DNA from: Eutreptiella sp. 'Long Island Sound 2002'
Taxonomy: Eukaryota; Euglenozoa; Euglenophyceae; Eutreptiales; Eutreptiaceae
DNA length: 64,000 nt
Assembly (NCBI GenBank): GCA_964036045.1
Contig: OZ038388.1
Span: 29,533,759 to 29,597,758 of the forward strand
Direction of reading: 5' to 3'
This document shows, in pieces, positions 1 to 64,000 of the stretch. Under the pieces are notes generated by a model. That model did no database searches. It had not been told where the DNA came from and saw only the letters and a list, made by a program, of their open reading frames with translations. The position numbers and the translations under genes were made by a program. Within the stretch, counting starts at the first letter, position 1. Each line of letters begins with the position of its first letter.

Positions 1-1347
1 CACGGACCCGCAAGCCACGGAGACGCCAGCCCCCACCCCCCCCGAGGTAGTGGCAGTGATCCCCCCTCCTCCTGCCAGGAGCACAGCGCCCGGGAAGGAG
101 GCCGAAGCAGGGCTGGCCTCCACGCCCCGGCAGCCTGCTCCCGCAGGAACCCCGAGGGACAAGTAAACCCGCGCCTGCGCACACGGGCGACACACGGACC
201 GCGCCCAAAAACAGCAAGCGAGCAGGAACCGGAACGGTATGGGGGCCACACCCTCCATTACCAGAGGGACGTCCAGAACACCCACTTTGTTGCCTGCCCA
301 GGGAAGGCAGAGGGACGGACCGAGGCAAGGCGACCCCCAGCTCCACTGGCCCCCGAGCCGCACAGACCGGGGGAACGGCACACAGGCCGCCCCCCGCCAC
401 TCCAGCCCACCCCCAAGCGCGGAAACGCCCCGGACGCGCAGGCCCACTCCACGGGGGGCACACAGCCCCAAGCCAGGTAGGGGGGAAACGGGACCGGGCG
501 CCCCCCCCCCTAAAGAAGGGAACAAACAAAGAAAGAGGAAACAAAACAAACCAAATGGAGCACGGGACCGGGGCAGGAAGCGCGGAGGGGCATGGACCGA
601 GTGGAATGGCCCTACCAGCGCCCAGCACCAGGGCCGCGCGAAGTGCGCACGCCACACCAGCCGGGGGAGGGGGGGGGGGGCGCGGATGCCGCGGGAGCGC
701 GAGCGCACACGCACACAAAGGACACGCGCCGAAAACCAGAAGGGCAACCAGACCGAGCCCGCGGACCGCACAGACCGCATGGAATGGCGTACCAGCGAGC
801 GAGGGCAAGGGACACCCGGACGAGACCGCCCGCCACACACAGCGCGGGACACGCGGGGCGGGAAGGGGGAGACGGGGAGGACACGACATCAGGCACCGGC
901 CCGACCCCCCCGAACCGGACGCAAGCGCCGCGCACACACAAACTGGGCACTGCACCCGCGAAGGCAGTAGTAGCGCACCGCACCACGCACCAGCCCCAAG
1001 GCTAGGCAGCCTGCGCGCCAGCCCACGGGGGTCCGACTGGCGACAAGCCAGTAGCACGGGCCCGGCGGCGCCGGCGCCCCGGGCGACCAGACATCAGGGA
1101 GGCGACGTGATGGGTAAGCGCCTGCAGCTACGGCTGCTAAGCGATGCACTGACCGGTGAGTGGCGAAATGGGGAAGCCGGGGACCGAGCTCTGTGAACCA
1201 GGGGGACTCCGCCACCAGGCAGGACGTGTGTCATGAAGGGCCCCCCACTAAGTCCCGGTGGGGAGGATAATACCTGGCCCGACCAGGTGGCCCCCCGGGG
1301 CTGAAAGGCGTCTAGTACCCGCAAAATCAAACCTCAAACCTCAAACG
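1..1347 (+). mobile_element. 3' end of a G/C-rich non-LTR retrotransposon
   Basis: A very G/C-rich block that stops sharply where Ty3/gypsy integrase sequence begins. It opens with the end of a reading frame (stop at 164-166), followed by about 1.2 kb without convincing coding sequence and ends in a short tandem tail, AAACCTC repeated near 1327-1346. A coding 3' end, long 3' UTR and simple-repeat tail at a junction is the usual layout of a LINE inserted by target-primed reverse transcription; that reading is inference, since no RT is in the window. The phrase TGGAATGGC-TACCAGCG occurs twice (about 601 and 780), so the UTR has internal diverged repeats. Long frames on both strands here look like G/C-driven chance ORFs. 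Confidence 0.5.
2..166 (+). CDS. C-terminal fragment of an unknown Pro/Ala-rich protein
   Basis: Open from the window edge to a TAA at 164-166. The 54 residues are rich in Pro, Ala, Thr and Glu and end in GTPRDK. The 5' part lies outside the window. Its position ahead of a long untranslated stretch and a repeat tail suggests the last ORF of the LINE, but no domain is visible and composition alone could produce it. Confidence 0.3.
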   Translation, partial: TDPQATETPAPTPPEVVAVIPPPPARSTAPGKEAEAGLASTPRQPAPAGTPRDK

Positions 1348-3269
1348 CAGGACGGTTCATCAGGCGAGTGGTAGTGTCTCAGCTGCTTAGGTGCACACAG
1401 CAACTCCCCACCTAGATGGGGGCTGCACCTCACATGGATCCTGGATCCATCTATTTTTATAATACGATAAGGCCCAAAGTAGGGGTTGTGCAGACAGTTG
1501 CGGGGCCATGTGGGCAATCGCAAATGGTGTACCATCACAAGGTCCCCTACCTTGAAAGTTGCAGGACATCTTGTGCGGTTACTCCTAGTCAACTCACGTT
1601 CTGGAACGTGCTTCAGGTTAGCTCTAGCCAGGTTAGCCAGGTCCTGCCTATGCTCCGACCAGTCACCTACGCGGCGCTTGTAGTCCTCAGGAAAAGGGGT
1701 TTTAAAGAACCACGCAGGACGCCCCCCATGGAACAGTTCGTGGGGGGTATAGCCAGTTGAGGAACTCTCCTGAGAGTTCATGGTTAGGACAGCCCAGGGT
1801 AACAGACGTACTCAATCTTTGGTACGCTCCTGTTTCATCAGAATCCTCAGGTGCTGCTCCAACACATGGTTCTGTGTTTCGCACAGAGGGTTAGAAGTGT
1901 GAGTATAGGGCACAGGTGTGGTCACATGGAAGTTCAGGGCGTCCAATGCCCGCTTGTACCATCCGGTATCGCTCCGGATACATACATCCTCGTCCGAGTG
2001 CACCTCCTTAGGTGCCCCATAGTGTTCAACCCATTGTTCAACCAAAATTTTCACAGTCTGTTCCCCTGTGATCTTTTTGCTCCAGGGGAATGCACGGGTG
2101 AAACGGGCTAGGCCACAGGTGACAACCAAACAGCTGTCATAGCCATCGAACTTAGGCAGACCGTGGATGAAATCCACGTACAACAGAGAATTAGCACAGT
2201 AGGGGATAGGCAGACTGGAGACCAGTCCCCGGTCACGTGAGTCGCTCTGCTTGCTGGCATGACAACCACAGGAGACCACTATGGACTGCATACGAGAACG
2301 TAGATCAGCACAGGTTAGTGGGCCGTAGAAACGCCTCCTGAAAAAGTCAACAGACCTGTTGCACCCTGTGTGCCCTGAGCAGAGATGGGCCCATTGGAGG
2401 CAGCGATCAAGTCGTGCCTCAGGCACGACTCTATGATCCTCGTAGTACAGATATTGGTTACCTTTATACCAACGGTCGCCGTCTATCAGGCGTGCCTCTA
2501 GGCCATCACTGAGGGAGTTGAGTACACATTTGTACTCAGCATGTTATTCTTTCAGACTCCAGCCCTCCAGTACACCTGCAGTGCGCATGGATAGGTCCAG
2601 CTGGACGTCCATGCGCTGAAACGCCTTTTTGGCCAAAGCCTCAGAGCTCTCACCTAGGAGGGCGTCAAAGTTGTTACGAGATATATAGTCCGCCATCTCG
2701 TTCTTTATACCTTGGATATGATGGACAGTTAGGCTGAACTGACTGAGGTAGGTCCACCATTGTTTTAGTTTCGCTTTTTCAGGAAGAGGACCCTTCTGAA
2801 ACGTTTTCACTGGCTCTTGGTCACAGAGCCAGACAATAGGGTTAGTACCAAGTAGACGGGGGTGGGAAGAAAGCACGAGCATGCCAGCCAGGAGTTCCTG
2901 GTCGTAGGTACTGTAGTTGGATCGTGCTTGATTCCACTTCCAGTTCCAGTGACCAAGAGGTACCAGACGCCATTCATTGGCAGGGTAGTCATGCTTCAGG
3001 GTTCCATCGCGGTTCAGACCTGAAGTTTGAATCTGGCAGTGAGACAACTCAGCGGGGTTAAGCTCCTGCCACTGGTATAGGGTACCACCACCCCCTACAT
3101 CACAGGCATCTGTGAGGAGTATTATCTCGCCCTTAGGGCGGGGTACCCCCAGGCAGTTGGTAGAGGAAATTTTCTTCTTCAACTGCTCGAAAGAGGCATG
3201 TTCCTTGTCGGTCCATCGCCAAGGATTGGTCTTTTTTATAAGGTCAGGCAGGGGGTTGTAAAACTTCAC
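1341..3269 (-). pseudogene. Ty3/gypsy pol fragment: RNase H and integrase (G1)
   Basis: One reading frame interrupted by two stops: a TAA just after the RNase H (near 2541) and a TGA replacing a Trp codon near 1809. RNase H shows ILLTDACDVGGGG (catalytic Asp kept) and YSTYDQELLAG, then integrase with an HHCC-type finger (AHLCSGHTG and later CGC), a DDE core (YVDFIHG, VHSDEDV, NPLCETQN) and the C-terminal GPY/F-like region (NPYFGPYRII). The frame ends early at the LINE junction. Clearly related to the intact G2 copy at 26435-29728. Non-functional by stops and truncation. Confidence 0.9.
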
Positions 3270-3291
3270 CTACCTCACAGGGGGCTCCAGC
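1348..3291 (-). mobile_element. Ty3/gypsy G1, 3' half (RNase H and integrase)
   Basis: Second half of the degenerate Ty3/gypsy element whose first half lies at 16859-19330. The pieces join when the giant-LTR element at 3292-16858 is removed: RT ends with a CYRRHIHN motif at 16859 and the connection to RNase H resumes just left of 3292. About 20 nt beside the left junction have no counterpart in the intact relative G2. The 3' end is cut at about 1348 by the G/C-rich LINE, so the chromodomain seen in G2 is absent. Confidence 0.8.
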
Positions 3292-4443
3292 TGTTCCGGG
3301 GCTACTGTCCCCGGGTCGACCCTCTCCAAGCCCATGCGGCCTCCTCCCTTGCACGTAAGCGTAGCACAAGAAGAAGACCACTCACATCCACTCAAACTCA
3401 GTAAGCATCCATCGGGATTGCGAAATCAAAGCGATCCCTTTGAGGTCTAAACAACAAAGGAAAGAAAGCATGTACAAATGGTCATAGGAACATGTAAATC
3501 CTCCAAACAGTGTCCCAGTTAGGGTAAGGCGCAGTAATCAACATAAGTCACAAAGGAGGAGGCATCAAGGCAGGAGAGGGAGGGACAAAGGGAGCGCAGT
3601 CTCCCACGCAGCACATCCTGGGTAGCCTGATTCAGGATCCCCAAGGAGGAAGAACAAAACATGCAAAAACAACAAGACATGGGTAAGGCCCATTGGCTGT
3701 CAAAGGCTACCCTGGTGGGGGGGTTGTCACTCTCCACTCCCGGCACTACAGGACCCCAGAAGCGGGGGTCTACTGCCTACACACTCCCTCTCCATCCTCC
3801 CTGAATATCCAAACTGGAGTCACCTTGGGGCAGGCGACTGCCCCACCACACCATCGTAGGGGGGGGGGTGGTCCTGGGTGCCTATGAGACTTAGGCCCCA
3901 GAAATTCTGTGGAGAAGGGGGTAAAGTGGTATATCACCCATACCACCTCGGGATGCCACATCCCAAAAGGAAACAAGGGTGATTGGGGGTAGCCAGGACC
4001 TTCACCCTGACACACGTAGAGGGGCAGGACCCAACTTCACACGGGCTCTGAGACCTAGCATGAGAAGCAGGGCACAAAAACAGGCAAAACCAAAAATCAG
4101 AGGTTACCCCCTTCAACACACTCTCCCGCCAAGGCAAAGAGGATTCGAACGATTCCGTGTGGGCACATTCAAAGGGCATCAGTCCAACATTATGCCCACC
4201 ACATATCCGAGTCTGTCTCCCTGATACCGTGTCACTGTCACAAGTCTGGTAGGCTGCGCACTTTGGTGAAATTCCCCCAAGTGAAAAACAAGGGAGAAAA
4301 GAATGCAATTAACTCCTGCATAGGGTCAGTCTAAGGTCCCGGGAAGTGCATGCACAAAGGATCTGGGGAGGAGTTGATTGTCCTAAAAGGGTTGACCCTA
4401 CGTCTCCCTCAAGTTGGAGCACGGCAACAAACTCCAATACCCA

Positions 4444-4476
4444 CTTTTTGAGGTCATTTTTGGGGACCTCAAAAAG
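4444..4476. other. Perfect 12-bp inverted repeat in LTR
   Basis: CTTTTTGAGGTC and GACCTCAAAAAG flank a 9 nt spacer, giving a 12-bp stem. The right LTR copy at 14215-14247 keeps it with one mismatch. Stem-forming potential is seen directly; any role (RNA structure, termination, small RNA) is inference. Confidence 0.6.
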
Positions 4477-5822
4477 GGCTTATGCATACATTCCTGAGTC
4501 AGATTGGAAGTCAAAATTGAGATGACATATGGGTTCGGTCCGATCCCGTAAGGGTGGGCCATAACCGAAACTCCTCAAATACAGCCACAAGACACTGATG
4601 AGAGGCCATGGGTAAAATATTGGCCTCAATCAAGAAAGTGGCCTGACTTTTCCATGGCCAAGAAGTGACCTCATGAAATTTGGAATTTTCAAAAAAAATC
4701 CAGAGAAAATTCAAAACAGTGAACCTGTGTACCAGTAACCTTCCAACAAATGCTCACTACAAAGTAGAGAGCACCATTGAAACATAGGAAAAGACTCCAA
4801 GGTCCAACTCCTCATAGGTTCTTTACTGTATACCCGCCCAGTGACTACATGACAGGGTGGTTTTCAGGGTCCATAATGTACATCTCTGGGACCATGTAAA
4901 ACCACTATCCTATACACTTGGCAGACTTGGTTCCAATGGATTGAGTAAGTAAGAGAACATACCAAAACACGTTCAAATACCCAAAGTAGAAACATTGGGG
5001 AGGTCTAGGGTCAATGAACAAGGAGATTTGGCCCAAAGACCCAAATGAACCAAGTGAATGAAGTGAACACACAAAATGTGAAATCTCCAAAACGTTTTGT
5101 AGATTGCAATGGTGTGATAAGCCCAAAGTGAGTTATAACCAAGTAAAGTCATGCACGTGAAGCGGAAAGCATGTTCTTTCATTGCAATCAACAGGTGGGT
5201 TCGAACTCAACATGTACATGAAGATATGAGTTCGAAAAGACAGCCCATAACTGAGTAAACTTTCGCAATGTGCTCATGACCGAATTTACTATAAGCAGAA
5301 ATAGGCCAGAATGGCAGACAGAAAATTGCTCGTAGCGTAAACACAAAAATCGACGACGACCCATAGTGACCATATAGAAATAGTAAGGACCATGGAGACC
5401 ACGAATGATCAAGGATTGGACCAAAAACTCAATAGTAGTGGATCTCCATGGTCAGCACAAGTGAACACATGAAAAATATATAATTCAAGACACAATCACT
5501 AAAATTCATGTGTAGCCCTCTGTACAATGATTCACGGCTGAGCAAAGTGCATTGTCAAAAGTGAACACATGCCACAACAGGCAAAAACAACACTTAGACT
5601 CAAACTCGATGCGAGCTTGGAGATCCAAGCTCGAAAAGTAGGCCCATGAAAGGACAAAAATGAGTGATTTTTGGCTTCAAATTAATTAGCCAAAATGTGC
5701 TCAGAAAAGTTTAAAACTTCGAACCAAAAGCTGTCAAAAGCATCGAAACGCAACCAAAACTCAAACATATATTGTTTGTACTCACCAAGTACGAACAAAA
5801 TAAGCTCTTACTTATTTTCCGT

Positions 5823-5851
5823 CGCCACTATATCTTGGAGATATAGTGGCG
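5823..5851. other. Perfect 13-bp inverted repeat in LTR
   Basis: CGCCACTATATCT and its exact reverse complement flank TGG. Present unchanged at 15595-15623 in the other LTR. It is followed by a shorter GAGCAC...GTGCTC inverted repeat. Confidence 0.6.
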
Positions 5852-7087
5852 AACTTTGAGCACATGAAAACAAAGTGCTCAAAATCTCGGAACAAAACTT
5901 GACGCCGAAAATCGCCATTAGCTCAAACGAGCTCAAATCAAGGTGATTCTGAAACTAGAGAGTCGTCGGTACGACGCCAAAAAACAATGACGAGAACCAT
6001 CGACAATGACGCCACACACTGACTCGAAAAAGTGACTACATGAACACAACAAAAATGCACTATTTATGAATGAAAGTGGGTCACACCATGGAGTGTGGTG
6101 ACCCACCACCACAATGACTCGTGATTGCAAAGGGAAGGGAAGGCAAACCAAAGTGTTTCCCAATGTTGGCTTCACCCTGGAGTCAATGAAATCCACTTGA
6201 CCTTGGAACTCACCATGGTCACCAAACCACAACCAAAACTCAATTCAATCCTAACAATTTAGTCATATCTCCAAACTGACTTGCTACTCGCACAAACAAA
6301 TAACATACCATTGTAGAGGAGAGTCATGCCATTCCATTGCATCCCTTCTCAAAAGAAATGGATGGAAAATGTCAATTTACGGTTAGGCAGAAGTGAGCAC
6401 ATGAAATGCGTAAGATGTGCTTGCCATGCCTAATCTAACAATGGGGGGTAAAAGAAAAAGGCACTGTAAGGTGCCGGCACTGATGCCTGAGCTATCCCTA
6501 TACTTTAAATGGCTGGGCACCATGATGTTAAGGGGTTTTTGAAAATAGTGGCACCGGAACCTGAACTTTTAATTCCTTATCATAAACTAAGTATTGACTA
6601 TTACAACCGTGCAGTCAGAATTAATTCAGCTCAACAGGATGAAGTTGGCGTAAAGGCCAGTTCATGGTCTCGCAATTTGGGTCGCCACATCCCAACTGGC
6701 AGTTCGCCCGCAAATTGGCGCGACGCCGGTTCACCACCAGGCCGCCGCCAATATCTAACTTTTGTACCTATGCGAATTTAAGGCAAATTTGCATAGGTAT
6801 CAACAGGGCAATGAATTCCCTAATGACTGGTACAAAAGCGGTGGAAAAAGACGCCGAGTACCATGATATCTCTCTTGCAGGCTCAAGTCAAAAGTACAAT
6901 GAAAGGCAAGGTTAAGGGGGGATGAAGGCTAATGATATCCCTTATCAAATCCCATAGTGTGGGCCTTTAATAGGCTACAAAAAGGGATGACGGGGGTCAG
7001 CACAAGGAGGAGTATGTGTCCCGATAAACAAGGGATCAGGCTCCACAGGGGGGACTGGGGGGCGCCGGGCATGATGGAAACCAAACA

Positions 7088-7098
7088 CTCCCCTCCCT
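7088..7098 (-). promoter_or_regulatory. Polypurine tract of the giant-LTR element
   Basis: Read on -, AGGGAGGGGAG abuts the first base of the 3' LTR (TGTTTGG). A purine run directly upstream of the 3' LTR is the plus-strand primer site of LTR elements and sets the element's orientation. Confidence 0.75.
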
Positions 7099-7217
7099 AG
7101 CTCAACGACACCGTTGAAGCGGAAAAAACAAAGGTGGTGACGTCATGACCCGGAACCAGGAAAAAGAAGGGATGGGATGGGTGGGTGTAAAGCTTCACCT
7201 ACGGCTCGAATCGTTTT

Positions 7218-7230
7218 ACACTCCCCTCCC
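7218..7230 (-). other. Second polypurine-like tract
   Basis: The 13 nt ACACTCCCCTCCC that spans the polypurine tract/LTR border (7085-7097) occurs again here, about 130 bp inside the element. It may be a duplicated or central polypurine tract, or a decayed LTR edge. Confidence 0.4.
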
Positions 7231-10200
7231 CAGCCCAGCACTCGTGCTGGCGAAAAGTGACACAGAAAAGCGATTTTAGCCGTGTGGTGTCTCTCTGCCC
7301 ATCAGTGCTTCTGTTTGGCTGAACTATCAGGTTAGCACAACAACCTACTGCGGATCTACACATTCAAATGAAAAGCAAACAACACAGAAAGTCAATCAGT
7401 TAAAACTCAAGGTATGCTGTGACAGGAGGAAATGGTTCAGGTATGCCATCATTATCCTCCGTCCAGCACCTATCCAGATTGAAGACTGAATGTTCTATCA
7501 AGACAATGGCTGCCCACTTCCATTAAGGAAGGGCCCATGTGCCAACAGTGGTCGAAAAAATAGAACCAGATGACAGTCCATTCAGTGGGCTGGGACCCAT
7601 ACCTTCAGTGGGCGTTAGATCCCATCAACCCCAGCAATGCAGAGAAGAACAATGTAAAGATTGCTACTGATCATCCAGGATCAGTCAGGATTCAGGGTAG
7701 AGGTACTGCAGAGGCTATGCCAGCGCCTGCAGTGCCTGGATTCAGTCAGGCCATATGCAGCATACATATATCAGTCAGAATACTCAGCATACATTACTTC
7801 AGTTTCACTCAGGGACACCAAAAGTTCCTGGACTCATACCACAAGCAGTGCTGTTTACGGCCACAGCCTCCACAAGAGCTTACATTAGGGGGAAGCCTTG
7901 AGGTGCCCCCTTAGCCGTGGCGGCTCTGTGGACTATCAAAGGAAGTTGCTGCGACTTTTTATGCACCTCAGACTGGTCCAGTGTCAACCCCCTGCAGCTG
8001 CCAGATTTCTGGACGATACCTGGGTTCACATGGCCATTTCCCCTCGTGGCCCCATCCCTGGTTACCCAGCCATGGGATTGTACAAGAACTGACCCGACTT
8101 GGTCATCAGTGGATCTTCTGGACCGGTCTCACTCAAAGACATTGAACTGCTGCAGTGCAGAGCAGACTCTTGACAGCCTCTGGGTGTTGGTGCTGCACCA
8201 GAGGGCTAGAAGCGTCCTCTTAACAGCCCATGTGTCGGGGGTGTCCACAGCCCCAGTGGCTGCAAGCTACGCACTGTACTGGGGTCTGGACTCCACTCCG
8301 ACACCAAATGTGCTGCCTAAGTACACGTGTACGGTGGATGCTCCGCATATGGGGGCCTGCACTTGACTGCACTACCCAGCGGGTCCCACTGTTTGCAGTC
8401 CAACAACCTGTTTCTTCTTTGATTGGCCCTTTTAGTTATGTTTGGGTGTTGGCGACCCCGAACAAGGGTACTGCTGCAGTTTGGGAGCCAATTTCAGGCA
8501 CACATAGGCTGGACACTACCCTGTGATGCTGCTAGTCTGGGGCCTATCTGCCCAAGTTGGTGGCCTGGGCGTGTCAGCTCCATACGGACAGCAAATATGA
8601 CTGTATATGTATCGGTAGGAAATGGGTTGAGTGCCCATCTCCTGTGGTAGGGGAGGAGAGATTAGTGTAGGCGTATGGACCCAGGATATGGAGGTCGTAC
8701 CGCCTCAAGTCCAACCCTGATGGTCTGATGGACTACTTTGGCTTAACGGCTCCCCTTGGATCCTGAAATACATCCTGATGAATGTATTTACTATGGGTGT
8801 ACCAACCTCTGCCTGCAGGACAGGGGGTACAGAAGATTGTGACATACATATGCACATATAAGGGAAAAAAGAAGACCTACACATTGCCCAGAGCCCCGGA
8901 GACTTGCAACTGGGCGGTCTGGTTCCGAGATCGCCAGAGACTTGCAACTGGGCGGTCTGGTTTGGTACTGTAGGTAGGCAGCGCCCACAGTGAGATGGCA
9001 GGACACTTCAGATCACAGTCAACACATCACTACTACACCCGAAAGCAGGACACACTTGGCTCAGGCAGGCAGGTAGACATGAGCCGTCCACATACGACCT
9101 ACACTTGGGGGCGCTGTAAGAAGACTACCCCAGACCGGGGACTCCCCTCAGGTTGACTTGGGGTTCCCACTGCGTGCAGGTCCTCCAGACCCTCGCAGGG
9201 TAACCAGAAGGCTGTGGTGGCTCTCTTTGACGATGAGTGAGTGCATCCATAAGGTAGATTGTCTGTCTGACCGGGAAGAATAGACCTTGCTGGATCTGGT
9301 GGGCCCCCACTGGTGGACATTGTTCACCCCCTGCTGCCCAGCACACTCCTCACACGCACTCCACTAACCAACTCACACATTCCGTGGTGTTCCAGCGGAC
9401 TGATGGGGCGTTTCGCCGTGGTCTCCTAAGAGGTCCCGGTTGGGGCTAAGCTGGACGGCAGGACATCGTCCTGAGGGTCCCTAAGGTCCATGACACTGAC
9501 GTTCATGGCACCACGCTCATGCGCTCATCACCCGAGCAAGACTCGAAATCCTGCTCATGGACAGCAAATCCTGGCACAGGCCGCGATCATCTTGGTCAAG
9601 TCCCCAGAGACTTCCAACTGGGCGGCAGGAACTTGATCGGACGGGTCCGGCTGGATAGGCAAGGGGAAAGGAAAAAGGAAGGAGTGGATGTTGTCAAACA
9701 TTGCCTCCTTGGTCCGGTCACAGTCCAACAAAGCCGCCAGGACCCGTACGCTGCAGCGACAGGGCTCACCGGTCGTTGGCACTTCAGGCTTTTCTGGCTG
9801 TGCAGACTGGGGTGCCTTCACCTGATAGCATAATCCAGCCAAGAGGGACGTCACAATGCATAGGGCGTCCACGAGCTGTGGGTCGCCCTTTGCTGGCATC
9901 GAAGCAGGGGGGGTATCTTATTCAATCGACCCTCTGGAACTCTTTTTTTGCACTATGCATCCCCTCAATCCCTGGGGTGCTAGGGGTCCCTCTGGAACTC
10001 TGTCAAATCCCAGCCTGGCTATACTCCGGGACGGGGCGAGCAGGACTGATATGCTGTTAGCATAGCCCCATTCATTGGATGGGGCATCTGGGTTACTGCT
10101 CTCAGGGGTAGTCCCAGTCAGTCTTTGGACCTCATTCAGTCCTTCGCTCAAGCCCTGTTCAGATGTGAATCCTGCTGGAGTCAATGGCAGCAAACTGCTC

Positions 10201-11951
10201 AGCATTTCTCGACAAATGGGCGTGGCATCAGGACCACTTTCACAGTGGGTCCCTGCCAGTTGTTGAGAAACCTGTAGGGGGCTCTCCATTCTGTCCTTCC
10301 CTTCTGATTGTGTGTTCACAGATGTGTGTGTGGGATTGACGTCCAACCTTCGGGGTAGCCACCAGCTTGTCGCTGGGCATCCCTGACTCAGACCCAATAA
10401 GGAGCGGAAAGTGTAGGTCTTGAGTGGGTTGGCATGTCATGACATCCTGAAAGCCAGGGGTCTCGCCAGAGTACCCCTTACCTTCTCATCCATGCCATCT
10501 CATGCCCAATCAGTAGGTCCATAGCACTTCGTCCATGGCACCCTGGGCATATTGTACCCAATCAGCTGGGCTAAGGCATAGGGTCCATGACCCGAGACCC
10601 CAGATCCAGCCATACCTCAGGGTAACGTCCCTCCGGTGTCCCAACACCGCCTCACTTATGGAGGGCTGGCACCCCGAAGGGTCCAACCCCCTGGCGCTGC
10701 CTGCATGCGGGGTATATCCCGCCGTACCCACCTGTATTCCTCCGGCGCGACTCAGTGGTCGCTGCCCGGGTACTGTCCTTGCGGGGGGTCCAAAATTGGC
10801 ATAAAAAAAAACCTGAAAAACTGGTTCCCTCGCTGGGCGCCCCATGCTCTGCGTTCCTCAGGGTCACTCACCCACTGTCCTTCAGGATTTTGGTGGGGTT
10901 GCCCTGGTGGAGGCCTTCCCCCTCCATTTGTGGCCACTCCCCTCCCCAACGGTTTCTAGTGCTTCGCGCCACTCCAACCCCTCCTTGGCACTGTGCCTTG
11001 CCGTGGTGCTCACGGTTTACCTGGTTCCTTCGTTTCTGGTTGCCCCACTTGCGCAGATATGCGCTCGGGTCGCCCTTAGCCCACTACTCCCATCATCGGC
11101 CACATCCTGTGCAGCCTCCGGGCTGGGAAGTGCCATGTGGATACCCAGACAGCACCCGGCTCAGTCTGACAGTAATGTCCCACTGGTGATAGGACGTGGG
11201 GCTCCCTTCCACTCTGTGACCTGGCACTCCCATGGCACCATAGTTGGCACATGCGCTGGGGGAGGGTCCCCACAGGGGTAGGGCGTCCTGGTCTACTCCT
11301 CACTACTGCAGGTCCATGGCACTCAGTCCATGGCACCAATGAGGCATGGAAAAATGAGGTACAGGTCCCATACCAACCTGGGTGTTCGCCTGCGGCACTT
11401 AACCTTCAAGGGGGGGCAGGTTGTGATGCTGAAACTGGTAACCTATCAGGAAGACGAACTGCCCCAGTCGCGGTCCACCCCTAAAGGGCATTTCTCTCCA
11501 ACCGCCGACTGAGAAAGGAAGTGAAAGAAACTGGACACAGGCCGATTGCAACGGCTCACGCCCCACATCAGCACAGCTGCAGATTTTCTGGGGCCCTGGC
11601 CATCATAGGCTGACATACCCCTAGAGACACTCAGAATCGGCCATTGCACTGATTCCTATGTACAACAGTGGCATAGACCGGTTGCGACGGCTCGAGCCCA
11701 ACATGGATCAATCCTGCTGACAAACACAAAAAGTAACACCCTGCAGGTCTGCTGGTTTCTGCTCCAGTCTGGTGGATCCCCTTTACCCACAGGGACCCCT
11801 ATAAACATCCACACTGGGCTGAAAACCAGAAACCAGATCTCCGTGTAACTTGATGCTTGTCTTGGCAGGCTAGTGCCTGTCCCCGTAGGTCATCCGGTTG
11901 CACCTGAGTGCAACCGCAGGCACGCCGCCCGCATGGTGGATCCCAAGGGCT
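7231..11951. other. Interior of giant-LTR element, no coding signal
   Basis: About 4.7 kb between the polypurine tract and the gag-like remnant. I see no RT, integrase, capsid or host-gene motif in any frame; frames are short and overlap on both strands. It holds short diverged repeats: a 38-bp period repeat at 8900-8962 with a third partial copy near 9605, and a motif around CCGATTGCAACGGCTC near 11540 recurring near 11675 in altered form. Confidence 0.5.
8900..8962. repeat. Short tandem duplication, 38-bp period
   Basis: The 25 nt unit beginning AGACTTGCAACTGGGCGG occurs at 8900-8924 and 8938-8962; a variant, GAGACTTCCAACTGGGCGG, is at about 9607. Confidence 0.7.
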
Positions 11952-12968
11952 TCAGATCAGGTCGTAGCACCCCGGAGCGATGAATCCCCATAATTGTTGG
12001 AGGCGATGGAACGAGCGTGGTGGCGCGGGCTGTGCAGCCTCCACAGGGCTGCGGCTGATCGCCAGCATGTCCTGCACGGTCTTGGGGGCCTCATCAGGGC
12101 AGGGGCAGGTTGCCACAGTGCCCTGCTCGTTCGTGGTTGCCTCCTCGGCCTGCTCAGCCCCTGAGGGGGCGCATTGGACATCCTTCTCGGCCTCCTTGAC
12201 CCCTGAGCGGACATCCCTGAAGTTCAAGGGGTCCTCCACGGGGCTCTGCGGTTCGGCCGCGGTGGTCAACTCCATGAGCTCCTCTGGGGTGGGTTAAGGG
12301 GGTTGATTCGGCCCCGTCTCAGCCCCGGCGGCGCACGCGGGGTCATTCAGGACCTCGGGGGCCTCGCTCAGGACTGTGGAGTCATCAGGGGCCGGCGACG
12401 AGGCCCTTGGGGCTGGCTCGGGCCCTTCACGTTGTCGTCGGCTCTGCACTTGTCGACCTGCTCGACATCCTCTCTGGCGGCGGCGGCGTGGGAAGCTCGT
12501 CACCGTTGTTGGTGCACGCAGTTCCCATGATCTCTTTGATGATCTCGTAGGCGCCGGCCATTGTTGAGTTGGCGGCAACCGTTGGGGCTGCCCTTCAACT
12601 GATGGTCACCTCCATGGCTGCGAGGGGGCGGCCACTGAGATGGGGGCCTCCCCTTGAGGGGATTAAGGCGCCTGGCTCAAGGGGTGGTCCTGAGCTGGGG
12701 CTGCCGGGCTCGCTGGTCTCGAAGAGGTCGTTAGGGGGGTGCTGACGGCCTCCTTGGTCACTGAGATCCTCTTCTTCATGAACTCCAAGCGCTCCCCGAT
12801 GGCCAGGGCTGGCCTGCATACCCGCAGGGCAGGACCCAAGTCAATGACGAGGTCCTCCAAGATAGCGAGGCGCGCCATGCCGCATTGGATGGTGAAGCGC
12901 TCTCTCCCGAACTCTTCCAACTCCATGAGGGCCTTGGTGAGGGCGTCCATGGTCTCTTTGAAGTCCAT
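11952..12968 (-). pseudogene. Degenerate gag-like frame of the giant-LTR element
   Basis: Starting at an ATG at 12968 (95 bp inside the 5' LTR), a single frame runs to 11952 with three in-frame stops (near 12663, 12610 and 12291). The first 70 residues look like a helical, charged protein (MDFKETMDALTKALMELEEF onward); the rest is Pro/Glu/Ala-rich and ends in QQLWGFIAPGCYDLI. Position just inside the 5' LTR is where gag belongs, but there is no zinc knuckle or recognisable capsid motif, so gag is an inference from position. Part of the middle also looks coding in another frame, suggesting frameshifts. Confidence 0.4.
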
Positions 12969-14214
12969 CTCCGAGGGATTGACACTTTCCAAGGATAAGG
13001 GGCTTAATTTGCGCCTTACCGATGGCGCTCGGGATATGGGGCTGGTCGATGCTTCGATTTGCTGTTGCGGGGCTACCGTCCCCAGGTCGACCCTTTCCAA
13101 GCCCATGCGGCCTCCTCCCTTGCACGTAAGCGTAGCACAAGAAGAAGACCACTCACATCCACTCGAACTCAGTAAGCATCCATCGGGATTGCGAAATTGA
13201 AGCAATTTCTTTGAGGTCTAAACAACAAAGGAAAGAAAGCATGTACAAATGGTCATAGGAACATGTAAATCCTCGAAGGCATGTCCCGGTTAGGGTAAGG
13301 CGCAGTAATCAACATGAGTCACAAAGACAGAGGCATCAAGGCAGGAGAGGGAGGGACAAAGGGAGCGCACTCTCCCACGCAGCACATCCTGGGTAGCCTG
13401 ATTCAGGATCCCGGAGGAGGAAGAACAAAACATGCAAAAACAACAAGACATGGGTAAGGCCCATCGGCTGTCAAAGCCTACCCTAGTTGGGGGGTTGTCA
13501 CTCTCCACTCCCGGCACTACAGGACCCCAGAAGCGGGGGTCTACTGCCTACACACTCCCTCTCCATCCTCCCTGAATATCCAAACTGGAGTCACCTTGGG
13601 GCAGGCGATTGCCCCACCACACCACCGTAGGGGGGGGGGGTGGTCCTGGGTGCCTATGAGACTTAGGCCCCAGAAATTCTGTGGAGAAGGGGGTAAAGTG
13701 GTATATCACCCATACCACCTCGGGATCCCACATCCCAAAAGGAAACAAGGGTGATTGGGGGTAGCCAGGACCTTCACCCTGACACACGTAGAGGGGCAGG
13801 ACCCAACTCCACACGGGCTCTGAAACCTAGCAAGGGAAGCAGGGCACAAAAACAGGCAAAACCGAAAATCAGAGGTTACCCACTTCCACACACTTTCGCG
13901 CCAAGGCAAAGGGGATCGAACGATTCCATGTGGGCACATTCAAAGGGCATCAGTCCAACATTATGCCCACCACATATCCGAGTCTGTCTCCCTGATACCG
14001 TGTCACTGTCACAAGTCTGGTAGGCTGTGCACTTTGGTGAAATTCCCCTAAGTGAAAAACAAGGGAGAAAAGAATGCAATTAACTCCTGCATAGAATCAG
14101 TCTAAGGTCCAGGGAAGTGCATGCACAAAGGATCTGGGGAGGAGTTGATTGTCCTAAAAGGGTTGACCCTACGTCTCCCTCAAGTTGGAGCAAGGCAACA
14201 AACTCCAATACCCA

Positions 14215-14247
14215 CTTTTTGAGGTCATTTTTGGGGACGTCAAAAAG
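14215..14247. other. Inverted repeat in 5' LTR (one mismatch)
   Basis: Counterpart of 4444-4476 with GACGTC in place of GACCTC in the right arm, which breaks one pair of the 12-bp stem. Confidence 0.55.
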
Positions 14248-15594
14248 GGCTTATGCATACATTCCTGAGTCAGATTGGAAGTCAAAATTGAGATGACATA
14301 TGGGTTCGGTCCGATCCCATAAGGGTGGGCCATAACCGAAACTCCTCAAGTACAGCCACTAAACACTGATGAGAGGCCATGGGTAAAATACTGGTCCAAA
14401 TCGAGAAGCTGGCCTAACGTTTCCATGGCCCAGAAGTGACCTCATGAAATTTGGAATTTTGAACAGAATTCCAGGGAAAATTCAAAACAGTGAACCTGTG
14501 TACCAGCAACCTTCCAACAAATGCTCAATACAAAGTAGAGAGCACCATTGAAACATAGGAGAAGACTCCAAGGTCCAACTCCTCATAGGTTCTTTACTGT
14601 TTACCCGCCCAGTGACTACATGACAGGGTGGTTTTCAGGGTCCATAATGTACATCTCTGGGACCATGTAAAACCACTATCCTATACACTTGGCAGACTTG
14701 GTTCCAATGGATTGAGTAAGTAAGAGAACATACCAAAACACGTTCAAATACCCAAAGTAGAAACATTGGGGAGGTCTAGGGTCAGGAAACAAGGAGATGT
14801 GGCCCAAAGACCCAAATGAACCAAGTGAATGAAGTGAACACACAAAATGTGAAATCTCCAAAACGTTTTGTAGATTGCAATGGTGTGATAAGCCCAAAGT
14901 GAGTTATAACCATGTAAAAGCATGCAGTTTTCAGTGAGAAGCATGTTCTTCCATTGCAATCAACAAGTGGGTTCGAACTCAACATGTACATGAAGATATG
15001 AGTTCGAAAAGACAACCCATAACTGAGTAAATTTTGGCAATGTGCTCATGACCAAATTCACTATAAGCAGAAATAGGCCAAAATGGCAGATAGAAAATTG
15101 CTCGTAGCGTAAACACCAAAATCGACGACGACCCATAGTGACCATAGAGAAATAGTAGAGACCATGAAGACCACAAAGGATCGAACGTTGGACCAAAAAC
15201 TCAATAGTAGTGGATCTCCATGGTCAGCACAAGTGAACACATGAAAAATATAAAATTCAAGACACAGTCACTAAAATTCATGTGTAGCCCTATGTAGGAT
15301 TATGCACGGCTGAGCAAAGTGCATTGTCAAAAGTGAACACATGCCACAACAGGCAAAAACAACACTTAGACTCAAACCCGATGCGAGCTTGGAGATCCAA
15401 GCTCGAAAAGTAGGCCCATGAAAGGACAAAAATGAGTGATTTTTGGCATAAAATGAATAAGCCAAAATGTGCTCAAAAAAGTTTAAAACTTCGAACCAAA
15501 AGATGTCAAAAGCATCGAATCGCAACCAAAACTCAAACATATATTGTTTGTACTCACCAAGTACGCACAAAATGAGCTCTTACTTATTTTCCGT

Positions 15595-15623
15595 CGCCAC
15601 TATATCTTGGAGATATAGTGGCG
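15595..15623. other. Perfect 13-bp inverted repeat in 5' LTR
   Basis: Identical to 5823-5851, so the palindrome survived the divergence that separates the two LTRs elsewhere. Confidence 0.6.
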
Positions 15624-16858
15624 AACTTCGAGCACATGAAAACAAAGTGCTCAAAATCTCGAAACAAAACTTGACGCCGAAAATTACCATTGGCTCAAAC
15701 GAGCTCAAATCAAGGTGATTCTGAAACTAGAGAGTCGTCGGTACGACGCCAGAAAACAATGACGAGAACCATCGACAATGACGCGACACACTGACTCGAA
15801 AAAGTGACTACATGAACACAACAAAAATGCACTATTTATGCATGAAAGTGGGTCCCACCATGGAGTGTGGTGACCCACCACCACAATGACTCGTGATTGC
15901 AAAGGGAAGGGAAGGCAAACCAAAGTGTTTCCCAATGTTGGCTTCACCCTGGAGTCAATGAAATCGGCTTGACCTTGGAACTCACCATGGTCACCAAACC
16001 ACAACCAAAACTCAATTCAATCCTAATAGTTTAGTCATATCTCCAAACTGACTTGCAACTCACACAAACAAATAACATACCATTGTAGAGGAGAGTCATG
16101 CCATTCCATTGCATCTCTTCTCAAGAGAAATGGATGGAAAATATCAATTCACGGTTAGGCAGAAGTGAGCACATGAAATGCGTAAGATGTGCATGCCATG
16201 CCTAATCTAACAATGGGGGGTAAAAGAAAAAGGCACTGTAAGGTGCTGGCACTGATGCCTGAGCTATCCCTATACTTTAAATGGCTGGGCACCATGACGT
16301 TAAGGGGTTTTTGAAAATAGTGGCACCGGAACCTGAACTTTTAATTCCCTATCATAAACTAAGTATTGACTATTACAACCGTGCAGTCAGAATTAATTCA
16401 GCTCAACAGGATGAAGTTGGCGTAAAGACCAGTTCATGGTCTCGCGATTTGGGTCGCCAGATCGCAACTGGCAGTTCGCCCGCAAATTGGCGCGACGCCG
16501 GTTCACCACCAGGCCGCCGCCAATATCTAACTTCTGTACCTATGCGAATTTAAGGCAACTTCAGAAAGGTATCAACAGGGCAATGAATTCCCTAATGACT
16601 GGTACAAAAGCGGTGGAAAAAGACGCCGAGTTCAATGATATCTCTCCTGCAGGCTCAAGTCAAAAGGACAATGAAAGGAAAGGTTAAGGGGGGACGAAGG
16701 CTAATGATATCCCTTATCAAATCCCATAGTGTGGGCCTTTAAGAGGCTACACAAAGGGATGACGGGGGTCAGCACAAGGAGGAGTATGTGTCCCCATAAC
16801 CGGGGATCAGGCTCCACAAAGGGGACTGGGGTGCGCCGGGCATCACGCAAACCAAACA

Positions 16859-18025
16859 GGCGGCTGATGAATACGTAAAATTGTGGATATGCCGGCGGTA
16901 ACAATTGCAGGCGCCAATGAAACTCCGCACGTCGTGTAGACCCTTCTTAGGGTCATCACGTATCCGCATGTCTTGCAGGCGTTGCATCTTAGATGCGGCT
17001 GGCTTCCACCAGCCATACCAAACATCAAAACATAGATACTCCATCTCCTCACACATGAACTCACATTTCTCGAGTTTGATGCGGAGATGGTTTTCCTGAC
17101 AGACAGTGAAAAACTCTTGTAGGGGGAGGATATGATCCTCCTTGGTATTAGTACCCAGGCTCACGTCATCGATGTGTGCCTCCATCTCAGCCCCGCGGGA
17201 AACCAGTTCCTGTACAAGGGGTCTGCGTCTCAGGATACATAGGATTTTATTCATCGGCTCCTGAAAGACAGCACGGGCATTCGCGACACCGAAGGGCATG
17301 ACTTTCCGGCAGAAGACACGGCCCTTAGGGCTTACAAAGGCGAGCAGTTCCTGGGCTGCTCGGGTTAGGTCTACCTGCCAGAAGCCACTGCGCTTGTCCA
17401 TCTTAGTTTTGAATCGGCACTTAGCGATTCTGTCCAGGGTGTTCTCCATGTTGGGGATACTCCCTGAGTGGTTCTGGGCCTTTTTGTTGACCTCACTGTA
17501 GTCAACGACCAAGCGCATGGCAGTGGAACCAGGTTTAGCCACCAGAAAACAAGGGTCACAGTGGCGGGGGTAGTCCCCGTGTTTATATTCCTCGACAAGG
17601 CCAGCATCTATACATTCCTGGATCTGGCGTTCGACCTCGTCGATCTGGTCTTGTGGGACAGCGTATGGATGCCGTCTTACCACGGACCCGTCATACTCTG
17701 GTTTGAGTTTGAGGTCCATCTGGACCAGTTGTTTGCAAGACAGGGATGGCGGCAACGCCCCAAAAACCTCCTGATATTTCTGGATGAGGTTACTGAGACG
17801 GGGGTCTAGGTTCATGCTCTCCAGTTTCTCAACAAAATCCTCCTCAGCATGGAGGTTGCTCTTCCCTTTTTCCTGTTTCTTCATACGCCCGATGGTTTCA
17901 GGGGGTAGTTCATCATCCCAGTCCTGGCGACCCTGCTGGGCATAGTGGAGGGAGTATACCAGAGGTACCTCAGGATCGGGAAGAGTCATCTCTTCATCAT
18001 CCTCCTCGGACCATATAGACGTTTT
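16859..18025 (-). pseudogene. Ty3/gypsy reverse transcriptase fragment (G1)
   Basis: Same frame as the protease/methylase-like segment, separated by one TGA. RT landmarks: QDQIDEVERQIQECIDAGLV, LVVDYSEVNKK, FKTKMDKRSGFWQVDL, KVMPFGVANARAVFQEPMN, and AHIDDVSLGTN in the position of the YxDD box. It stops within FIGACNCYRRHIHNF at the giant-LTR insertion; the final 40 or so codons of the longer frame are LTR sequence. RNase H and integrase continue at 3269. Confidence 0.9.
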
Positions 18026-19319
18026 TCAAGTCCTCTCGAGGAGGTCCAGGCAGGTTCGTCGCTCAATACTCTGAGCATTAGCCCATAGAACTTGTTGGAG
18101 ATCCTGTACATCGTACCAGGAGACAGGCATATTGTTGGGAGAGGGTTTAGCGCCAGGTACCTGACCTGTAGGGCCATCTGTGGCCTGCATGGCGAATACA
18201 GCGTGGTCATGGGACCCGCCATGAGTGGACTCACCAAGGTTCACCTCATCCATAAGCAGCTGCGCTAGGAAAGCGCTGTGCTTCAGTGTCACCACATCTG
18301 GGTCTACCGGGGGTATAACACTGGCGATATCGCTGAGGCGGTCGTCAGCATCAGCCAAGGGAGTAGAGACGGCTGGCGTCTCCTGCTCATCGGAGCACTC
18401 ACCACTCCTAGTAGTGACCAAAGAGTACTCGGATCTTTTCTTAGGATCCAGGAGGGTAAGGCCTCTGTTTTCGACCATCAACTCCTTGAGTACCACCTGG
18501 TCGAGGTCACTCACAGGTAAGGGGTTTAGAGAGCCATGTACGATGGACAGGAAACTGCCCCATTCAGAAGGGGGCATGGTCTCTTGAGAGTCCTCAGGGA
18601 GGTAGATTGGACCATTGGGGAGTTCAGTTATTCCCACTGTCATACGGTCCAACAGTCGTCTCCAATAGGCGTGTTCGCATGTGGTACCCCAGTCGGGGGT
18701 ACACAAGACCACTCTCGCTCCTTCAAGGGCGATTTTTGTAAGCACCTTAGCGAGTAGAGAGAATGAGGGACTAGCATAGCACAACCCCATCCGTTTCCAA
18801 TAGAAGCGGTAGGCGTTTTTCAGATAACGTGAGCAATAGAGCTGCATCATGTGCTGCTCTTCAATGGCGAACAGTTCCACCTGTACTTCATTCAGGTCTA
18901 CCTGCAGGGCGGCCAGTCCATTTTCCAAGACGGGCCGCAACAACTGATAGTTTGCAGTTCGATAAGACTGGTTCACGTAGCGCAGACCGGATTCTTTTCG
19001 TCCTGACAGCTCCAGAGGGACAGAGAAACGGCCACTGCCAAAGTCGCACTGAAGGGCATAGGGACATTGCAAAGACAACAGTTTTACCCTGGGGGTTACG
19101 GCGCAGAAAATCTGTGCCGATGACAATGTCAAAGGCGTCGGTGTCCAGCACTTTTTGAATTATGTCAACATCTCTGTGGGTTCTCATGGGTTTGGCTATA
19201 CTCACAGTGGTATATACAGGGGGTGTAGTGGCTCCCAGTGGCTGCCTGTGGTCCCCAATGGGTCCATGCATCACCTCTGTGGCCCAGCGCCAACCCAGCG
19301 AGTGTACCTGTGGCTTCAC
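18026..19319 (-). pseudogene. Ty3/gypsy protease C-terminus and DIRS-type methylase-like domain (G1)
   Basis: The segment from 19319 carries the second half of a retropepsin (VLDTDAFDIVIGTDFL). After a frameshift near 19080 the frame 19132-18026 has a module at about 18880-18622: VELFAIEEQHMM, LYCS, CYASPSFSLLAKVLTKI, VVLCTPDWG. It aligns residue by residue with G2 (30819-30559) and resembles the VDLFAS...NPPF...VPLW module of DIRS1-like elements, assigned there to a Dam-type adenine methyltransferase fold. The NPPF position reads SPSF, so catalysis is unlikely. The frame continues through an acidic linker to a TGA at 18026 and, after it, to the RT. Confidence 0.7.
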
Positions 19320-19330
19320 CTAGTGCCAGT

Positions 19331-20309
19331 GGAACAAAGTCACAGTATGCACAGCAAAACATTCCAGAAACGAAAACCAGGAGAACACCTGGAAAGCACC
19401 TTGAAAAAACAGAGCTGTCACTCCCCTCAGGGCTGGTGCCCCTGTGATTCTGGACGGAGCGTGCATTTTCAGCAACAGAATGAATGCTGCCAGGGAAAAA
19501 GAAAAACAGACTGTTACCGAAAATATAACTAATAATGCAGGGGTCGGGGAAGGGGACAGTGCAGGGCCTGTGGTTGAGGGGGAGGGAGGGGGGGGGGGCA
19601 AGTGCCGGCAGAAGAAACAATCACATGGTTTGACCGGCAGTGAAAACAAAAGTAGAAGAGGCCGAAATTAGGGGCTATGTACAGCTCCCTGCAGGCGACG
19701 TAGAAGGAGAAGTCGGAACCCTCGGTCAATATTGGCGATGGAAATTCTGCACTCTGAGGAAAGGGTAGGGCAGGGAAGAGGGTAGACAGGCGCTGGCAAG
19801 TCACGTCAGGCAAGTCGAATCGCAACATGAAGCCACAGGAGGGGTCGGGTAGTCGGGGAGGGGGGCAGACAGAGAACCAGGTACACACAGGGGGGGGGTT
19901 GGCGAAATGCCATCATGAACCGAAACGCCTGCGATGCCGGCGGTCGTCGTGTTGAGGGGGGCAGGTGGAAGGGGAGAGCTGGCTCGTGAGCTATCAGAGC
20001 GGTACGGAACCACTGGACTTGCGGGTGCGATCAAGTGAAAAACAGAGGGTTCGTGACTAGGACTACATTAAAAAATAACCATTGCAGTGTAGGCAAAGAA
20101 GAGTAGGTAAAGACTGCGACGCTGCTGCTCTAGTCTGGGGTGCACGGTATGACAGCTACCGGTCTCAGGAACTCTTGTATAGAAGCCTGCCGGCGACGCT
20201 CAGGGACAGAGGGACCTGTCGGTGATTTTTGGTGCGGCTTTTTGCTCTGTTTTTCTCTGGAGGGAGATCGTTTGCGCTTGGGAGCGGCCCGTCGCGTCGG
20301 TTTTGGGCA
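19331..20309 (-). other. LINE L1 3' UTR
   Basis: About 980 bp with no credible protein. Contains G- and A-rich runs, for example a G run near 19590. The border with the truncated protease of G1 is near 19325-19340. Confidence 0.45.
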
Positions 20310-23300
20310 TTACCTGGAGGGGGACAGCAGCAGGGGGTGTGTACGAGTGTACGGTGGAGAGGGGGGGGGCCTGTCGGATGTGCTGAAAGTGCCGTGTGAA
20401 TCGTAGAAAGTGTTTGCTGTGAGTGGGGGTGGGAGGGGATCGGGTAGCGGATAACTTTCTCTGTGCAAGCATACGCTCTTACAAACCGCGGTGAGGCGTT
20501 TGTTGCGCTCTGGGAGTGCATCATACAGAGCACCCAGCAAATTTTTATCAGGGGCAAGGGCAGAGTACAGGGTGAGGGGCACCAGCGTGCGTGCAAAATT
20601 GCGCATCTCTCCTTTCGTGCGGTTACCCCGCAGCCATGAATGCACGTTTGGGGCTATGGAAGGTCCCCAGGCATCTGCCATTTGGTGGAGGAAAGGGCGA
20701 AATTGATCGCAGAAAGCGACGCATGAGGTAAGATCAAGGGGGTGTTGGTGTCCACAATCAGGGCACTTACGTTCAGCGAGGTCGAAGTGGGGGGCCGCCC
20801 CCTTCACTCCTTTGACACCCATGACCCACTTATCAGCAAACGCGCTAAACCAGGAGTAACTGGAGGACCAGTCGAAACTTGTTTTGATGTGTATGCCGGT
20901 ATGCTGGTGTCTGGGGTAAAGAGACATTTTTTGGGAACCTCCAAACTTGTGGATTACCGGGCTTTTACCAAAGGTGACTGAGTGTAACGAAGGCAGCTGA
21001 CGGTGGATATGCAGGACTCTGACGGCATAGCCGGTGTATTTTGCCAGGGCATCTGCCATTACATTGCCTTGAAAGCCCACGTGAGCCTTAAGGCAACCTA
21101 TCCCAGAATGCAAATTCACACTGTCAAGTAGGTCAGCCACAGCCACTTGCCAAGTGCCCTGAGTAGAGGTTGAAGGTGGGGGGCGGCTGGAGCCAGAAAT
21201 GTATGCGTCATCACACTGTACTATTTGCGCATTGTCAACGCAGAAAAAAACTGTACCGCGTGTGCCCACAGACTGCAAGTAACGGGTTGCTTGAATGAAA
21301 GCCAAGAATTCTGAGTTTTTACTGGAGTGGTAAGGGCAGGGTATGGCTAGTCCCAGGGTGGTGCCATCTGGCCACACAATTATGGCCGCAGAGCCCGACC
21401 AGGGGTTGTCCCATGAACGATCGAGATAGACCCACACCCAGTTATGAGCATCCGGATGTGGGGCGGCCATGGCAACACTGGTACAGTCCCAAGCGAGCAA
21501 GGCATGAACCTGCAGAGCAGCCGGAGGGCGTGGATAACCAAAGACCTGTCCTTGGGGGACTGCATCGATGTACTGAGAGGAGTCGGGGAAAGGGTAGGGT
21601 GGGAGAGGGAGGGGTGGGGTCAGGAGCAGGGGGGCCAGGAGGTGGTGCAAGCTCAGAGGGGGGCCCTCTGGTCCCCCCCCCCGGGGTGTGTGCTCAGCGA
21701 AGTTGTGGATCTTGTCCTTTACGGAAAAAAGAGTATGGTCTATATCGAACTTAACGATGCTGGCTGCGGCGTGTTGGTCGTAGTGTTGGACAGTGCCAGT
21801 GAACCACCCATTGGAGAACTCAACGTGAATACATTCACCTGAGGTCAACTGAGAGGTAGGGCACGGGTTCCATTCACCGAAGCCGTGGCATCTCCCGCCT
21901 AAGGCGTATACCGCATCCACGAAAGCATTTTGTAGCCAGTTCGCCCTTGCGGTGGTGCGAGCCTGGCGAACCCACTGATTGCTCTGGCGCGGGCCGTCCC
22001 CTTGGAGGTACCGCATGGAGTAATTGAAAATTTGAGTGTGCATGAATACTTTGAAGGCTGTGAGGTTGAGAGAACCTTGGGCGCGGCCAGCGTGCCTATT
22101 TTTGGCGGAAAGAGAACGTGGGAGCTTTCCGTGAATGGCGAGGTTAGGCCAGATGCATTGCTCCACAGAGTGGAGTTCAGCGTCCGTGAGGGGTCCTGCT
22201 AAGAGGCGAAAAGCAATGTTGGGCTGGAGTTGCTTGTTGCAGAGCATAATGAGTTCAGAGGCTGTGAGTCCGATGGGGGCGAGATGAGTAAAAAAAGAGC
22301 GAATCTCTGATTTGATGAACTCTAGTATTTTTTGACCCTGGTCACTGGTGAAGAAATCAACACCTAGGTATTTGTAAACTTTGTGGGGGCTGCCGGTTGA
22401 GTCCCACGTGGCGATAGAAGCGCCATGACAGGAGTGGATTTCGGTTTGGGCCGAGCCGCGCATGGCATGCAGCTCAGTTTTGCCGACATTCATATCCAGC
22501 CCGAGCTCTCTAGCCGGGCCATCGAATGCCTCGAAGACTGTTTTGATGTCTTCGATAGAGCGGGCCCAAAAAAGGATGTCATCCACAAAAGCGTGGATAC
22601 GTTTTTCAAGTCCCCACTGAATTTTGGTGTCGAGGTAGAAAAACATTAAATTCAGGTATAAAATAAAAAGGAGGGGGCTGAGGGGGCAACCTTGCCTGAC
22701 TCCCCTTTCCTGAAGGTGGCCCTTTGTGGTGACACCTTCGATGAGTCGGTGGTCGTAGGAGTGAGTGTAAAGGCGCCTGATGGAGTCGATGAGTTGTTGC
22801 AGTAGTCCGTATCCCTCTAGGGTTTTCCATAGGGCCTTTAACAGTACTGAGTTAAAGGCCTTATTAAAATCGATGTAGAGGTGATAAAGCCTTCCTTTAC
22901 TCTGGAGCATGCGGGACACCACGTCATATACGTGCTCCCCACAGCGGTGACCCGCTAAACCTCCATGCTGACAACCATGCAAGAGGGAGTGCTGCTGTGT
23001 GGCGGCAGTGAGGTGTTTACATGGCCATGCAGCCGCTAATTTGACCAGGATCTGGATCAGGCAGATTGGGCGGTAATTTTCAGCTTTGCGTGGGTCTCCT
23101 TTTTTGTAAAGAAGGCAGACTCTGGACGCAGACCAGTTGGCCGGGGGGCCCTCGTGAACCACAACGTTTATAGCGCGCAAAAGGAGGCGCTTTATGGCAG
23201 GGGGGCATAAGGAGACAACGTTGTAATTCAGGTCATCTTCACGTGTGGCTTTGGAGGGGTTAGGCGGTGTGGTAATATCCCCTAGCCATTCGGTTGTCGG

Positions 23301-23381
23301 GGAAGGCAAGGAATGAGAAGTCACTTCTGGCGGGCAGTTGGGAACGCGAGAGATGTGGGCCGACAGTGTGCCCTCGAGAAC
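20310..23381 (-). CDS. LINE reverse transcriptase with RNase H (ORF2 C-terminal part, L1)
   Basis: Uninterrupted from the G2 LTR (23381) to a stop at 20310, about 1023 codons. RT motifs in order: KKGDPRKAENYRPICLI, YHLYIDFNKAFNSV (motif A Asp), RQGCPLSPLLF (motif B), HAFVDDILFWA (FVDD catalytic box). An RNase H follows: WVYLDRSW, NSEFLAF, FFCVDNAQIV and KAHVGFQGNVMADALAK supply the Asp, Glu, Asp, His/Asp set. The C-terminus holds a Cys/His cluster (KCPDCGHQH). RT plus RNase H in an APE-type LINE is typical of I-like or related clades; clade not assigned. The frame is intact but the upstream endonuclease is broken. Confidence 0.9.
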   Translation of the reverse strand, partial: VLEGTLSAHISRVPNCPPEVTSHSLPSPTTEWLGDITTPPNPSKATREDDLNYNVVSLCPPAIKRLLLRAINVVVHEGPPANWSASRVCLLYKKGDPRKAENYRPICLIQILVKLAAAWPCKHLTAATQQHSLLHGCQHGGLAGHRCGEHVYDVVSRMLQSKGRLYHLYIDFNKAFNSVLLKALWKTLEGYGLLQQLIDSIRRLYTHSYDHRLIEGVTTKGHLQERGVRQGCPLSPLLFILYLNLMFFYLDTKIQWGLEKRIHAFVDDILFWARSIEDIKTVFEAFDGPARELGLDMNVGKTELHAMRGSAQTEIHSCHGASIATWDSTGSPHKVYKYLGVDFFTSDQGQKILEFIKSEIRSFFTHLAPIGLTASELIMLCNKQLQPNIAFRLLAGPLTDAELHSVEQCIWPNLAIHGKLPRSLSAKNRHAGRAQGSLNLTAFKVFMHTQIFNYSMRYLQGDGPRQSNQWVRQARTTARANWLQNAFVDAVYALGGRCHGFGEWNPCPTSQLTSGECIHVEFSNGWFTGTVQHYDQHAAASIVKFDIDHTLFSVKDKIHNFAEHTPRGGGPEGPPLSLHHLLAPLLLTPPLPLPPYPFPDSSQYIDAVPQGQVFGYPRPPAALQVHALLAWDCTSVAMAAPHPDAHNWVWVYLDRSWDNPWSGSAAIIVWPDGTTLGLAIPCPYHSSKNSEFLAFIQATRYLQSVGTRGTVFFCVDNAQIVQCDDAYISGSSRPPPSTSTQGTWQVAVADLLDSVNLHSGIGCLKAHVGFQGNVMADALAKYTGYAVRVLHIHRQLPSLHSVTFGKSPVIHKFGGSQKMSLYPRHQHTGIHIKTSFDWSSSYSWFSAFADKWVMGVKGVKGAAPHFDLAERKCPDCGHQHPLDLTSCVAFCDQFRPFLHQMADAWGPSIAPNVHSWLRGNRTKGEMRNFARTLVPLTLYSALAPDKNLLGALYDALPERNKRLTAVCKSVCLHRESYPLPDPLPPPLTANTFYDSHGTFSTSDRPPPSPPYTRTHPLLLSPSR

Positions 23382-24161
23382 GTTTTTATGAGTCTTTCAG
23401 CTCTTGACGTGCCTCTCCTGCTGCTTGCTGCTGGTGTAGGGTTCCTGCTGCTTGTTTTTGATGGAGAAAATGCTTTTTTGATGAAGTACAACCAATACAG
23501 GATAACCCAAGCCAGAGATGAGCAAGTAGAAGTCAAACAGGATCAAAGCATGAAGGGCTGCAGTCAGAAAAGAGTTAGATAATAAAGATATCAACGAAAG
23601 ACTACAGCAATAGACAATCAATGCAACTTTGATCAAGGTATTTTACATGATTGAGAAACACTGATTGAAAAACTACCCCCAAAAGCTCACACTCCATATA
23701 GTGCCATCCTGAGATGTGCACTCTTTGTTTTGAGTCCCATAGGTGCTGAGGTGGCATGGCTTGTGGCGCTGAGGTCACTGCCATGTCACATGGGATATTC
23801 CTACTTAGCTAGGCTGACTGGGAATTGAACCCAGGACCTCTCAAAAAGAGGTGCCCCAGCCCCCTAGGGCACAGACCACTAGGATAGCTAAGCATTCATG
23901 AGAAAACATAGATAAATCTATAGGCTCTACCTCAGTATGTCAGTGCCTCAGTCAGTCAGGAAATGATGTATGAGTTCACATTGCTTGGGGATTAAGGGGT
24001 CCACACAACATCCTGGTTTAGTGTTTGGTTCTATAGGTCAAAATGTGTTATCACCCATTTTGGTCAGGCCAATACTAAGATTAAAATGCAGGAGAACTAA
24101 AAGCATCTCTAATACAACTAAAGTCTACTCCAAAGCAACGGAAAAGCACTTTTTCTTACTC
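23382..24161 (-). repeat. 3' LTR of G2
   Basis: 780 bp, near-identical in length and sequence to 43535-44314 and homologous in opposite orientation to 52480-53267. Begins AGTAAGAAAAAG on -. Contains the tRNA-like module at 23804-23892. The edge does not show a TG dinucleotide start, so borders are good to a few bases. Confidence 0.85.
23804..23892 (-). other. tRNA-like module in the G2 3' LTR
   Basis: Read on -, the ends CTTAGCTA and TAGCTAAG pair as an 8-bp acceptor-like stem. Inside are a D-arm-like CCTAG...CTAGG stem, an anticodon-like arm ACCTC-TTTTTGA-GAGGT whose loop would place UUU at the anticodon (Lys), and a T arm CTGGG-TTCAATT-CCCAG. Box A-like TATCCTAGTGG and box B-like GGTTCAATTCC match the RNA polymerase III internal promoter consensus. 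At 89 nt it is longer than tRNA-Lys, with extra bases after the D arm and before the 3' acceptor strand, so it is a tRNA-derived relic or SINE-like module rather than a plain tRNA gene. Confidence 0.6.
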
Positions 24162-24168
24162 CCCCCTT
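24162..24168 (-). promoter_or_regulatory. Polypurine tract of G2
   Basis: Read on -, CAAGGGGGG runs into the 3' LTR start (AGTAAG). The equivalent position outside the 5' LTR lacks it, as expected for a 3' LTR primer. Confidence 0.6.
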
Positions 24169-26434
24169 GTGCTGTGGTGGCCACCACTGTCGCATTTCAG
24201 GAAACAGGGAATTTTCTCGGCCTTTCCTTGGTTTCCACATCTACCTTAAAATACCTATAGCCTCCCTTGCACTGGAAAAGAGCGCTTTACCATGGCCAGC
24301 GCCATTTGCTGCATTTGTCGCGACAATTACCTACAGAAAACTCAGCGCTCTTGGCGCTGCAGGGGTTTCTGAGACTTGGTGGGGTTAGATTTGGGTATGC
24401 AAAGACTATATGCATATGCATCCCTCCCTCCAAGCTGCAGCGCGACACAACCCAACGCTAGACTCTCACAGGCGTTCGCTCTGAGTCTCTTGGAACCTGC
24501 TGGCGGCACCTGTCCTGGTCTTAGGGCGAGGGGGCGACGAAAAAAAATTAAAATGCCCCTTGGTGGGGTCTTGGGTTTTGGTTCAGTCTCCTGATGCTGC
24601 TTTTCGGCCTGAACAGCGGCCTACTCAGCGACGCTTCTCGAGGATATCTGTACAACAGAAGATGAGAGGATGGGGGACGAATCCACGCAAAATGAGAAGC
24701 GCAACACCAAAATCCGCCAAATGACGGCCTAGAATTTTTCTAAAGGCACGCACCTGACCAGAATCCAATTGCGCATCAGATGCACATTTTTATGAAAATA
24801 GTGGTCATCTCCTGATTTTTTAAATCCAGGAATTTCCACATTGAAAAAGGCAGCGCGCCGCAGCGAGTCCTAACAAAGCGCCAGAAAAACAAGAAATAAT
24901 AAGATTTTAAACGTATGTCACGTATAATGACGGAAATGAGGAGACACACATAAATAAGTAAACATAGGTAATCCACCCATGCTCAAAGGCAAAATCAAAA
25001 CTCAAGAATTCAAGAATTCAAAATGACTACAATAAAACAGGTATAAACATGCAGGTTTGTCCTCGTCTCGTATGCAGCATGCACATTGCTTGCCTCGTGT
25101 CTCCGTGAACGAGCCTTGTAGCAGCGCTAACAAACAATAGAGGGCTAGATTAGAAAGATTGCAGATGATTAGAGGTGAGATGGGGTGATTAGAGCATACA
25201 CACGAGTGCATAAACGCTTGCCTCCGTTGTGTCTCGCTTTCTCCTTTCCCTTGCTTCGCTCTCCAGCGGTAGGTAAGGTAAGTAAGCCCAGGAGGGGCCA
25301 CCCTCTGGTACAGTTCGTGATTGTGGTATGGATTGGTAGGAAAAAAGGGATTGACAAAGGTGCTTGAGAACCTCGTGCATGACCGTGCATGCATATGATG
25401 CATTAAAGGTCAGGCCACGCGTGGTGCGCACGGTAAAACCCTTGTTTAGGTCACCCAGGGGCTCCACCCTACATTCTTTAAGAGAACGGGTGGAGTTCCT
25501 TAAGCTTGCTTGCTTGTACTGGGGTTCAGGAACAGCGTATTACAGGGCAGTCTGAGAAGCGTATGATACGTGGAGGCTGTCTTGGTTCCTCCGTCTTGAA
25601 CCCCAGTCGTTGGCCTTTGCTTTACAGATGGAAGGTCAAGGTGAATTGGTGCAGCTGCAGTTGCCTTCGGCGACTTTTGAATTTTTTGCCAAAGCCAAAA
25701 CGGGCGCTGATCACACAATCAACAAACTGCCCCTCAGCCAGGAGTAGCAAGGGCAGTCCGACCTCTTCAACATCTACGCTGTGCACGCAACCTGAGCACT
25801 CCTTCCCTCCAAGCACTATCAGGGAAACGCGTAGTGGCATCCCTGTTAGGCCACAGTCGCTTAGTAGCGCTGTGTTCTCACGTCCCTTTCACAAGCAGGC
25901 CTCTAGGGCCTTTGAAATCCTCGTCAACAACCCCAAGTAGCGTGAGGGTGTAGGAGTGGCAAGCCAGGGTGAGGGCTTGGACTTGAGAGCCAGCTCATCC
26001 TTCGATGGCTGGTGCCACTATAGTGAGTTTGGGACCTGTAGTGTGTGTGTCACTGTCCCACCTATTTCCTGCAATTTTATCAGGGTTTCGGTCGGCAGTG
26101 GCAGTGGTTAGTCTAGGTTTGGCCATCGTAGCAAACAGGCGTTTTCATGCCTCATAGCTTTTGGCCACCCCTCGCCTGTAGTAGGCAGGTAGGTAGGAAA
26201 ACAATACCTGGACTCGCGTGCTGAGTATTCCCCAAAGGTTTCGCGCCATCACAGAAACTGGGCGCTTAGGGGCGGAGAGACCCGGGGCGTACCCCGTGGC
26301 ACCGGTAAGACATCCGCCGGGTTCAGCAAGGGTGCAGACTTGGGTATAATTAGGACGCCGTTTCTGCAGCTGGCTCCCAGGACCTCAAGAATAGCACACT
26401 CACACACACACACTTGGGAAGGTAAGGGTAGGGT
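24169..26434 (-). other. G2 3' untranslated region
   Basis: About 2.3 kb between the chromodomain stop and the 3' LTR. No domain recognised. A (CA)n-type microsatellite lies near 26396-26416. One short - frame ending at 25622 (with FVDCVISARFGFGKKF) reads like protein but is bounded by stops and matches no family I know. Confidence 0.5.
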
Positions 26435-29400
26435 TCAGTCCCTAGCTTTAGTCTTGGAGGCAAGCGTCTCAGCGAGCCTCAGCAACTCTCCAAGGTTGTT
26501 CTGGGACACGTAGTCTACCAGAACTGAGTTTAGGAGTCCGTCAGGTAGTACGAACGCAGAGAAGGGCTCCCAGGTGGCCTCTTCGACCCCAAACCCTTCC
26601 CAAAGGGTGAGCAAGCGCCAACCCTGGCGGTAGCGGTGGCGTAGTATAGACTTCACAAGAGAAAAACCCTCCTTAGCCATCTCCTCCGCGTCCATGTTGG
26701 CGAGTTCCCCTTCAACTTCCATAGGGCTGGCAGCGCCCTGTAGGTCTAGAGCGGCGATCTCCTTGTCGTTCAGCTCCCACTCCTCCCCACACAGGTCCTC
26801 AGGAACGTAGTAGCGCTTCAGATGCTCAGCAGCGCACACCAGGGTCCCCCCTAGCCGGGCAGAACACCTCACCGTGATCCGGTGTCCACCCACTGAGAAA
26901 GTCTTGTAGGGCCCGAAGTAGGAGTCATCGCTGGTAGAGCGTGGCCAGGCGGGTGGCCGACCGTGGTGCACCAACACCCAGTCCCCCTCTTGGTAGGAGG
27001 CGGGCAACCGGTGCTTGTTCTTCTTGTTCCACTGTCGCCCCCTCACTCTCTGGAGCACAGCCTTGGCCTTGTCCACTTTCGCTTGTTGCTCCTGGACCGA
27101 ATTGCCCACAGTAGAATGGGTATCCTCTGGATAGGGAGCATGTAGGAACCGCGCCGGGCGCCCTAGGAATAGCTCATGGGGCGAGTAGCCAGTCGCCGAA
27201 CTCTCTTGGGAGTTCATCATCAAGGATTTGACGGGGAGTAGTCTCACCCAGTCTCTGGTGCGCTCCGTCTTGCACCATATCCGTTGATTCTCCTTGAGGA
27301 CACGAATCTGTTGCTCACATAGGGGGTTGCTCGTATGAGAGTAGGGGATCCCTGTGGAAACTTGGACATTGAGGGATCTCAGGACCCTCTTGTACCAGCC
27401 GGTGTCAGAGCGTACTCGTACGTCCTCATCGGAGCTGATCTCTTTGGGCGCCCCATAGACACAAAACCACTCCTCGAGGAGTATCTTGATAGTCTCCTCT
27501 CCGGTAATGTGCTTGGTACACGGGAACACCGGGGTAAACCTGGTCAACCCACAGGTTACCACGAGGGCAAAATTGTAGCCCCCAAATTTCGGCATCTCCG
27601 TGTAGTCCACATGGAGCACACTGTTAGCACAGTGGGGGATGGGCAGGGTCGAGTAGAGACCCCTGTCCCTGATATCCCCGGGTTTGCAGGACCTACACGG
27701 GCACTTGTCCACGATAGGCTGGAGGGTCTTACGCAGTTGGTCGTCACTCCACGTAGTGTGGAACCACTGCATGAATAGCCTCAGGGTACGGTCAGTACCC
27801 ACATCACCACTGGACTCATGGGTCAACTTCAGTAGCGCTGGGACTCTGTCACTGGGTACCACTGTTCGGTCCTCGTGCCAGAGGTAGCTCTTGTCCCTCT
27901 TCCACTGCTCTTGGTTGACCAGGAGGGGTTGCAGGCGCTTCTCCAGGCGCTTATAGATATCTCTGAACTCCTTCAGGTACTCAGCTTGTTGGAGTCCATC
28001 TAGGTGTCGTATCATAGTCATGTTGAGGTCCAGGTGTACATCCATACGGCTGAACGCCTCGTTGGCTAGCGCTTCTGACCTGGCACCAATCAGATCGTCG
28101 AAGTTGTTGCGGCTAAGGTAGTCGGCACACTCGTTCTTGACTCCCTGGATATGGTGCACTGTCAGCCCTAGTTTGCTGAGGTAGGTCCCCCAGCGCCGTA
28201 GCTTGGCCTTCTCAGGTGGGGGGCCCTTCTGAGAAGTGCGGACCGGCTCTTGGTCGCACAACCATACCACAGGGTTACTCTGCAACAGGCGTGCCTGAGA
28301 GGATAGCACCAGCATACCCGCGAGCAATTCCTGCTCATAGGTGGAGTAGTTACCCTTGGCCTGGTTCCATTTCCATTTCCAGTGACCCAGGGGTACTAGG
28401 ACCCACTTGTCGTCAGGGTAGCTGTACTTGAGGGTACCATCTCGGTTCAGTCCATCTGTCCCCCATTGGGTAATGGCCGAGTCGAACTCCTCCTTCTCTA
28501 GTGCTTGCCATTGGAACAACGTTCCACCACCGCCCACATTGCTGGCGTTGGTCACCAGGATCAGCTCCCCTTGTGCTCTAGGCACGCCCAAGCACTTAGC
28601 GTTGGCCACCTTGTTTTTGAGCTCGTCAAACGCTTGTTGCTCTTGTGGGGCCCAGCGCCAGGTGGTACTCTTCCCAATCAAGTCCGTTAGGATGGCGCTG
28701 GTGTAGGTGATGTTCTTGATATGGCGGCGGTAGAAGTTGCAGGCCCCAATGAAACTAAGTACATCATGGAGTCCTTTCTTGTGGTCTTCATGCCGTACCT
28801 TAGCATCCATCAGGGGTTTGGCCTTCGAGGCCGCGGGGGTCCACCACCCATAGTCAACATCGAACCCCAGGTACTGCATGGTCTCCTGCATGAACTCACA
28901 CTTCTCCAGCTTGAGTCGTGTGTGGTTCTCCTGGCAGACCGCAAAGAACTCACCCAAGAGGATTAGGTGATCCTGCTGGGTATTGGTCCCTAGGCATACA
29001 TCGTCGATGTGCGCCTCCATCTGGGCCTCAAGGGATATGAGTTCTTGCACCTTGGGTCTTCCCCGTAGGATGGACGGGATCTTATTCATCAGCTCTTGGT
29101 ATAGAGCGGGTGGGTTGGCCACGCCAAAGGGCATGACCTTCCACTTGAACACCCTCCCCTGAGGGGTGATGAAGGCGAGTTGCTCCTCGGCGTTGGGCGT
29201 CAGGTCCACCTGCCAGAATCCGCTTCTTTTGTCCATCTTGGTCTTGTAGCAACAGGAGGCAATCTTCTCAAGGGTAGACTCCATGTTAGCAATGCACCCT
29301 GAGTGCTTCAACGTCTTCGTGTTCAGCTCTCCATAGTCCACAAACAGCCGTATGGCTGTGGACCCAGGTTTCGCCACCAGGAAACGGGGGCTGCAGTGTA

Positions 29401-29758
29401 GGGGGTAGTCCCCGTCCCTGTACTCCAGGACTAGGCCAGCGTCGATACACTCTTGTATCTGTCGCTCAATCTCATCGGCCTGCTCTTTAGGAGCCGGGTA
29501 GGGTCTCCTCCGGATCTTATGGCCCACGAACTCGGATTTCAGCTTGAGGTCCATCTGTACCAGCTTGTCACATGAGGCTGGGGGTGGTAGTTCCCCGAAC
29601 AGCTCCAGATAGGTCCTTATAAGCTTCCGTACCCGTGGGGCCAATAGTTTGATCTTGTCCTCCATGTCCTCGTCAGGGTGTAAGTTGCTTGCCCCCTGGA
29701 TAATAGACGCCGGGAGGTGATCCTCCACTGGCTTTCGTCCTTGGTAGTATCCTTCAAC
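26435..29758 (-). CDS. Ty3/gypsy pol: RT, RNase H, integrase, chromodomain (G2)
   Basis: About 1100 codons without interruption. RT: KEQADEIERQIQECIDAGLV, LFVDYGELNTK, KTKMDKRSGFWQVDL, KVMPFGVANPPALYQ and AHIDDVCLGTN (HIDD in place of YxDD). RNase H: ILVTNASNVGGGG, where the first catalytic Asp has become Asn, then YSTYEQELLAG, VVWLCDQEPV and NECADYLSRN. Integrase: finger with CPCRSC but the second His replaced (SSGDVG), then DDE residues in LHVDYTEM, SSDEDVRV and NPLCEQQIRVLKE. The end has a GPYKTF motif and a chromodomain-like stretch (LLTLWEGFGVEEATWEPF). The 5' end is approximate because the upstream frame is joined by a shift near 29760. The Asp-to-Asn change suggests loss of function despite the long frame. 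Confidence 0.9.
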   Translation of the reverse strand, partial: VEGYYQGRKPVEDHLPASIIQGASNLHPDEDMEDKIKLLAPRVRKLIRTYLELFGELPPPASCDKLVQMDLKLKSEFVGHKIRRRPYPAPKEQADEIERQIQECIDAGLVLEYRDGDYPLHCSPRFLVAKPGSTAIRLFVDYGELNTKTLKHSGCIANMESTLEKIASCCYKTKMDKRSGFWQVDLTPNAEEQLAFITPQGRVFKWKVMPFGVANPPALYQELMNKIPSILRGRPKVQELISLEAQMEAHIDDVCLGTNTQQDHLILLGEFFAVCQENHTRLKLEKCEFMQETMQYLGFDVDYGWWTPAASKAKPLMDAKVRHEDHKKGLHDVLSFIGACNFYRRHIKNITYTSAILTDLIGKSTTWRWAPQEQQAFDELKNKVANAKCLGVPRAQGELILVTNASNVGGGGTLFQWQALEKEEFDSAITQWGTDGLNRDGTLKYSYPDDKWVLVPLGHWKWKWNQAKGNYSTYEQELLAGMLVLSSQARLLQSNPVVWLCDQEPVRTSQKGPPPEKAKLRRWGTYLSKLGLTVHHIQGVKNECADYLSRNNFDDLIGARSEALANEAFSRMDVHLDLNMTMIRHLDGLQQAEYLKEFRDIYKRLEKRLQPLLVNQEQWKRDKSYLWHEDRTVVPSDRVPALLKLTHESSGDVGTDRTLRLFMQWFHTTWSDDQLRKTLQPIVDKCPCRSCKPGDIRDRGLYSTLPIPHCANSVLHVDYTEMPKFGGYNFALVVTCGLTRFTPVFPCTKHITGEETIKILLEEWFCVYGAPKEISSDEDVRVRSDTGWYKRVLRSLNVQVSTGIPYSHTSNPLCEQQIRVLKENQRIWCKTERTRDWVRLLPVKSLMMNSQESSATGYSPHELFLGRPARFLHAPYPEDTHSTVGNSVQEQQAKVDKAKAVLQRVRGRQWNKKNKHRLPASYQEGDWVLVHHGRPPAWPRSTSDDSYFGPYKTFSVGGHRITVRCSARLGGTLVCAAEHLKRYYVPEDLCGEEWELNDKEIAALDLQGAASPMEVEGELANMDAEEMAKEGFSLVKSILRHRYRQGWRLLTLWEGFGVEEATWEPFSAFVLPDGLLNSVLVDYVSQNNLGELLRLAETLASKTKARD

Positions 29759-31603
29759 CCTTGGTAGGCATATAGAAGGTCTCGTTCAGCCATCTCCGGC
29801 GGAAGATGGCAGCATAGGCACGCTCGAGGAGGTTAACATACACATTCCTCTGAGAGTTCATCCTCCTCTGGTGTCCTCACATGGGCACCCCACATGCTCT
29901 TCATGAGCTTGAGATCCACCTCCCTTTGCCAGGTGGTGATCTTCTGTTCGAGGTCCTCCTTCAATTGGGAGAGGTTTCCCATACACCCTTGCTTCAGTGG
30001 CCATGAGCTGCGTGTCGGCTTAGCATAGCATAGCTTTTTTGCCACCAATCTCCTCTTGGAGTCTACGTACTCCCTCAGCCTGGATCGGGGGTCCAACTCC
30101 TCGTCCAAGGGCTCTTCTCCCCTCATGGAGAGTAGGGGTTTCAGTGGGCTGACGTACTCGGCGTTCTCCACTTCCTCCACACAGGTCTGCACGAAGAAGG
30201 CGTCATGGTCAGTTTCGTCATCAGAGTGAATGGAGCTGGGTAGCTCGGATAGACCACACTCTGTGACTCCATCAGGAATAGATACATGGCAGGGAGAGTT
30301 GGAGGCATAGTTGTTAGTCAAGACGTACTTGTCTCCCCCTGGAATAGCTTGAATAGCATCTTGAGGTCGTAGTCGATCCTTCAGGTCACCCAGGGCGAGT
30401 CCATCGCTCTCGTGTTGGATAGTCTGGACCAGCATTGAGTCCAGGTCCTCCCAAGGGATAGAGGTCAGACTACCGTCCACTACGCTGAGCATACTCCCCC
30501 ATCCAGGTTTCCCGATGGGTGTCTTGCGGCCCAGAGGCACGTAGATAGCCTCATCAGGTTACTGGACAGAGGTGATAGTCAGCCTGTCCAGGAGGGTTCG
30601 CCAGTACTCATTGCTCCCATGGGCTCCCCAATCAGGGGAACACAGGACCATACGGGAACGTTCCAGGGCCACCTTGGTCAAGACCTTCCCCAGTTCACTG
30701 AACCTAGCGTTCCCGTAGGCCATCCCGAAAGAGGGCCAGTAAAGTTTGTAGCAGCAGTTTTTCCCCTTGCTGCAGTAGAGGTCCAAGACATGTTGCTTGT
30801 CACTGGCGAACAACTCCACGCTCAGGTCTTCTCTGGAGTAACACAACTCCTTCAGACCTTGGTCCATGACTTCGCCCAGTAATTGATAGTCCTCAGTTTT
30901 GGAGGCCGCCATCATGTTTGAAGGCTCCTCCTTCGATACCCTCAGGTAGCTCGAGGTGTATTCAGACTGCTCTAGTGGCACTGACTCCCTGCCATCAGCA
31001 TGGGCCACGTAGAGGAGGTAGGGGGCTTGCAGCGTTAGGGATTGTATTTGGGTGTGCTGTACGAAGAAGTCGGTACCCAGTACAAAGTCGAAGGCCTCGG
31101 TGTCCATCACATAGAACCGATGGGCTATAGTTCGGGAGCCCATAGGCACCTCCACTTCACAGTCCCTGCAGCTGTGCACCACATGTCAATCCCACATACA
31201 GATAGCCGCGGTAGGCATGGTGTTCGTCAAGCTCCCACGAGGTAAAATTTTCTTAGCCACTATCGAAATAGTGGCTCCGGTATCCAGTACCCCCAGGGTA
31301 TTCACGTACCCCAATTCGGATACGTACCCAGAACACCAAGTCCAGGGCCCCACCGGGGCGTCCCCATCCGAACTCTGCGGGACATGTGACCTCCAAACCC
31401 TTGTTCCGCAATTTGCGGGCCATCCGCATGAAGCGGGTTCTCTTCTTAGCTTGGCCATCGTCACCACCTTCATGTCCTCGCTTGGCCCCTTGCTCTTGTT
31501 GGGCCTGAGTCTGCGAGCGTGTGGTCGACCCGGAACCAGACTGCCCTCCAGAGGGCTAGGAGGTCCCCCGTGGATTAGGGTTGGGGTGGCCTCCAGACTT
31601 GTC
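29759..31603 (-). pseudogene. Ty3/gypsy protease and methylase-like domain (G2)
   Basis: The protease active site LGVLDTGATISIV lies near 31290-31250 in the frame shifted +1 from gag. An in-frame TGA at 31186 cuts the protease before VMDTEAFDFVLGTDFF. The module at 30819-30559 (VELFASDKQHVL, YGNARFSELGKVLTKV, MVLCSPDWG) is the same methylase-like domain as in G1, with NPPF degenerated to NARF. A TAA at 30559 and a shift near 29760 separate it from RT. The acidic linker 30540-29833 contains GWGSMLSVVDGSL, matching G1. Confidence 0.8.
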
Positions 31604-32629
31604 CTAGTTTTTGTTATCCTTATCTTGCTGGTGGTCAGCGCATCCTCCTCGTCCACCTTGGCTCTTGTCTTGGTCTTTCCCACAGCCTTTCGACTTGCCT
31701 TTGCCAGAGTCGTTCTGGTCCTTGCCACAGCCCTTGCCAGAGCCCTTGCCAGGATCCTCGCCCTTGAGCTTCGCCGACAGGCGTTGCTTGTGGTAGCACT
31801 CATCCTCATAGTGCTTGCGCTTCCCACAAAAGGCACAGGTGATAGTACACCTGTAATGATCCGGCCCCTTAGGCTTGCTGCCGGTGTTGGTCTCCTGCTC
31901 CTTCCCCTGGACCACGAAGCAATCGCGCTGATCGCAGTCGGGGGCGTGCTGCAGGTGACCATGCTCGTCTCTGGCGTCACACCAGAAGAGCTCCTGGACA
32001 TTGCCCATGATACGCGCTTCCTTGGGGGAAGTCCCCTGTCCAGGTCTGGGTCCCTGGTACCCTTTGTCATGGCTCCCTGAGCCTGCCCCTCTAGGACGGT
32101 AGGCATCCAGATGCTGGTCGCTCTCCTTCTCCGGCGCCAGCTCCAGGAGCAGGACAGACAAGTCCTCGTAGGTGAGGGTCCTTGCCGTCCTCTCAGCCGT
32201 GGCTCGGCCTTCATCCCACACGGAGATAGGGATCCTGGCCACGAGCCACAACAGCAGCTCGTCGCTGCCATAAGAGCCCTGGGGTCAGCCGCCCCACCCA
32301 ATGGTCCAGGTCCGCGAGCAACTCTGTGATGCGGGCCACCTTCGGGTTGTTGGGTAGCATTCCCAGGTTCTGTATCTCCGTCCTGATGGAGAGGTCTGTC
32401 TCGTGGGAGGGGTTCTTCCTCTCCAGGGCCATCAGAACCTTGGCGAAGGTGGCGGACTTTGTCACCATCTGTTTTACTTGCTTTTCCAGGTATTTTGTCT
32501 TGCAAGATTGCAACAGCAGATTGCATTGGACCCTGCCACTGGCATGGGTCTGGCCGGTCATCCTCTGGAAGCGCCCAAAATTCTCAGCACACCCGGATAG
32601 GTCCCTCCCCGTGAACTCCGGTAGGTTGA
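30709..32629. repeat. Left copy of a 1.92 kb direct duplication flanking L2
   Basis: Nearly identical to 40233-42154 at an offset of 9524-9525, differing by a handful of substitutions and one inserted base (near 40636). It ends exactly where L2 begins, and its partner begins exactly where L2 ends, the topology of a target-site duplication. Confidence 0.9.
31604..32629 (-). pseudogene. G2 gag C-terminal part (left copy of the duplication)
   Basis: The second of two copies created by the 1.92 kb duplication. Contains NLPEFTGRDLSGCAENFGRF, then after a one-base shift at about 32250 the frame WLVARIPISVWDEGRATAER and a zinc knuckle CAFCGKRKHYEDEC (CX2CX4HX4C), followed by a Lys/Gly-rich tail ending DKDNKN. 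The N-terminal half of gag is absent here because L2 adjoins at 32630. Confidence 0.8.
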
Positions 32630-33937
32630 GGTAGGTAGGTAGGTATCTTCGGGAGCTCGGGATGCCTCCTTTGACATTGCAGGAAGAAGGTCTTACCAAG
32701 GGGACGTCCTGTCCCTCCCACTGCCCTATGTCAGGTGCCTCTTGAGCCGCTCCCGCGTGTGCTTGGGAAGGCATTGTCGCGGGCACCCGGTCCATGTGTC
32801 CCAGGTGGGAGGGTGTCCCCACATGTGTCCATGGGTAGGGCCACATGCCCCCTCCTCTGGGCGGCAGCTCTGGGGGGCTGCCCAGCCGTGTGGAGTATCT
32901 CTCACCACAAGGGGTATTGCTCCCGCTTGTCTACGGTACGACCGCCTCACTCTTGTGGCTTGAGTTGCGGGGCCACTCTGCTTGGCAGGTGACCCCCTCC
33001 TGGACTGTGTACCGGCTCGCCTGTCACCCGTTGCTTCCATGGCTCCGGGTGACGTTTGCCATGGTCTCTGGTGCAGCCTGGCCGGGCTCGGACCAGTGGC
33101 CTTGGAGTACCGCTCCTGCCACTGGCCCGGTGGGTCGGCTGGGTCGCCCCAGTGCGTCCGACCCATGGGGTATTTGTTCTTTCCTGTCCCTCGGCCACCC
33201 TACGTGTATGCAGTGTCCTGGGCCGCTGGGCTCCTGTTCACCGGTGTGCCCGCGCGGTTTGCTGTGGTGCGTCTGCGGTGTCCTGGGCCAGCCGGCTCCT
33301 GTTCACCGGTGTGCTCGATCGGTGTGTTGTGTTGCATGTGCGGTCCCCTGGACCACTGGGCTCCTGTTCACCGGTGTGCGTGCTGTGTGCGATGCGCGTG
33401 TGCCTTGGGTGGTTGTGTCCCTCTTCCTCCCCCCCTAATTTTCGTTTTTTTTTCTTGTGTTTTTTTTTCCTGGAAAAAAACAAAGAAAAACAAAAAAGAG
33501 AAAAACAGGGGCGCGCGTACACTGCAGGCACAGGCACGGGCAGCTGGTGCGGCGGTGCAATAGCGTTGTGTCCTCTGGCGTGTGTCGTCGGTGCTGTGGC
33601 GGCGGTCGCGCCCCAGGGGTGCGGCTCGTGCGTCCTGATGTACACGGGCTTGGGTCAGGGTGGGTTTGGTGAGGTGTCTCTTTGCTTCTGGAGCTGGCTG
33701 GTTAGGCGGCTGTGCGGGCTGTCGGTGTGGGCTGTGGTTACGTTGTTCCCTCGGCGGGTTTGGTTAGGAGTCAAGGGTTAGCGGTTTCGGGGTGCGGCTC
33801 GGGTTTGATTTGTGCTTGAGTTCTGGCTCGGTTAGGCGGTTGCGCGAGGCCAGGCCTGTGGGTAGCGGCGTCCACGGGGTCCTGCGCCCGAGGTGAGTGC
33901 GGGGTGGTGCGTGCGGGCCGGCCGTTGGCCGGTGGCC
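32630..33937 (-). other. L2 3' tail region, no confident gene
   Basis: 1.3 kb of G/C-rich sequence holding a 65-bp tandem repeat (33214-33400), a homopolymer-rich stretch at 33440-33505 (T and A runs), and the CCTA repeat tail at 32630-32645. Frames on both strands are short, repeat-derived or compositional. Confidence 0.5.
33214..33400. repeat. Tandem repeat, about 65-bp period, three copies
   Basis: Units starting near 33214, 33279 and 33343 share GGGCTCCTGTTCACCGGTGT. Because the period is not a multiple of three, all + frames read similar Cys-rich peptides in rotation, a sign of repeat structure rather than coding. Confidence 0.75.
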
Positions 33938-34360
33938 TCACTGGGAGTCCCACACGGAGGGGTGGACGGGCGTGCCGGGGGCGTACGCAGCGTGCAGGTT
34001 GGGCAGCAGCGGGCGCACGTGCAGGGCGTCGGCGTGCCCGATGAGGACCTCACTGAGGACCGAGGGGTTGGCGGCAAGCAGTATGCGATGCCCGGGAGGG
34101 GTGGCGGCGAGGAGCGGGAGGATATCCGCGGCCCGCGACGTGGGGGCGACCACGACGTGGGCCGGGTGCGGCCCCAGGAGCGGTGCCGGGGGGAGCGGGA
34201 CCACAGGACGGCGGTCTACTGTGAGGTGCCAAGTGGCGCGATGGTGGAGGAGCCGGACTAGGGCGATGCTGTGGCGCAGTGTGTGGGGCTGGGTGCTGGG
34301 CGGCGTTGGGACGTGCGGCGGGAGGGGGGGTGGGCGGGGCGGTGGCGTGGGAGGGGGCAC
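33938..34360 (-). CDS. L2 frame Z, unknown 140-residue protein
   Basis: Pro-rich start, then a more protein-like body with IALVRLLHHRATWHL, PAHVVVAPTSRAADILPLL and HRILLAANPSVLSEVLIGHA, ending PVHPSVWDSQ. Aromatic and aliphatic residues are spaced as in a folded alpha/beta protein. No family recognised. In G/C-rich DNA long frames arise by chance, so confidence is limited. Confidence 0.35.
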   Translation of the reverse strand: MPPPTPPPRPPPLPPHVPTPPSTQPHTLRHSIALVRLLHHRATWHLTVDRRPVVPLPPAPLLGPHPAHVVVAPTSRAADILPLLAATPPGHRILLAANPSVLSEVLIGHADALHVRPLLPNLHAAYAPGTPVHPSVWDSQ

Positions 34361-34562
34361 GGCGGAGGAGTGACGTCAGTGACGTGTGTGTCGTGCTGAG
34401 GGTGGAGAGGAGCCCACAATTTCGGGCCTGGGTTCGGCGCCTTTGGGCGTAGTGGTGCTCGTTGTCGTGTGCGTTGGCTTCCTTCGGCGTCCGGTTCGTT
34501 TGGTGACTTTTGGGCGGGGCCTGGCGTGGCACCCCGTGGTGGTGGTGTGCTGGGTAACGGGG

Positions 34563-35903
34563 TTAGATGGCGGCGCCGCTGGCCGGGGGGTCAGGCGCGT
34601 CGTGTTGTGTGGCGCGCAGGGCTCCTGGGGTGCTGTGGGTGTCGCCGGTGTCGGTGCGCCGACGCTTGTGGGGTGGTGAGGGGGTGTGTGCGTGCGGGGC
34701 TGGGCTTCGGGTGATGTCCCACAGGCGGATGCCGTCTCGCCGCGTTTCCTGGAGGGTCTCCCGCAGGCGCCTGAGGACATACGGGTGGTCCTGGGGCGCG
34801 GGGGGGTTGCGGGGGTGGACTCCCAGGGGGTGGAGCGCATCGGCCAGCATGGCTTCCCATGCGGCCTGCGGCATCCAGCCCCCCGCCGGCCGGAGGCGGC
34901 AGTTCTCCACCGACCCCTTGCGGGGCCGATGGACCAGGCCCTCGAGGGAGGGCTCTCCCCGGGCCCATTTCCGCAGCTCCCAGAGCTGCGTGTGGGTCCA
35001 GCGCTGCCACCACTGTTCCTGGGCGGGCCTGCGGTCTTGGGCGGAGGAGTGGGCGTGGGTGGGTGTGATGGGGTCGTGGAGACCGGCGGCGGTGGCGGGC
35101 CTGGGGGATTCTTCGTAGTCCTGTTCCGTGGGGGTGCGTGGGGAGTGGGGGTGCACGCGGATGTGGACCCGCGGGTGTGCGCGTACGGTGTCCGCCTCGG
35201 GGTTGGGCGGGGATTCGCGGCGGCGGCGGTAGTGGGGCATGCGTTGCATGTGGGCTGTCATCGGGGGCCGGTAGGGGGGCGGGGACGCTGCTGGTGGACC
35301 CTGGCGTTGTTCTGACTTGGTCAGGAGCGGTCCGTGGGCCTGGGGTGCGGGCTTTGGGAGGTGGCGGGACGAGGCGCGTCGCGCTTCGGCCGCGGCGCGC
35401 TCCGCCATGAAGGTGGTGGCGGTGGCGTCGGTGACGGTGGGGGGGCGCCGCGCTGGGCGCTGCTGCCTTCGGGCCTGGGACGGCTGGGGCCGGATGTCGT
35501 AGAGGACATCCTCGGGGGGCCGGGCACGCGCTGCCGTCGTGGCGCCGGGTTTGGGCTTGGGTTTGGGCTTGGCTGCGGGTTGCCGTTTGGCGGCGGTCTT
35601 GGGCTTCGGCTGGGTCGTGGGCGTGGGCTTCGTCGGGGCGTGGGCCTTGGCGGCGGTGGGGCTGCTCGCGTTGGGGGCGGGTTTGGAGGCCCGTTTTGGG
35701 AGGTGTCCCCCGCGGCCTGGGGGGTGGAGTGCTGGATGAGGACCTGGTGGTGGTGGTGGATGAGGTGGTCGTGGTGGTGGATGTTGTGGAGTCGGAGGCG
35801 GAGGAGAGGGCTGCGGGAGACGGCGGAGGGTCCCGGGCCTCGGGGGCGGGCGTGTGATGCTGGGTCCTGTAAGTAGCGAGAACGAGGGTGCAGGTTCGGG
35901 CAT
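34563..35903 (-). CDS. L2 frame Y, unknown 446-residue protein
   Basis: N-terminal 130 residues are Pro/Lys/Ala low complexity (repeated KPKPKP). A C-terminal part looks foldable: EQWWQRWTHTQLWELRKWAR, GGWMPQAAWEAMLADALHPL and HPYVLRRLRETLQETRRDGI with alternating charged and hydrophobic residues suggesting helices. It overlaps a competing 332-residue frame at 35321-36319 that is pure low complexity and which I reject. Function unknown. Confidence 0.4.
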   Translation of the reverse strand: MPEPAPSFSLLTGPSITRPPPRPGTLRRLPQPSPPPPTPQHPPPRPPHPPPPPGPHPALHPPGRGGHLPKRASKPAPNASSPTAAKAHAPTKPTPTTQPKPKTAAKRQPAAKPKPKPKPGATTAARARPPEDVLYDIRPQPSQARRQQRPARRPPTVTDATATTFMAERAAAEARRASSRHLPKPAPQAHGPLLTKSEQRQGPPAASPPPYRPPMTAHMQRMPHYRRRRESPPNPEADTVRAHPRVHIRVHPHSPRTPTEQDYEESPRPATAAGLHDPITPTHAHSSAQDRRPAQEQWWQRWTHTQLWELRKWARGEPSLEGLVHRPRKGSVENCRLRPAGGWMPQAAWEAMLADALHPLGVHPRNPPAPQDHPYVLRRLRETLQETRRDGIRLWDITRSPAPHAHTPSPPHKRRRTDTGDTHSTPGALRATQHDAPDPPASGAAI

Positions 35904-35988
35904 CGGGCGTGTGCGCGCGTTTTCCCTGGTGATCCGTGCGTGCTGGTGTTGGCGTGGCGGCGTTGTCTCGGCTGCGCGGGCACGTGGG

Positions 35989-38900
35989 TTACCCGGGGGC
36001 CGGCCATATCTGCTCCAGGACGTGGGGGTGTGTTTGCTGGAGGTAGTCGAGGGTCCGGAAGAAGCATCGCTGGATGCCGGGCATGTCCTCCTCTGTGAGG
36101 TGGGGGTAGTTTTGGGTGGGGGTGTGGGGGCCCGGCCATAGCAGCGTCATGAGGCGGGCTGCCACCATGTACGGGCATAGTTGTAGGGTGGTGGGGCGTG
36201 GGGGGGTGGGTCCCCTGCGGTTTGGGGGGGCTTCCCTCTGCTGGGGGCGCAGCGTGACCACCCACACCCATCGGTCCGTGGGGATCCCCCAGGTCCGTTG
36301 GGTCGACTTGGCGAGGCAATACATCGCCCTACCAAGGCCCTGGTAGCCGCTGCGGATGGAGAGCAGCGTGTCCAGGGATTCGGGTTCCCACGTGCCCCAG
36401 ATGTGGGGGTCATCCGGGTCGTCCCCCCTGGCGTACGTGTCGGGGCCTGGGTTGTGTGGGGGGGGGGTGTAGTCGGCGGGGAGGAGGGAGTCGGTGCCGT
36501 GTACCACCCAGTGGTCTGTGGGTGCGTCGTAGGTGGTGGTGGAGAGGGTGTAGTGCAGATTGTACATGAGGGTCATGTACGTGGAGGGGGCTGGCTGCTG
36601 CTCGTCGGGGGTGGGGATGTCCCCCGGGATGTGGTGCTGGAAGTTGCTTAGGGAGGCCATCCGGGCTACCCATGTTTCCCGCTCCCACTCTTTGGTGCTG
36701 TCGGGGGTGGCGTCGGCTGGGGGGTGGGCCATGTTGGGCTCGCGGTAGCGGGTGCGGCCCTGGGTGCTATCCCGCTCCCGCACGGGGTGTCCGACCAGGT
36801 GTCGCCCCAAGTCGATGGGGGGCACCCAGATCCGGCTCCCCGTGGGGGGCGGGCTCTCGCCGTCTGGGGTGGCGCGTGGGGGGCGCTCGTGTCGGGCGAC
36901 GTGGAGGAAGGCGTCGAAGGGGAAGTCTCTGACGCCTTCCTCCAGGGTGGCCGCCTGGACCAGGGTGGCCGCCCGGATGGGGGTGCTGGTGCCGGAGGTG
37001 CGGAGGTACAGCACGACGTCCTGTTCCCCGAGTCCCCGGAGGTGCTGCCGTACCGCTGCGGGGTTGTGTAGGGCGTAGGGTTCGGCCGGTGCGGCGACTG
37101 GTGGTGCGGGGTGTGATGGGGGGGCTGGTGTGGGTTGGGGGGGGTGGTCGTCGTTGTCGCGCGTGGGGTCCGGTGATGGGGTCTCTTGTGGCGGTCGCGG
37201 GAGGGGGGATTCGCGGTGGCGTGTGTCGGCGGGGGTATCGACGTCAATTGGCTGGTGCTGGCTGCCGCGTGTTGTGTCCGTGGCCTGGTCTCGGGGGGGG
37301 GGGCGGGGGGGGGTGGTGTGCGGGTGGCGCTGTTGGTGGTTGGGGGGGCGGGGGTGGGTGTTGTGCTGGCTGGGGGTCTGGGCGTCCCTGTGGGTCGTGT
37401 GGGTGTTGCGTGTGTGCGCCGTGCGGCCCTTGCGGTTCTTGACTGGTTGTGGTGCCGGGGTGTGGGTGGGAGGCGGCCGCATGGGCGTCCGGGTGGGGCT
37501 GTGGTCCGTATGTAATGGGTGGCTGCTGGTGGATGGTGCTCGCTGGTATGGGGTGTGGGTGGGGTGGCTGCTGGTGGTGGTGGGGTGGGGGGGGCGGGGG
37601 TGGGTGTTGTGCTGGCTGCGGGTCCGGGCGTCCCTGTGGGTCGTGTGGGTGTTGCGTGTGTGCGCCGTGTGGCCCTTGCGGTTCTTGACTGGTTGTGGTG
37701 CCGGGGTGCGGGTGGGAGGCGACCGCATGAGCCCCCGGGTGGGGCTGTGGTCCGTATGTGATGGGTGGCTGCTGGTGGATGGTGCTCGCTGGTATGGGTG
37801 TGGGTGGGGGGGCTGTTGGTGGTGGTGGGGCGCTCCTACTAGGCCCTGGTGTTGCTGTTGTGCGTGCGCGGTTCCTTGCGGGTCCATGGGGGTGTACCGT
37901 GGCTCGTATGTCGTGGGCCCGTGTAGCGGGGGCGGCGGGTGGTGCTGGACCGCGTGGTGGTGGTGTGGAGGGTGTGCCGGTTGTGTGTGGTACCCCGGCG
38001 TTGGTGGGTGTGGTGGCAGGGGCTGGTGGTGGTGGAATACGTGATGGTGTGGTGCGGTGATGTGCGCTATGTGGGGTGGGTGGTTCGCGGGGCCTGGTTG
38101 TGCTGTGGCGTGGTGGGGATGTAGCTGGTGGGGGTCGCTGTAGCATGGGGGCATTAGGGGGTAGGGGTTGGGAGGGACGGGGGCGTGGTGGTGGTGTTGG
38201 TGGTGCCATGTCCCCTGGCTCTGCGCGTACGCTGGTCCTGGCATGGTGTGGACGTGTGTGGGCGGTGGTGGCTGACTGGGCTGCAGGGTTTGGGTGCTGC
38301 GGTACGGTGGTGGTGGTGGGCGCTGGCGGTGGTGGTGTTGTTGGTGTGCCCCGGGGGTCTGGGCGTGGGGCGGTGCGGTGTGGCTAGACCCGGGCCTTGG
38401 TTGGGGCGTCGCGCCCTGCTGGCGGGCGCGTTGGCGGGCCCCCTGACCTCTCTTGGTCTTCTTGGCCTGGTGGGTGTCGGGGGCGGGTGAACCCCCCTGT
38501 CCCCGTGGGGGCGACGGGGAGCGGGCGTGCCAGCGGTGTGCCTCTTGGAGGCTCATCTTGAGGCCTCTGACGTAGGCTTCCTGGTCCGTGAGGCCCATCC
38601 GCGTGGCGGTGGCCTCGTCGGGGGCGGCCAGGTGGGCGTCCCGAAAAGACGCCCAGCCCTCCAGGGGCTTCTGTTGTGCGGGGTGGGGGTGGTGTGCCGG
38701 GTAGAGGAGTGCGCTGAGTGGGTAAGGTGTTCCTTGCCGTCGGCCGAGGGCGTGTTTGAACCGGCGGCAATTGATTCGGAGGTAGGCTGCTATCTCCTCT
38801 GGCGCCGTGTCGGCCCACGCTTCCGGCGTCAGGGCTGCTGCTTGGGGGGCCGGGGGTTGTGGGTCTGGGAGGTGTAGGTCTCGGTGGTGGAGGTACAGGG

Positions 38901-39336
38901 CGAGGAGGATGTGGCGGGCCGCCACGTTTAAGCCGCCTCCGCTGTGGCGTAGGGGTGGGCTGTGGGGGGGCAGGGGTGTGTTGCCCGTGGCCACGGCTAT
39001 GGTCCATGCGTGGTCCGCCGCGTCCGCCACGTAGTACCCTCCCAGTTGGTCCCGGAGGGTGTCGGTGAGGAACCCGAAGAAGCTGGGGTGGCTGGCGGGG
39101 GGGGGGTGCGGCTGGGGCCGCGGGCCGTTCGCGGTGGCGGGGGTTGAGGTCCCCGCAGTGGGGGCAGTGGGTGAGGCGGTGCGCGGCTCCCAGGCAGACC
39201 CAGTGGTCTGGGTTGCAGGGCAGGGCTGTCTGTGGTAGCCGCTGGCGAACGCAGAGGGGACATGCGGTGGCTGGTGGTTGGTGGTACCTGTGGACGGACG
39301 GCGGCGTGGGGGGATGGGGGCTGGTGGCGCGCGCAT
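35989..39336 (-). CDS. L2 frame X, unknown protein of about 1100 residues with 82-residue repeats
   Basis: From an ATG at 39336 the frame runs to 35989; it is open further upstream but there overlaps the RT C-terminus in another frame. Non-low-complexity parts are FFGFLTDTLRDQLGGYYV, ADHAWTIAVATGN, GLNVAARHILLALYLHHRDL near the start, a helical stretch (EEIAAYLRINCRRFKHALG), and near the end YMTLMYNLHYTLSTTTYD, DRWVWVVTLRPQ, CPYMVAARLMTLLWPG. The middle is His/Pro-rich with an in-frame 82-codon repeat (37337-37830). Just upstream, in the +1 frame, is a Cys/His cluster (CPLC...LPC..DHWVC...CPHCGD), which a single slip in the ten-G run near 39097-39106 would fuse to X. No family recognised. Confidence 0.45.
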   Translation of the reverse strand: MRAPPAPIPPRRRPSTGTTNHQPPHVPSAFASGYHRQPCPATQTTGSAWEPRTASPTAPTAGTSTPATANGPRPQPHPPPASHPSFFGFLTDTLRDQLGGYYVADAADHAWTIAVATGNTPLPPHSPPLRHSGGGLNVAARHILLALYLHHRDLHLPDPQPPAPQAAALTPEAWADTAPEEIAAYLRINCRRFKHALGRRQGTPYPLSALLYPAHHPHPAQQKPLEGWASFRDAHLAAPDEATATRMGLTDQEAYVRGLKMSLQEAHRWHARSPSPPRGQGGSPAPDTHQAKKTKRGQGARQRARQQGATPQPRPGSSHTAPPHAQTPGAHQQHHHRQRPPPPPYRSTQTLQPSQPPPPTHVHTMPGPAYAQSQGTWHHQHHHHAPVPPNPYPLMPPCYSDPHQLHPHHATAQPGPANHPPHIAHITAPHHHVFHHHQPLPPHPPTPGYHTQPAHPPHHHHAVQHHPPPPLHGPTTYEPRYTPMDPQGTAHAQQQHQGLVGAPHHHQQPPHPHPYQRAPSTSSHPSHTDHSPTRGLMRSPPTRTPAPQPVKNRKGHTAHTRNTHTTHRDARTRSQHNTHPRPPHPTTTSSHPTHTPYQRAPSTSSHPLHTDHSPTRTPMRPPPTHTPAPQPVKNRKGRTAHTRNTHTTHRDAQTPSQHNTHPRPPNHQQRHPHTTPPRPPPRDQATDTTRGSQHQPIDVDTPADTRHRESPLPRPPQETPSPDPTRDNDDHPPQPTPAPPSHPAPPVAAPAEPYALHNPAAVRQHLRGLGEQDVVLYLRTSGTSTPIRAATLVQAATLEEGVRDFPFDAFLHVARHERPPRATPDGESPPPTGSRIWVPPIDLGRHLVGHPVRERDSTQGRTRYREPNMAHPPADATPDSTKEWERETWVARMASLSNFQHHIPGDIPTPDEQQPAPSTYMTLMYNLHYTLSTTTYDAPTDHWVVHGTDSLLPADYTPPPHNPGPDTYARGDDPDDPHIWGTWEPESLDTLLSIRSGYQGLGRAMYCLAKSTQRTWGIPTDRWVWVVTLRPQQREAPPNRRGPTPPRPTTLQLCPYMVAARLMTLLWPGPHTPTQNYPHLTEEDMPGIQRCFFRTLDYLQQTHPHVLEQIWPAPG
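37337..37830. repeat. 246-bp tandem repeat inside frame X
   Basis: Two nearly identical units (TTGTGCTGGC at 37361 and 37607) and the start of a third. 246 bp is 82 codons, so the repeat keeps frame X intact; substitutions between units leave the - frame open, mild support for translation. Confidence 0.75.
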
Positions 39337-39454
39337 GCTGGTGGGAGCGTGTGCGGGGCCTGTGGCGCCCGTGTGTGCTGTGCCAGTGCTGTGCTCGGTG
39401 GACGGTGTGTAGACGTGGTGGGGGTTCCGTGTTGGTATGTCACGGGGTAGGTTC

Positions 39455-40232
39455 TCATGGTTGGTAGAACAGGAGTTTGAGGAGGTTGGCTTGGTCTGTT
39501 GGGGGCAGGGTTGCCGCATGCTGCAGGTATTTGTGGGTGCGGTATGTGAGCTGCTCCGCCGTCTTGGCAACGGCCGTCCGCTGCATGTGCGCCGCCGTGG
39601 CCTGGGGGTCCTCCGCGTGGGTGCGTAGCAAGGTGTAGACGGCAGTGGGGACGAGTCCCCTGCGGACTGCCTCGAGCACCTCCGTCTGCTTGAGGACGGT
39701 GGTGAGTTGCTGGGTCGCCGGGGACTGCGCCAGCCATCCGGCGTGCTGTGCGATGGTGTGGGTTGGGTTCCAGTCTTTGAGGGTGTCCAGTCCTCTGTAC
39801 AGGGGGCACGCCTTGAAGTGGTCGGGTGTTTCTTCTTCCGCGTGGCTGCAGATGCATTTGGTGTGTCCTGCGGGGACGTGGATCGAGCGGCGCATATACC
39901 ATCGGTGGTATCGGGTGAGGAGGGGAAGTTGTTCGAGGGCGAGTTGGAGTCGGGGCTTTTGTAGGTGTGCTGAGAGGCTATCCGGGCGCAGGGCGGAGTA
40001 GTAGAGGGGGGTGTGGACGGAGTCTTCGAGGCGTCGGAGGAGTTTCGTGTTCGCTGGGTGGCCCAGTGTGGTGGCCAGTTGCTGGATGGGTGTGGGGTAG
40101 TGGTACTGCTTGTCTCAATCCGTGTACGGCGTGTCCTCGGGCATCCATTGGGGGGGCTGTGTGGCCAGGGGTATCGGGGGCAGGTGCTGCGGGTGGCTGT
40201 GGTGTGGGGTGTCCAGTCGTACATGTGCGAGG
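39455..40232 (-). pseudogene. C-terminal region of a LINE RT/RNase H protein (L2)
   Basis: Frame on - from the G2 junction to a stop at 39455, with one TGA near 40112. Reads NTKLLRRLEDSVHTPLYYSA, LPLLTRYHRWYMRRSIHV, then CICSHAEEETPDHFKACPLY, the Cys/His motif (CxC...ETxxH...CP) that follows RNase H in many LINEs, and ends LLKLLFYQP. RT and most of RNase H are missing, consistent with 5' truncation at insertion. Identification rests on motif order, not on an alignment. Confidence 0.55.
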
Positions 40233-41128
40233 GTTCCCGTAGGCCATCCCGAAAGAGGGCCAGTAAAATTTGTAGCAGCAGTTTTTCCCCTTGCTGCAGT
40301 AGAGGTCCAAGACATGTTGCTTGTCACTGGCGAACAACTCCACGCTCAGGTCTTCTCTGGAGTAACACAACTCCTTCAGACCTTGGTCCATGACTTCGCC
40401 CAGTAATTGATAGTCCTCAGTTTTGGAGGCCGCCATCATGTTTGAAGGCTCCTCCTTCGATACCCTCAGGTAGCTCGAGGTGTATTCAGACTGCTCTAGT
40501 GGCACTGACTCCCTGCCATCAGCATGGGCCACGTAGAGGAGGTAGGGGGCTTGCAGCATTAGGGATTGTAGTTGGGTGTGCTGTACGAAGAAGTCGGTAC
40601 CCAGTACAAAGTCGAAGGCCTCGGTGTCCATCACGGTAGAACCGATGGGCTATAGTTCGGGAGCCCATAGGCACCTCCACTGCACAGTCCCTATAGCTGT
40701 GCACCACATGTCAATCCCACATACAGATAGCCGCGGTAGGCATGGTGTTCGTCAAGCTCCCACGAGGTAAAATTTTCTTAGCCACTATCGATATAGTGGC
40801 TCCGGTATCCAGTACCCCCAGGGTATTCACGTACCCCAATTCGGATACGTACCCAGAACACCAAGTCCAGGGCCCCGGCGGGGCGTCCCCATCCGAGCTC
40901 TGCGGGACATGTGACCTCCAAACCCTTGTTCCGCAATTTGCGGGCCATCCGCATGAAGCGGGTTCTCTTCTTAGCTTGGCCATCGTCACCACCTTCATGT
41001 CCTCGCTTGGCCCCTTGCTCTTGTTGGGCCTGAGTCTGCGAGCGTGTGGTCGACCCGGAACCAGACTGCCCTCCAGAGGGCTAGGAGGTCCCCCGTGGAT
41101 TAGGGTTGGGGTGGCCTCCAGACTTGTC
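40233..41128 (-). pseudogene. G2 protease and methylase-like domain (right copy)
   Basis: Duplicate of 30709-31603: LGVLDTGATISIV is present, the same TGA follows ICMWD, and an extra base near 40636 shifts the frame before DTEAFDFVLGTDFF. The methylase-like domain is cut at YGN by the L2 border, where L2 sequence replaces it. Confidence 0.85.
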
Positions 41129-42154
41129 CTAGTTTTTGTTATCCTTATCTTGCTGGTGGTCAGCGCATCCTCCTCGTCCACCTTGGCTCTTGTCTTGGTC
41201 TTTCCCACAGCCTTTCGACTTGCCTTTGCCAGAGTCGTTCTGGTCCTTGCCACAGCCCTTGCCAGAGCCCTTGCCAGGATCCTCGCCCTTGAGCTTCGCC
41301 GACAGGCGTTGCTTGTGGTAGCACTCATCCTCATAGTGCTTGCGCTTCCCACAAAAGGCACAGGTGATAGTACACCTGTAATGATCCGGCATCTTAGGCT
41401 TGCTGCCGGTGTTGGTCTCCTGCTCCTTCCCCTGGACCACGAAGCAATCGCGCTGATCGCAGTCGGGGGCGTGCTGCAGGTGACCATGCTCGTCTCTGGC
41501 GTCACACCAGAAGAGCTCCTGGACATTGCCCATGATACGCGCTTCCTTGGGGGAAGTCCCCTGTCCAGGTCTGGGTCCCTGGTACCCTTTGTCATGGCTC
41601 CCTGAGCCTCCCCCTCTAGGACGGTAGGCACCCAGATGCTGGTCGCTCTCCTTCTCCGGCGCCAGCTCCAGGAGCAGGACAGACAAGTCCTCGTAGGTGA
41701 GGGTCCTTGCCGTCCTCTCAGCCGTGGCTCGGCCTTCATCCCACACGGAGATAGGAATCCTGGCCACGAGCCACAACAGCAGCTCGTCCCTGCCATAAGA
41801 GCCCTGGGGTCAGCCGCCCCACCCAATGGTCCAGGTCCGCGAGCAACTCTGTGATGCAGGCCACCTTCGGGTTGTTGGGTAGCATTCCCAGGTTCTGTAT
41901 CTCCGTCCTGATGGAGACGTCTGTCTCGTGGGAGGGGTTCTTCCTCTCCAGGGCCATCAGAACCTTGGCGAAGGTGGCGGACTTTGTCACCATCTGTTTT
42001 ACTTGCTTTTCCAGGTATTTTGTCTTGCAACATTGCAACAGCAGATTGCATTGGACCCTGCCACTGGCATGGGTCTGGCCGGTCATCCTCAGGAAGCGCC
42101 CAAAATTCTCGGCACACCCGGATAGGTCCTTCCCCGTGAACTCCGGTAGGTTGA
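40233..42154. repeat. Right copy of a 1.92 kb direct duplication flanking L2
   Basis: Partner of 30709-32629, continuing seamlessly rightward into the remaining G2 gag. Begins at GTTCCCGTAGGCC inside the methylase-like domain and ends at CCGGTAGGTTGA inside gag. Confidence 0.9.
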
Positions 42155-43406
42155 CCACGATCTTCCAAGTGGCAACCGCTTCGGCATCCTGAGAACGATG
42201 ACGTCGGCTCTTCTTCTTCTTCTTCTTCTTCTTCTTTTCCCTCAGATAGTTGAGGTCCTCCGGGTCATCATCGTCTGAAGGGGAGGCTGACGTAAGGGAA
42301 GGCGGCTCATCGTCGGAGGGGTCGCCGCGTAGGTCACTAGAGCCATAAGGCTCAACGTTGACCATAGCCCTCAAGGCTGTAAGTACTGGCTAGTCCAGCT
42401 CTGCTCTGGTGGAGTTAGCCACGTGCCTGTATGGCGGCTGGGCGGTCCTCGGTACAAAGGAGCTCCTGGGCACCACTGCAAGCGTAGGCATAGGCCGGCT
42501 CCTCACTGCTCCAAGAGTGTGGCTCAGCCCAGCCACCAGGTGGTTAGGCTGCAGGCGATGGGAAGAGGCTCCCAGGGTCGTAGGTGACCCTTGCGGCGGG
42601 ATCAGGGGCTCTAGCTTCTCCCTGATCTCTTGGGTAATGTCCCCAACCAGGTCAGCGGTTGCTCCTCGTAGGGCTTCTCCCAGTTCAGACCTGGTCAGGG
42701 AACGATTGGACGATCCCCTCGATCCCCTACTCTTGCTCCCGCACTACTCAGGGCCTCTCCTTAGCCCACTCAGGGTTGCATACCCGGTCGCTGGCATAGG
42801 ATAGCCAGGCTCATACGCTGCATACCCAGGAACATCAGCCATATAGGCTCCCGTAGCCGGTAGAGGATGGTGATGGTGATAATCCGCCACATACCAGCGC
42901 GGCGTAGAACTGGAGGCCACTGGCTCACTGGCAGTAGTTGCCTCTGGAAATGCAGTGGTGGATGGGTCCACACCATAGGCAGGGTAGGTAGGCATGCCAG
43001 TAAAGCCTGTGCTCTCAGCCATAGGGAGGGTGGTTATGAATGTGGATGTTGCAGCAGCTGGGTCTGGAGTTGGGAGTGTGGCGGTTGTAGTAGAGGCTGA
43101 TGCGTGGAGGCCAGAGGCGCTTGGTGCGCCCTCAAAAGTTGGCTCGCTCGTCGGGTCGTGCCCATGGTCCACTCCTTCGTCTGCCATGCCTTCTCCTGCA
43201 TCCTTCTCTCTCTCCCTCTTTCTCTTAACAGGGTCGGTGTCCACCTCCTCGACTGAAAGGCCCCTGAAGGCCGATCCCAGTCCCTCCAGCGAATCGTCAG
43301 CCGCGTGCACTGGCCCATGCAAGGGCACCGAAGGTACAGCGCCAGGTTCTCCAGGTCGAGGCACTACAGGCGCTAGCATTGCTGGTGCCCCAGGCGCCGT
43401 CTTCAC
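41129..43406 (-). pseudogene. G2 gag
   Basis: Starts at 43406 (MKTAPGAPAM), 105 bp after the primer-binding site. N-terminal Thr/Ala/Pro-rich region, then a TAG at 42744 where the sister G3 has a Ser codon. The same frame resumes with RAMVNVEPYGSSDL, a Lys run encoded by a CTT repeat at 42210-42236, NLPEFTGKDLSGCAENFGRF and ALERKNPSHETDVSI, then a one-base shift near 41790, then the knuckle CAFCGKRKHYEDEC. About 750 codons in total. Inactivated by one stop and one shift. Confidence 0.85.
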
Positions 43407-43512
43407 GTCGGTGTCCTCCTTCGTGTCCCTACTTCTCTTCGCCCTTCATGCTCGGGACAGCCCTCGGCGTGCTGGGTGTACGGCACGGGGTTGCTGCCGG
43501 CACGCAGAGGCT

Positions 43513-43530
43513 GTCTGCCTCTTGCTACCA
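43513..43530 (-). promoter_or_regulatory. Primer-binding site of G2
   Basis: Read on -, TGGTAGCAAGAGGCAGAC begins four bases after the 5' LTR. It starts with TGG, the complement of a tRNA CCA end. G3 has TGGTAGCAGAGGCAGACA at the same place. The tRNA is not identified. Confidence 0.6.
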
Positions 43531-43534
43531 GAAG

Positions 43535-44314
43535 GTTTTTATGAGTCTTTCAGCTCTTGTTGTACCTCTCCTGCTGCTTGCTGCTGGTGTAGGGTTCCTG
43601 CTGCTTGTTTTTGATGGAGAAAATGCTTTTTTGATGAAATACAACCAATACAGGATAACCCAAGCCAGAGATGAGCAAGTAGAAGTCAAACAGGATCAAA
43701 GCATGAAGGGCTGCAGTCAGAAAAGAGTTAGATAATAAAGATATCAACAAAAGACTACAGCAATAGACAATCAATGCAACTTGGATCAAAGTATTTTACA
43801 TGTTTGAGAACAACTGATTGGAAAACTGCCCCCAAGGGCTCACACTCCATATAGTGCCATCCCGAGACGTGCACTCTTTGTTTTGAGTCCCAAAGGTGCT
43901 GAGGTGGCATGGCTTGTGGCGCTGAGGTCACTGCCATGTCACATGGGATATTCCTACTTAGCTAGGCTGACTGGGTATTGAACCCAGGACCTCTCAAAAA
44001 GAGGTGCCACAGCCCCCTAGGGTGCAGACCACTAGGATAGCTAAGCATTCATGAGAAAACATAGATAAATCTATAGGCTCTACCTCAGTATGTCAGTGCC
44101 TCAGTCAGTCAGGAAATGATGTATTAGTGCACATTGCTTGGGGATTAAGGGGTCCACACAACATCCTGGTTTAGTGTTTGGTTCTATAGGTCAAAATGTG
44201 TTATCACCCGTTTTGGTCAGGCCAATACTAAGATAAAAATGCAGAATAACTAAGAGCATCTCTAATACAACTAAAGTCTACTCCAAAGCAATGAAAAAGC
44301 ACTTTTTCTTACTC
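43535..44314 (-). repeat. 5' LTR of G2
   Basis: 780 bp copy at the 5' end of G2, followed after four bases by the primer-binding site and then gag. Differs from the 3' LTR at scattered positions, including one T-loop base of the tRNA-like module. Confidence 0.85.
43957..44045 (-). other. tRNA-like module in the G2 5' LTR
   Basis: Same 89 nt module as in the 3' LTR; acceptor, anticodon and T stems are all preserved, with the T loop changed to TTCAATA. Confidence 0.6.
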
Positions 44315-45843
44315 CTCGTTTACCTCGTACAAGGGGTCACCGCCTAGGGTGGACAGGCATTCAGAAAAGACCCTGCCCACAGCTTTTGGCTCGGCTAGGA
44401 GCCTTTGGTCCTTATCCCAGACTTGCAAGGGCTCCCTGGTGCGAAGCTGAAGAGACTCTTGCACGGCCCTCTTGATTTTGCTGCAGCAAATCATGGAGTA
44501 ATGAAGTTTGCGTTTGCACTTTTTGACAGTCTTAGCTTTCCATGAGTCGGCCATAGCCGGTAGTTTGCGCAGAGCCGCCTTGCGCTGTTCACCTCCCTGC
44601 GGCAGGTTTTGAAGAAGGGTTTTAAACTTTGTTTGGAGAGCTGTGTCTTCATGTTCGCAAGCTGGGCGCGTGATACTGTGGTAGGCCTGCGAAATCTACT
44701 TGTAGAGCGCCGTAGCGTGGTCGACAAAAGGGGGAGAAGGGACCTGAAGAGGATATTTGCAAGCCCACTCTTCGAGGGTCGTTAATTTGCAGCGAAAGAG
44801 GGACTCTTCGGCTAGAGTGAGGTGTCTGAAGAGCGTAGATGGTTGGGGGGGCGGGGGATATTCAGGGGTAGAAGGCAATTGGACTCTACAAATGAAGGGG
44901 TGGTGATCAGAGGACCTTTCCTGTTGGCAGAGGTCTGCCTCTTTGAATTTAAAAGATGCTGTGGAGGCCAGGGGGGTGGTGATCAAAAAAAGGTCAATCC
45001 GAGTATCGCAGGGGAGAAGTGCTGATTTGCACCGGGTAAATGCAGAGGTACAGGGGTGCTTGACACGGTACGTATCCACTGCCAAGTGGCGGTCGTGTAC
45101 CAAAGCGGAGGCCAGCTCCATGAGTTGCGGGTGACTCCGTTGGAGTCTAGCAAACTCAATTGGGCGTTAAAGTCACCTCCCAGGACATAAAAGGGGTACT
45201 TTTTGAATAGTTTGTCCAGGGCTTTTTTGAGTTTCTGGCGTTGAGGGGGCTGGGCGTAGACGCTCGCCAAAAGAATGATTGGCTGCCTCGGGAGATGCGA
45301 CTCAGCTAGACTAAGCGCACCCAGGCAAGGTGAGGAGACAGTGAAGGTGTATGGGCCCAGTCTAGGAGCCACTAAGATAGCAGTTCCTTCGGCCCCTGCC
45401 ATTGCAATGGAAGAGAATATTTTGGGAGGTGGTTTCTGGCTTGCCCACATCATGGGAAGGTCTGGTTTCCTGCTGATCTCTTGATAACACACGACGTCAT
45501 ATCCAGCGTCCAAGTCGGCAAGGATGAATTGCTCTGGAGCTTGCTTGTTGATGTTATGGGAGCGAAATTTGAGTAGGGGAGGTGCTAGAGGGTTGGGAGA
45601 AGGTTCGGGGCGCTCAGCGAAAGGCTGAGGTGGGGAGGTTGGAATGAGGGGGGGGCTGGCCGCAGGGTGTTCAGGTTGTTCGGACTGCTGCATAGGGGGT
45701 CGAGGGGCGGGGATTTCCATGGGGGGGTGCCAGGCAGGGGGTACTCGCGGGGAAGGGTCTTGGCCTCGTGAGCCAAAGACACGCTGGATCGTGTCATTGC
45801 TAAGCCCGGTTTTTTTGAGGACTTCTGGCAACGATGGATTCAT
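44315..45843 (-). pseudogene. LINE APE-type endonuclease (ORF2 N-terminal part, L1)
   Basis: Starts at ATG 45843. After a Pro-rich lead come the APE signatures FRSHNINKQ, DVVCYQEIS (catalytic Glu), VLGGDFNAQLSLLDSNG (Asp/Asn), DTRIDLFLIT and SDHHPF (catalytic His). A frameshift near 45122 and a TAG near 44696 interrupt it; the frame then runs through a basic linker to EVNEE at the G2 LTR. ORF2 continues at 23381. The family nicks target DNA for target-primed reverse transcription. Confidence 0.85.
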
Positions 45844-46304
45844 TTATACCAAATCAGGGTTCGTGTGGGTGAGGTAAGGGGTCTCATGATAGAGAAGAGG
45901 AGCCAAGAGTGAGCTGTGCCAGACCAGGGGCGAGCCCTGAGGGGAAGCGTGGAGGGGCTGCGGGACTTTAGGGGGAAAATTCCATAGGTCTGGGCCGTCA
46001 CAGGCGAAAACTCGGGGAACCGGGGGTAACATACGTCGCTGTGATATCGCAGCGAAGCTCCATGGACATTCAGATGTAAGGTAGCAGCCAAGCTGGTAAG
46101 GCACACTGCAGTGGAATGGGAGGGGTTGTGACTGACTTGTGTGGCGAACACGTACGCCGATGGTGCGTGTGAAGGGCGACATACTTCGCTGAGGAAAGCC
46201 AGCGAAGATCTGTGTACACCCATGCGTGCTCTAGCCGTCTTGATGATGAATCGTTCTGTATGAAAGTTTGGATGAACGTGCACAACCTGTGATAGGGAGT
46301 GCAC
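45840..46304 (-). CDS. Small frame ending in an ATGA overlap with ORF2
   Basis: 154 codons whose TGA (45842-45840) overlaps the ATG of the endonuclease ORF (45843-45841). Such overlaps serve termination-reinitiation in some LINEs. The peptide is Ser/His/Pro-rich and reads through two of the hairpins, with no recognised domain, and competes with other frames at 46070-46784, so translation is doubtful. Confidence 0.25.
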   Translation of the reverse strand: MHSLSQVVHVHPNFHTERFIIKTARARMGVHRSSLAFLSEVCRPSHAPSAYVFATQVSHNPSHSTAVCLTSLAATLHLNVHGASLRYHSDVCYPRFPEFSPVTAQTYGIFPLKSRSPSTLPLRARPWSGTAHSWLLFSIMRPLTSPTRTLIWYK

Positions 46305-46716
46305 GAATTAAATATTAGAATCAAGGCCGTGGACGGGCGGAGAACGCTGGGGGTTCGGGGTGACGGAAGTAGGGCGCGGGGTTCGGAGGGGAGAACATAC
46401 TTCACCGCTGGGCCGTGAAGCAGATATATTCTCACTCTGACGGAGGAGGAGGAGGTACGGTGGATCTTGCACATGGGAGCGCCATTGGGCGTAGAGAGAG
46501 GCTGAAAGGGGCGAGTGTGGCACCGATAATAAGTGAGCGTGGCGCGGATATGAGTCCTTCCAGAGCCATAGTGCACAGTGGAGACAGTTTCGTGATCGCC
46601 GCAGGCAGGATTCGGAATGAATCGTGTATGCAACAAAAGACAGTGTGTTTGTGGGCGTGTATGTTTGAGTGGGGTGGGGCTGGGGTGACATACTGCACAG
46701 CTGTGTTGCAGCGGGG
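46026..46716. repeat. Four dispersed hairpins sharing an ACATAC lead
   Basis: At 46026-46058, 46176-46210, 46391-46423 and 46684-46716 the + strand reads ACATAC followed by a stem-loop: GTCGCTG/CAGCGAA, TTCGCTG/CAGCGAA, TTCAC/GTGAA and TGCA/TGCA. Stem bases differ while pairing is kept, resembling compensatory change. Units lie about 150, 216 and 292 bp apart between the AlkB frame and ORF2. Confidence 0.55.
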
Positions 46717-47135
46717 TCTTGTTTTTCTTGTAATGAACAGTACTCCGTTGCAGGCACACAAATTACAAGGGATCTGAGGTCCAACTGTTGGGGTGTTTGG
46801 ATGAATTGGAGTGATGATCTGGTGTGTTGAAGTTAAAGAATGTGGCGAAGGTGCCGACTTTAACTACGAATGTCCTCCATGAGGCGGGCAGGGAGATAAC
46901 CCTCGGTTTATAAAATGCATGCTCATGCTCATGATCGCACTGGAAGCGAGAACCTGCATCGGCGCAAGTGACATTCTGGTAACCCATCGCTGGGACTCCC
47001 TTCACGTCGTCTTGGCCATGAGAAAATACACTGGAGAAAAGAAAGTAAGAGATGTTGAGGGTAAGCCTCAGTGGCCAGAGCCGGGCCGTTTGTGGGCAGC
47101 CAGTGACCAGCTCGTAGTCAAGAGTCTCCTTACCG
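46305..47135 (-). other. Spacer between AlkB and ORF2
   Basis: Together with the preceding 460 bp this forms the 1.3 kb gap in L1. Several short overlapping - frames exist (for example 150 codons ending at 46763 with FNFNTPDHHSNSSKHPNSW); none shows a domain. Two of the four hairpins lie here. Confidence 0.4.
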
Positions 47136-47681
47136 CTATTCATTGTGAATTGGCGGGCGTGGTACGTTCCGGAACAACAGGGAAGTGCGTTGGGTCCGTG
47201 CAATTTTTTCTCCATCTACTTCGTCCTCCATACGAGCCGGAATGCCATGTTTCCACTTTTTTAGGCAATCTCCGATGAGGGCAATGAAGTCACGCCTTCG
47301 ATGGTAGAGGGTGACTGCCGTAAAATCAGTACCATCAGGTGGCGTGAAAACAATTGGCACGGCGATTTGAAGGCCTACAGTGACTACTGTGTCGCCCAGG
47401 AGAGGAGTTTCTGAGTGCTCACCCACACCTACTCCTGGTTCGTACATCGCTACTGTGCACTGGTTGAGTTGGTGTTCGAGTCCATTCCTCCGAAGGAGCT
47501 GTGCCGCGAGGTGATGTGCTTCCGCTAAGTATTCGGGGATAGGGGTGGCAGGCTGGATGTTTCCAACATTCATGTCGAACTCAAAACCAAAGTGTTTTAG
47601 TTTCCTCCTCGTGGTGCAGTCCCAATTAATGTTATTTTGGTGGAGGTGAGAGAGAATGGCCTCTTCTTGTTCCATTTCCAT
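47136..47681 (-). CDS. AlkB-family 2-oxoglutarate/Fe(II) dioxygenase, ALKBH8-like
   Basis: About 181 residues from the in-frame ATG at 47681; the frame is open further and overlaps the ORF1 stop. Landmarks match the ALKBH8 AlkB domain: RRKLKHFGFEFDM, LNQCTVAMYEPGVGVGEHSE, VTVGLQIAVPIVF, KWKHGIPARM and RTQRTSLLFRNV. Iron ligands would be the His of GEHSE and the His of KWKHG, with the two Arg of RTSLLFR binding 2-oxoglutarate. The usual HxD is HxE here, tolerated in some relatives of this superfamily. Such enzymes remove alkyl groups from nucleic acid or hydroxylate tRNA wobble bases. No stops or shifts. Lying on a LINE between ORF1 and ORF2, it may act on the element's RNA; that is inference. 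Confidence 0.8.
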   Translation of the reverse strand: MEMEQEEAILSHLHQNNINWDCTTRRKLKHFGFEFDMNVGNIQPATPIPEYLAEAHHLAAQLLRRNGLEHQLNQCTVAMYEPGVGVGEHSETPLLGDTVVTVGLQIAVPIVFTPPDGTDFTAVTLYHRRRDFIALIGDCLKKWKHGIPARMEDEVDGEKIARTQRTSLLFRNVPRPPIHNE

Positions 47682-47698
47682 GGCATCGGGTGCAACAA

Positions 47699-49999
47699 TC
47701 AAACCTGGGACCTCCACCTGTTCCGAAGTTGATGAGGTGCTTTGGCATCGCTCAATTCATTAATTTTTTGATCCTTGGTCAGCGGTGCTTGGTGCAGCCG
47801 TTCATCCGCTTCTATGATCACTGCAGCAAAAGCCTTTGAGCCCAGAGCCATACCAGCCACCACAAGGCGTTGATGCAAGGGGGCTTGGGGTTCAACATCT
47901 TGGATGAGGGCGGTTTGTTTGATTTGATTGGGGTTAGCACATACAATGGTTGAGCCGGACATGGAATATTGGTGTGCAAGCGCCACTGAATCTCGAGATT
48001 GGTATTCGGCACGGCTCACATGGCCGTTGTATGCCGGATCCACCGCTTTTCGCCAATTTTTGAACGGGCCAAACAGCGCCGCCGCTACCTTGGCGTGGAG
48101 CTCACGTTCATTAGCCGGCGTTCGTACTTCGAAAGAGCATTGAGTCGGCAGCTCGGACCCCGTGTGCGGAGCAATGGGCTTGTTGTTGTCTTGAGGCTTG
48201 GTTTCCGTGGTCGTGCTGCTCGACCAAAACCTGACCAATTGTGCTTCACTCCCGTAAAAAAGGACAATGCCGTCGTTGTGGAATGAATTCCACGCTAAGG
48301 ATTGTAAAGGATTGCGACCGTTGTCGCCTGGCACGTGTGAAACATCCAGTTTGGCCAAAAGGCTATTTTTAGACCGCAAAGAGCAACCTTCAACCATGGT
48401 GCAAGGCGGTTTTACGTACCCAGAACGCATTATGGTGCACCATGTTTCGGGTGCATTCATTTTGGGGTGATCCTTTAGTCGCTCCCAAGACGCTCTGAGT
48501 TGAAAAATGTTGCCTTGCTCAAGGTCGGATACCTTAATGGCGAAGAGATATCCGTTTGATGTCCAGTCATGATCCATCATCATCTTGAAAAGAAGATGGG
48601 CACTTGTGGTGGGGAGGGTCCATTCGAAACGCAAATATGCTTCATGAGGGGATTTGATGATGCAACCGCCTCCGAGTGGGAAGGCGGCTGCTGGGGAGTT
48701 AAGGGATATATCTTCCTGACCGGGCGAAAATTGCCGGATCAAGAATTTTTGGAAGCCCCTTACATTGGTCATCAATCTTTCATCCGGTTGTTTGGCGGTA
48801 GGTTTTCCTGCTTGTGTGTCGATAGTGAAGCGCTCTGCATAATAATGTTGGAGGACATCACGCCGCACGTCGAACCGAATGGTTGTCTCCAAGTCTCTAA
48901 TATTCTTGGGAATACTCAATTGGTTAATTGCCCATTGAACATGGAAACCATCACTCCGATAATCAAAAAGCTCAACGGGGTCATTGGCCTTGTGATGCGT
49001 GTTAATGTGGATGCTCACATAAGGGCGCTCCGGGATATTGCCTTTACGGAGTTGAAAACCATGCAAGGAGGACATCATAGGTGCAACACCATGGTGTACA
49101 ACGACCTTATCAACGGCCCATTTCCAATCTAGGAGGGGCCCGGCGGCAAATAGTAAATGATTGCGCGCCGTTGTATGCCTCTCCCAAGACTCCATAGTCC
49201 ACCACCCGCTCATGTGGAAGTCTTGATTGTCCTTTTTTAGTTGGTTGTACGCGGCCTTCAAGAATTGGCTATACACCTTGGAGGAGTAGACATGGTCCGG
49301 TTGAATGCGTTCGTTGTTTTGCGGGAAGGTATACCACGTAGTGTGGTTTTTGAGATAATGTTTGAGACTTTTCAATGGGTCAGGAGCCCTTGTTATGGAG
49401 AGGGCCTTGTGTCCTTCGGGGATGGCCAAAGCTTCGTGTGATCGGTGCAAGTCGTCCTCGTCCATTCCCATTTCCAACTTTGCCAACTCGTATAGGCGTG
49501 ATCTAGCCTCGGTAGGAAGAGATAGTTTCTTTCCGTTGGTGGTCTTGTTGTTGTCCTTATCATGTCTATAATAGACGAAGTCGTTTTTTACCATGTTCTC
49601 GGATATACTCTTGACGTGCTTGGGGAGTATGGACGGAGTAGATAAAGGTGCTCTCCAGTTGATGACGGGTGTGTAGTTGGACGTAGTGTTCGACGAACTC
49701 AATAGGCTGAACATTTTATCGCCGTTGGTTGATAACAGATAGATGGCTGAAGTCGGTTGACAAATATTAAGTTGGCGGCCGCAAAAGTCACCAACAAGGG
49801 TTGATTGATGGATTGGTGCAAGGAGTTCAAGAAAGACGGTATATCCGACGATGAATGTCATAGCGGGGATGTTGGTAAGGTATAAGGATCCCCAATTGAC
49901 GAACGGATAATTGAAATGATTGAGAAATTGTTCTGGACGGATATTACGCCCGTGAATGGCTGATCCTGGACGATTTTTATTTGAATCAGCTTTATTCAG
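47699..49999 (-). CDS. L1 ORF1, unknown protein, 5' truncated
   Basis: Open from the junction with G5 to a TGA at 47699, about 765 codons; the first ATG is 49861 but roughly 45 codons upstream read equally well (PEQFLNHFNYPFVNWGSLYL), so the true start is lost. Not low complexity: stretches such as DFHMSGWWTMESWERHTTAR, PLLDWKWAVDKVVVHHG and FHVQWAINQLSIP. No RRM, zinc knuckle, RdRp GDD or other motif is recognised. Its size and texture would also suit a capsid-type protein, and RNA viruses with AlkB exist, so a captured viral segment is the main alternative to LINE ORF1. Codon use looks A/T-richer than the flanking gypsy genes. Confidence 0.65.
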   Translation of the reverse strand: MNKADSNKNRPGSAIHGRNIRPEQFLNHFNYPFVNWGSLYLTNIPAMTFIVGYTVFLELLAPIHQSTLVGDFCGRQLNICQPTSAIYLLSTNGDKMFSLLSSSNTTSNYTPVINWRAPLSTPSILPKHVKSISENMVKNDFVYYRHDKDNNKTTNGKKLSLPTEARSRLYELAKLEMGMDEDDLHRSHEALAIPEGHKALSITRAPDPLKSLKHYLKNHTTWYTFPQNNERIQPDHVYSSKVYSQFLKAAYNQLKKDNQDFHMSGWWTMESWERHTTARNHLLFAAGPLLDWKWAVDKVVVHHGVAPMMSSLHGFQLRKGNIPERPYVSIHINTHHKANDPVELFDYRSDGFHVQWAINQLSIPKNIRDLETTIRFDVRRDVLQHYYAERFTIDTQAGKPTAKQPDERLMTNVRGFQKFLIRQFSPGQEDISLNSPAAAFPLGGGCIIKSPHEAYLRFEWTLPTTSAHLLFKMMMDHDWTSNGYLFAIKVSDLEQGNIFQLRASWERLKDHPKMNAPETWCTIMRSGYVKPPCTMVEGCSLRSKNSLLAKLDVSHVPGDNGRNPLQSLAWNSFHNDGIVLFYGSEAQLVRFWSSSTTTETKPQDNNKPIAPHTGSELPTQCSFEVRTPANERELHAKVAAALFGPFKNWRKAVDPAYNGHVSRAEYQSRDSVALAHQYSMSGSTIVCANPNQIKQTALIQDVEPQAPLHQRLVVAGMALGSKAFAAVIIEADERLHQAPLTKDQKINELSDAKAPHQLRNRWRSQV

Positions 50000-52179
50000 G
50001 CATGGTAGTGCTGAAATCGAAAAAAAATGGACACTCAGAAAGTGAGGTGTCCAGCACTCTGCAGTGCCGAGTCACCTGTTGGTCACCGAGACACACGGTC
50101 ACATCGACCCCCCCCAGGGAACGGATGGTCCGACCATCCCCAACCCTTATGGCCACGGTTTCGGTTTTCCGGATCTTGGCCTGTTTCAGCAGTCTGCGGG
50201 CCACGATTGAAAGTGTAGCGCCCCTGTCTAAGACAGCCTTGTAGACCTGATCACCAATTTTCACGGCGATCCAGAAAACCAAATCCTCATCCTCGGAGCC
50301 GCCCCCCTATCCCTCTTCAGGGAACTTGACCTCAACCCCAGCGGCCTGCAGGCACTTGGAGTGCCAATTTAGGCGGCGCTTCTTGGCGTTCTCGCTGCTC
50401 TTGTCGGTGCCATCAGCGCTGGGGCTGGAGGGGGCTGACCGTTTCTCACCGGACGGCTCACCCTTAGGTGTCGGGTTGGGTGCTCCTCTTCCACCAGTGG
50501 GGGGGGCTGAAGACCTTCGTCCTCCAGGGTTACCCTTATCCTTAGAAGCTCCGGGGTTAGGGCGGCCCCCCTTCGGCTCCTCCGCTCTTACCGGAGTTCT
50601 TACGCCCTTCCTCTTCCGCTTTCTTGAGTTTTTCGGATTCGCGGCGTTTGATGTGGCATTCATTTTCATGATGCCTCCTCTTGCCGCAATATCCGCACGT
50701 TATCGTGCAGCGGAAATGGCCTTGGTGCTTTACCTCCTCACCATCTTTAGTTTTCTGCGTGCGCTTCAGCTGGAGCATGCACGCACTTCGCCCATCACAG
50801 TCAGGCGCGTGGCAGGGTCCACCCTTATGGTCAGTTGGACGACAGTAGAAAAGTTTGGGGGCCCCTTTACTATTGGAGGGGGTGGTCTCAGTCATGCACT
50901 TGAGCTGCCCACCACGGCCCTTCACAGGGTTAGAGTGGGGTTGAGGCGACCTCCCTCGAGGAGACTTGTCAGCAGGGGTCTCCCTTTGCAGATGTTCGCG
51001 CAGATACTTGTCCATGTGGGAGTCATTCTCCCTCTCCATGGCCAACTCAATCAACAGATCGACCAGGTCATCGTAAGAGTGCGTGCGAGCTTCCCTCTCG
51101 GACGTCTCTCTGCAGTTATCCCATGTCCTGGTAGGAATCTTCCCCACTAGCCACAAATGTGGCTCAGTCGGCCCATAGGACGAGGGGTTCATGCGCCCCA
51201 TGAGCTCTTCCAACTGCGCCACGAACTCGGAGATGCGCGCAGCAGTCGGGAATCGGGGGAGAGGAGGCAGCTCCTCAATCTCCGTTCGGACACTGAGGTC
51301 CGTTTCATAGGCTGGATACATTCGCTCCAGTCTTTTCAGGAAGTTGCCCCAGTTGGAGCTCTTCCAGATAGCAGTTTTAACCTACCGCTGAAGGAATTTC
51401 TTTTTGCACGACTTTTTGATGAGCGTGCATTTAGTACGGACATCAGCATGTTGCTGACCCGTGAGAAGCAACAACTCAGAAAACTCCTCAGCCCATTCAG
51501 GCAGGTTTTTCGGATCGAACTCAGGGAGTTCGATCTGAAGGTTCGCCGTGGCGATGGCCTTCGCTCCCCTTGCTGGGACGCCTGTGTCACCTGTATCACC
51601 TGAGAGGGGGTAGGGGTGCACTGTGACCAATGGGGCAAGGGAAGACAGACCATAGCCTTTCATCTCAGCCTCTGTGGTGTGACCTACACTGCAGACAGGC
51701 ACAGTCCTCACACGAGGGTGGAAAGGGCTAGCACAGGTGTCCATTGGGGAGCTGCGGATGCCTCTACAGCTCTTCACATCCCTGGTTAGCAGTTCAACAC
51801 CTGAGGACATGGTAGGTGGGGGCTTCTTCAGATCGGAGAGCCCAAACTTCGTCTTGAATGCTGCTGACACTGCACTCAAACTTGGATCTTCATCGCCTGC
51901 ACCAAGGACCGGGGAAAGCAACTCCATGGTCTCATCGACAGCCAGCTTATGGGCCGCCATGCGTGGGGGCAAACCTCGAACCACACTCGTAGGTTCCAGA
52001 GCCACTGCACTGGGACTGGGGCCAGGCTTCATGCATTCATGCTCCTTCGGTCTGTCTGGAGGCGTAGGTTCTCCACACACCCAGTCGGGTTCCTACTCAG
52101 ATGATTGGGCCGGCGACGACCAGTCCATTTCGCCGTGAGGTATGTCGAACGTCTCCTCGGCCCACGTAGCTCCGAACAT
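49992..52179 (-). pseudogene. Ty3/gypsy gag and protease (G5)
   Basis: Gag probably starts at 52179 (MFGATWAEETFDIP); in-frame TAGs occur near 52094 and 51380. Recognisable parts: LPEFDPKNLPEWAEEFSELL, AYETDLSVRTEIEEL, LWLVGKIPTRTWDNCRETSE and the knuckle CGYCGKRRHHENEC. The gag frame stops at 50557, overlapping a frame shifted +1 that begins upstream of 50669, passes a TAG at about 50308 and holds the protease YKAVLDRGATLSIVARRLL. Here the catalytic DTG is DRG, so the protease is dead. Confidence 0.8.
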
Positions 52180-52479
52180 CGTTCCCAAAGCCTCTTTCCT
52201 CTTTCATTTCCTTGCCGCTCTTCTTCAGGCCTTGACCTTGGCATTTGCCACTTCGGTCTCGGGGGTAGGAGAAGTTTCGGACGGGGGCATCGAGGACACG
52301 ACTGAAGCGAAGGCTGCTGCCACAGGGTCCTTGCCTTCAAGACGCCTGAAATTTGCCTGCTTTAAGCCGGGCGCCTCGGCGCTTGCACTCGGGCGGGCTC
52401 CTTCTGTATATATCTCCTTGATTTCTTCCGCCCCTCTTGTTACTGCAAGTTCTCCTAGAGGACTGGTATCAACGGGTAC
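50000..52479 (-). mobile_element. Ty3/gypsy G5 fragment (gag and protease)
   Basis: Remnant on -, related to but distinct from G2/G3. Its 5' side is cut by G3 at 52480 and its 3' side by L1 at about 50000, inside the protease. No LTR of its own is present. 52180-52479 upstream of gag shows no feature. Confidence 0.75.
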
Positions 52480-53267
52480 AGTAAGAAAAAGTGCTTTTCC
52501 AATGCTTTAGGGTATACTTTAGTTGTATTAGAGGTGCTCTAAGCACTCTTGCATTTTTAAGTTAGTATTGGCCTAACCAAAATGGGTGATAACACATTTT
52601 GACCTACGGAACCAAACACTAAATCAGGATGTAGTGTGGACCCCTTAATCCCCAAGCTATATGCACTAAAACATCTTTTCCTGGGTGACTGAGGCACTGA
52701 TATACTGAAGGCAGAGCCTATGAATTTATCTTTCTTTTCTCATGAATTCTTAGCTATCCTAGTGGTATGCACCCTAGGGGGCTGGGGCACCTCTTTTTGA
52801 GAGGTCCTGGATTCAATACCCAGTCAGCCTAGCTAAGTAGGAATATCCCATGTGACATGGCAGTGACCTCAGCGCCACAAGCCATGCCACCTCAGCACCT
52901 ATGGGACCCAAAAACAAAGAGTGCACATCTCAAGATGGCACTAGGGAAGAGTGTGAGCCCATGGGGCAGTTTTTCAATCAGGTTCTCTCAAACATGTAAA
53001 ATATGTCATCCTGAGTTGCAATGTATGTTAATTGCTGTGGTCTATTGTTGATAGTTGTCTTTATCTAACTCTTTGCAACTGCAGCCTTTCATGCTTTGAT
53101 CCTGTTTATCTTCTACTTGCTTATCTCTGTCTTGGGTTATCCTGGATTGGTTGTATTTCAACAATAAAACATTTTCCTCTTCAAAAACAAGCAGCAGGAA
53201 CCCTACACCAGCAGCAAGCAGCAGGAGAGGCACAACAAAAACACAGTGCTCAAAACACTATAAATCA
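52480..53267 (+). repeat. 5' LTR of G3
   Basis: 788 bp, reverse-complement homologue of both G2 LTRs, clearly more diverged than they are from each other. Ends ATAAATCA before the primer-binding site. Confidence 0.85.
52749..52837 (+). other. tRNA-like module in the G3 LTR
   Basis: Third copy of the 89 nt module. Acceptor-like ends CTTAGCTA/TAGCTAAG and the ACCTC-TTTTTGA-GAGGT arm are unchanged; the T arm has one mismatch (CTGGA-TTCAATA-CCCAG). Conservation of the arms exceeds that of neighbouring LTR sequence by eye. Confidence 0.6.
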
Positions 53268-53270
53268 TTC

Positions 53271-53288
53271 TGGTAGCAGAGGCAGACA
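53271..53288 (+). promoter_or_regulatory. Primer-binding site of G3
   Basis: TGGTAGCAGAGGCAGACA, three bases after the LTR, equivalent to the G2 site with one base fewer. Confidence 0.6.
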
Positions 53289-53390
53289 GTCTCTGAGTAC
53301 CGGCAGCAACCCCGTGCCGTACATCTAGTGCGCCGACCACTGTCATAAGCAGGAAGGGCGAATATCGACACAAAGAAGGAGGACACCGAC

Positions 53391-55595
53391 GTGAAGACGG
53401 CGCCTGAGGCACCAGCAATGCCAGCACCTGGTGAACCTGGACCTGGACCTAGCGCTGTACCTTCGGTGCCCTTACATGGGCCAGTGGACGTGGTTGATGA
53501 TTCGCTGGAGGGACTTCAGTCGGCCTTCCGGGCCCTCTCAGTCGAGGAGGTGGACACCAACCCTGTGAAGAGAAAGAGGGAGAGAGAGAAGGATGCAGGG
53601 GAAAGCATGGCAGACGAAGGAGTAGACCATGAGCACGACCCGACGATTGAGTCGACCTTCGAGGGCGCACCAAGTGCCTCTGGCTTCCACGCATCAGCCT
53701 CTCCTACAACCACCACACTTTTAACTCCAGACCCAGCCGCTGCAACATCCACACCCATAACCACCCCGCCTATGGCTGAGGGCACAGGCTTTACTGGTAT
53801 GCCTACCTACCCTGCCTACGGTGTGGACCCATGTACCACTGCGTTTCAGGAGGCAACTACTGCCAGTGAGCCAGTGGCCTCCAGTTCTGCGCCGCGATGG
53901 TATGCGGCTGACTATCACCATCCTCTACCCGCTACGGGAGCGTATGTGGATGTTCCTGGGTATGTCACCTTGAGTGGGCTAAGGAGAGGCCCTGAGTCAT
54001 GCGGGAGCAGAAGTAGAGGATCGGGGAGATCCTCCAACAGGACCGTGACGCGGTCGGAGATCAATGAGGCACTCCGAGGAGCCACTTCTAAAATTGTTGG
54101 GAATCTCACTCAAGAGAATCGGGCTAAACTGGAGCCCCTGATTCCCCCCGAAGTGTCACCTACCGTCCTGAGAGTTTCACCCCACCGGAGACAAGCCAAC
54201 CATCTGGTGGCGGGGTTGACAAACACCCTGGGGAGCCTGAGGAGCCGACCGATGCCGACCCCTGCAGTGATACCGAGAAGCCCTTTCATACCATTAACGG
54301 CCCAGCCTCCCTACAGCCACGTGGGGAATTCCACGAGAGCCGAGCTGGACCGGCTAGTGCTGACAGCCCTGAGGGCAATGGTTGACGTGGAGCCCTATGG
54401 CTCTAGTGACCTGGGCGGAGACCCCTCTGACGATGAGCCGCCGTCCATGACTTCTGCTTCGCCCTCGGAAGACGACGACCCTGAGGACCCCGAGAACCCA
54501 AGTGGGCGGAAGAAGAAGAAGAAGAGGAAGACCAGGCGCCCTGAGGGACGCAGGTCTCAGGAGGCTAAGGCCATTGCCACCTCCAAGATCGTGGTCAACT
54601 TGCCTGAGTTCACAGGCAAGGATCTCAGCAAGTTTGCTGAGAATCTTGGTCCGTTCCTCCGAATGACTGGCCAAACCCATGCTAGTGGGCGAGTCAAGTG
54701 TGATCTGCTCCTGCAGTGCTGCAAGACCAAGTACCTGGAGCAGCAGGTCCAGCAGATCGTGACTAAGTCCGCCACCTTTGCAGACGTGTTGGTTGCCTTG
54801 GAGAGGCAGTACCCTACCTACGAAACCGACCTCTCCATCAGGGCCGACATCCAGAACCTGGCCGTGCTGCCCAACAACCCCAAACCTGCCAGGGTCTCTG
54901 AGCTACTGGCTGACCTGGATCACTGGGCTGGACGACTGACGCCCGGTTCCTACAGCAGCGACGACCTGCTTTTTTGGTTGGTGGCTAAGCTCCCTCGGGA
55001 GCTGTGGGACAAGTGCCGGTCAACGGCAGAGCGCAAGGCTAGAGTCCTCAACTACGAGGATTTGTCTGTGTTACTCCTGGAGCTGGCACTGGAGAAAGAA
55101 AGCGACCAGCACCTGAACGCCTACCGTCCTGGAGGAGGAGGCTCTGGAAGCCATGGCAAAGGGTACCCAGGACCCAGACCCGGACAGGGGACTACCCCCA
55201 AGCACGGCCGTATCATGGACAATGTCAAGGAGCTCTTCTGGTTTGACGCCAGAGATTAGCATGGCCAACTGCAGCACGCCCCTGACTGCGAGCAGCGAGA
55301 CTGCTTCGTAGTCCAAGGGAAAAAGCAGGAGACCAACACCAGCGCCAAGGCGAAGATGCCGGATCACTACAGGTGTACTATCACCTGTGCCCTCTTTGGG
55401 AAGAGGAAGCACTACGAAGATGAGTGCTACCACAAGCAGCGCCTGTCGGTGAAGCTGAAGGGCGACAATCCTAGCAAAGGCTCTGGCAAGGGAGGTGGCA
55501 AGGGCAACAGCAACGACTCCGGCAAGGGCAAGTCGAAAGGACGTGGAAAAGGACAAGACAAGAACCAAAGTGGACGAGGAGGAGGCGCTATGTAA
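53391..55595 (+). pseudogene. Ty3/gypsy gag (G3)
   Basis: Opens at 53391 (MKTAPEAPAM) and runs 622 codons to a TAG at 55257-55259, then continues in frame to 55595. It preserves what G2 lost: the uninterrupted N-terminal region with GSRSRGSGRSSNRTVTRSEI, and SYSSDDLLFWLVAKLPRELW where G2 is shifted. Core: NLPEFTGKDLSKFAENLGPF and ALERQYPTYETDLSI. The zinc knuckle has lost its second Cys (CALFGKRKHYEDEC) after the stop. The last codons before 55591 are gag; the final few fall in the next LTR. Confidence 0.85.
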
Positions 55596-55880
55596 GTGCG
55601 GCTAACCCCCATCTGCTCAGATTTTCACTGATCTAACCCAGATTGGCTACATTTTGGTCATTTTCTTTGCTTCGGCGGAATCGCCGCCTCGCAGCTCAGT
55701 CTCAGGATATTTCCTATATATTTCTGATATGCCGGATTTGATTCCGCGGTCCATTCCCCGTAAATCCGCCGCGTTCCGATCATTTAGCTGGAATCGCCAT
55801 TTGCCGCTGACGCGCGCTCGCGGGCCAGATCGGCCAAACTTTTTTACATAATCGGATTTATTTAAATCTTTTCAGACAGA
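55591..55880 (+). repeat. Putative 5' LTR of G4
   Basis: Begins TGTAAGTGCGGC after the G3 break. A TATA-like CTATATATTT lies near 55710. The end is not determinable without the 3' LTR; I place it near 55880, where CAGACAGATA precedes TGGACACTCAG, a possible primer-binding site. Confidence 0.45.
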
Positions 55881-55960
55881 TATGGACACTCAGATGTGCA
55901 TAGAATAATCCGCGTCAATTTTCTTCATAGACTGGGATTTTCTGCCGGACCACAATCAGC

Positions 55961-58900
55961 ATGGACCTTGCTTCAGTTGTTGCTGCTCTCGCCTCCGTTG
56001 GTGTTCGAGTATCCGGTTCTACCCCCAATAACAACGTCCAGGGAGACTCCTCGCGTGCCTGCCCCACTGGTCTTGCCGGCCCCGAGCCCTCCGGCACAAA
56101 CATCGACCCAGGGCAGCAATTTCATGGTAGCAGAGGCTACCTGAATGTTGTTCCTTTGGTGTCCCAACCACAGTTAGCTCCCCAGTACGGCCCCGTAGAC
56201 TCCGCCGCCCCTGGAGAAGTAACCATTACGTTGCCCTGGTGCTGTGCGAACGAGGCCTTGAAGGGAATGCCTTGCGCTAGCCCAAGCTGCCCAAGAAGGG
56301 CACAAATCAGCAGCTGTGGGGACCCAAATCATCCCAATCCCAGTCGAAATTGGCCATCAAGCAGCTGGAATCTCCCAGCCTACGACGATGGCAACGCTCC
56401 GGTAGACCTTACGGAGCTGGCAGGTACCCACATTCCCTACCAATGTCCCACATTCGAGACCATCGAAGCCGACATTGACGACATTGAGATGGGTGGTCCA
56501 GGTGAGGTACCTAACTACAATCGACCAGCCTCTTGGGCACAATTGGACAACCATTTGTCTTCAGAAGTGACCCGTAACCTTCAGAGCCTTGAGGCCCTTT
56601 GTCTATTAGCTACGTCTAAGCTGATCGGACAAGAAAGAATCGCCTCTGATTTTTTATTCGAATATTTTTTCCTTCTTCAAGAAGAAATTAATACCAGGAT
56701 GTGGTGGCGTTCTCAAGAAGAAGACTCTTTTGCCATTTTTTTGCAGATCTGGGAGGCAAGTCCCTTCCCGAAGGAGAAGACCAAGGCACCTGTTGCCGGG
56801 CCCTCCGCCCCTCATCCCCCTGTTTCCATTCGCGACGATCTAGCCGCCGCGGTTGAGGAAGGAATTTTAGAGGCAGCCAGGCAGGCAAGTCTGGAAATTA
56901 GGGCTGAAGGAGCTCCCCAAGTGGACTCCTGGCTGCGAACCACTGAGATTAGCGGTCCGACAGCCTGCTCAGGCCCTTCAGGACACGGTATGTACTGTCC
57001 TGCCGACTGCTCTTGCAGATCCCAGCGAGATACTGAGCTTCAATTGCTCAAAGATCAAATGCAACTCATCATTCAAACGCTTGGAATTAAAGATCTTTTC
57101 AAGACGCACATGCGATCTGAGGGCGCATCATCGGTGGAACAAGCAACAGAACCGTCGGAGGAGTCGACAGAAATTTTTTCAATTGCTCCTTCGGTGGACT
57201 CCAAGACCACCGATGCAAGGATCAGCAGGACCAAACTAAAGGAAAGGGTTACAATCTCTCGATCTCAGAGTAGGACGGCGAAGGCTAGGACTGAGGCTCA
57301 GAATGCCAAGCGAACTGCCTCCCGTACTGCCCCTCCTGCTGCTGATTCCAATGCATTAGCCCAGCTGTTGCTCGCCCAGACCCTCGCCGGAGCTGGTGTG
57401 GCGAATGATGCCGCCAAGGTGTCTGCCATTACGGCCGGTGTTGGGCTGGATTCGCTCCTTAATCCCACTTCATTGCGACTTCGTCAGGTTGCCAAGCAAC
57501 CGAAGTATAATGGGAACCCCAGACGTTGGCCTCAGTTCCAACGGGAATTTAAACTGTGGGTTAAGACTCAAAAACTCCAAGATGATCAGTTCCTGATGGC
57601 CCTCTTGGACTGCCTTGAGGGAGCGCCGGCCAACACTTGGCTCAGGACCTGGAGTGATCGTGAGGATTCAAGTTCCCCTCTTACCTTTGATGAGGTGTGG
57701 GAACAGTTGGAGGTACGTGGATCCCGGCTGCCAGAGGACCATTACCACCAGATGTTGAAGAATTTTCCTTCATTCTCTCGACTGATCTTGCACGAAGTGC
57801 AAGACAAGAGACAGCGCTTCTGGAATTTAGTGGAAGAGTCTGAACATTCAGGCGAAAAATTTTCTAGTGCTGAGCTGAAAAATTTGATTTTTGACAAGAT
57901 CCCCTCCGAAACTGCCGCCACCCTTCGGAATAAACAGTCCGAAGAAAAGGTCAAGACCTGGTGGGCGGAGGTCGAAGGCTTTGATGCCTCGGCCAACAGG
58001 TTTACGGTCAGGGAGGCACTTCAAAAGTGCTCCCCCACGTCGTTTTCCAAGGTGAAATTCACTGAAAACACGTGGAAAATCAAGTTTAATGAACACGAGG
58101 ATCGGGACTTGTTTGTCCAAGTCCTCAATAGGGGAGAAAGCTACCATGGCACTCGCTTGAAGGCCAGGAACTGGGTGTTTTCGTTCACCCCGAAGGAATT
58201 GTGGGAAGAGGTTGAGCGGCTCGCTGACGCCGCCAATCAAAATTTCCATGAGGGTCTTGGGGGAAACAAGAATACCCAGCAAAACACCCAAAATGGGGCC
58301 CAAAAGGGCAACAAAAAGGTGAATGACACCCGGAATGTTCAGGATCACTGTAGCATCTGTCTTCTTTTAGGTTCTACGAACCGAGCTAAGTCGCATTCTA
58401 CTGGTAATCACCGATGGTCTCCTTACGATCACAAGGTGATTGGTGAAAATATCAGTAATCCTCAGAATTCAGACAGGAATGACAGACAGGTGCATGGTGG
58501 AAAGGGGGGAAAGGGTAATCCGACCCCCTCCGGTGGAAACAAAAATACTGGAGGCCCTGGCGGGTCCCAAGGCAAAGGAAATCGGACTCCATCCGGCTCC
58601 GGTGGGCAGCCGAACGGTCAGACAAACCCCAATGGCAACGCCGGAGGCGGAAATCGAAATCCAGGCCAAACCCCTCAATCCGGTACAAACAAAGGAAATG
58701 CTCCAGGATCACAGGGTAAAGGTAAGGGAAATCCTTCGGGAACCCCTTTCTCTGGTAAGGGCAGAGGGCGTGGCGACGGTGGAGGTCCATCATCCGGCGG
58801 CCGTGGCCGTGGACGTGGAAAGGGCAACCATCGTGTGGATCAGGTCTCAGGTGCAGATCAGGTGTCCGATGCGGATCGAGATTACGTTGAAAATGCCTTG

Positions 58901-58993
58901 AATCCAGCGGATGATCCATTCCAAGAGGAGTGGGTCGACGAATCAGGGTGTGTTCACAACGTTAACGCAAACACTGGAGGTCAGAACGCCTAG
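55961..58993 (+). CDS. Ty3/gypsy gag (G4)
   Basis: 1010 codons from ATG 55961 to TAG 58991-58993. About 450 residues of N-terminal sequence with an acidic and a Lys/Arg/Ala-rich section precede a capsid-like core (residues about 505-690): QPKYNGNPRRWPQFQREFKL, ANTWLRTW, FDEVWEQLE, the retrotransposon-gag pattern. At residue 797 CSIC with later His residues may form a zinc-binding site, though not a standard CCHC knuckle. The last 170 residues are Gly/Asn/Lys-rich with RGRG repeats, suited to RNA binding. Longer than most Ty3 gags. The same frame continues into pol beyond the UAG. Confidence 0.85.
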   Translation: MDLASVVAALASVGVRVSGSTPNNNVQGDSSRACPTGLAGPEPSGTNIDPGQQFHGSRGYLNVVPLVSQPQLAPQYGPVDSAAPGEVTITLPWCCANEALKGMPCASPSCPRRAQISSCGDPNHPNPSRNWPSSSWNLPAYDDGNAPVDLTELAGTHIPYQCPTFETIEADIDDIEMGGPGEVPNYNRPASWAQLDNHLSSEVTRNLQSLEALCLLATSKLIGQERIASDFLFEYFFLLQEEINTRMWWRSQEEDSFAIFLQIWEASPFPKEKTKAPVAGPSAPHPPVSIRDDLAAAVEEGILEAARQASLEIRAEGAPQVDSWLRTTEISGPTACSGPSGHGMYCPADCSCRSQRDTELQLLKDQMQLIIQTLGIKDLFKTHMRSEGASSVEQATEPSEESTEIFSIAPSVDSKTTDARISRTKLKERVTISRSQSRTAKARTEAQNAKRTASRTAPPAADSNALAQLLLAQTLAGAGVANDAAKVSAITAGVGLDSLLNPTSLRLRQVAKQPKYNGNPRRWPQFQREFKLWVKTQKLQDDQFLMALLDCLEGAPANTWLRTWSDREDSSSPLTFDEVWEQLEVRGSRLPEDHYHQMLKNFPSFSRLILHEVQDKRQRFWNLVEESEHSGEKFSSAELKNLIFDKIPSETAATLRNKQSEEKVKTWWAEVEGFDASANRFTVREALQKCSPTSFSKVKFTENTWKIKFNEHEDRDLFVQVLNRGESYHGTRLKARNWVFSFTPKELWEEVERLADAANQNFHEGLGGNKNTQQNTQNGAQKGNKKVNDTRNVQDHCSICLLLGSTNRAKSHSTGNHRWSPYDHKVIGENISNPQNSDRNDRQVHGGKGGKGNPTPSGGNKNTGGPGGSQGKGNRTPSGSGGQPNGQTNPNGNAGGGNRNPGQTPQSGTNKGNAPGSQGKGKGNPSGTPFSGKGRGRGDGGGPSSGGRGRGRGKGNHRVDQVSGADQVSDADRDYVENALNPADDPFQEEWVDESGCVHNVNANTGGQNA
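58991..58993 (+). other. In-frame UAG between gag and pol (G4)
   Basis: gag ends GCC-TAG-GGG-AGC and the pol frame continues in the same register without another stop. G after the UAG and a purine-rich downstream resemble leaky stop contexts of gammaretroviruses. Readthrough is inference; a point mutation in a fused polyprotein is the alternative. Confidence 0.5.
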
Positions 58994-61900
58994 GGGAGCC
59001 ACGAAAATCGCCCCTCCCCAGGCGATTTCAGGCATGATCCCCAGATTCCAGATCGACCATTACTTGATGTAGGGTCGCTTGTCTCCTCTCCCCTGGATCC
59101 GGCAGCGGATCCTTCTGTTGTAGTGGACGAGGTTGGTGTACAGTCCAAGCACAGGGCCCGTCAGTTCGTCACAAAGCTGTGGGTCTCTGATTGCAAGGGA
59201 AATTTCCATCTCGCCACTTGTTTGTGTGACAATGGATCAGAGGTAAATCTCCAATCCAATTCTTTCTTACCAGACGACTGCGTGTTTGAGTCGCCTCATC
59301 CTGTTACCCTCGAGGGAGTTTCTGGACATTCTCTCGCAGGTGGGCAACGCGGTTGTTATATATCAACTCATTTGGTCGCTCAAGACCTTTGGGAAGAGCA
59401 AAATGTGGAAGAAGTTGTCCTTAAGGATGACTACTTCTATCGTGCCGACATAAAGTATGACCTTTACTTGGGCCATCCTTGGCTTCGCAAGAACAGGGTA
59501 GCGCCCGTAGGTCATCGTCGTTGTTTTTTGCTGGAGTCAGGACCCTTGGAGCGTCCTGAATTTCGTTTTTTGCACGCAGGGTTTAAAAGTGAAGAAGAAT
59601 TTTTGAAGCAAAAAGTTACACCAAACTTTGGTGAAGATGTCACCATTGCAGAGGTGAATGGGAGTGCCGATTACTCCCGAGAGTTAGAATGTCTTCGTAG
59701 GGACTCTCAGCCACGACGCCCTTCGCGCTGGCACTCTTCATCCTACAGAGTTGTCGACAAATGGCGCGATGCAATTTGTGAATATTTTCATGAACACCAT
59801 TCCTTTTGGCCACAGTATGATGCCTTTGCTAACCGCGAGAACAAGCGCTTTGACAAGCACTTTCGCGACGCTTGGACCCATAAATGGGACAAGAAGTTAT
59901 GGATTAATCCTCCGTTTCACTTAATCCAGCAGGTCATCCACAAAATCAAGCAAGATAAAACCCAGGCGATTTTAGTTGTGCCCTTGTGGGACGACAAACC
60001 TTGGTTTCAGGAATTACAGGACATTTGTGTAGATTACATCGAACTTCCCAGGAAGATTAAGCTGTATGCCAGGGACGACACAGGTCCCCTGCCACAGCGG
60101 TCCTGGAGTTCGCTTGCATTCCTGGTGGATGGAAAGCTTTCTGACTCTAATTCTGCTGATTCTGGTACTGATTCTTGTGTTGGGTCTGAATCTGAGGTTG
60201 AGCGTGGTACTGATGATGAATCTATTTTTTCTGATTTTTGTCCGTCAGATACCCAAGGTGATCCAACGACAAATGGATCCGCCTCGCCTCCCTCTTCCCC
60301 AATACGATCGACATCGAAAAGAATCTTCAGTGCACGGGCGAAGAAAAATTCCAAATCGCGCCGCAAATTCAGAGTTTTTTATGAAAAACCCCCTGTGGAA
60401 GCTTTCATGGATCCTTTCGAGGAGCTGGATCACGAAGAGAATCTCTGGGATTTCGACACACGACCCACCTATCTTCAAGAGGCAGTTGATACGGACCTGT
60501 TTAGGGACATCCGTAAGAAGATTCTTCCTGCCAAAGCCGAAGAAGTCGCCAAGGTTTTTTCGACAGTAATTCCGGGCGATCAGGTGGACACTGAATTGTG
60601 TTCCAAGTCAAGAGAAAAGATTTTTGAGGAACGGAAGGACACAACTCTTTCGGGGAAGTTGATCAAAGAGCCCCCTGTCCGTGGGCAGTTCGGTGAAGCC
60701 TTCATCGAGCTTCGTGAAGGGTACAAGGCGAAAAAACAGCGCCCTTATGAGAACCATGGACATAAACATGAGATCCTCAGAAAAATCATCGAGAGAAATC
60801 TCAGGGAATTTGCTTGGCTTGAGGGTTGTATGACCAGCGAATGGTGCTGTGCACCCTTCACAGTCCCGAAGCCGCCGCCTGCAGACCAGAACACCATTGA
60901 TGGTTGGCGAATGGTTGTTGATTTTCGCAATCTCAACGCCGAAACCAAGGCGGATTCACACCCCCTGCCCCTCATTGAGGAGGAAATCGCCAAGAGGGCA
61001 AGAGGTCGTTTGTTTTCGGTGCTGGATCTCCGTCACGGCTTTCACCAAATGCCGTTGAGGAAGGACAGCCGACCTCTCACCTGTATGTGCACGCCATGTG
61101 GCCCAGTCCAATGGACGGTCATGCCCATGGGCCTGAAGAATGCCCCTTCGTTTTTTCAAAGAATGATGGAAGATGTGCTTTTTTCAGCTCATCCTGAGCT
61201 TCGTGCCTTCGTGAGCGTGTACATAGATGACATAATCATCGCGACGGAAGGGGAGGGACTGACCGAAGCTGAGCTGGTGGCCCTACATGAGAAGCAGCTG
61301 AACCAAGTTTTGGACATTCTTGATGCCAATCAGCTGATTTGTGGGCCAAAGAAGGGAAAATTATTTTTAAAATCAGTCGAATTTTGTGGTTCTCTCCTAG
61401 AGAATGGCACTCGACGACCCAGTCCAGGGAAGCTCGTCGCTATTCAGAAGTGGAAGCGCCCTGAGACGATCACGGAGTTGAGAGGATTCCTGGGTTGTTG
61501 CAATTTTTATCACACTTTTGTGCCAAATTATGCCAAATTTGCTGCCCCCCTCACTGAATTATTGAAGGTAGGGAGAGATGCGGGCAAGGCAGGTTCAAAG
61601 GTTCGTGTCAAGTGGACTGACGAGTGCGAGGAGGCCTTCCATCACTTGAAGGCGGCCCTCTGCGAAGTCGCCACGTTGCATGTGCCCCAATTTGACCGAC
61701 CCTTCTACATTAGAACCGACGCTTCTAGGTACGCGATCGGAGCTGTCCTTGAACAGGTTGATGAGACCACCGGCGATCATTACCCTCTTGCATTTTGGTC
61801 TCGGAAGCTAGCCCCACGCCAAATGCAATGGTCGCCGCGTGAGCAAGAAACGTACGCCATAATCTGCGCTCTAAAAAAGTACCAATCGTGGGTTGGCACC

Positions 61901-64000
61901 AATCGAGTCGAGGTCCTGACGGATCATCGATCTCTGGAGTATTGGGCCACCGAACACATTGATATTGTCGCGAGCCCAGCTGGTCGACGGGCCAGATGGC
62001 ACGAATTTCTCTCTCTGTTTGACCTCCATGTGTCGTATTTGCCTGGAAAACACAACACGGTAGCGGATGCTCTGAGCCGATGGGCTTACCCCGCCTCAGA
62101 GGGGCTGCAAAGTACCAACATCCATGGTACGGAGCAGGACCGCCATGTAATAATCGAGTGGGATCAAGAAGAAAAGAAACTCATTCGACGTGCATGTATG
62201 CAGTGCGCTGTTAAACAGCACGCATTACCGTGCCATGACATCACGGCCATCTCAGATCCGGCGCATGCTCATGAGATCTGCACCAAAACACTGAAAGTCG
62301 TGGAAAAGGTCACCGATCCCTCCTCAGGGAGTGTGAAACGGTTTGACTATACCCGACGAGTAAGTCGATTTCGGTTGATCCAGGGCATTAAGCGTCGAGA
62401 TCCGGCCAAAACTCCACCCCTGCCTAAAGATTCCCTGATAATCCGTGACTGGACGTCCGATTACCTGCAGGATCCCATGTTTAAAGAGGTCTTTGGAAAT
62501 CTCAAATCCAAAGATGCTCACAAGGATGGGATTTTTCCTGAGTATTCGTTGGATGGGGGGAAGCTGTGGATGGAGGGTAAATTGTGCGTGCCAGACGCCC
62601 TGGCCCCCCGAGTGTTAAACTGGTGGCACAAATGGGAGTCCCCCCACGCACATGGCCGTCGACTGTGGTCGATGATTAAACATAGGTTGTTTGGCTCACG
62701 GCTATATACTCACTGCATGAAAGTAGCCGCCGGATGTGCCCAATGTGCTGTCTCGACACCCCCCAGCGCGAAGAAGCACGGCCATCTGAGGCCTCATCCT
62801 ATTCCGGAGCGCCTCTTTAACAGAGTCACCAGTGATTTCTTCTATCTCGGTGAACTCGATGACGAAGAGTGCCATTGGACTAACAAAAAAGTCAATGGTG
62901 TGCTCCTTATTCAGTGCCGTCATTCCGGCTACATGCAGGTGTTGCTTTGCAACATCGAGTCGATGACTGGCAAGGCTGCCGCCAAATGGTGCGCGCAGAC
63001 CTGGATGGGAGGTTGGGACGTCCCATCCGAGGTGGTTACGGACTCAGGCAAAGAGTACACCTCCGAATGGTGGAGAGAATTATGTGCTCGCCTTGGAATC
63101 CACCACCTCAGGTGTGAAATCCACTCGCATCGAGCACTGCCTGGCGAAAGAGCCGGCCGCTCTATAATCAATATGCTTCGTAAGGAGCTCGCGAGTGAGA
63201 AGGATTTCCACTGGCTCGAAGTTCTCTTCGCATTGCTTCGCCGTTACCACAACACGCCTTTGTACCATGGCCTTTCTCCAAATGAAATTGTCTTTGGACG
63301 AAAGAAGTGTTGGTGGAACATGCCGTTGAATAATCCTCGCCCCTGTAAAGATGCTTCGTTGTTTTTGGACGACGTCCAACGAGCAGATAAAACTGTGTCG
63401 AAATTAATCGAAAAGCATCAAGCTGACTGGCTTTGGGTTCAGAATCAAGGCCGAAAAAACCTCCACAATTTTGAAGTCGATGATCGAGTTTGGCTTCGAA
63501 AATCCGAAACCACCCTGGACGGAGATGACAAGCTTCTTCCCTTGTGGGAGGGGCCATTCGCTGTTACAGCGCGGCTTGGTGAGAACAGGTGGAGGATTCG
63601 TGTGGATGTCAGCAGGGAAATTGACGTTTCGGGCGATCGCCTCAAGAGAGAGATCCCCTCCCCCAAGGATCGGGTTAAACCCCTTTTTTGGACTGCGAAA
63701 CATTTGTCTGATCGGGTCATCGAAGGGGGGAAGTACGAACTCAAGAGGATTGTTGAAGCAAGACGTGACGCCAAGGGCGAATGGGAATTTCTGTGTGAGT
63801 GGAGGGGCTTTGATTCCAGTCACAACAACTGGGAACCAGCCCATTCTTTTGTCCATGGGTACACCAAGGGGTTCATCGACTTCCTCAAGAAGCACCCCGA
63901 AATTGGCGTACTCCTGACAGATTGTTTGTCGAAACCAGACAGACAAGTGGAGAGCGACGGAAAAAGACCTGTGGTGAATCGAGATCCAGCCTTTTATGGC
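58994..64000 (+). CDS. Ty3/gypsy pol polyprotein: protease, methylase-like domain, RT, RNase H, integrase, chromodomain (G4)
   Basis: Open for 1669 codons to the window edge. Protease: CLCDNGSEVNL near 59225 (DNG where DTG/DSG is usual) and DLYLGHPWLRKN. Methylase-like domain 59743-60135: YDAFANRENKRFDKHF, WINPPFHLIQQVI (NPPF at 59906-59917), ILVVPLWDDKPWF. A Ser/Asp-rich linker follows. RT: WRMVVDFRNLNAETKADSHP, FSVLDLRHGFHQM, MPMGLKNAPSFFQRMM, YIDD at 61220-61231. RNase H: FYIRTDASRYAIGAVL, SPREQETYAIICAL, VLTDHRSLEYW, HNTVADALSRW. Integrase: His/Cys finger (HKWESPHAHG, CAQC at 62733), DDE at 62834, 63041 and 63146, then PLWEGPFAV. Chromodomain 63728-63900 (EWEFLCEWRGFDSSHNNWEP). All catalytic residues except the protease Thr/Ser position look normal. 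Confidence 0.9.

Follow-up and report, generated by a model that had tools for sequence, protein, structure and literature searches.

The window, i.e., the whole stretch of 64,000 nucleotides that was analysed, contains an AlkB-type oxygenase frame that an earlier note on this DNA had placed between an ORF1 frame and an APE endonuclease frame on one strand. This raises the question of whether the three frames form a single retroelement and, if so, what a LINE would do with such an enzyme. The placement is borne out by matches to PF13532 (AlkB) and PF03372 (endonuclease) in Pfam and to ALKBH8, and the LINE and all its parts read on the minus strand (Table 1).

A single LINE insertion from a group whose ORF1 ends in AlkB

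The window LINE is one insertion into a Ty3/gypsy-like element. As the note had considered, AlkB and LINE belong to a single element: a 12-bp duplication brackets the unit, and joining the flanks without the LINE restores the frame of the target element, ...QQVTRHCRVLDTDAFDIVIGTDFL... The insertion extends well past the span covered by the note, with its reverse transcriptase half at 23376-20313, beyond a nested LTR element. No LTR or integrase belonging to the LINE unit itself was seen; it carries APE-RT and is flanked by a target-site duplication, and from its reverse transcriptase, its APE and the long duplication it is classed, at the level of sequence, as an APE-type LINE (non-LTR retrotransposon).

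Table 1 Positions of the LINE, its parts and the surrounding elements in the window
Feature	Positions	Strand	Basis or remark
Target element, gag-like and protease-like part	50046..52092	-	Named from sequence; tested piece without Pfam match
Target-site duplication, 5' copy GTGCTGGACACC	50046..50057	-	12 bp
Complete LINE insertion with the LTR element (23377-44313) nested in it	19152..50045	-	12-bp duplication at both ends; about 9.95 kb is LINE
Spliced-leader match forming the 5' terminus of the LINE, TCACTTTCTGAGTGTCCATTTTTTTTCG	50018..50045	-	2 differences from ACACTTTCTGAGTGTCTATTTTTTTTCG
ORF1 N-terminal part, no known domain	47738..50045	-	P0007 homology starts at 49663
AlkB (2OG-Fe(II) oxygenase) domain, C-terminal in the ORF1 of relatives	47139..47756	-	206-aa frame; PF13532
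Frameshift between ORF1 and AlkB in the window copy	47732..47738	-	P0007 tblastn match jumps to another frame between 47738 and 47732
ORF2 endonuclease (APE/Exo_endo_phos) frame	44983..45843	-	PF03372, E 1.1e-5, 25.8 bits (cut-off 24.5)
ORF2 stretch between endonuclease and reverse transcriptase, other frame, one stop	44314..45166	-	Open frames
Nested LTR element, 5-bp duplication CGAGG, 5' copy	44314..44318	-	Sequence
LTR retroelement inside LINE ORF2	23377..44313	-	LTRs 44313-43530 and 24160-23377
Nested LTR element, 5-bp duplication CGAGG, 3' copy	23372..23376	-	Sequence
ORF2 reverse transcriptase and RNase H	20313..23376	-	PF00078 (RVT_1), E 5.8e-27 in 20313-23396; PF00075, E 0.005, below cut-off
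LINE 3' untranslated region, terminus AATTCAAAAA	19152..20312	-	Sequence
Target-site duplication, 3' copy GTGCTGGACACC	19140..19151	-	12 bp
Target element, remaining protease-like part and reverse transcriptase	16772..19139	-	RVT_1, E 4.9e-23 on 16772-18025

The nested LTR element lies within ORF2, and joining its flanks keeps the ORF2 frame (LYEVNE-GTLSAHISRV). Its LTRs are 784 bp long, 96.0% identical and bounded by AG...CT ends, and a purine tract precedes the 3' LTR; further repeats and inserts are found inside the element. ORF2 of the window copy is in addition broken by an in-frame stop at 44696 and by a change of frame that falls between about 44983 and 45166. Locus L012 has a single frame of 1338 aa with PF03372, RVT_1 (E 3.9e-26) and RNase_H.

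The ORF1 side of the window copy is represented by an open frame of 790 aa (47702-50071) that matches no Pfam family and extends into the flank beyond the 5' end of the LINE. The AlkB domain matches PF13532 at E 8.5e-5 and 23.3 bits, under the curated cut-off of 31.2, and its best solved relative is human ALKBH8 (3thp; E 8.9e-17). The iron-ligand motif reads HxE (H114-S-E116, 47417..47409), as noted earlier, instead of HxD; the second His lies in KHGIP (47252-47238) and the Arg motif is RTQRTSLLFR (47198-47169). In the relatives P0006, P0007 and P0008, which stand for 19, 13 and 21 member sequences, ORF1 and AlkB form a single frame of 860-1139 aa with AlkB at the C-terminus, so the domain is not the separate ORF it had been taken for. 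The AlkB frame of the window is free of lesions, as first described, yet the ORF1-AlkB protein as a whole is lesioned because of the frameshift between its two parts.

PF13532 scores above its cut-off in P0006-P0008, L010, L027 and L009; P0008 has in addition a gp37_trimer match under the cut-off (E 0.035). RRM, CCHC, PHD and esterase domains gave no Pfam match in ORF1 with an E limit of 1 (window, L010 and L027) or 0.1 (P0006-P0008). All matches in a profile search against solved structures fall within the AlkB part, the two weakest of them being antibodies. Structure prediction for the entire ORF1-AlkB protein gave a poor model (pLDDT 44). We conclude that the element almost certainly represents a group of APE-type LINEs in this euglenid whose ORF1 ends in an AlkB-type 2-oxoglutarate/Fe(II) oxygenase.

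Recurrence and divergence across the genome

The order ORF1-AlkB-endonuclease-RT was sought at other loci of the genome (2.28 Gb, with a euglenid spliced leader), which were sampled either via AlkB (n = 20) or via the reverse transcriptase of this element (n = 8). In 19 of the 20 AlkB loci, AlkB is followed on its own strand by a LINE endonuclease, and 17 of these loci have a recognisable ORF1; starting from the reverse transcriptase, AlkB together with part or all of ORF1 was found upstream in seven of eight. The exceptions are L013 among the former and L029 among the latter. Many loci have long open frames (150 of 1107 candidates were scored; in another genome search, 45 of 17334). Target-site duplications were examined in the window copy and in the family designated A, in which 12-17 bp duplications surround full-length units of 8.16-8.24 kb in five of the six copies with a 5' leader.

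These data bear on the reading that the LINE merely has a neighbour, be it a host gene or a different element, to which AlkB and ORF1 belong. L013, an apparently cellular AlkB frame without LINE parts and with ALKBH8 as its best match, is the kind of locus such a reading predicts, and the occurrence of AlkB and ORF1 without the LINE had been named beforehand as evidence against a single element; L013 is one locus among 20, however, and the other 19 have the LINE endonuclease. An insertion border between 45843 and 47136, the other observation named in advance, was not seen, and a border between AlkB and APE is rejected by the order retained at these 19 loci. Separate neighbouring genes are likewise rejected by the recurring association and by the duplication, which encloses the whole unit here and in five further copies. 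Mere adjacency is therefore excluded for the window and has a negligible probability overall.

The AlkB-bearing LINEs fall into three divergent families, A, B and C, with AlkB domains 28-32% identical, and there is probably a fourth AlkB-LINE family. Positions of the Fe/2OG ligands are conserved among families A, B and C and locus L009, whose domains share 28-33% identity, as HxD...H plus Arg in families A and B and in L009, and as HxE...H plus Arg in family C, to which the window belongs. In the latter, HxE occurs in 14 of 14 sequences covering the site and is thus fixed. In an AlkB tree, the LINE domains fall to the same side of a branch whose support is 48/0 only, so that a single capture is no more than a possible reading, and ALKBH8 is placed beside them with weak support.

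One observation against this picture is P0015, a cluster of 110 family A ORF1 proteins. Measured on the L010 frame, P0015 reaches only to residue 735, whereas AlkB starts at 787, and PF13532 was found in none of the eight proteins scanned in this comparison. Such an early end may stem from disrupted reading frames, from the gene models or from copies that truly lack AlkB. A relative in viral_contigs was also sought; 129 stretches fit a pattern and none was confirmed.

Selection and possible roles of the AlkB domain

AlkB is under purifying selection in all three families, although the samples are small, which answers the call for a dN/dS analysis across copies. Among variants common to at least two copies, N/S relative to neutral amounts to 0.23 for family A (9 N, 14 S) and to 0.15 for family B (4 N, 10 S). 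Singletons also lie below neutral (0.44 and 0.53, respectively), and the contrast is therefore not clean. In family C, dN/dS is 0.050, 0.052 and 0.096 in the three of ten pairs for which it could be computed, of which two approach saturation (dS about 2.2-2.3). Constraint on AlkB in family A is weaker than that on APE and RT. The domain is nevertheless kept largely intact by selection, and the elements may therefore use the enzyme; this suggests that the LINEs employ their AlkB, perhaps on their own RNA.

HxE is unusual among AlkB proteins, and its fixation in family C is what a structural or binding module without catalysis, above all in that family, would call for. Natural HxE 2OG oxygenases exist, however, e.g., clavaminate synthase. 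Moreover, the domain retains HxE, the second His and the Arg motif for 2OG but diverges elsewhere, dN/dS in the three family C pairs is 0.05-0.1, and families A and B as well as L009 have HxD, all of which makes a non-catalytic module quite unlikely.

With respect to substrate, the L1 ORF1 protein coats its own RNA in cis. By analogy with this and other LINE ORF1 proteins, ORF1 would coat the element's own RNA in cis, and the tethered AlkB would oxidise modified bases on it, e.g., methyl groups derived from the host or from damage. Candidate targets would be m1A, m3C and m3U, which block reverse transcription, and m6A, which may mark the RNA for silencing. LINE RNA cleared in this way would remain translatable, and target-primed reverse transcription would copy it in full length up to the spliced-leader 5' end. 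The tethering is an analogy, since the N-terminal part of ORF1 carries no recognised RNA-binding domain. We rate template clearing on the element's own RNA somewhat short of an even chance, and the explanation as a whole, an ORF1-AlkB LINE group with AlkB acting on its own RNA, as evenly balanced. A bolder version is more doubtful, namely that ORF1-AlkB would be a new ORF1 class defining a major euglenid LINE clade and acting as an own-RNA eraser in the ribonucleoprotein, on an RNA with a built-in copy of the spliced leader, such that the cDNA would reach the 5' end and evade epitranscriptomic control by the host.

ALKBH8 hydroxylates the wobble uridine of tRNA (mcm5U34) and does not act as a demethylase, and the logic of nearest relatives therefore points equally to tRNA. 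The affiliation noted at the outset was upheld by profile and sequence searches, in which ALKBH8 (human 3thp) is the best match for the AlkB of families A, B and C; it is also the best fold match in Foldseek (6.6e-12), on a middling model. On this basis AlkB might act on a host molecule, i.e., the tRNA wobble uridine or other host RNA, and thereby favour translation of the LINE. However, these E-values come from a library of solved structures and not from phylogeny, the placement of ALKBH8 in the tree is weakly supported, and L009 does not favour ALKBH8, its match to S. pombe Ofd2 being slightly better and both being weak. ALKBH8 furthermore has an RRM and a methyltransferase beside AlkB, neither of which was found by Pfam in five ORF1-AlkB proteins (P0006-P0008, L010 and L027), and it differs from the HxE of the window's family. 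A host RNA as the target is accordingly unlikely.

AlkB folds also include DNA enzymes, and E. coli AlkB and C. elegans NMAD-1 are among the matches, as would be expected if the domain repaired alkylated single-stranded cDNA or erased 6mA at the insertion site. These matches are weaker than that to ALKBH8, however, and AlkB sits on ORF1, not on ORF2 with the enzymes that cut and copy DNA; we consider action on DNA or cDNA improbable.

LINEs equipped with an enzyme that modifies RNA would imply that epitranscriptomic marks or damaged RNA can hold back non-LTR retrotransposition enough to warrant a dedicated enzyme in the long term. The many loci with long open frames and the two ligand variants, HxD and HxE, make this question directly testable in Euglena, an alga that is harmless in the laboratory.

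Known systems and the element termini

Our literature searches showed no report of AlkB in a LINE; the domain is known from plant RNA viruses and from an orchid Ty3/gypsy element. The latter, described in Phalaenopsis, is like the window element a retrotransposon with a PF13532 AlkB, and its purified protein is reported to demethylate m6A in RNA and to bind RNA (Alvarado-Marchena et al. 2022, PMC9289625). It is, however, an LTR element with a separate, recently gained ALKBH5-like ORF, whereas the AlkB described here is ALKBH8-like, fused to ORF1 and present in deeply divergent families of a non-LTR element. AlkB domains of plant RNA viruses are cited in the same study for Alpha- and Betaflexiviridae and Closteroviridae (PMC9289625). 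Viruses and euglenid LINE alike are genetic parasites that pass through an RNA stage and have an AlkB, but the viral enzyme is encoded by an RNA virus, and the present one belongs to the ORF1 of a DNA-integrating LINE.

LINE ORF1 proteins of types I-V are modular, with extra RRM, CCHC, PHD and esterase domains, and the esterase sets a precedent for an enzyme in ORF1 (PMC4120745). AlkB does not occur in that paper, and the standard domains were not found by Pfam in the proteins scanned.

Copies that start with the spliced leader of the host occur in families A, B and C. In the window, the match is unique at up to three mismatches and was found in 0 of 100 shuffles; the E. gracilis spliced-leader sequence is quoted in PMC6242988. 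The Euglena sequence fits, no dinoflagellate spliced leader was found in the window at up to three mismatches, and a dinoflagellate host is rejected on these grounds. Such 5' ends bear on the life of LINEs inside a trans-splicing host. Conserved short 5' sequences common to the members are also a feature of other Euglenozoa LINEs, the trypanosomatid ingi/L1Tc elements, in which Pr77, located at the 5' end, is described as acting both as promoter and as HDV-like ribozyme and as giving an unspliced RNA (PMC8190864). The present elements are set apart from these by the 5' spliced leader and by the lack of an Rfam match in the window at the gathering threshold. At the 3' end, the window LINE terminates in AATTCAAAAA, and short A-rich runs are present in some of the other copies and not in others.

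The AlkB domain and its LINE

The AlkB domain is encoded on the minus strand by a frame whose PF13532 match (E 8.5e-5) lies under the Pfam cut-off, and its best solved relative is human ALKBH8 (E 8.9e-17). Upstream is a 790-aa frame in which no Pfam family was found, and downstream an APE endonuclease frame. Protein searches, in which 119 candidates were scored for the AlkB frame and 7991 for the 790-aa frame, returned three relatives of the former and eight of the latter. Three of these eight, P0006 (937 aa, 19 member sequences), P0007 (860 aa, 13) and P0008 (911 aa, 21), hold both ORF1 and AlkB in a single protein with PF13532 above cut-off, and the remaining five are partial or stop at the window frame break (e.g., P0004). 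The fused proteins, together with the change of frame in the window copy, show that AlkB is the C-terminal domain of ORF1, split here by a frameshift. The earlier note's placement of AlkB between ORF1 and the APE ORF thus stands, but not its description as a separate ORF. A structural model of AlkB (P0001 with six relatives; pLDDT 64, pTM 0.66) gave ALKBH8 as best fold match (3thp, E 6.6e-12, TM 0.62 by query, rmsd 5.6), followed by ALKBH6, Ofd2 and ALKBH5; the model of the full ORF1-AlkB protein was poor.

The LINE consists of ORF1-AlkB, then APE, RT and RNase H, and measures about 9.95 kb without the LTR element nested in it; RNase H is weak in the window (E 0.005) and above cut-off in the copies L012 and L027. 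The LINE is one element: on the minus strand, ...GTGCTGGACACC is followed at 50046/50045 by TCACTTTCTGAG..., and ...AATTCAAAAA at 19152/19151 by GTGCTGGACACC.... When the outer flanks are joined, a protease-like frame (so named from its sequence) of the target element is restored; this element is Ty3/gypsy-like, since its RT resembles that of a neighbour that also has RNase H and integrase. The nested element interrupts ORF2, whose frame is kept when its flanks are joined; it seems itself to have been invaded or rearranged, as judged from its GC-rich stretch and duplicated segments.

Coordinates of the features, as window positions unless a locus is named
Feature	Position	Strand	Remarks
LINE insertion	19152-50045	minus	
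Leader at LINE 5' end	50018-50045	minus	first 28 bases
AlkB domain frame	47139-47756	minus	
Frame change in ORF1-AlkB	between 47738 and 47732	minus	
Nested LTR element	23377-44313		AG...CT ends; two 784-bp LTRs, 96.0% identical; 5-bp duplication, CGAGG
GC-rich stretch in nested element	about 33-40 kb		
Duplicated segments in nested element	near 30.7-31.4 kb and 40.2-40.9 kb		
Ty3/gypsy-like target	16772-19139 and 50046-52092		
Target RT	16772-18025		64% identical to neighbour
Related RT	28694-29743		64% identical
Gag-like open frame	55931-58993		1020 aa; glycine-rich C-terminus; weak DUF1759 match, E 0.04
Insert inside APE of L009	4184-6578 (L009)		about 2.4 kb
AlkB frame of L013	2736-4034 (L013)		433 aa; ALKBH8-like; HxD

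Recurrence and families in the genome

Across all 2205 contigs of the genome (2.28 Gb), a PF13532 profile search found at least 151 matches, with 150 of 1107 candidates scored, and 10 kb were read around 20 of them, spread by hand from row 16 to the end of the list and chosen before inspection. ORF1, AlkB and APE follow one another on one strand at 17 of these loci; the order ORF1-AlkB-endonuclease-RT, which the earlier note suggested looking for at other loci, is complete at 15. APE follows AlkB at 19 of the 20: L024 has AlkB-APE alone, and L009 has AlkB-APE-RT with no recognised ORF1 and a split APE. L013 has AlkB alone, with LINE parts absent from its 10 kb; this AlkB, for which ALKBH8 is the best sequence match, is probably cellular, and a protein tail of tandem repeats (TNADPVTSQQTAAN...) comes after its frame. 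L001-L008, the eight matches with the highest scores, show no LINE part within their 3.4-3.6 kb and also look cellular. With the window RT as query (at least 46 matches; 45 of 17334 candidates scored), eight matches were taken, starting at row 2 and then at each sixth row: in seven, RT is preceded by AlkB together with all or part of ORF1, and neither was found in the 4.5 kb read upstream of the eighth, L029.

The copies form three divergent families, A (12 sampled), B (6) and C (the window, P0001-P0003, P0006-P0008 and L030-L036), which are 28-32% identical to one another in AlkB and 34-42% in RT; L009, with an AlkB 28-33% identical to theirs, probably represents a fourth. ALKBH8 is the best sequence match for A, B and C, and Ofd2 is slightly better than ALKBH8 for L009 (0.0037 versus 0.0047). 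The iron-ligand motif is HxD in A, B and L009 (HKD, HVD, HTD) and HxE in all 14 family C sequences. Every family keeps the second His and the distal Arg. Single copies have breaks, for example L011 with a stop and L031 and L036 with lesions; P0002 and P0003 are not complete.

A protein search with the ORF1-AlkB frame alignment returned eight proteins, all of family A, and PF13532 was found in none of them. The longest, P0015 (110 member sequences), spans residues 2-735 of the frame of the family A copy L010, whose AlkB starts at 787, and thus stops 52 residues short; the other seven are shorter fragments. This result counts against the reading of an AlkB-bearing LINE. Among the eight, frames may be broken, AlkB may have been lost, or the proteins may be products of gene modelling; for P0015, the candidate explanations are a gene model, a lesion common to its members and a subfamily without AlkB.

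Constraint and a possible role

Comparison of dN/dS across AlkB copies (Nei-Gojobori; pairs not independent), a measure raised in the earlier note, gave a ratio of 0.285 in family A (12 copies, 66 pairs, mean dN 0.029, dS 0.102) and 0.359 in family B (five of six copies, L021 omitted for length; 10 pairs). Family C gave 0.096 at dS 0.34; two further pairs, close to saturation with dS about 2.2-2.3, gave 0.050 and 0.052, and the other seven of its ten pairs were saturated at synonymous sites. For variants present in two or more copies, which are mostly older than insertion, N/S relative to neutral, from small counts, was 0.23 (A) and 0.15 (B) in AlkB, 0.34 and 0.11 in ORF1, 0.10 and 0.14 in APE, and 0.07 and 0.38 in RT; singleton AlkB variants, again few, gave 0.44 (A) and 0.53 (B). 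By the shared variants, family A AlkB is thus under weaker constraint than APE and RT.

LINE ORF1 proteins bind their own RNA in cis. By analogy, AlkB fused to ORF1 would be held on element RNA and could clear that RNA of methyl groups that act as blocks to reverse transcription or as host marks for silencing. The main rival explanation is that this AlkB acts on tRNA, since ALKBH8 is itself a tRNA enzyme. An orchid Ty3/gypsy AlkB demethylates m6A in RNA in vitro, according to PMC9289625; it is carried by an LTR element, whereas the AlkB described here is carried by a LINE. That element was the only AlkB-bearing retroelement among the literature matches listed, whose scope left out most subscription papers and preprints, and a paper on LINE ORF1 types (PMC4120745) does not mention AlkB.

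The spliced leader at LINE 5' ends

The LINE begins with the euglenid spliced leader (SL) with two differences, a match seen in 0 of 100 shuffles. PMC6242988 gives the E. gracilis SL, and PMC3621762 a form of 28 nt with 100% identity to it; the genome holds 1181 exact copies followed by GT (control 0). The leader thus points to a euglenid host, probably E. gracilis or a close relative. In six of the 20 sampled stretches the copy starts with the leader at its 5' end; five of these have 12-17 bp duplications around units of 8.16-8.24 kb, the sixth being L011. The family B upstreams read, L047 (before L027) and L048 (before L023), also start with the leader, as do L030, L049 (before L034) and the window in family C. 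Leader-bearing copies from the three families are the window, L010, L011, L012, L015, L016, L018, L019, L030, L047, L048 and L049.

The leader is followed by ATTGCCCCTTCAG (A), ATTGACCCTCAG (B) or ATTTCAG (C), and one junction, to a conserved ATT...CAG, is common to the families. This junction lacks a preceding AG, so an inserted copy would not regain it by new trans-splicing, and this argues for a leader that the element carries by inheritance; the close match to the host leader despite family divergence speaks for repeated acquisition or strong constraint. Of 12 LINE ends, 10 have T before CACTTTC (that of L010 may be part of the target), L012 has C and L047 has A; the seven typical SL genes among the ten SL-GT loci read of the 1181 have A there. 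The leader pattern with T as first base could reflect an inherited leader or miscopying at a modified cap base. The SL-GT matches L044-L046, which have no A before CACTTTC and differ downstream from the other seven SL RNA gene loci, are possibly SL retrocopies.
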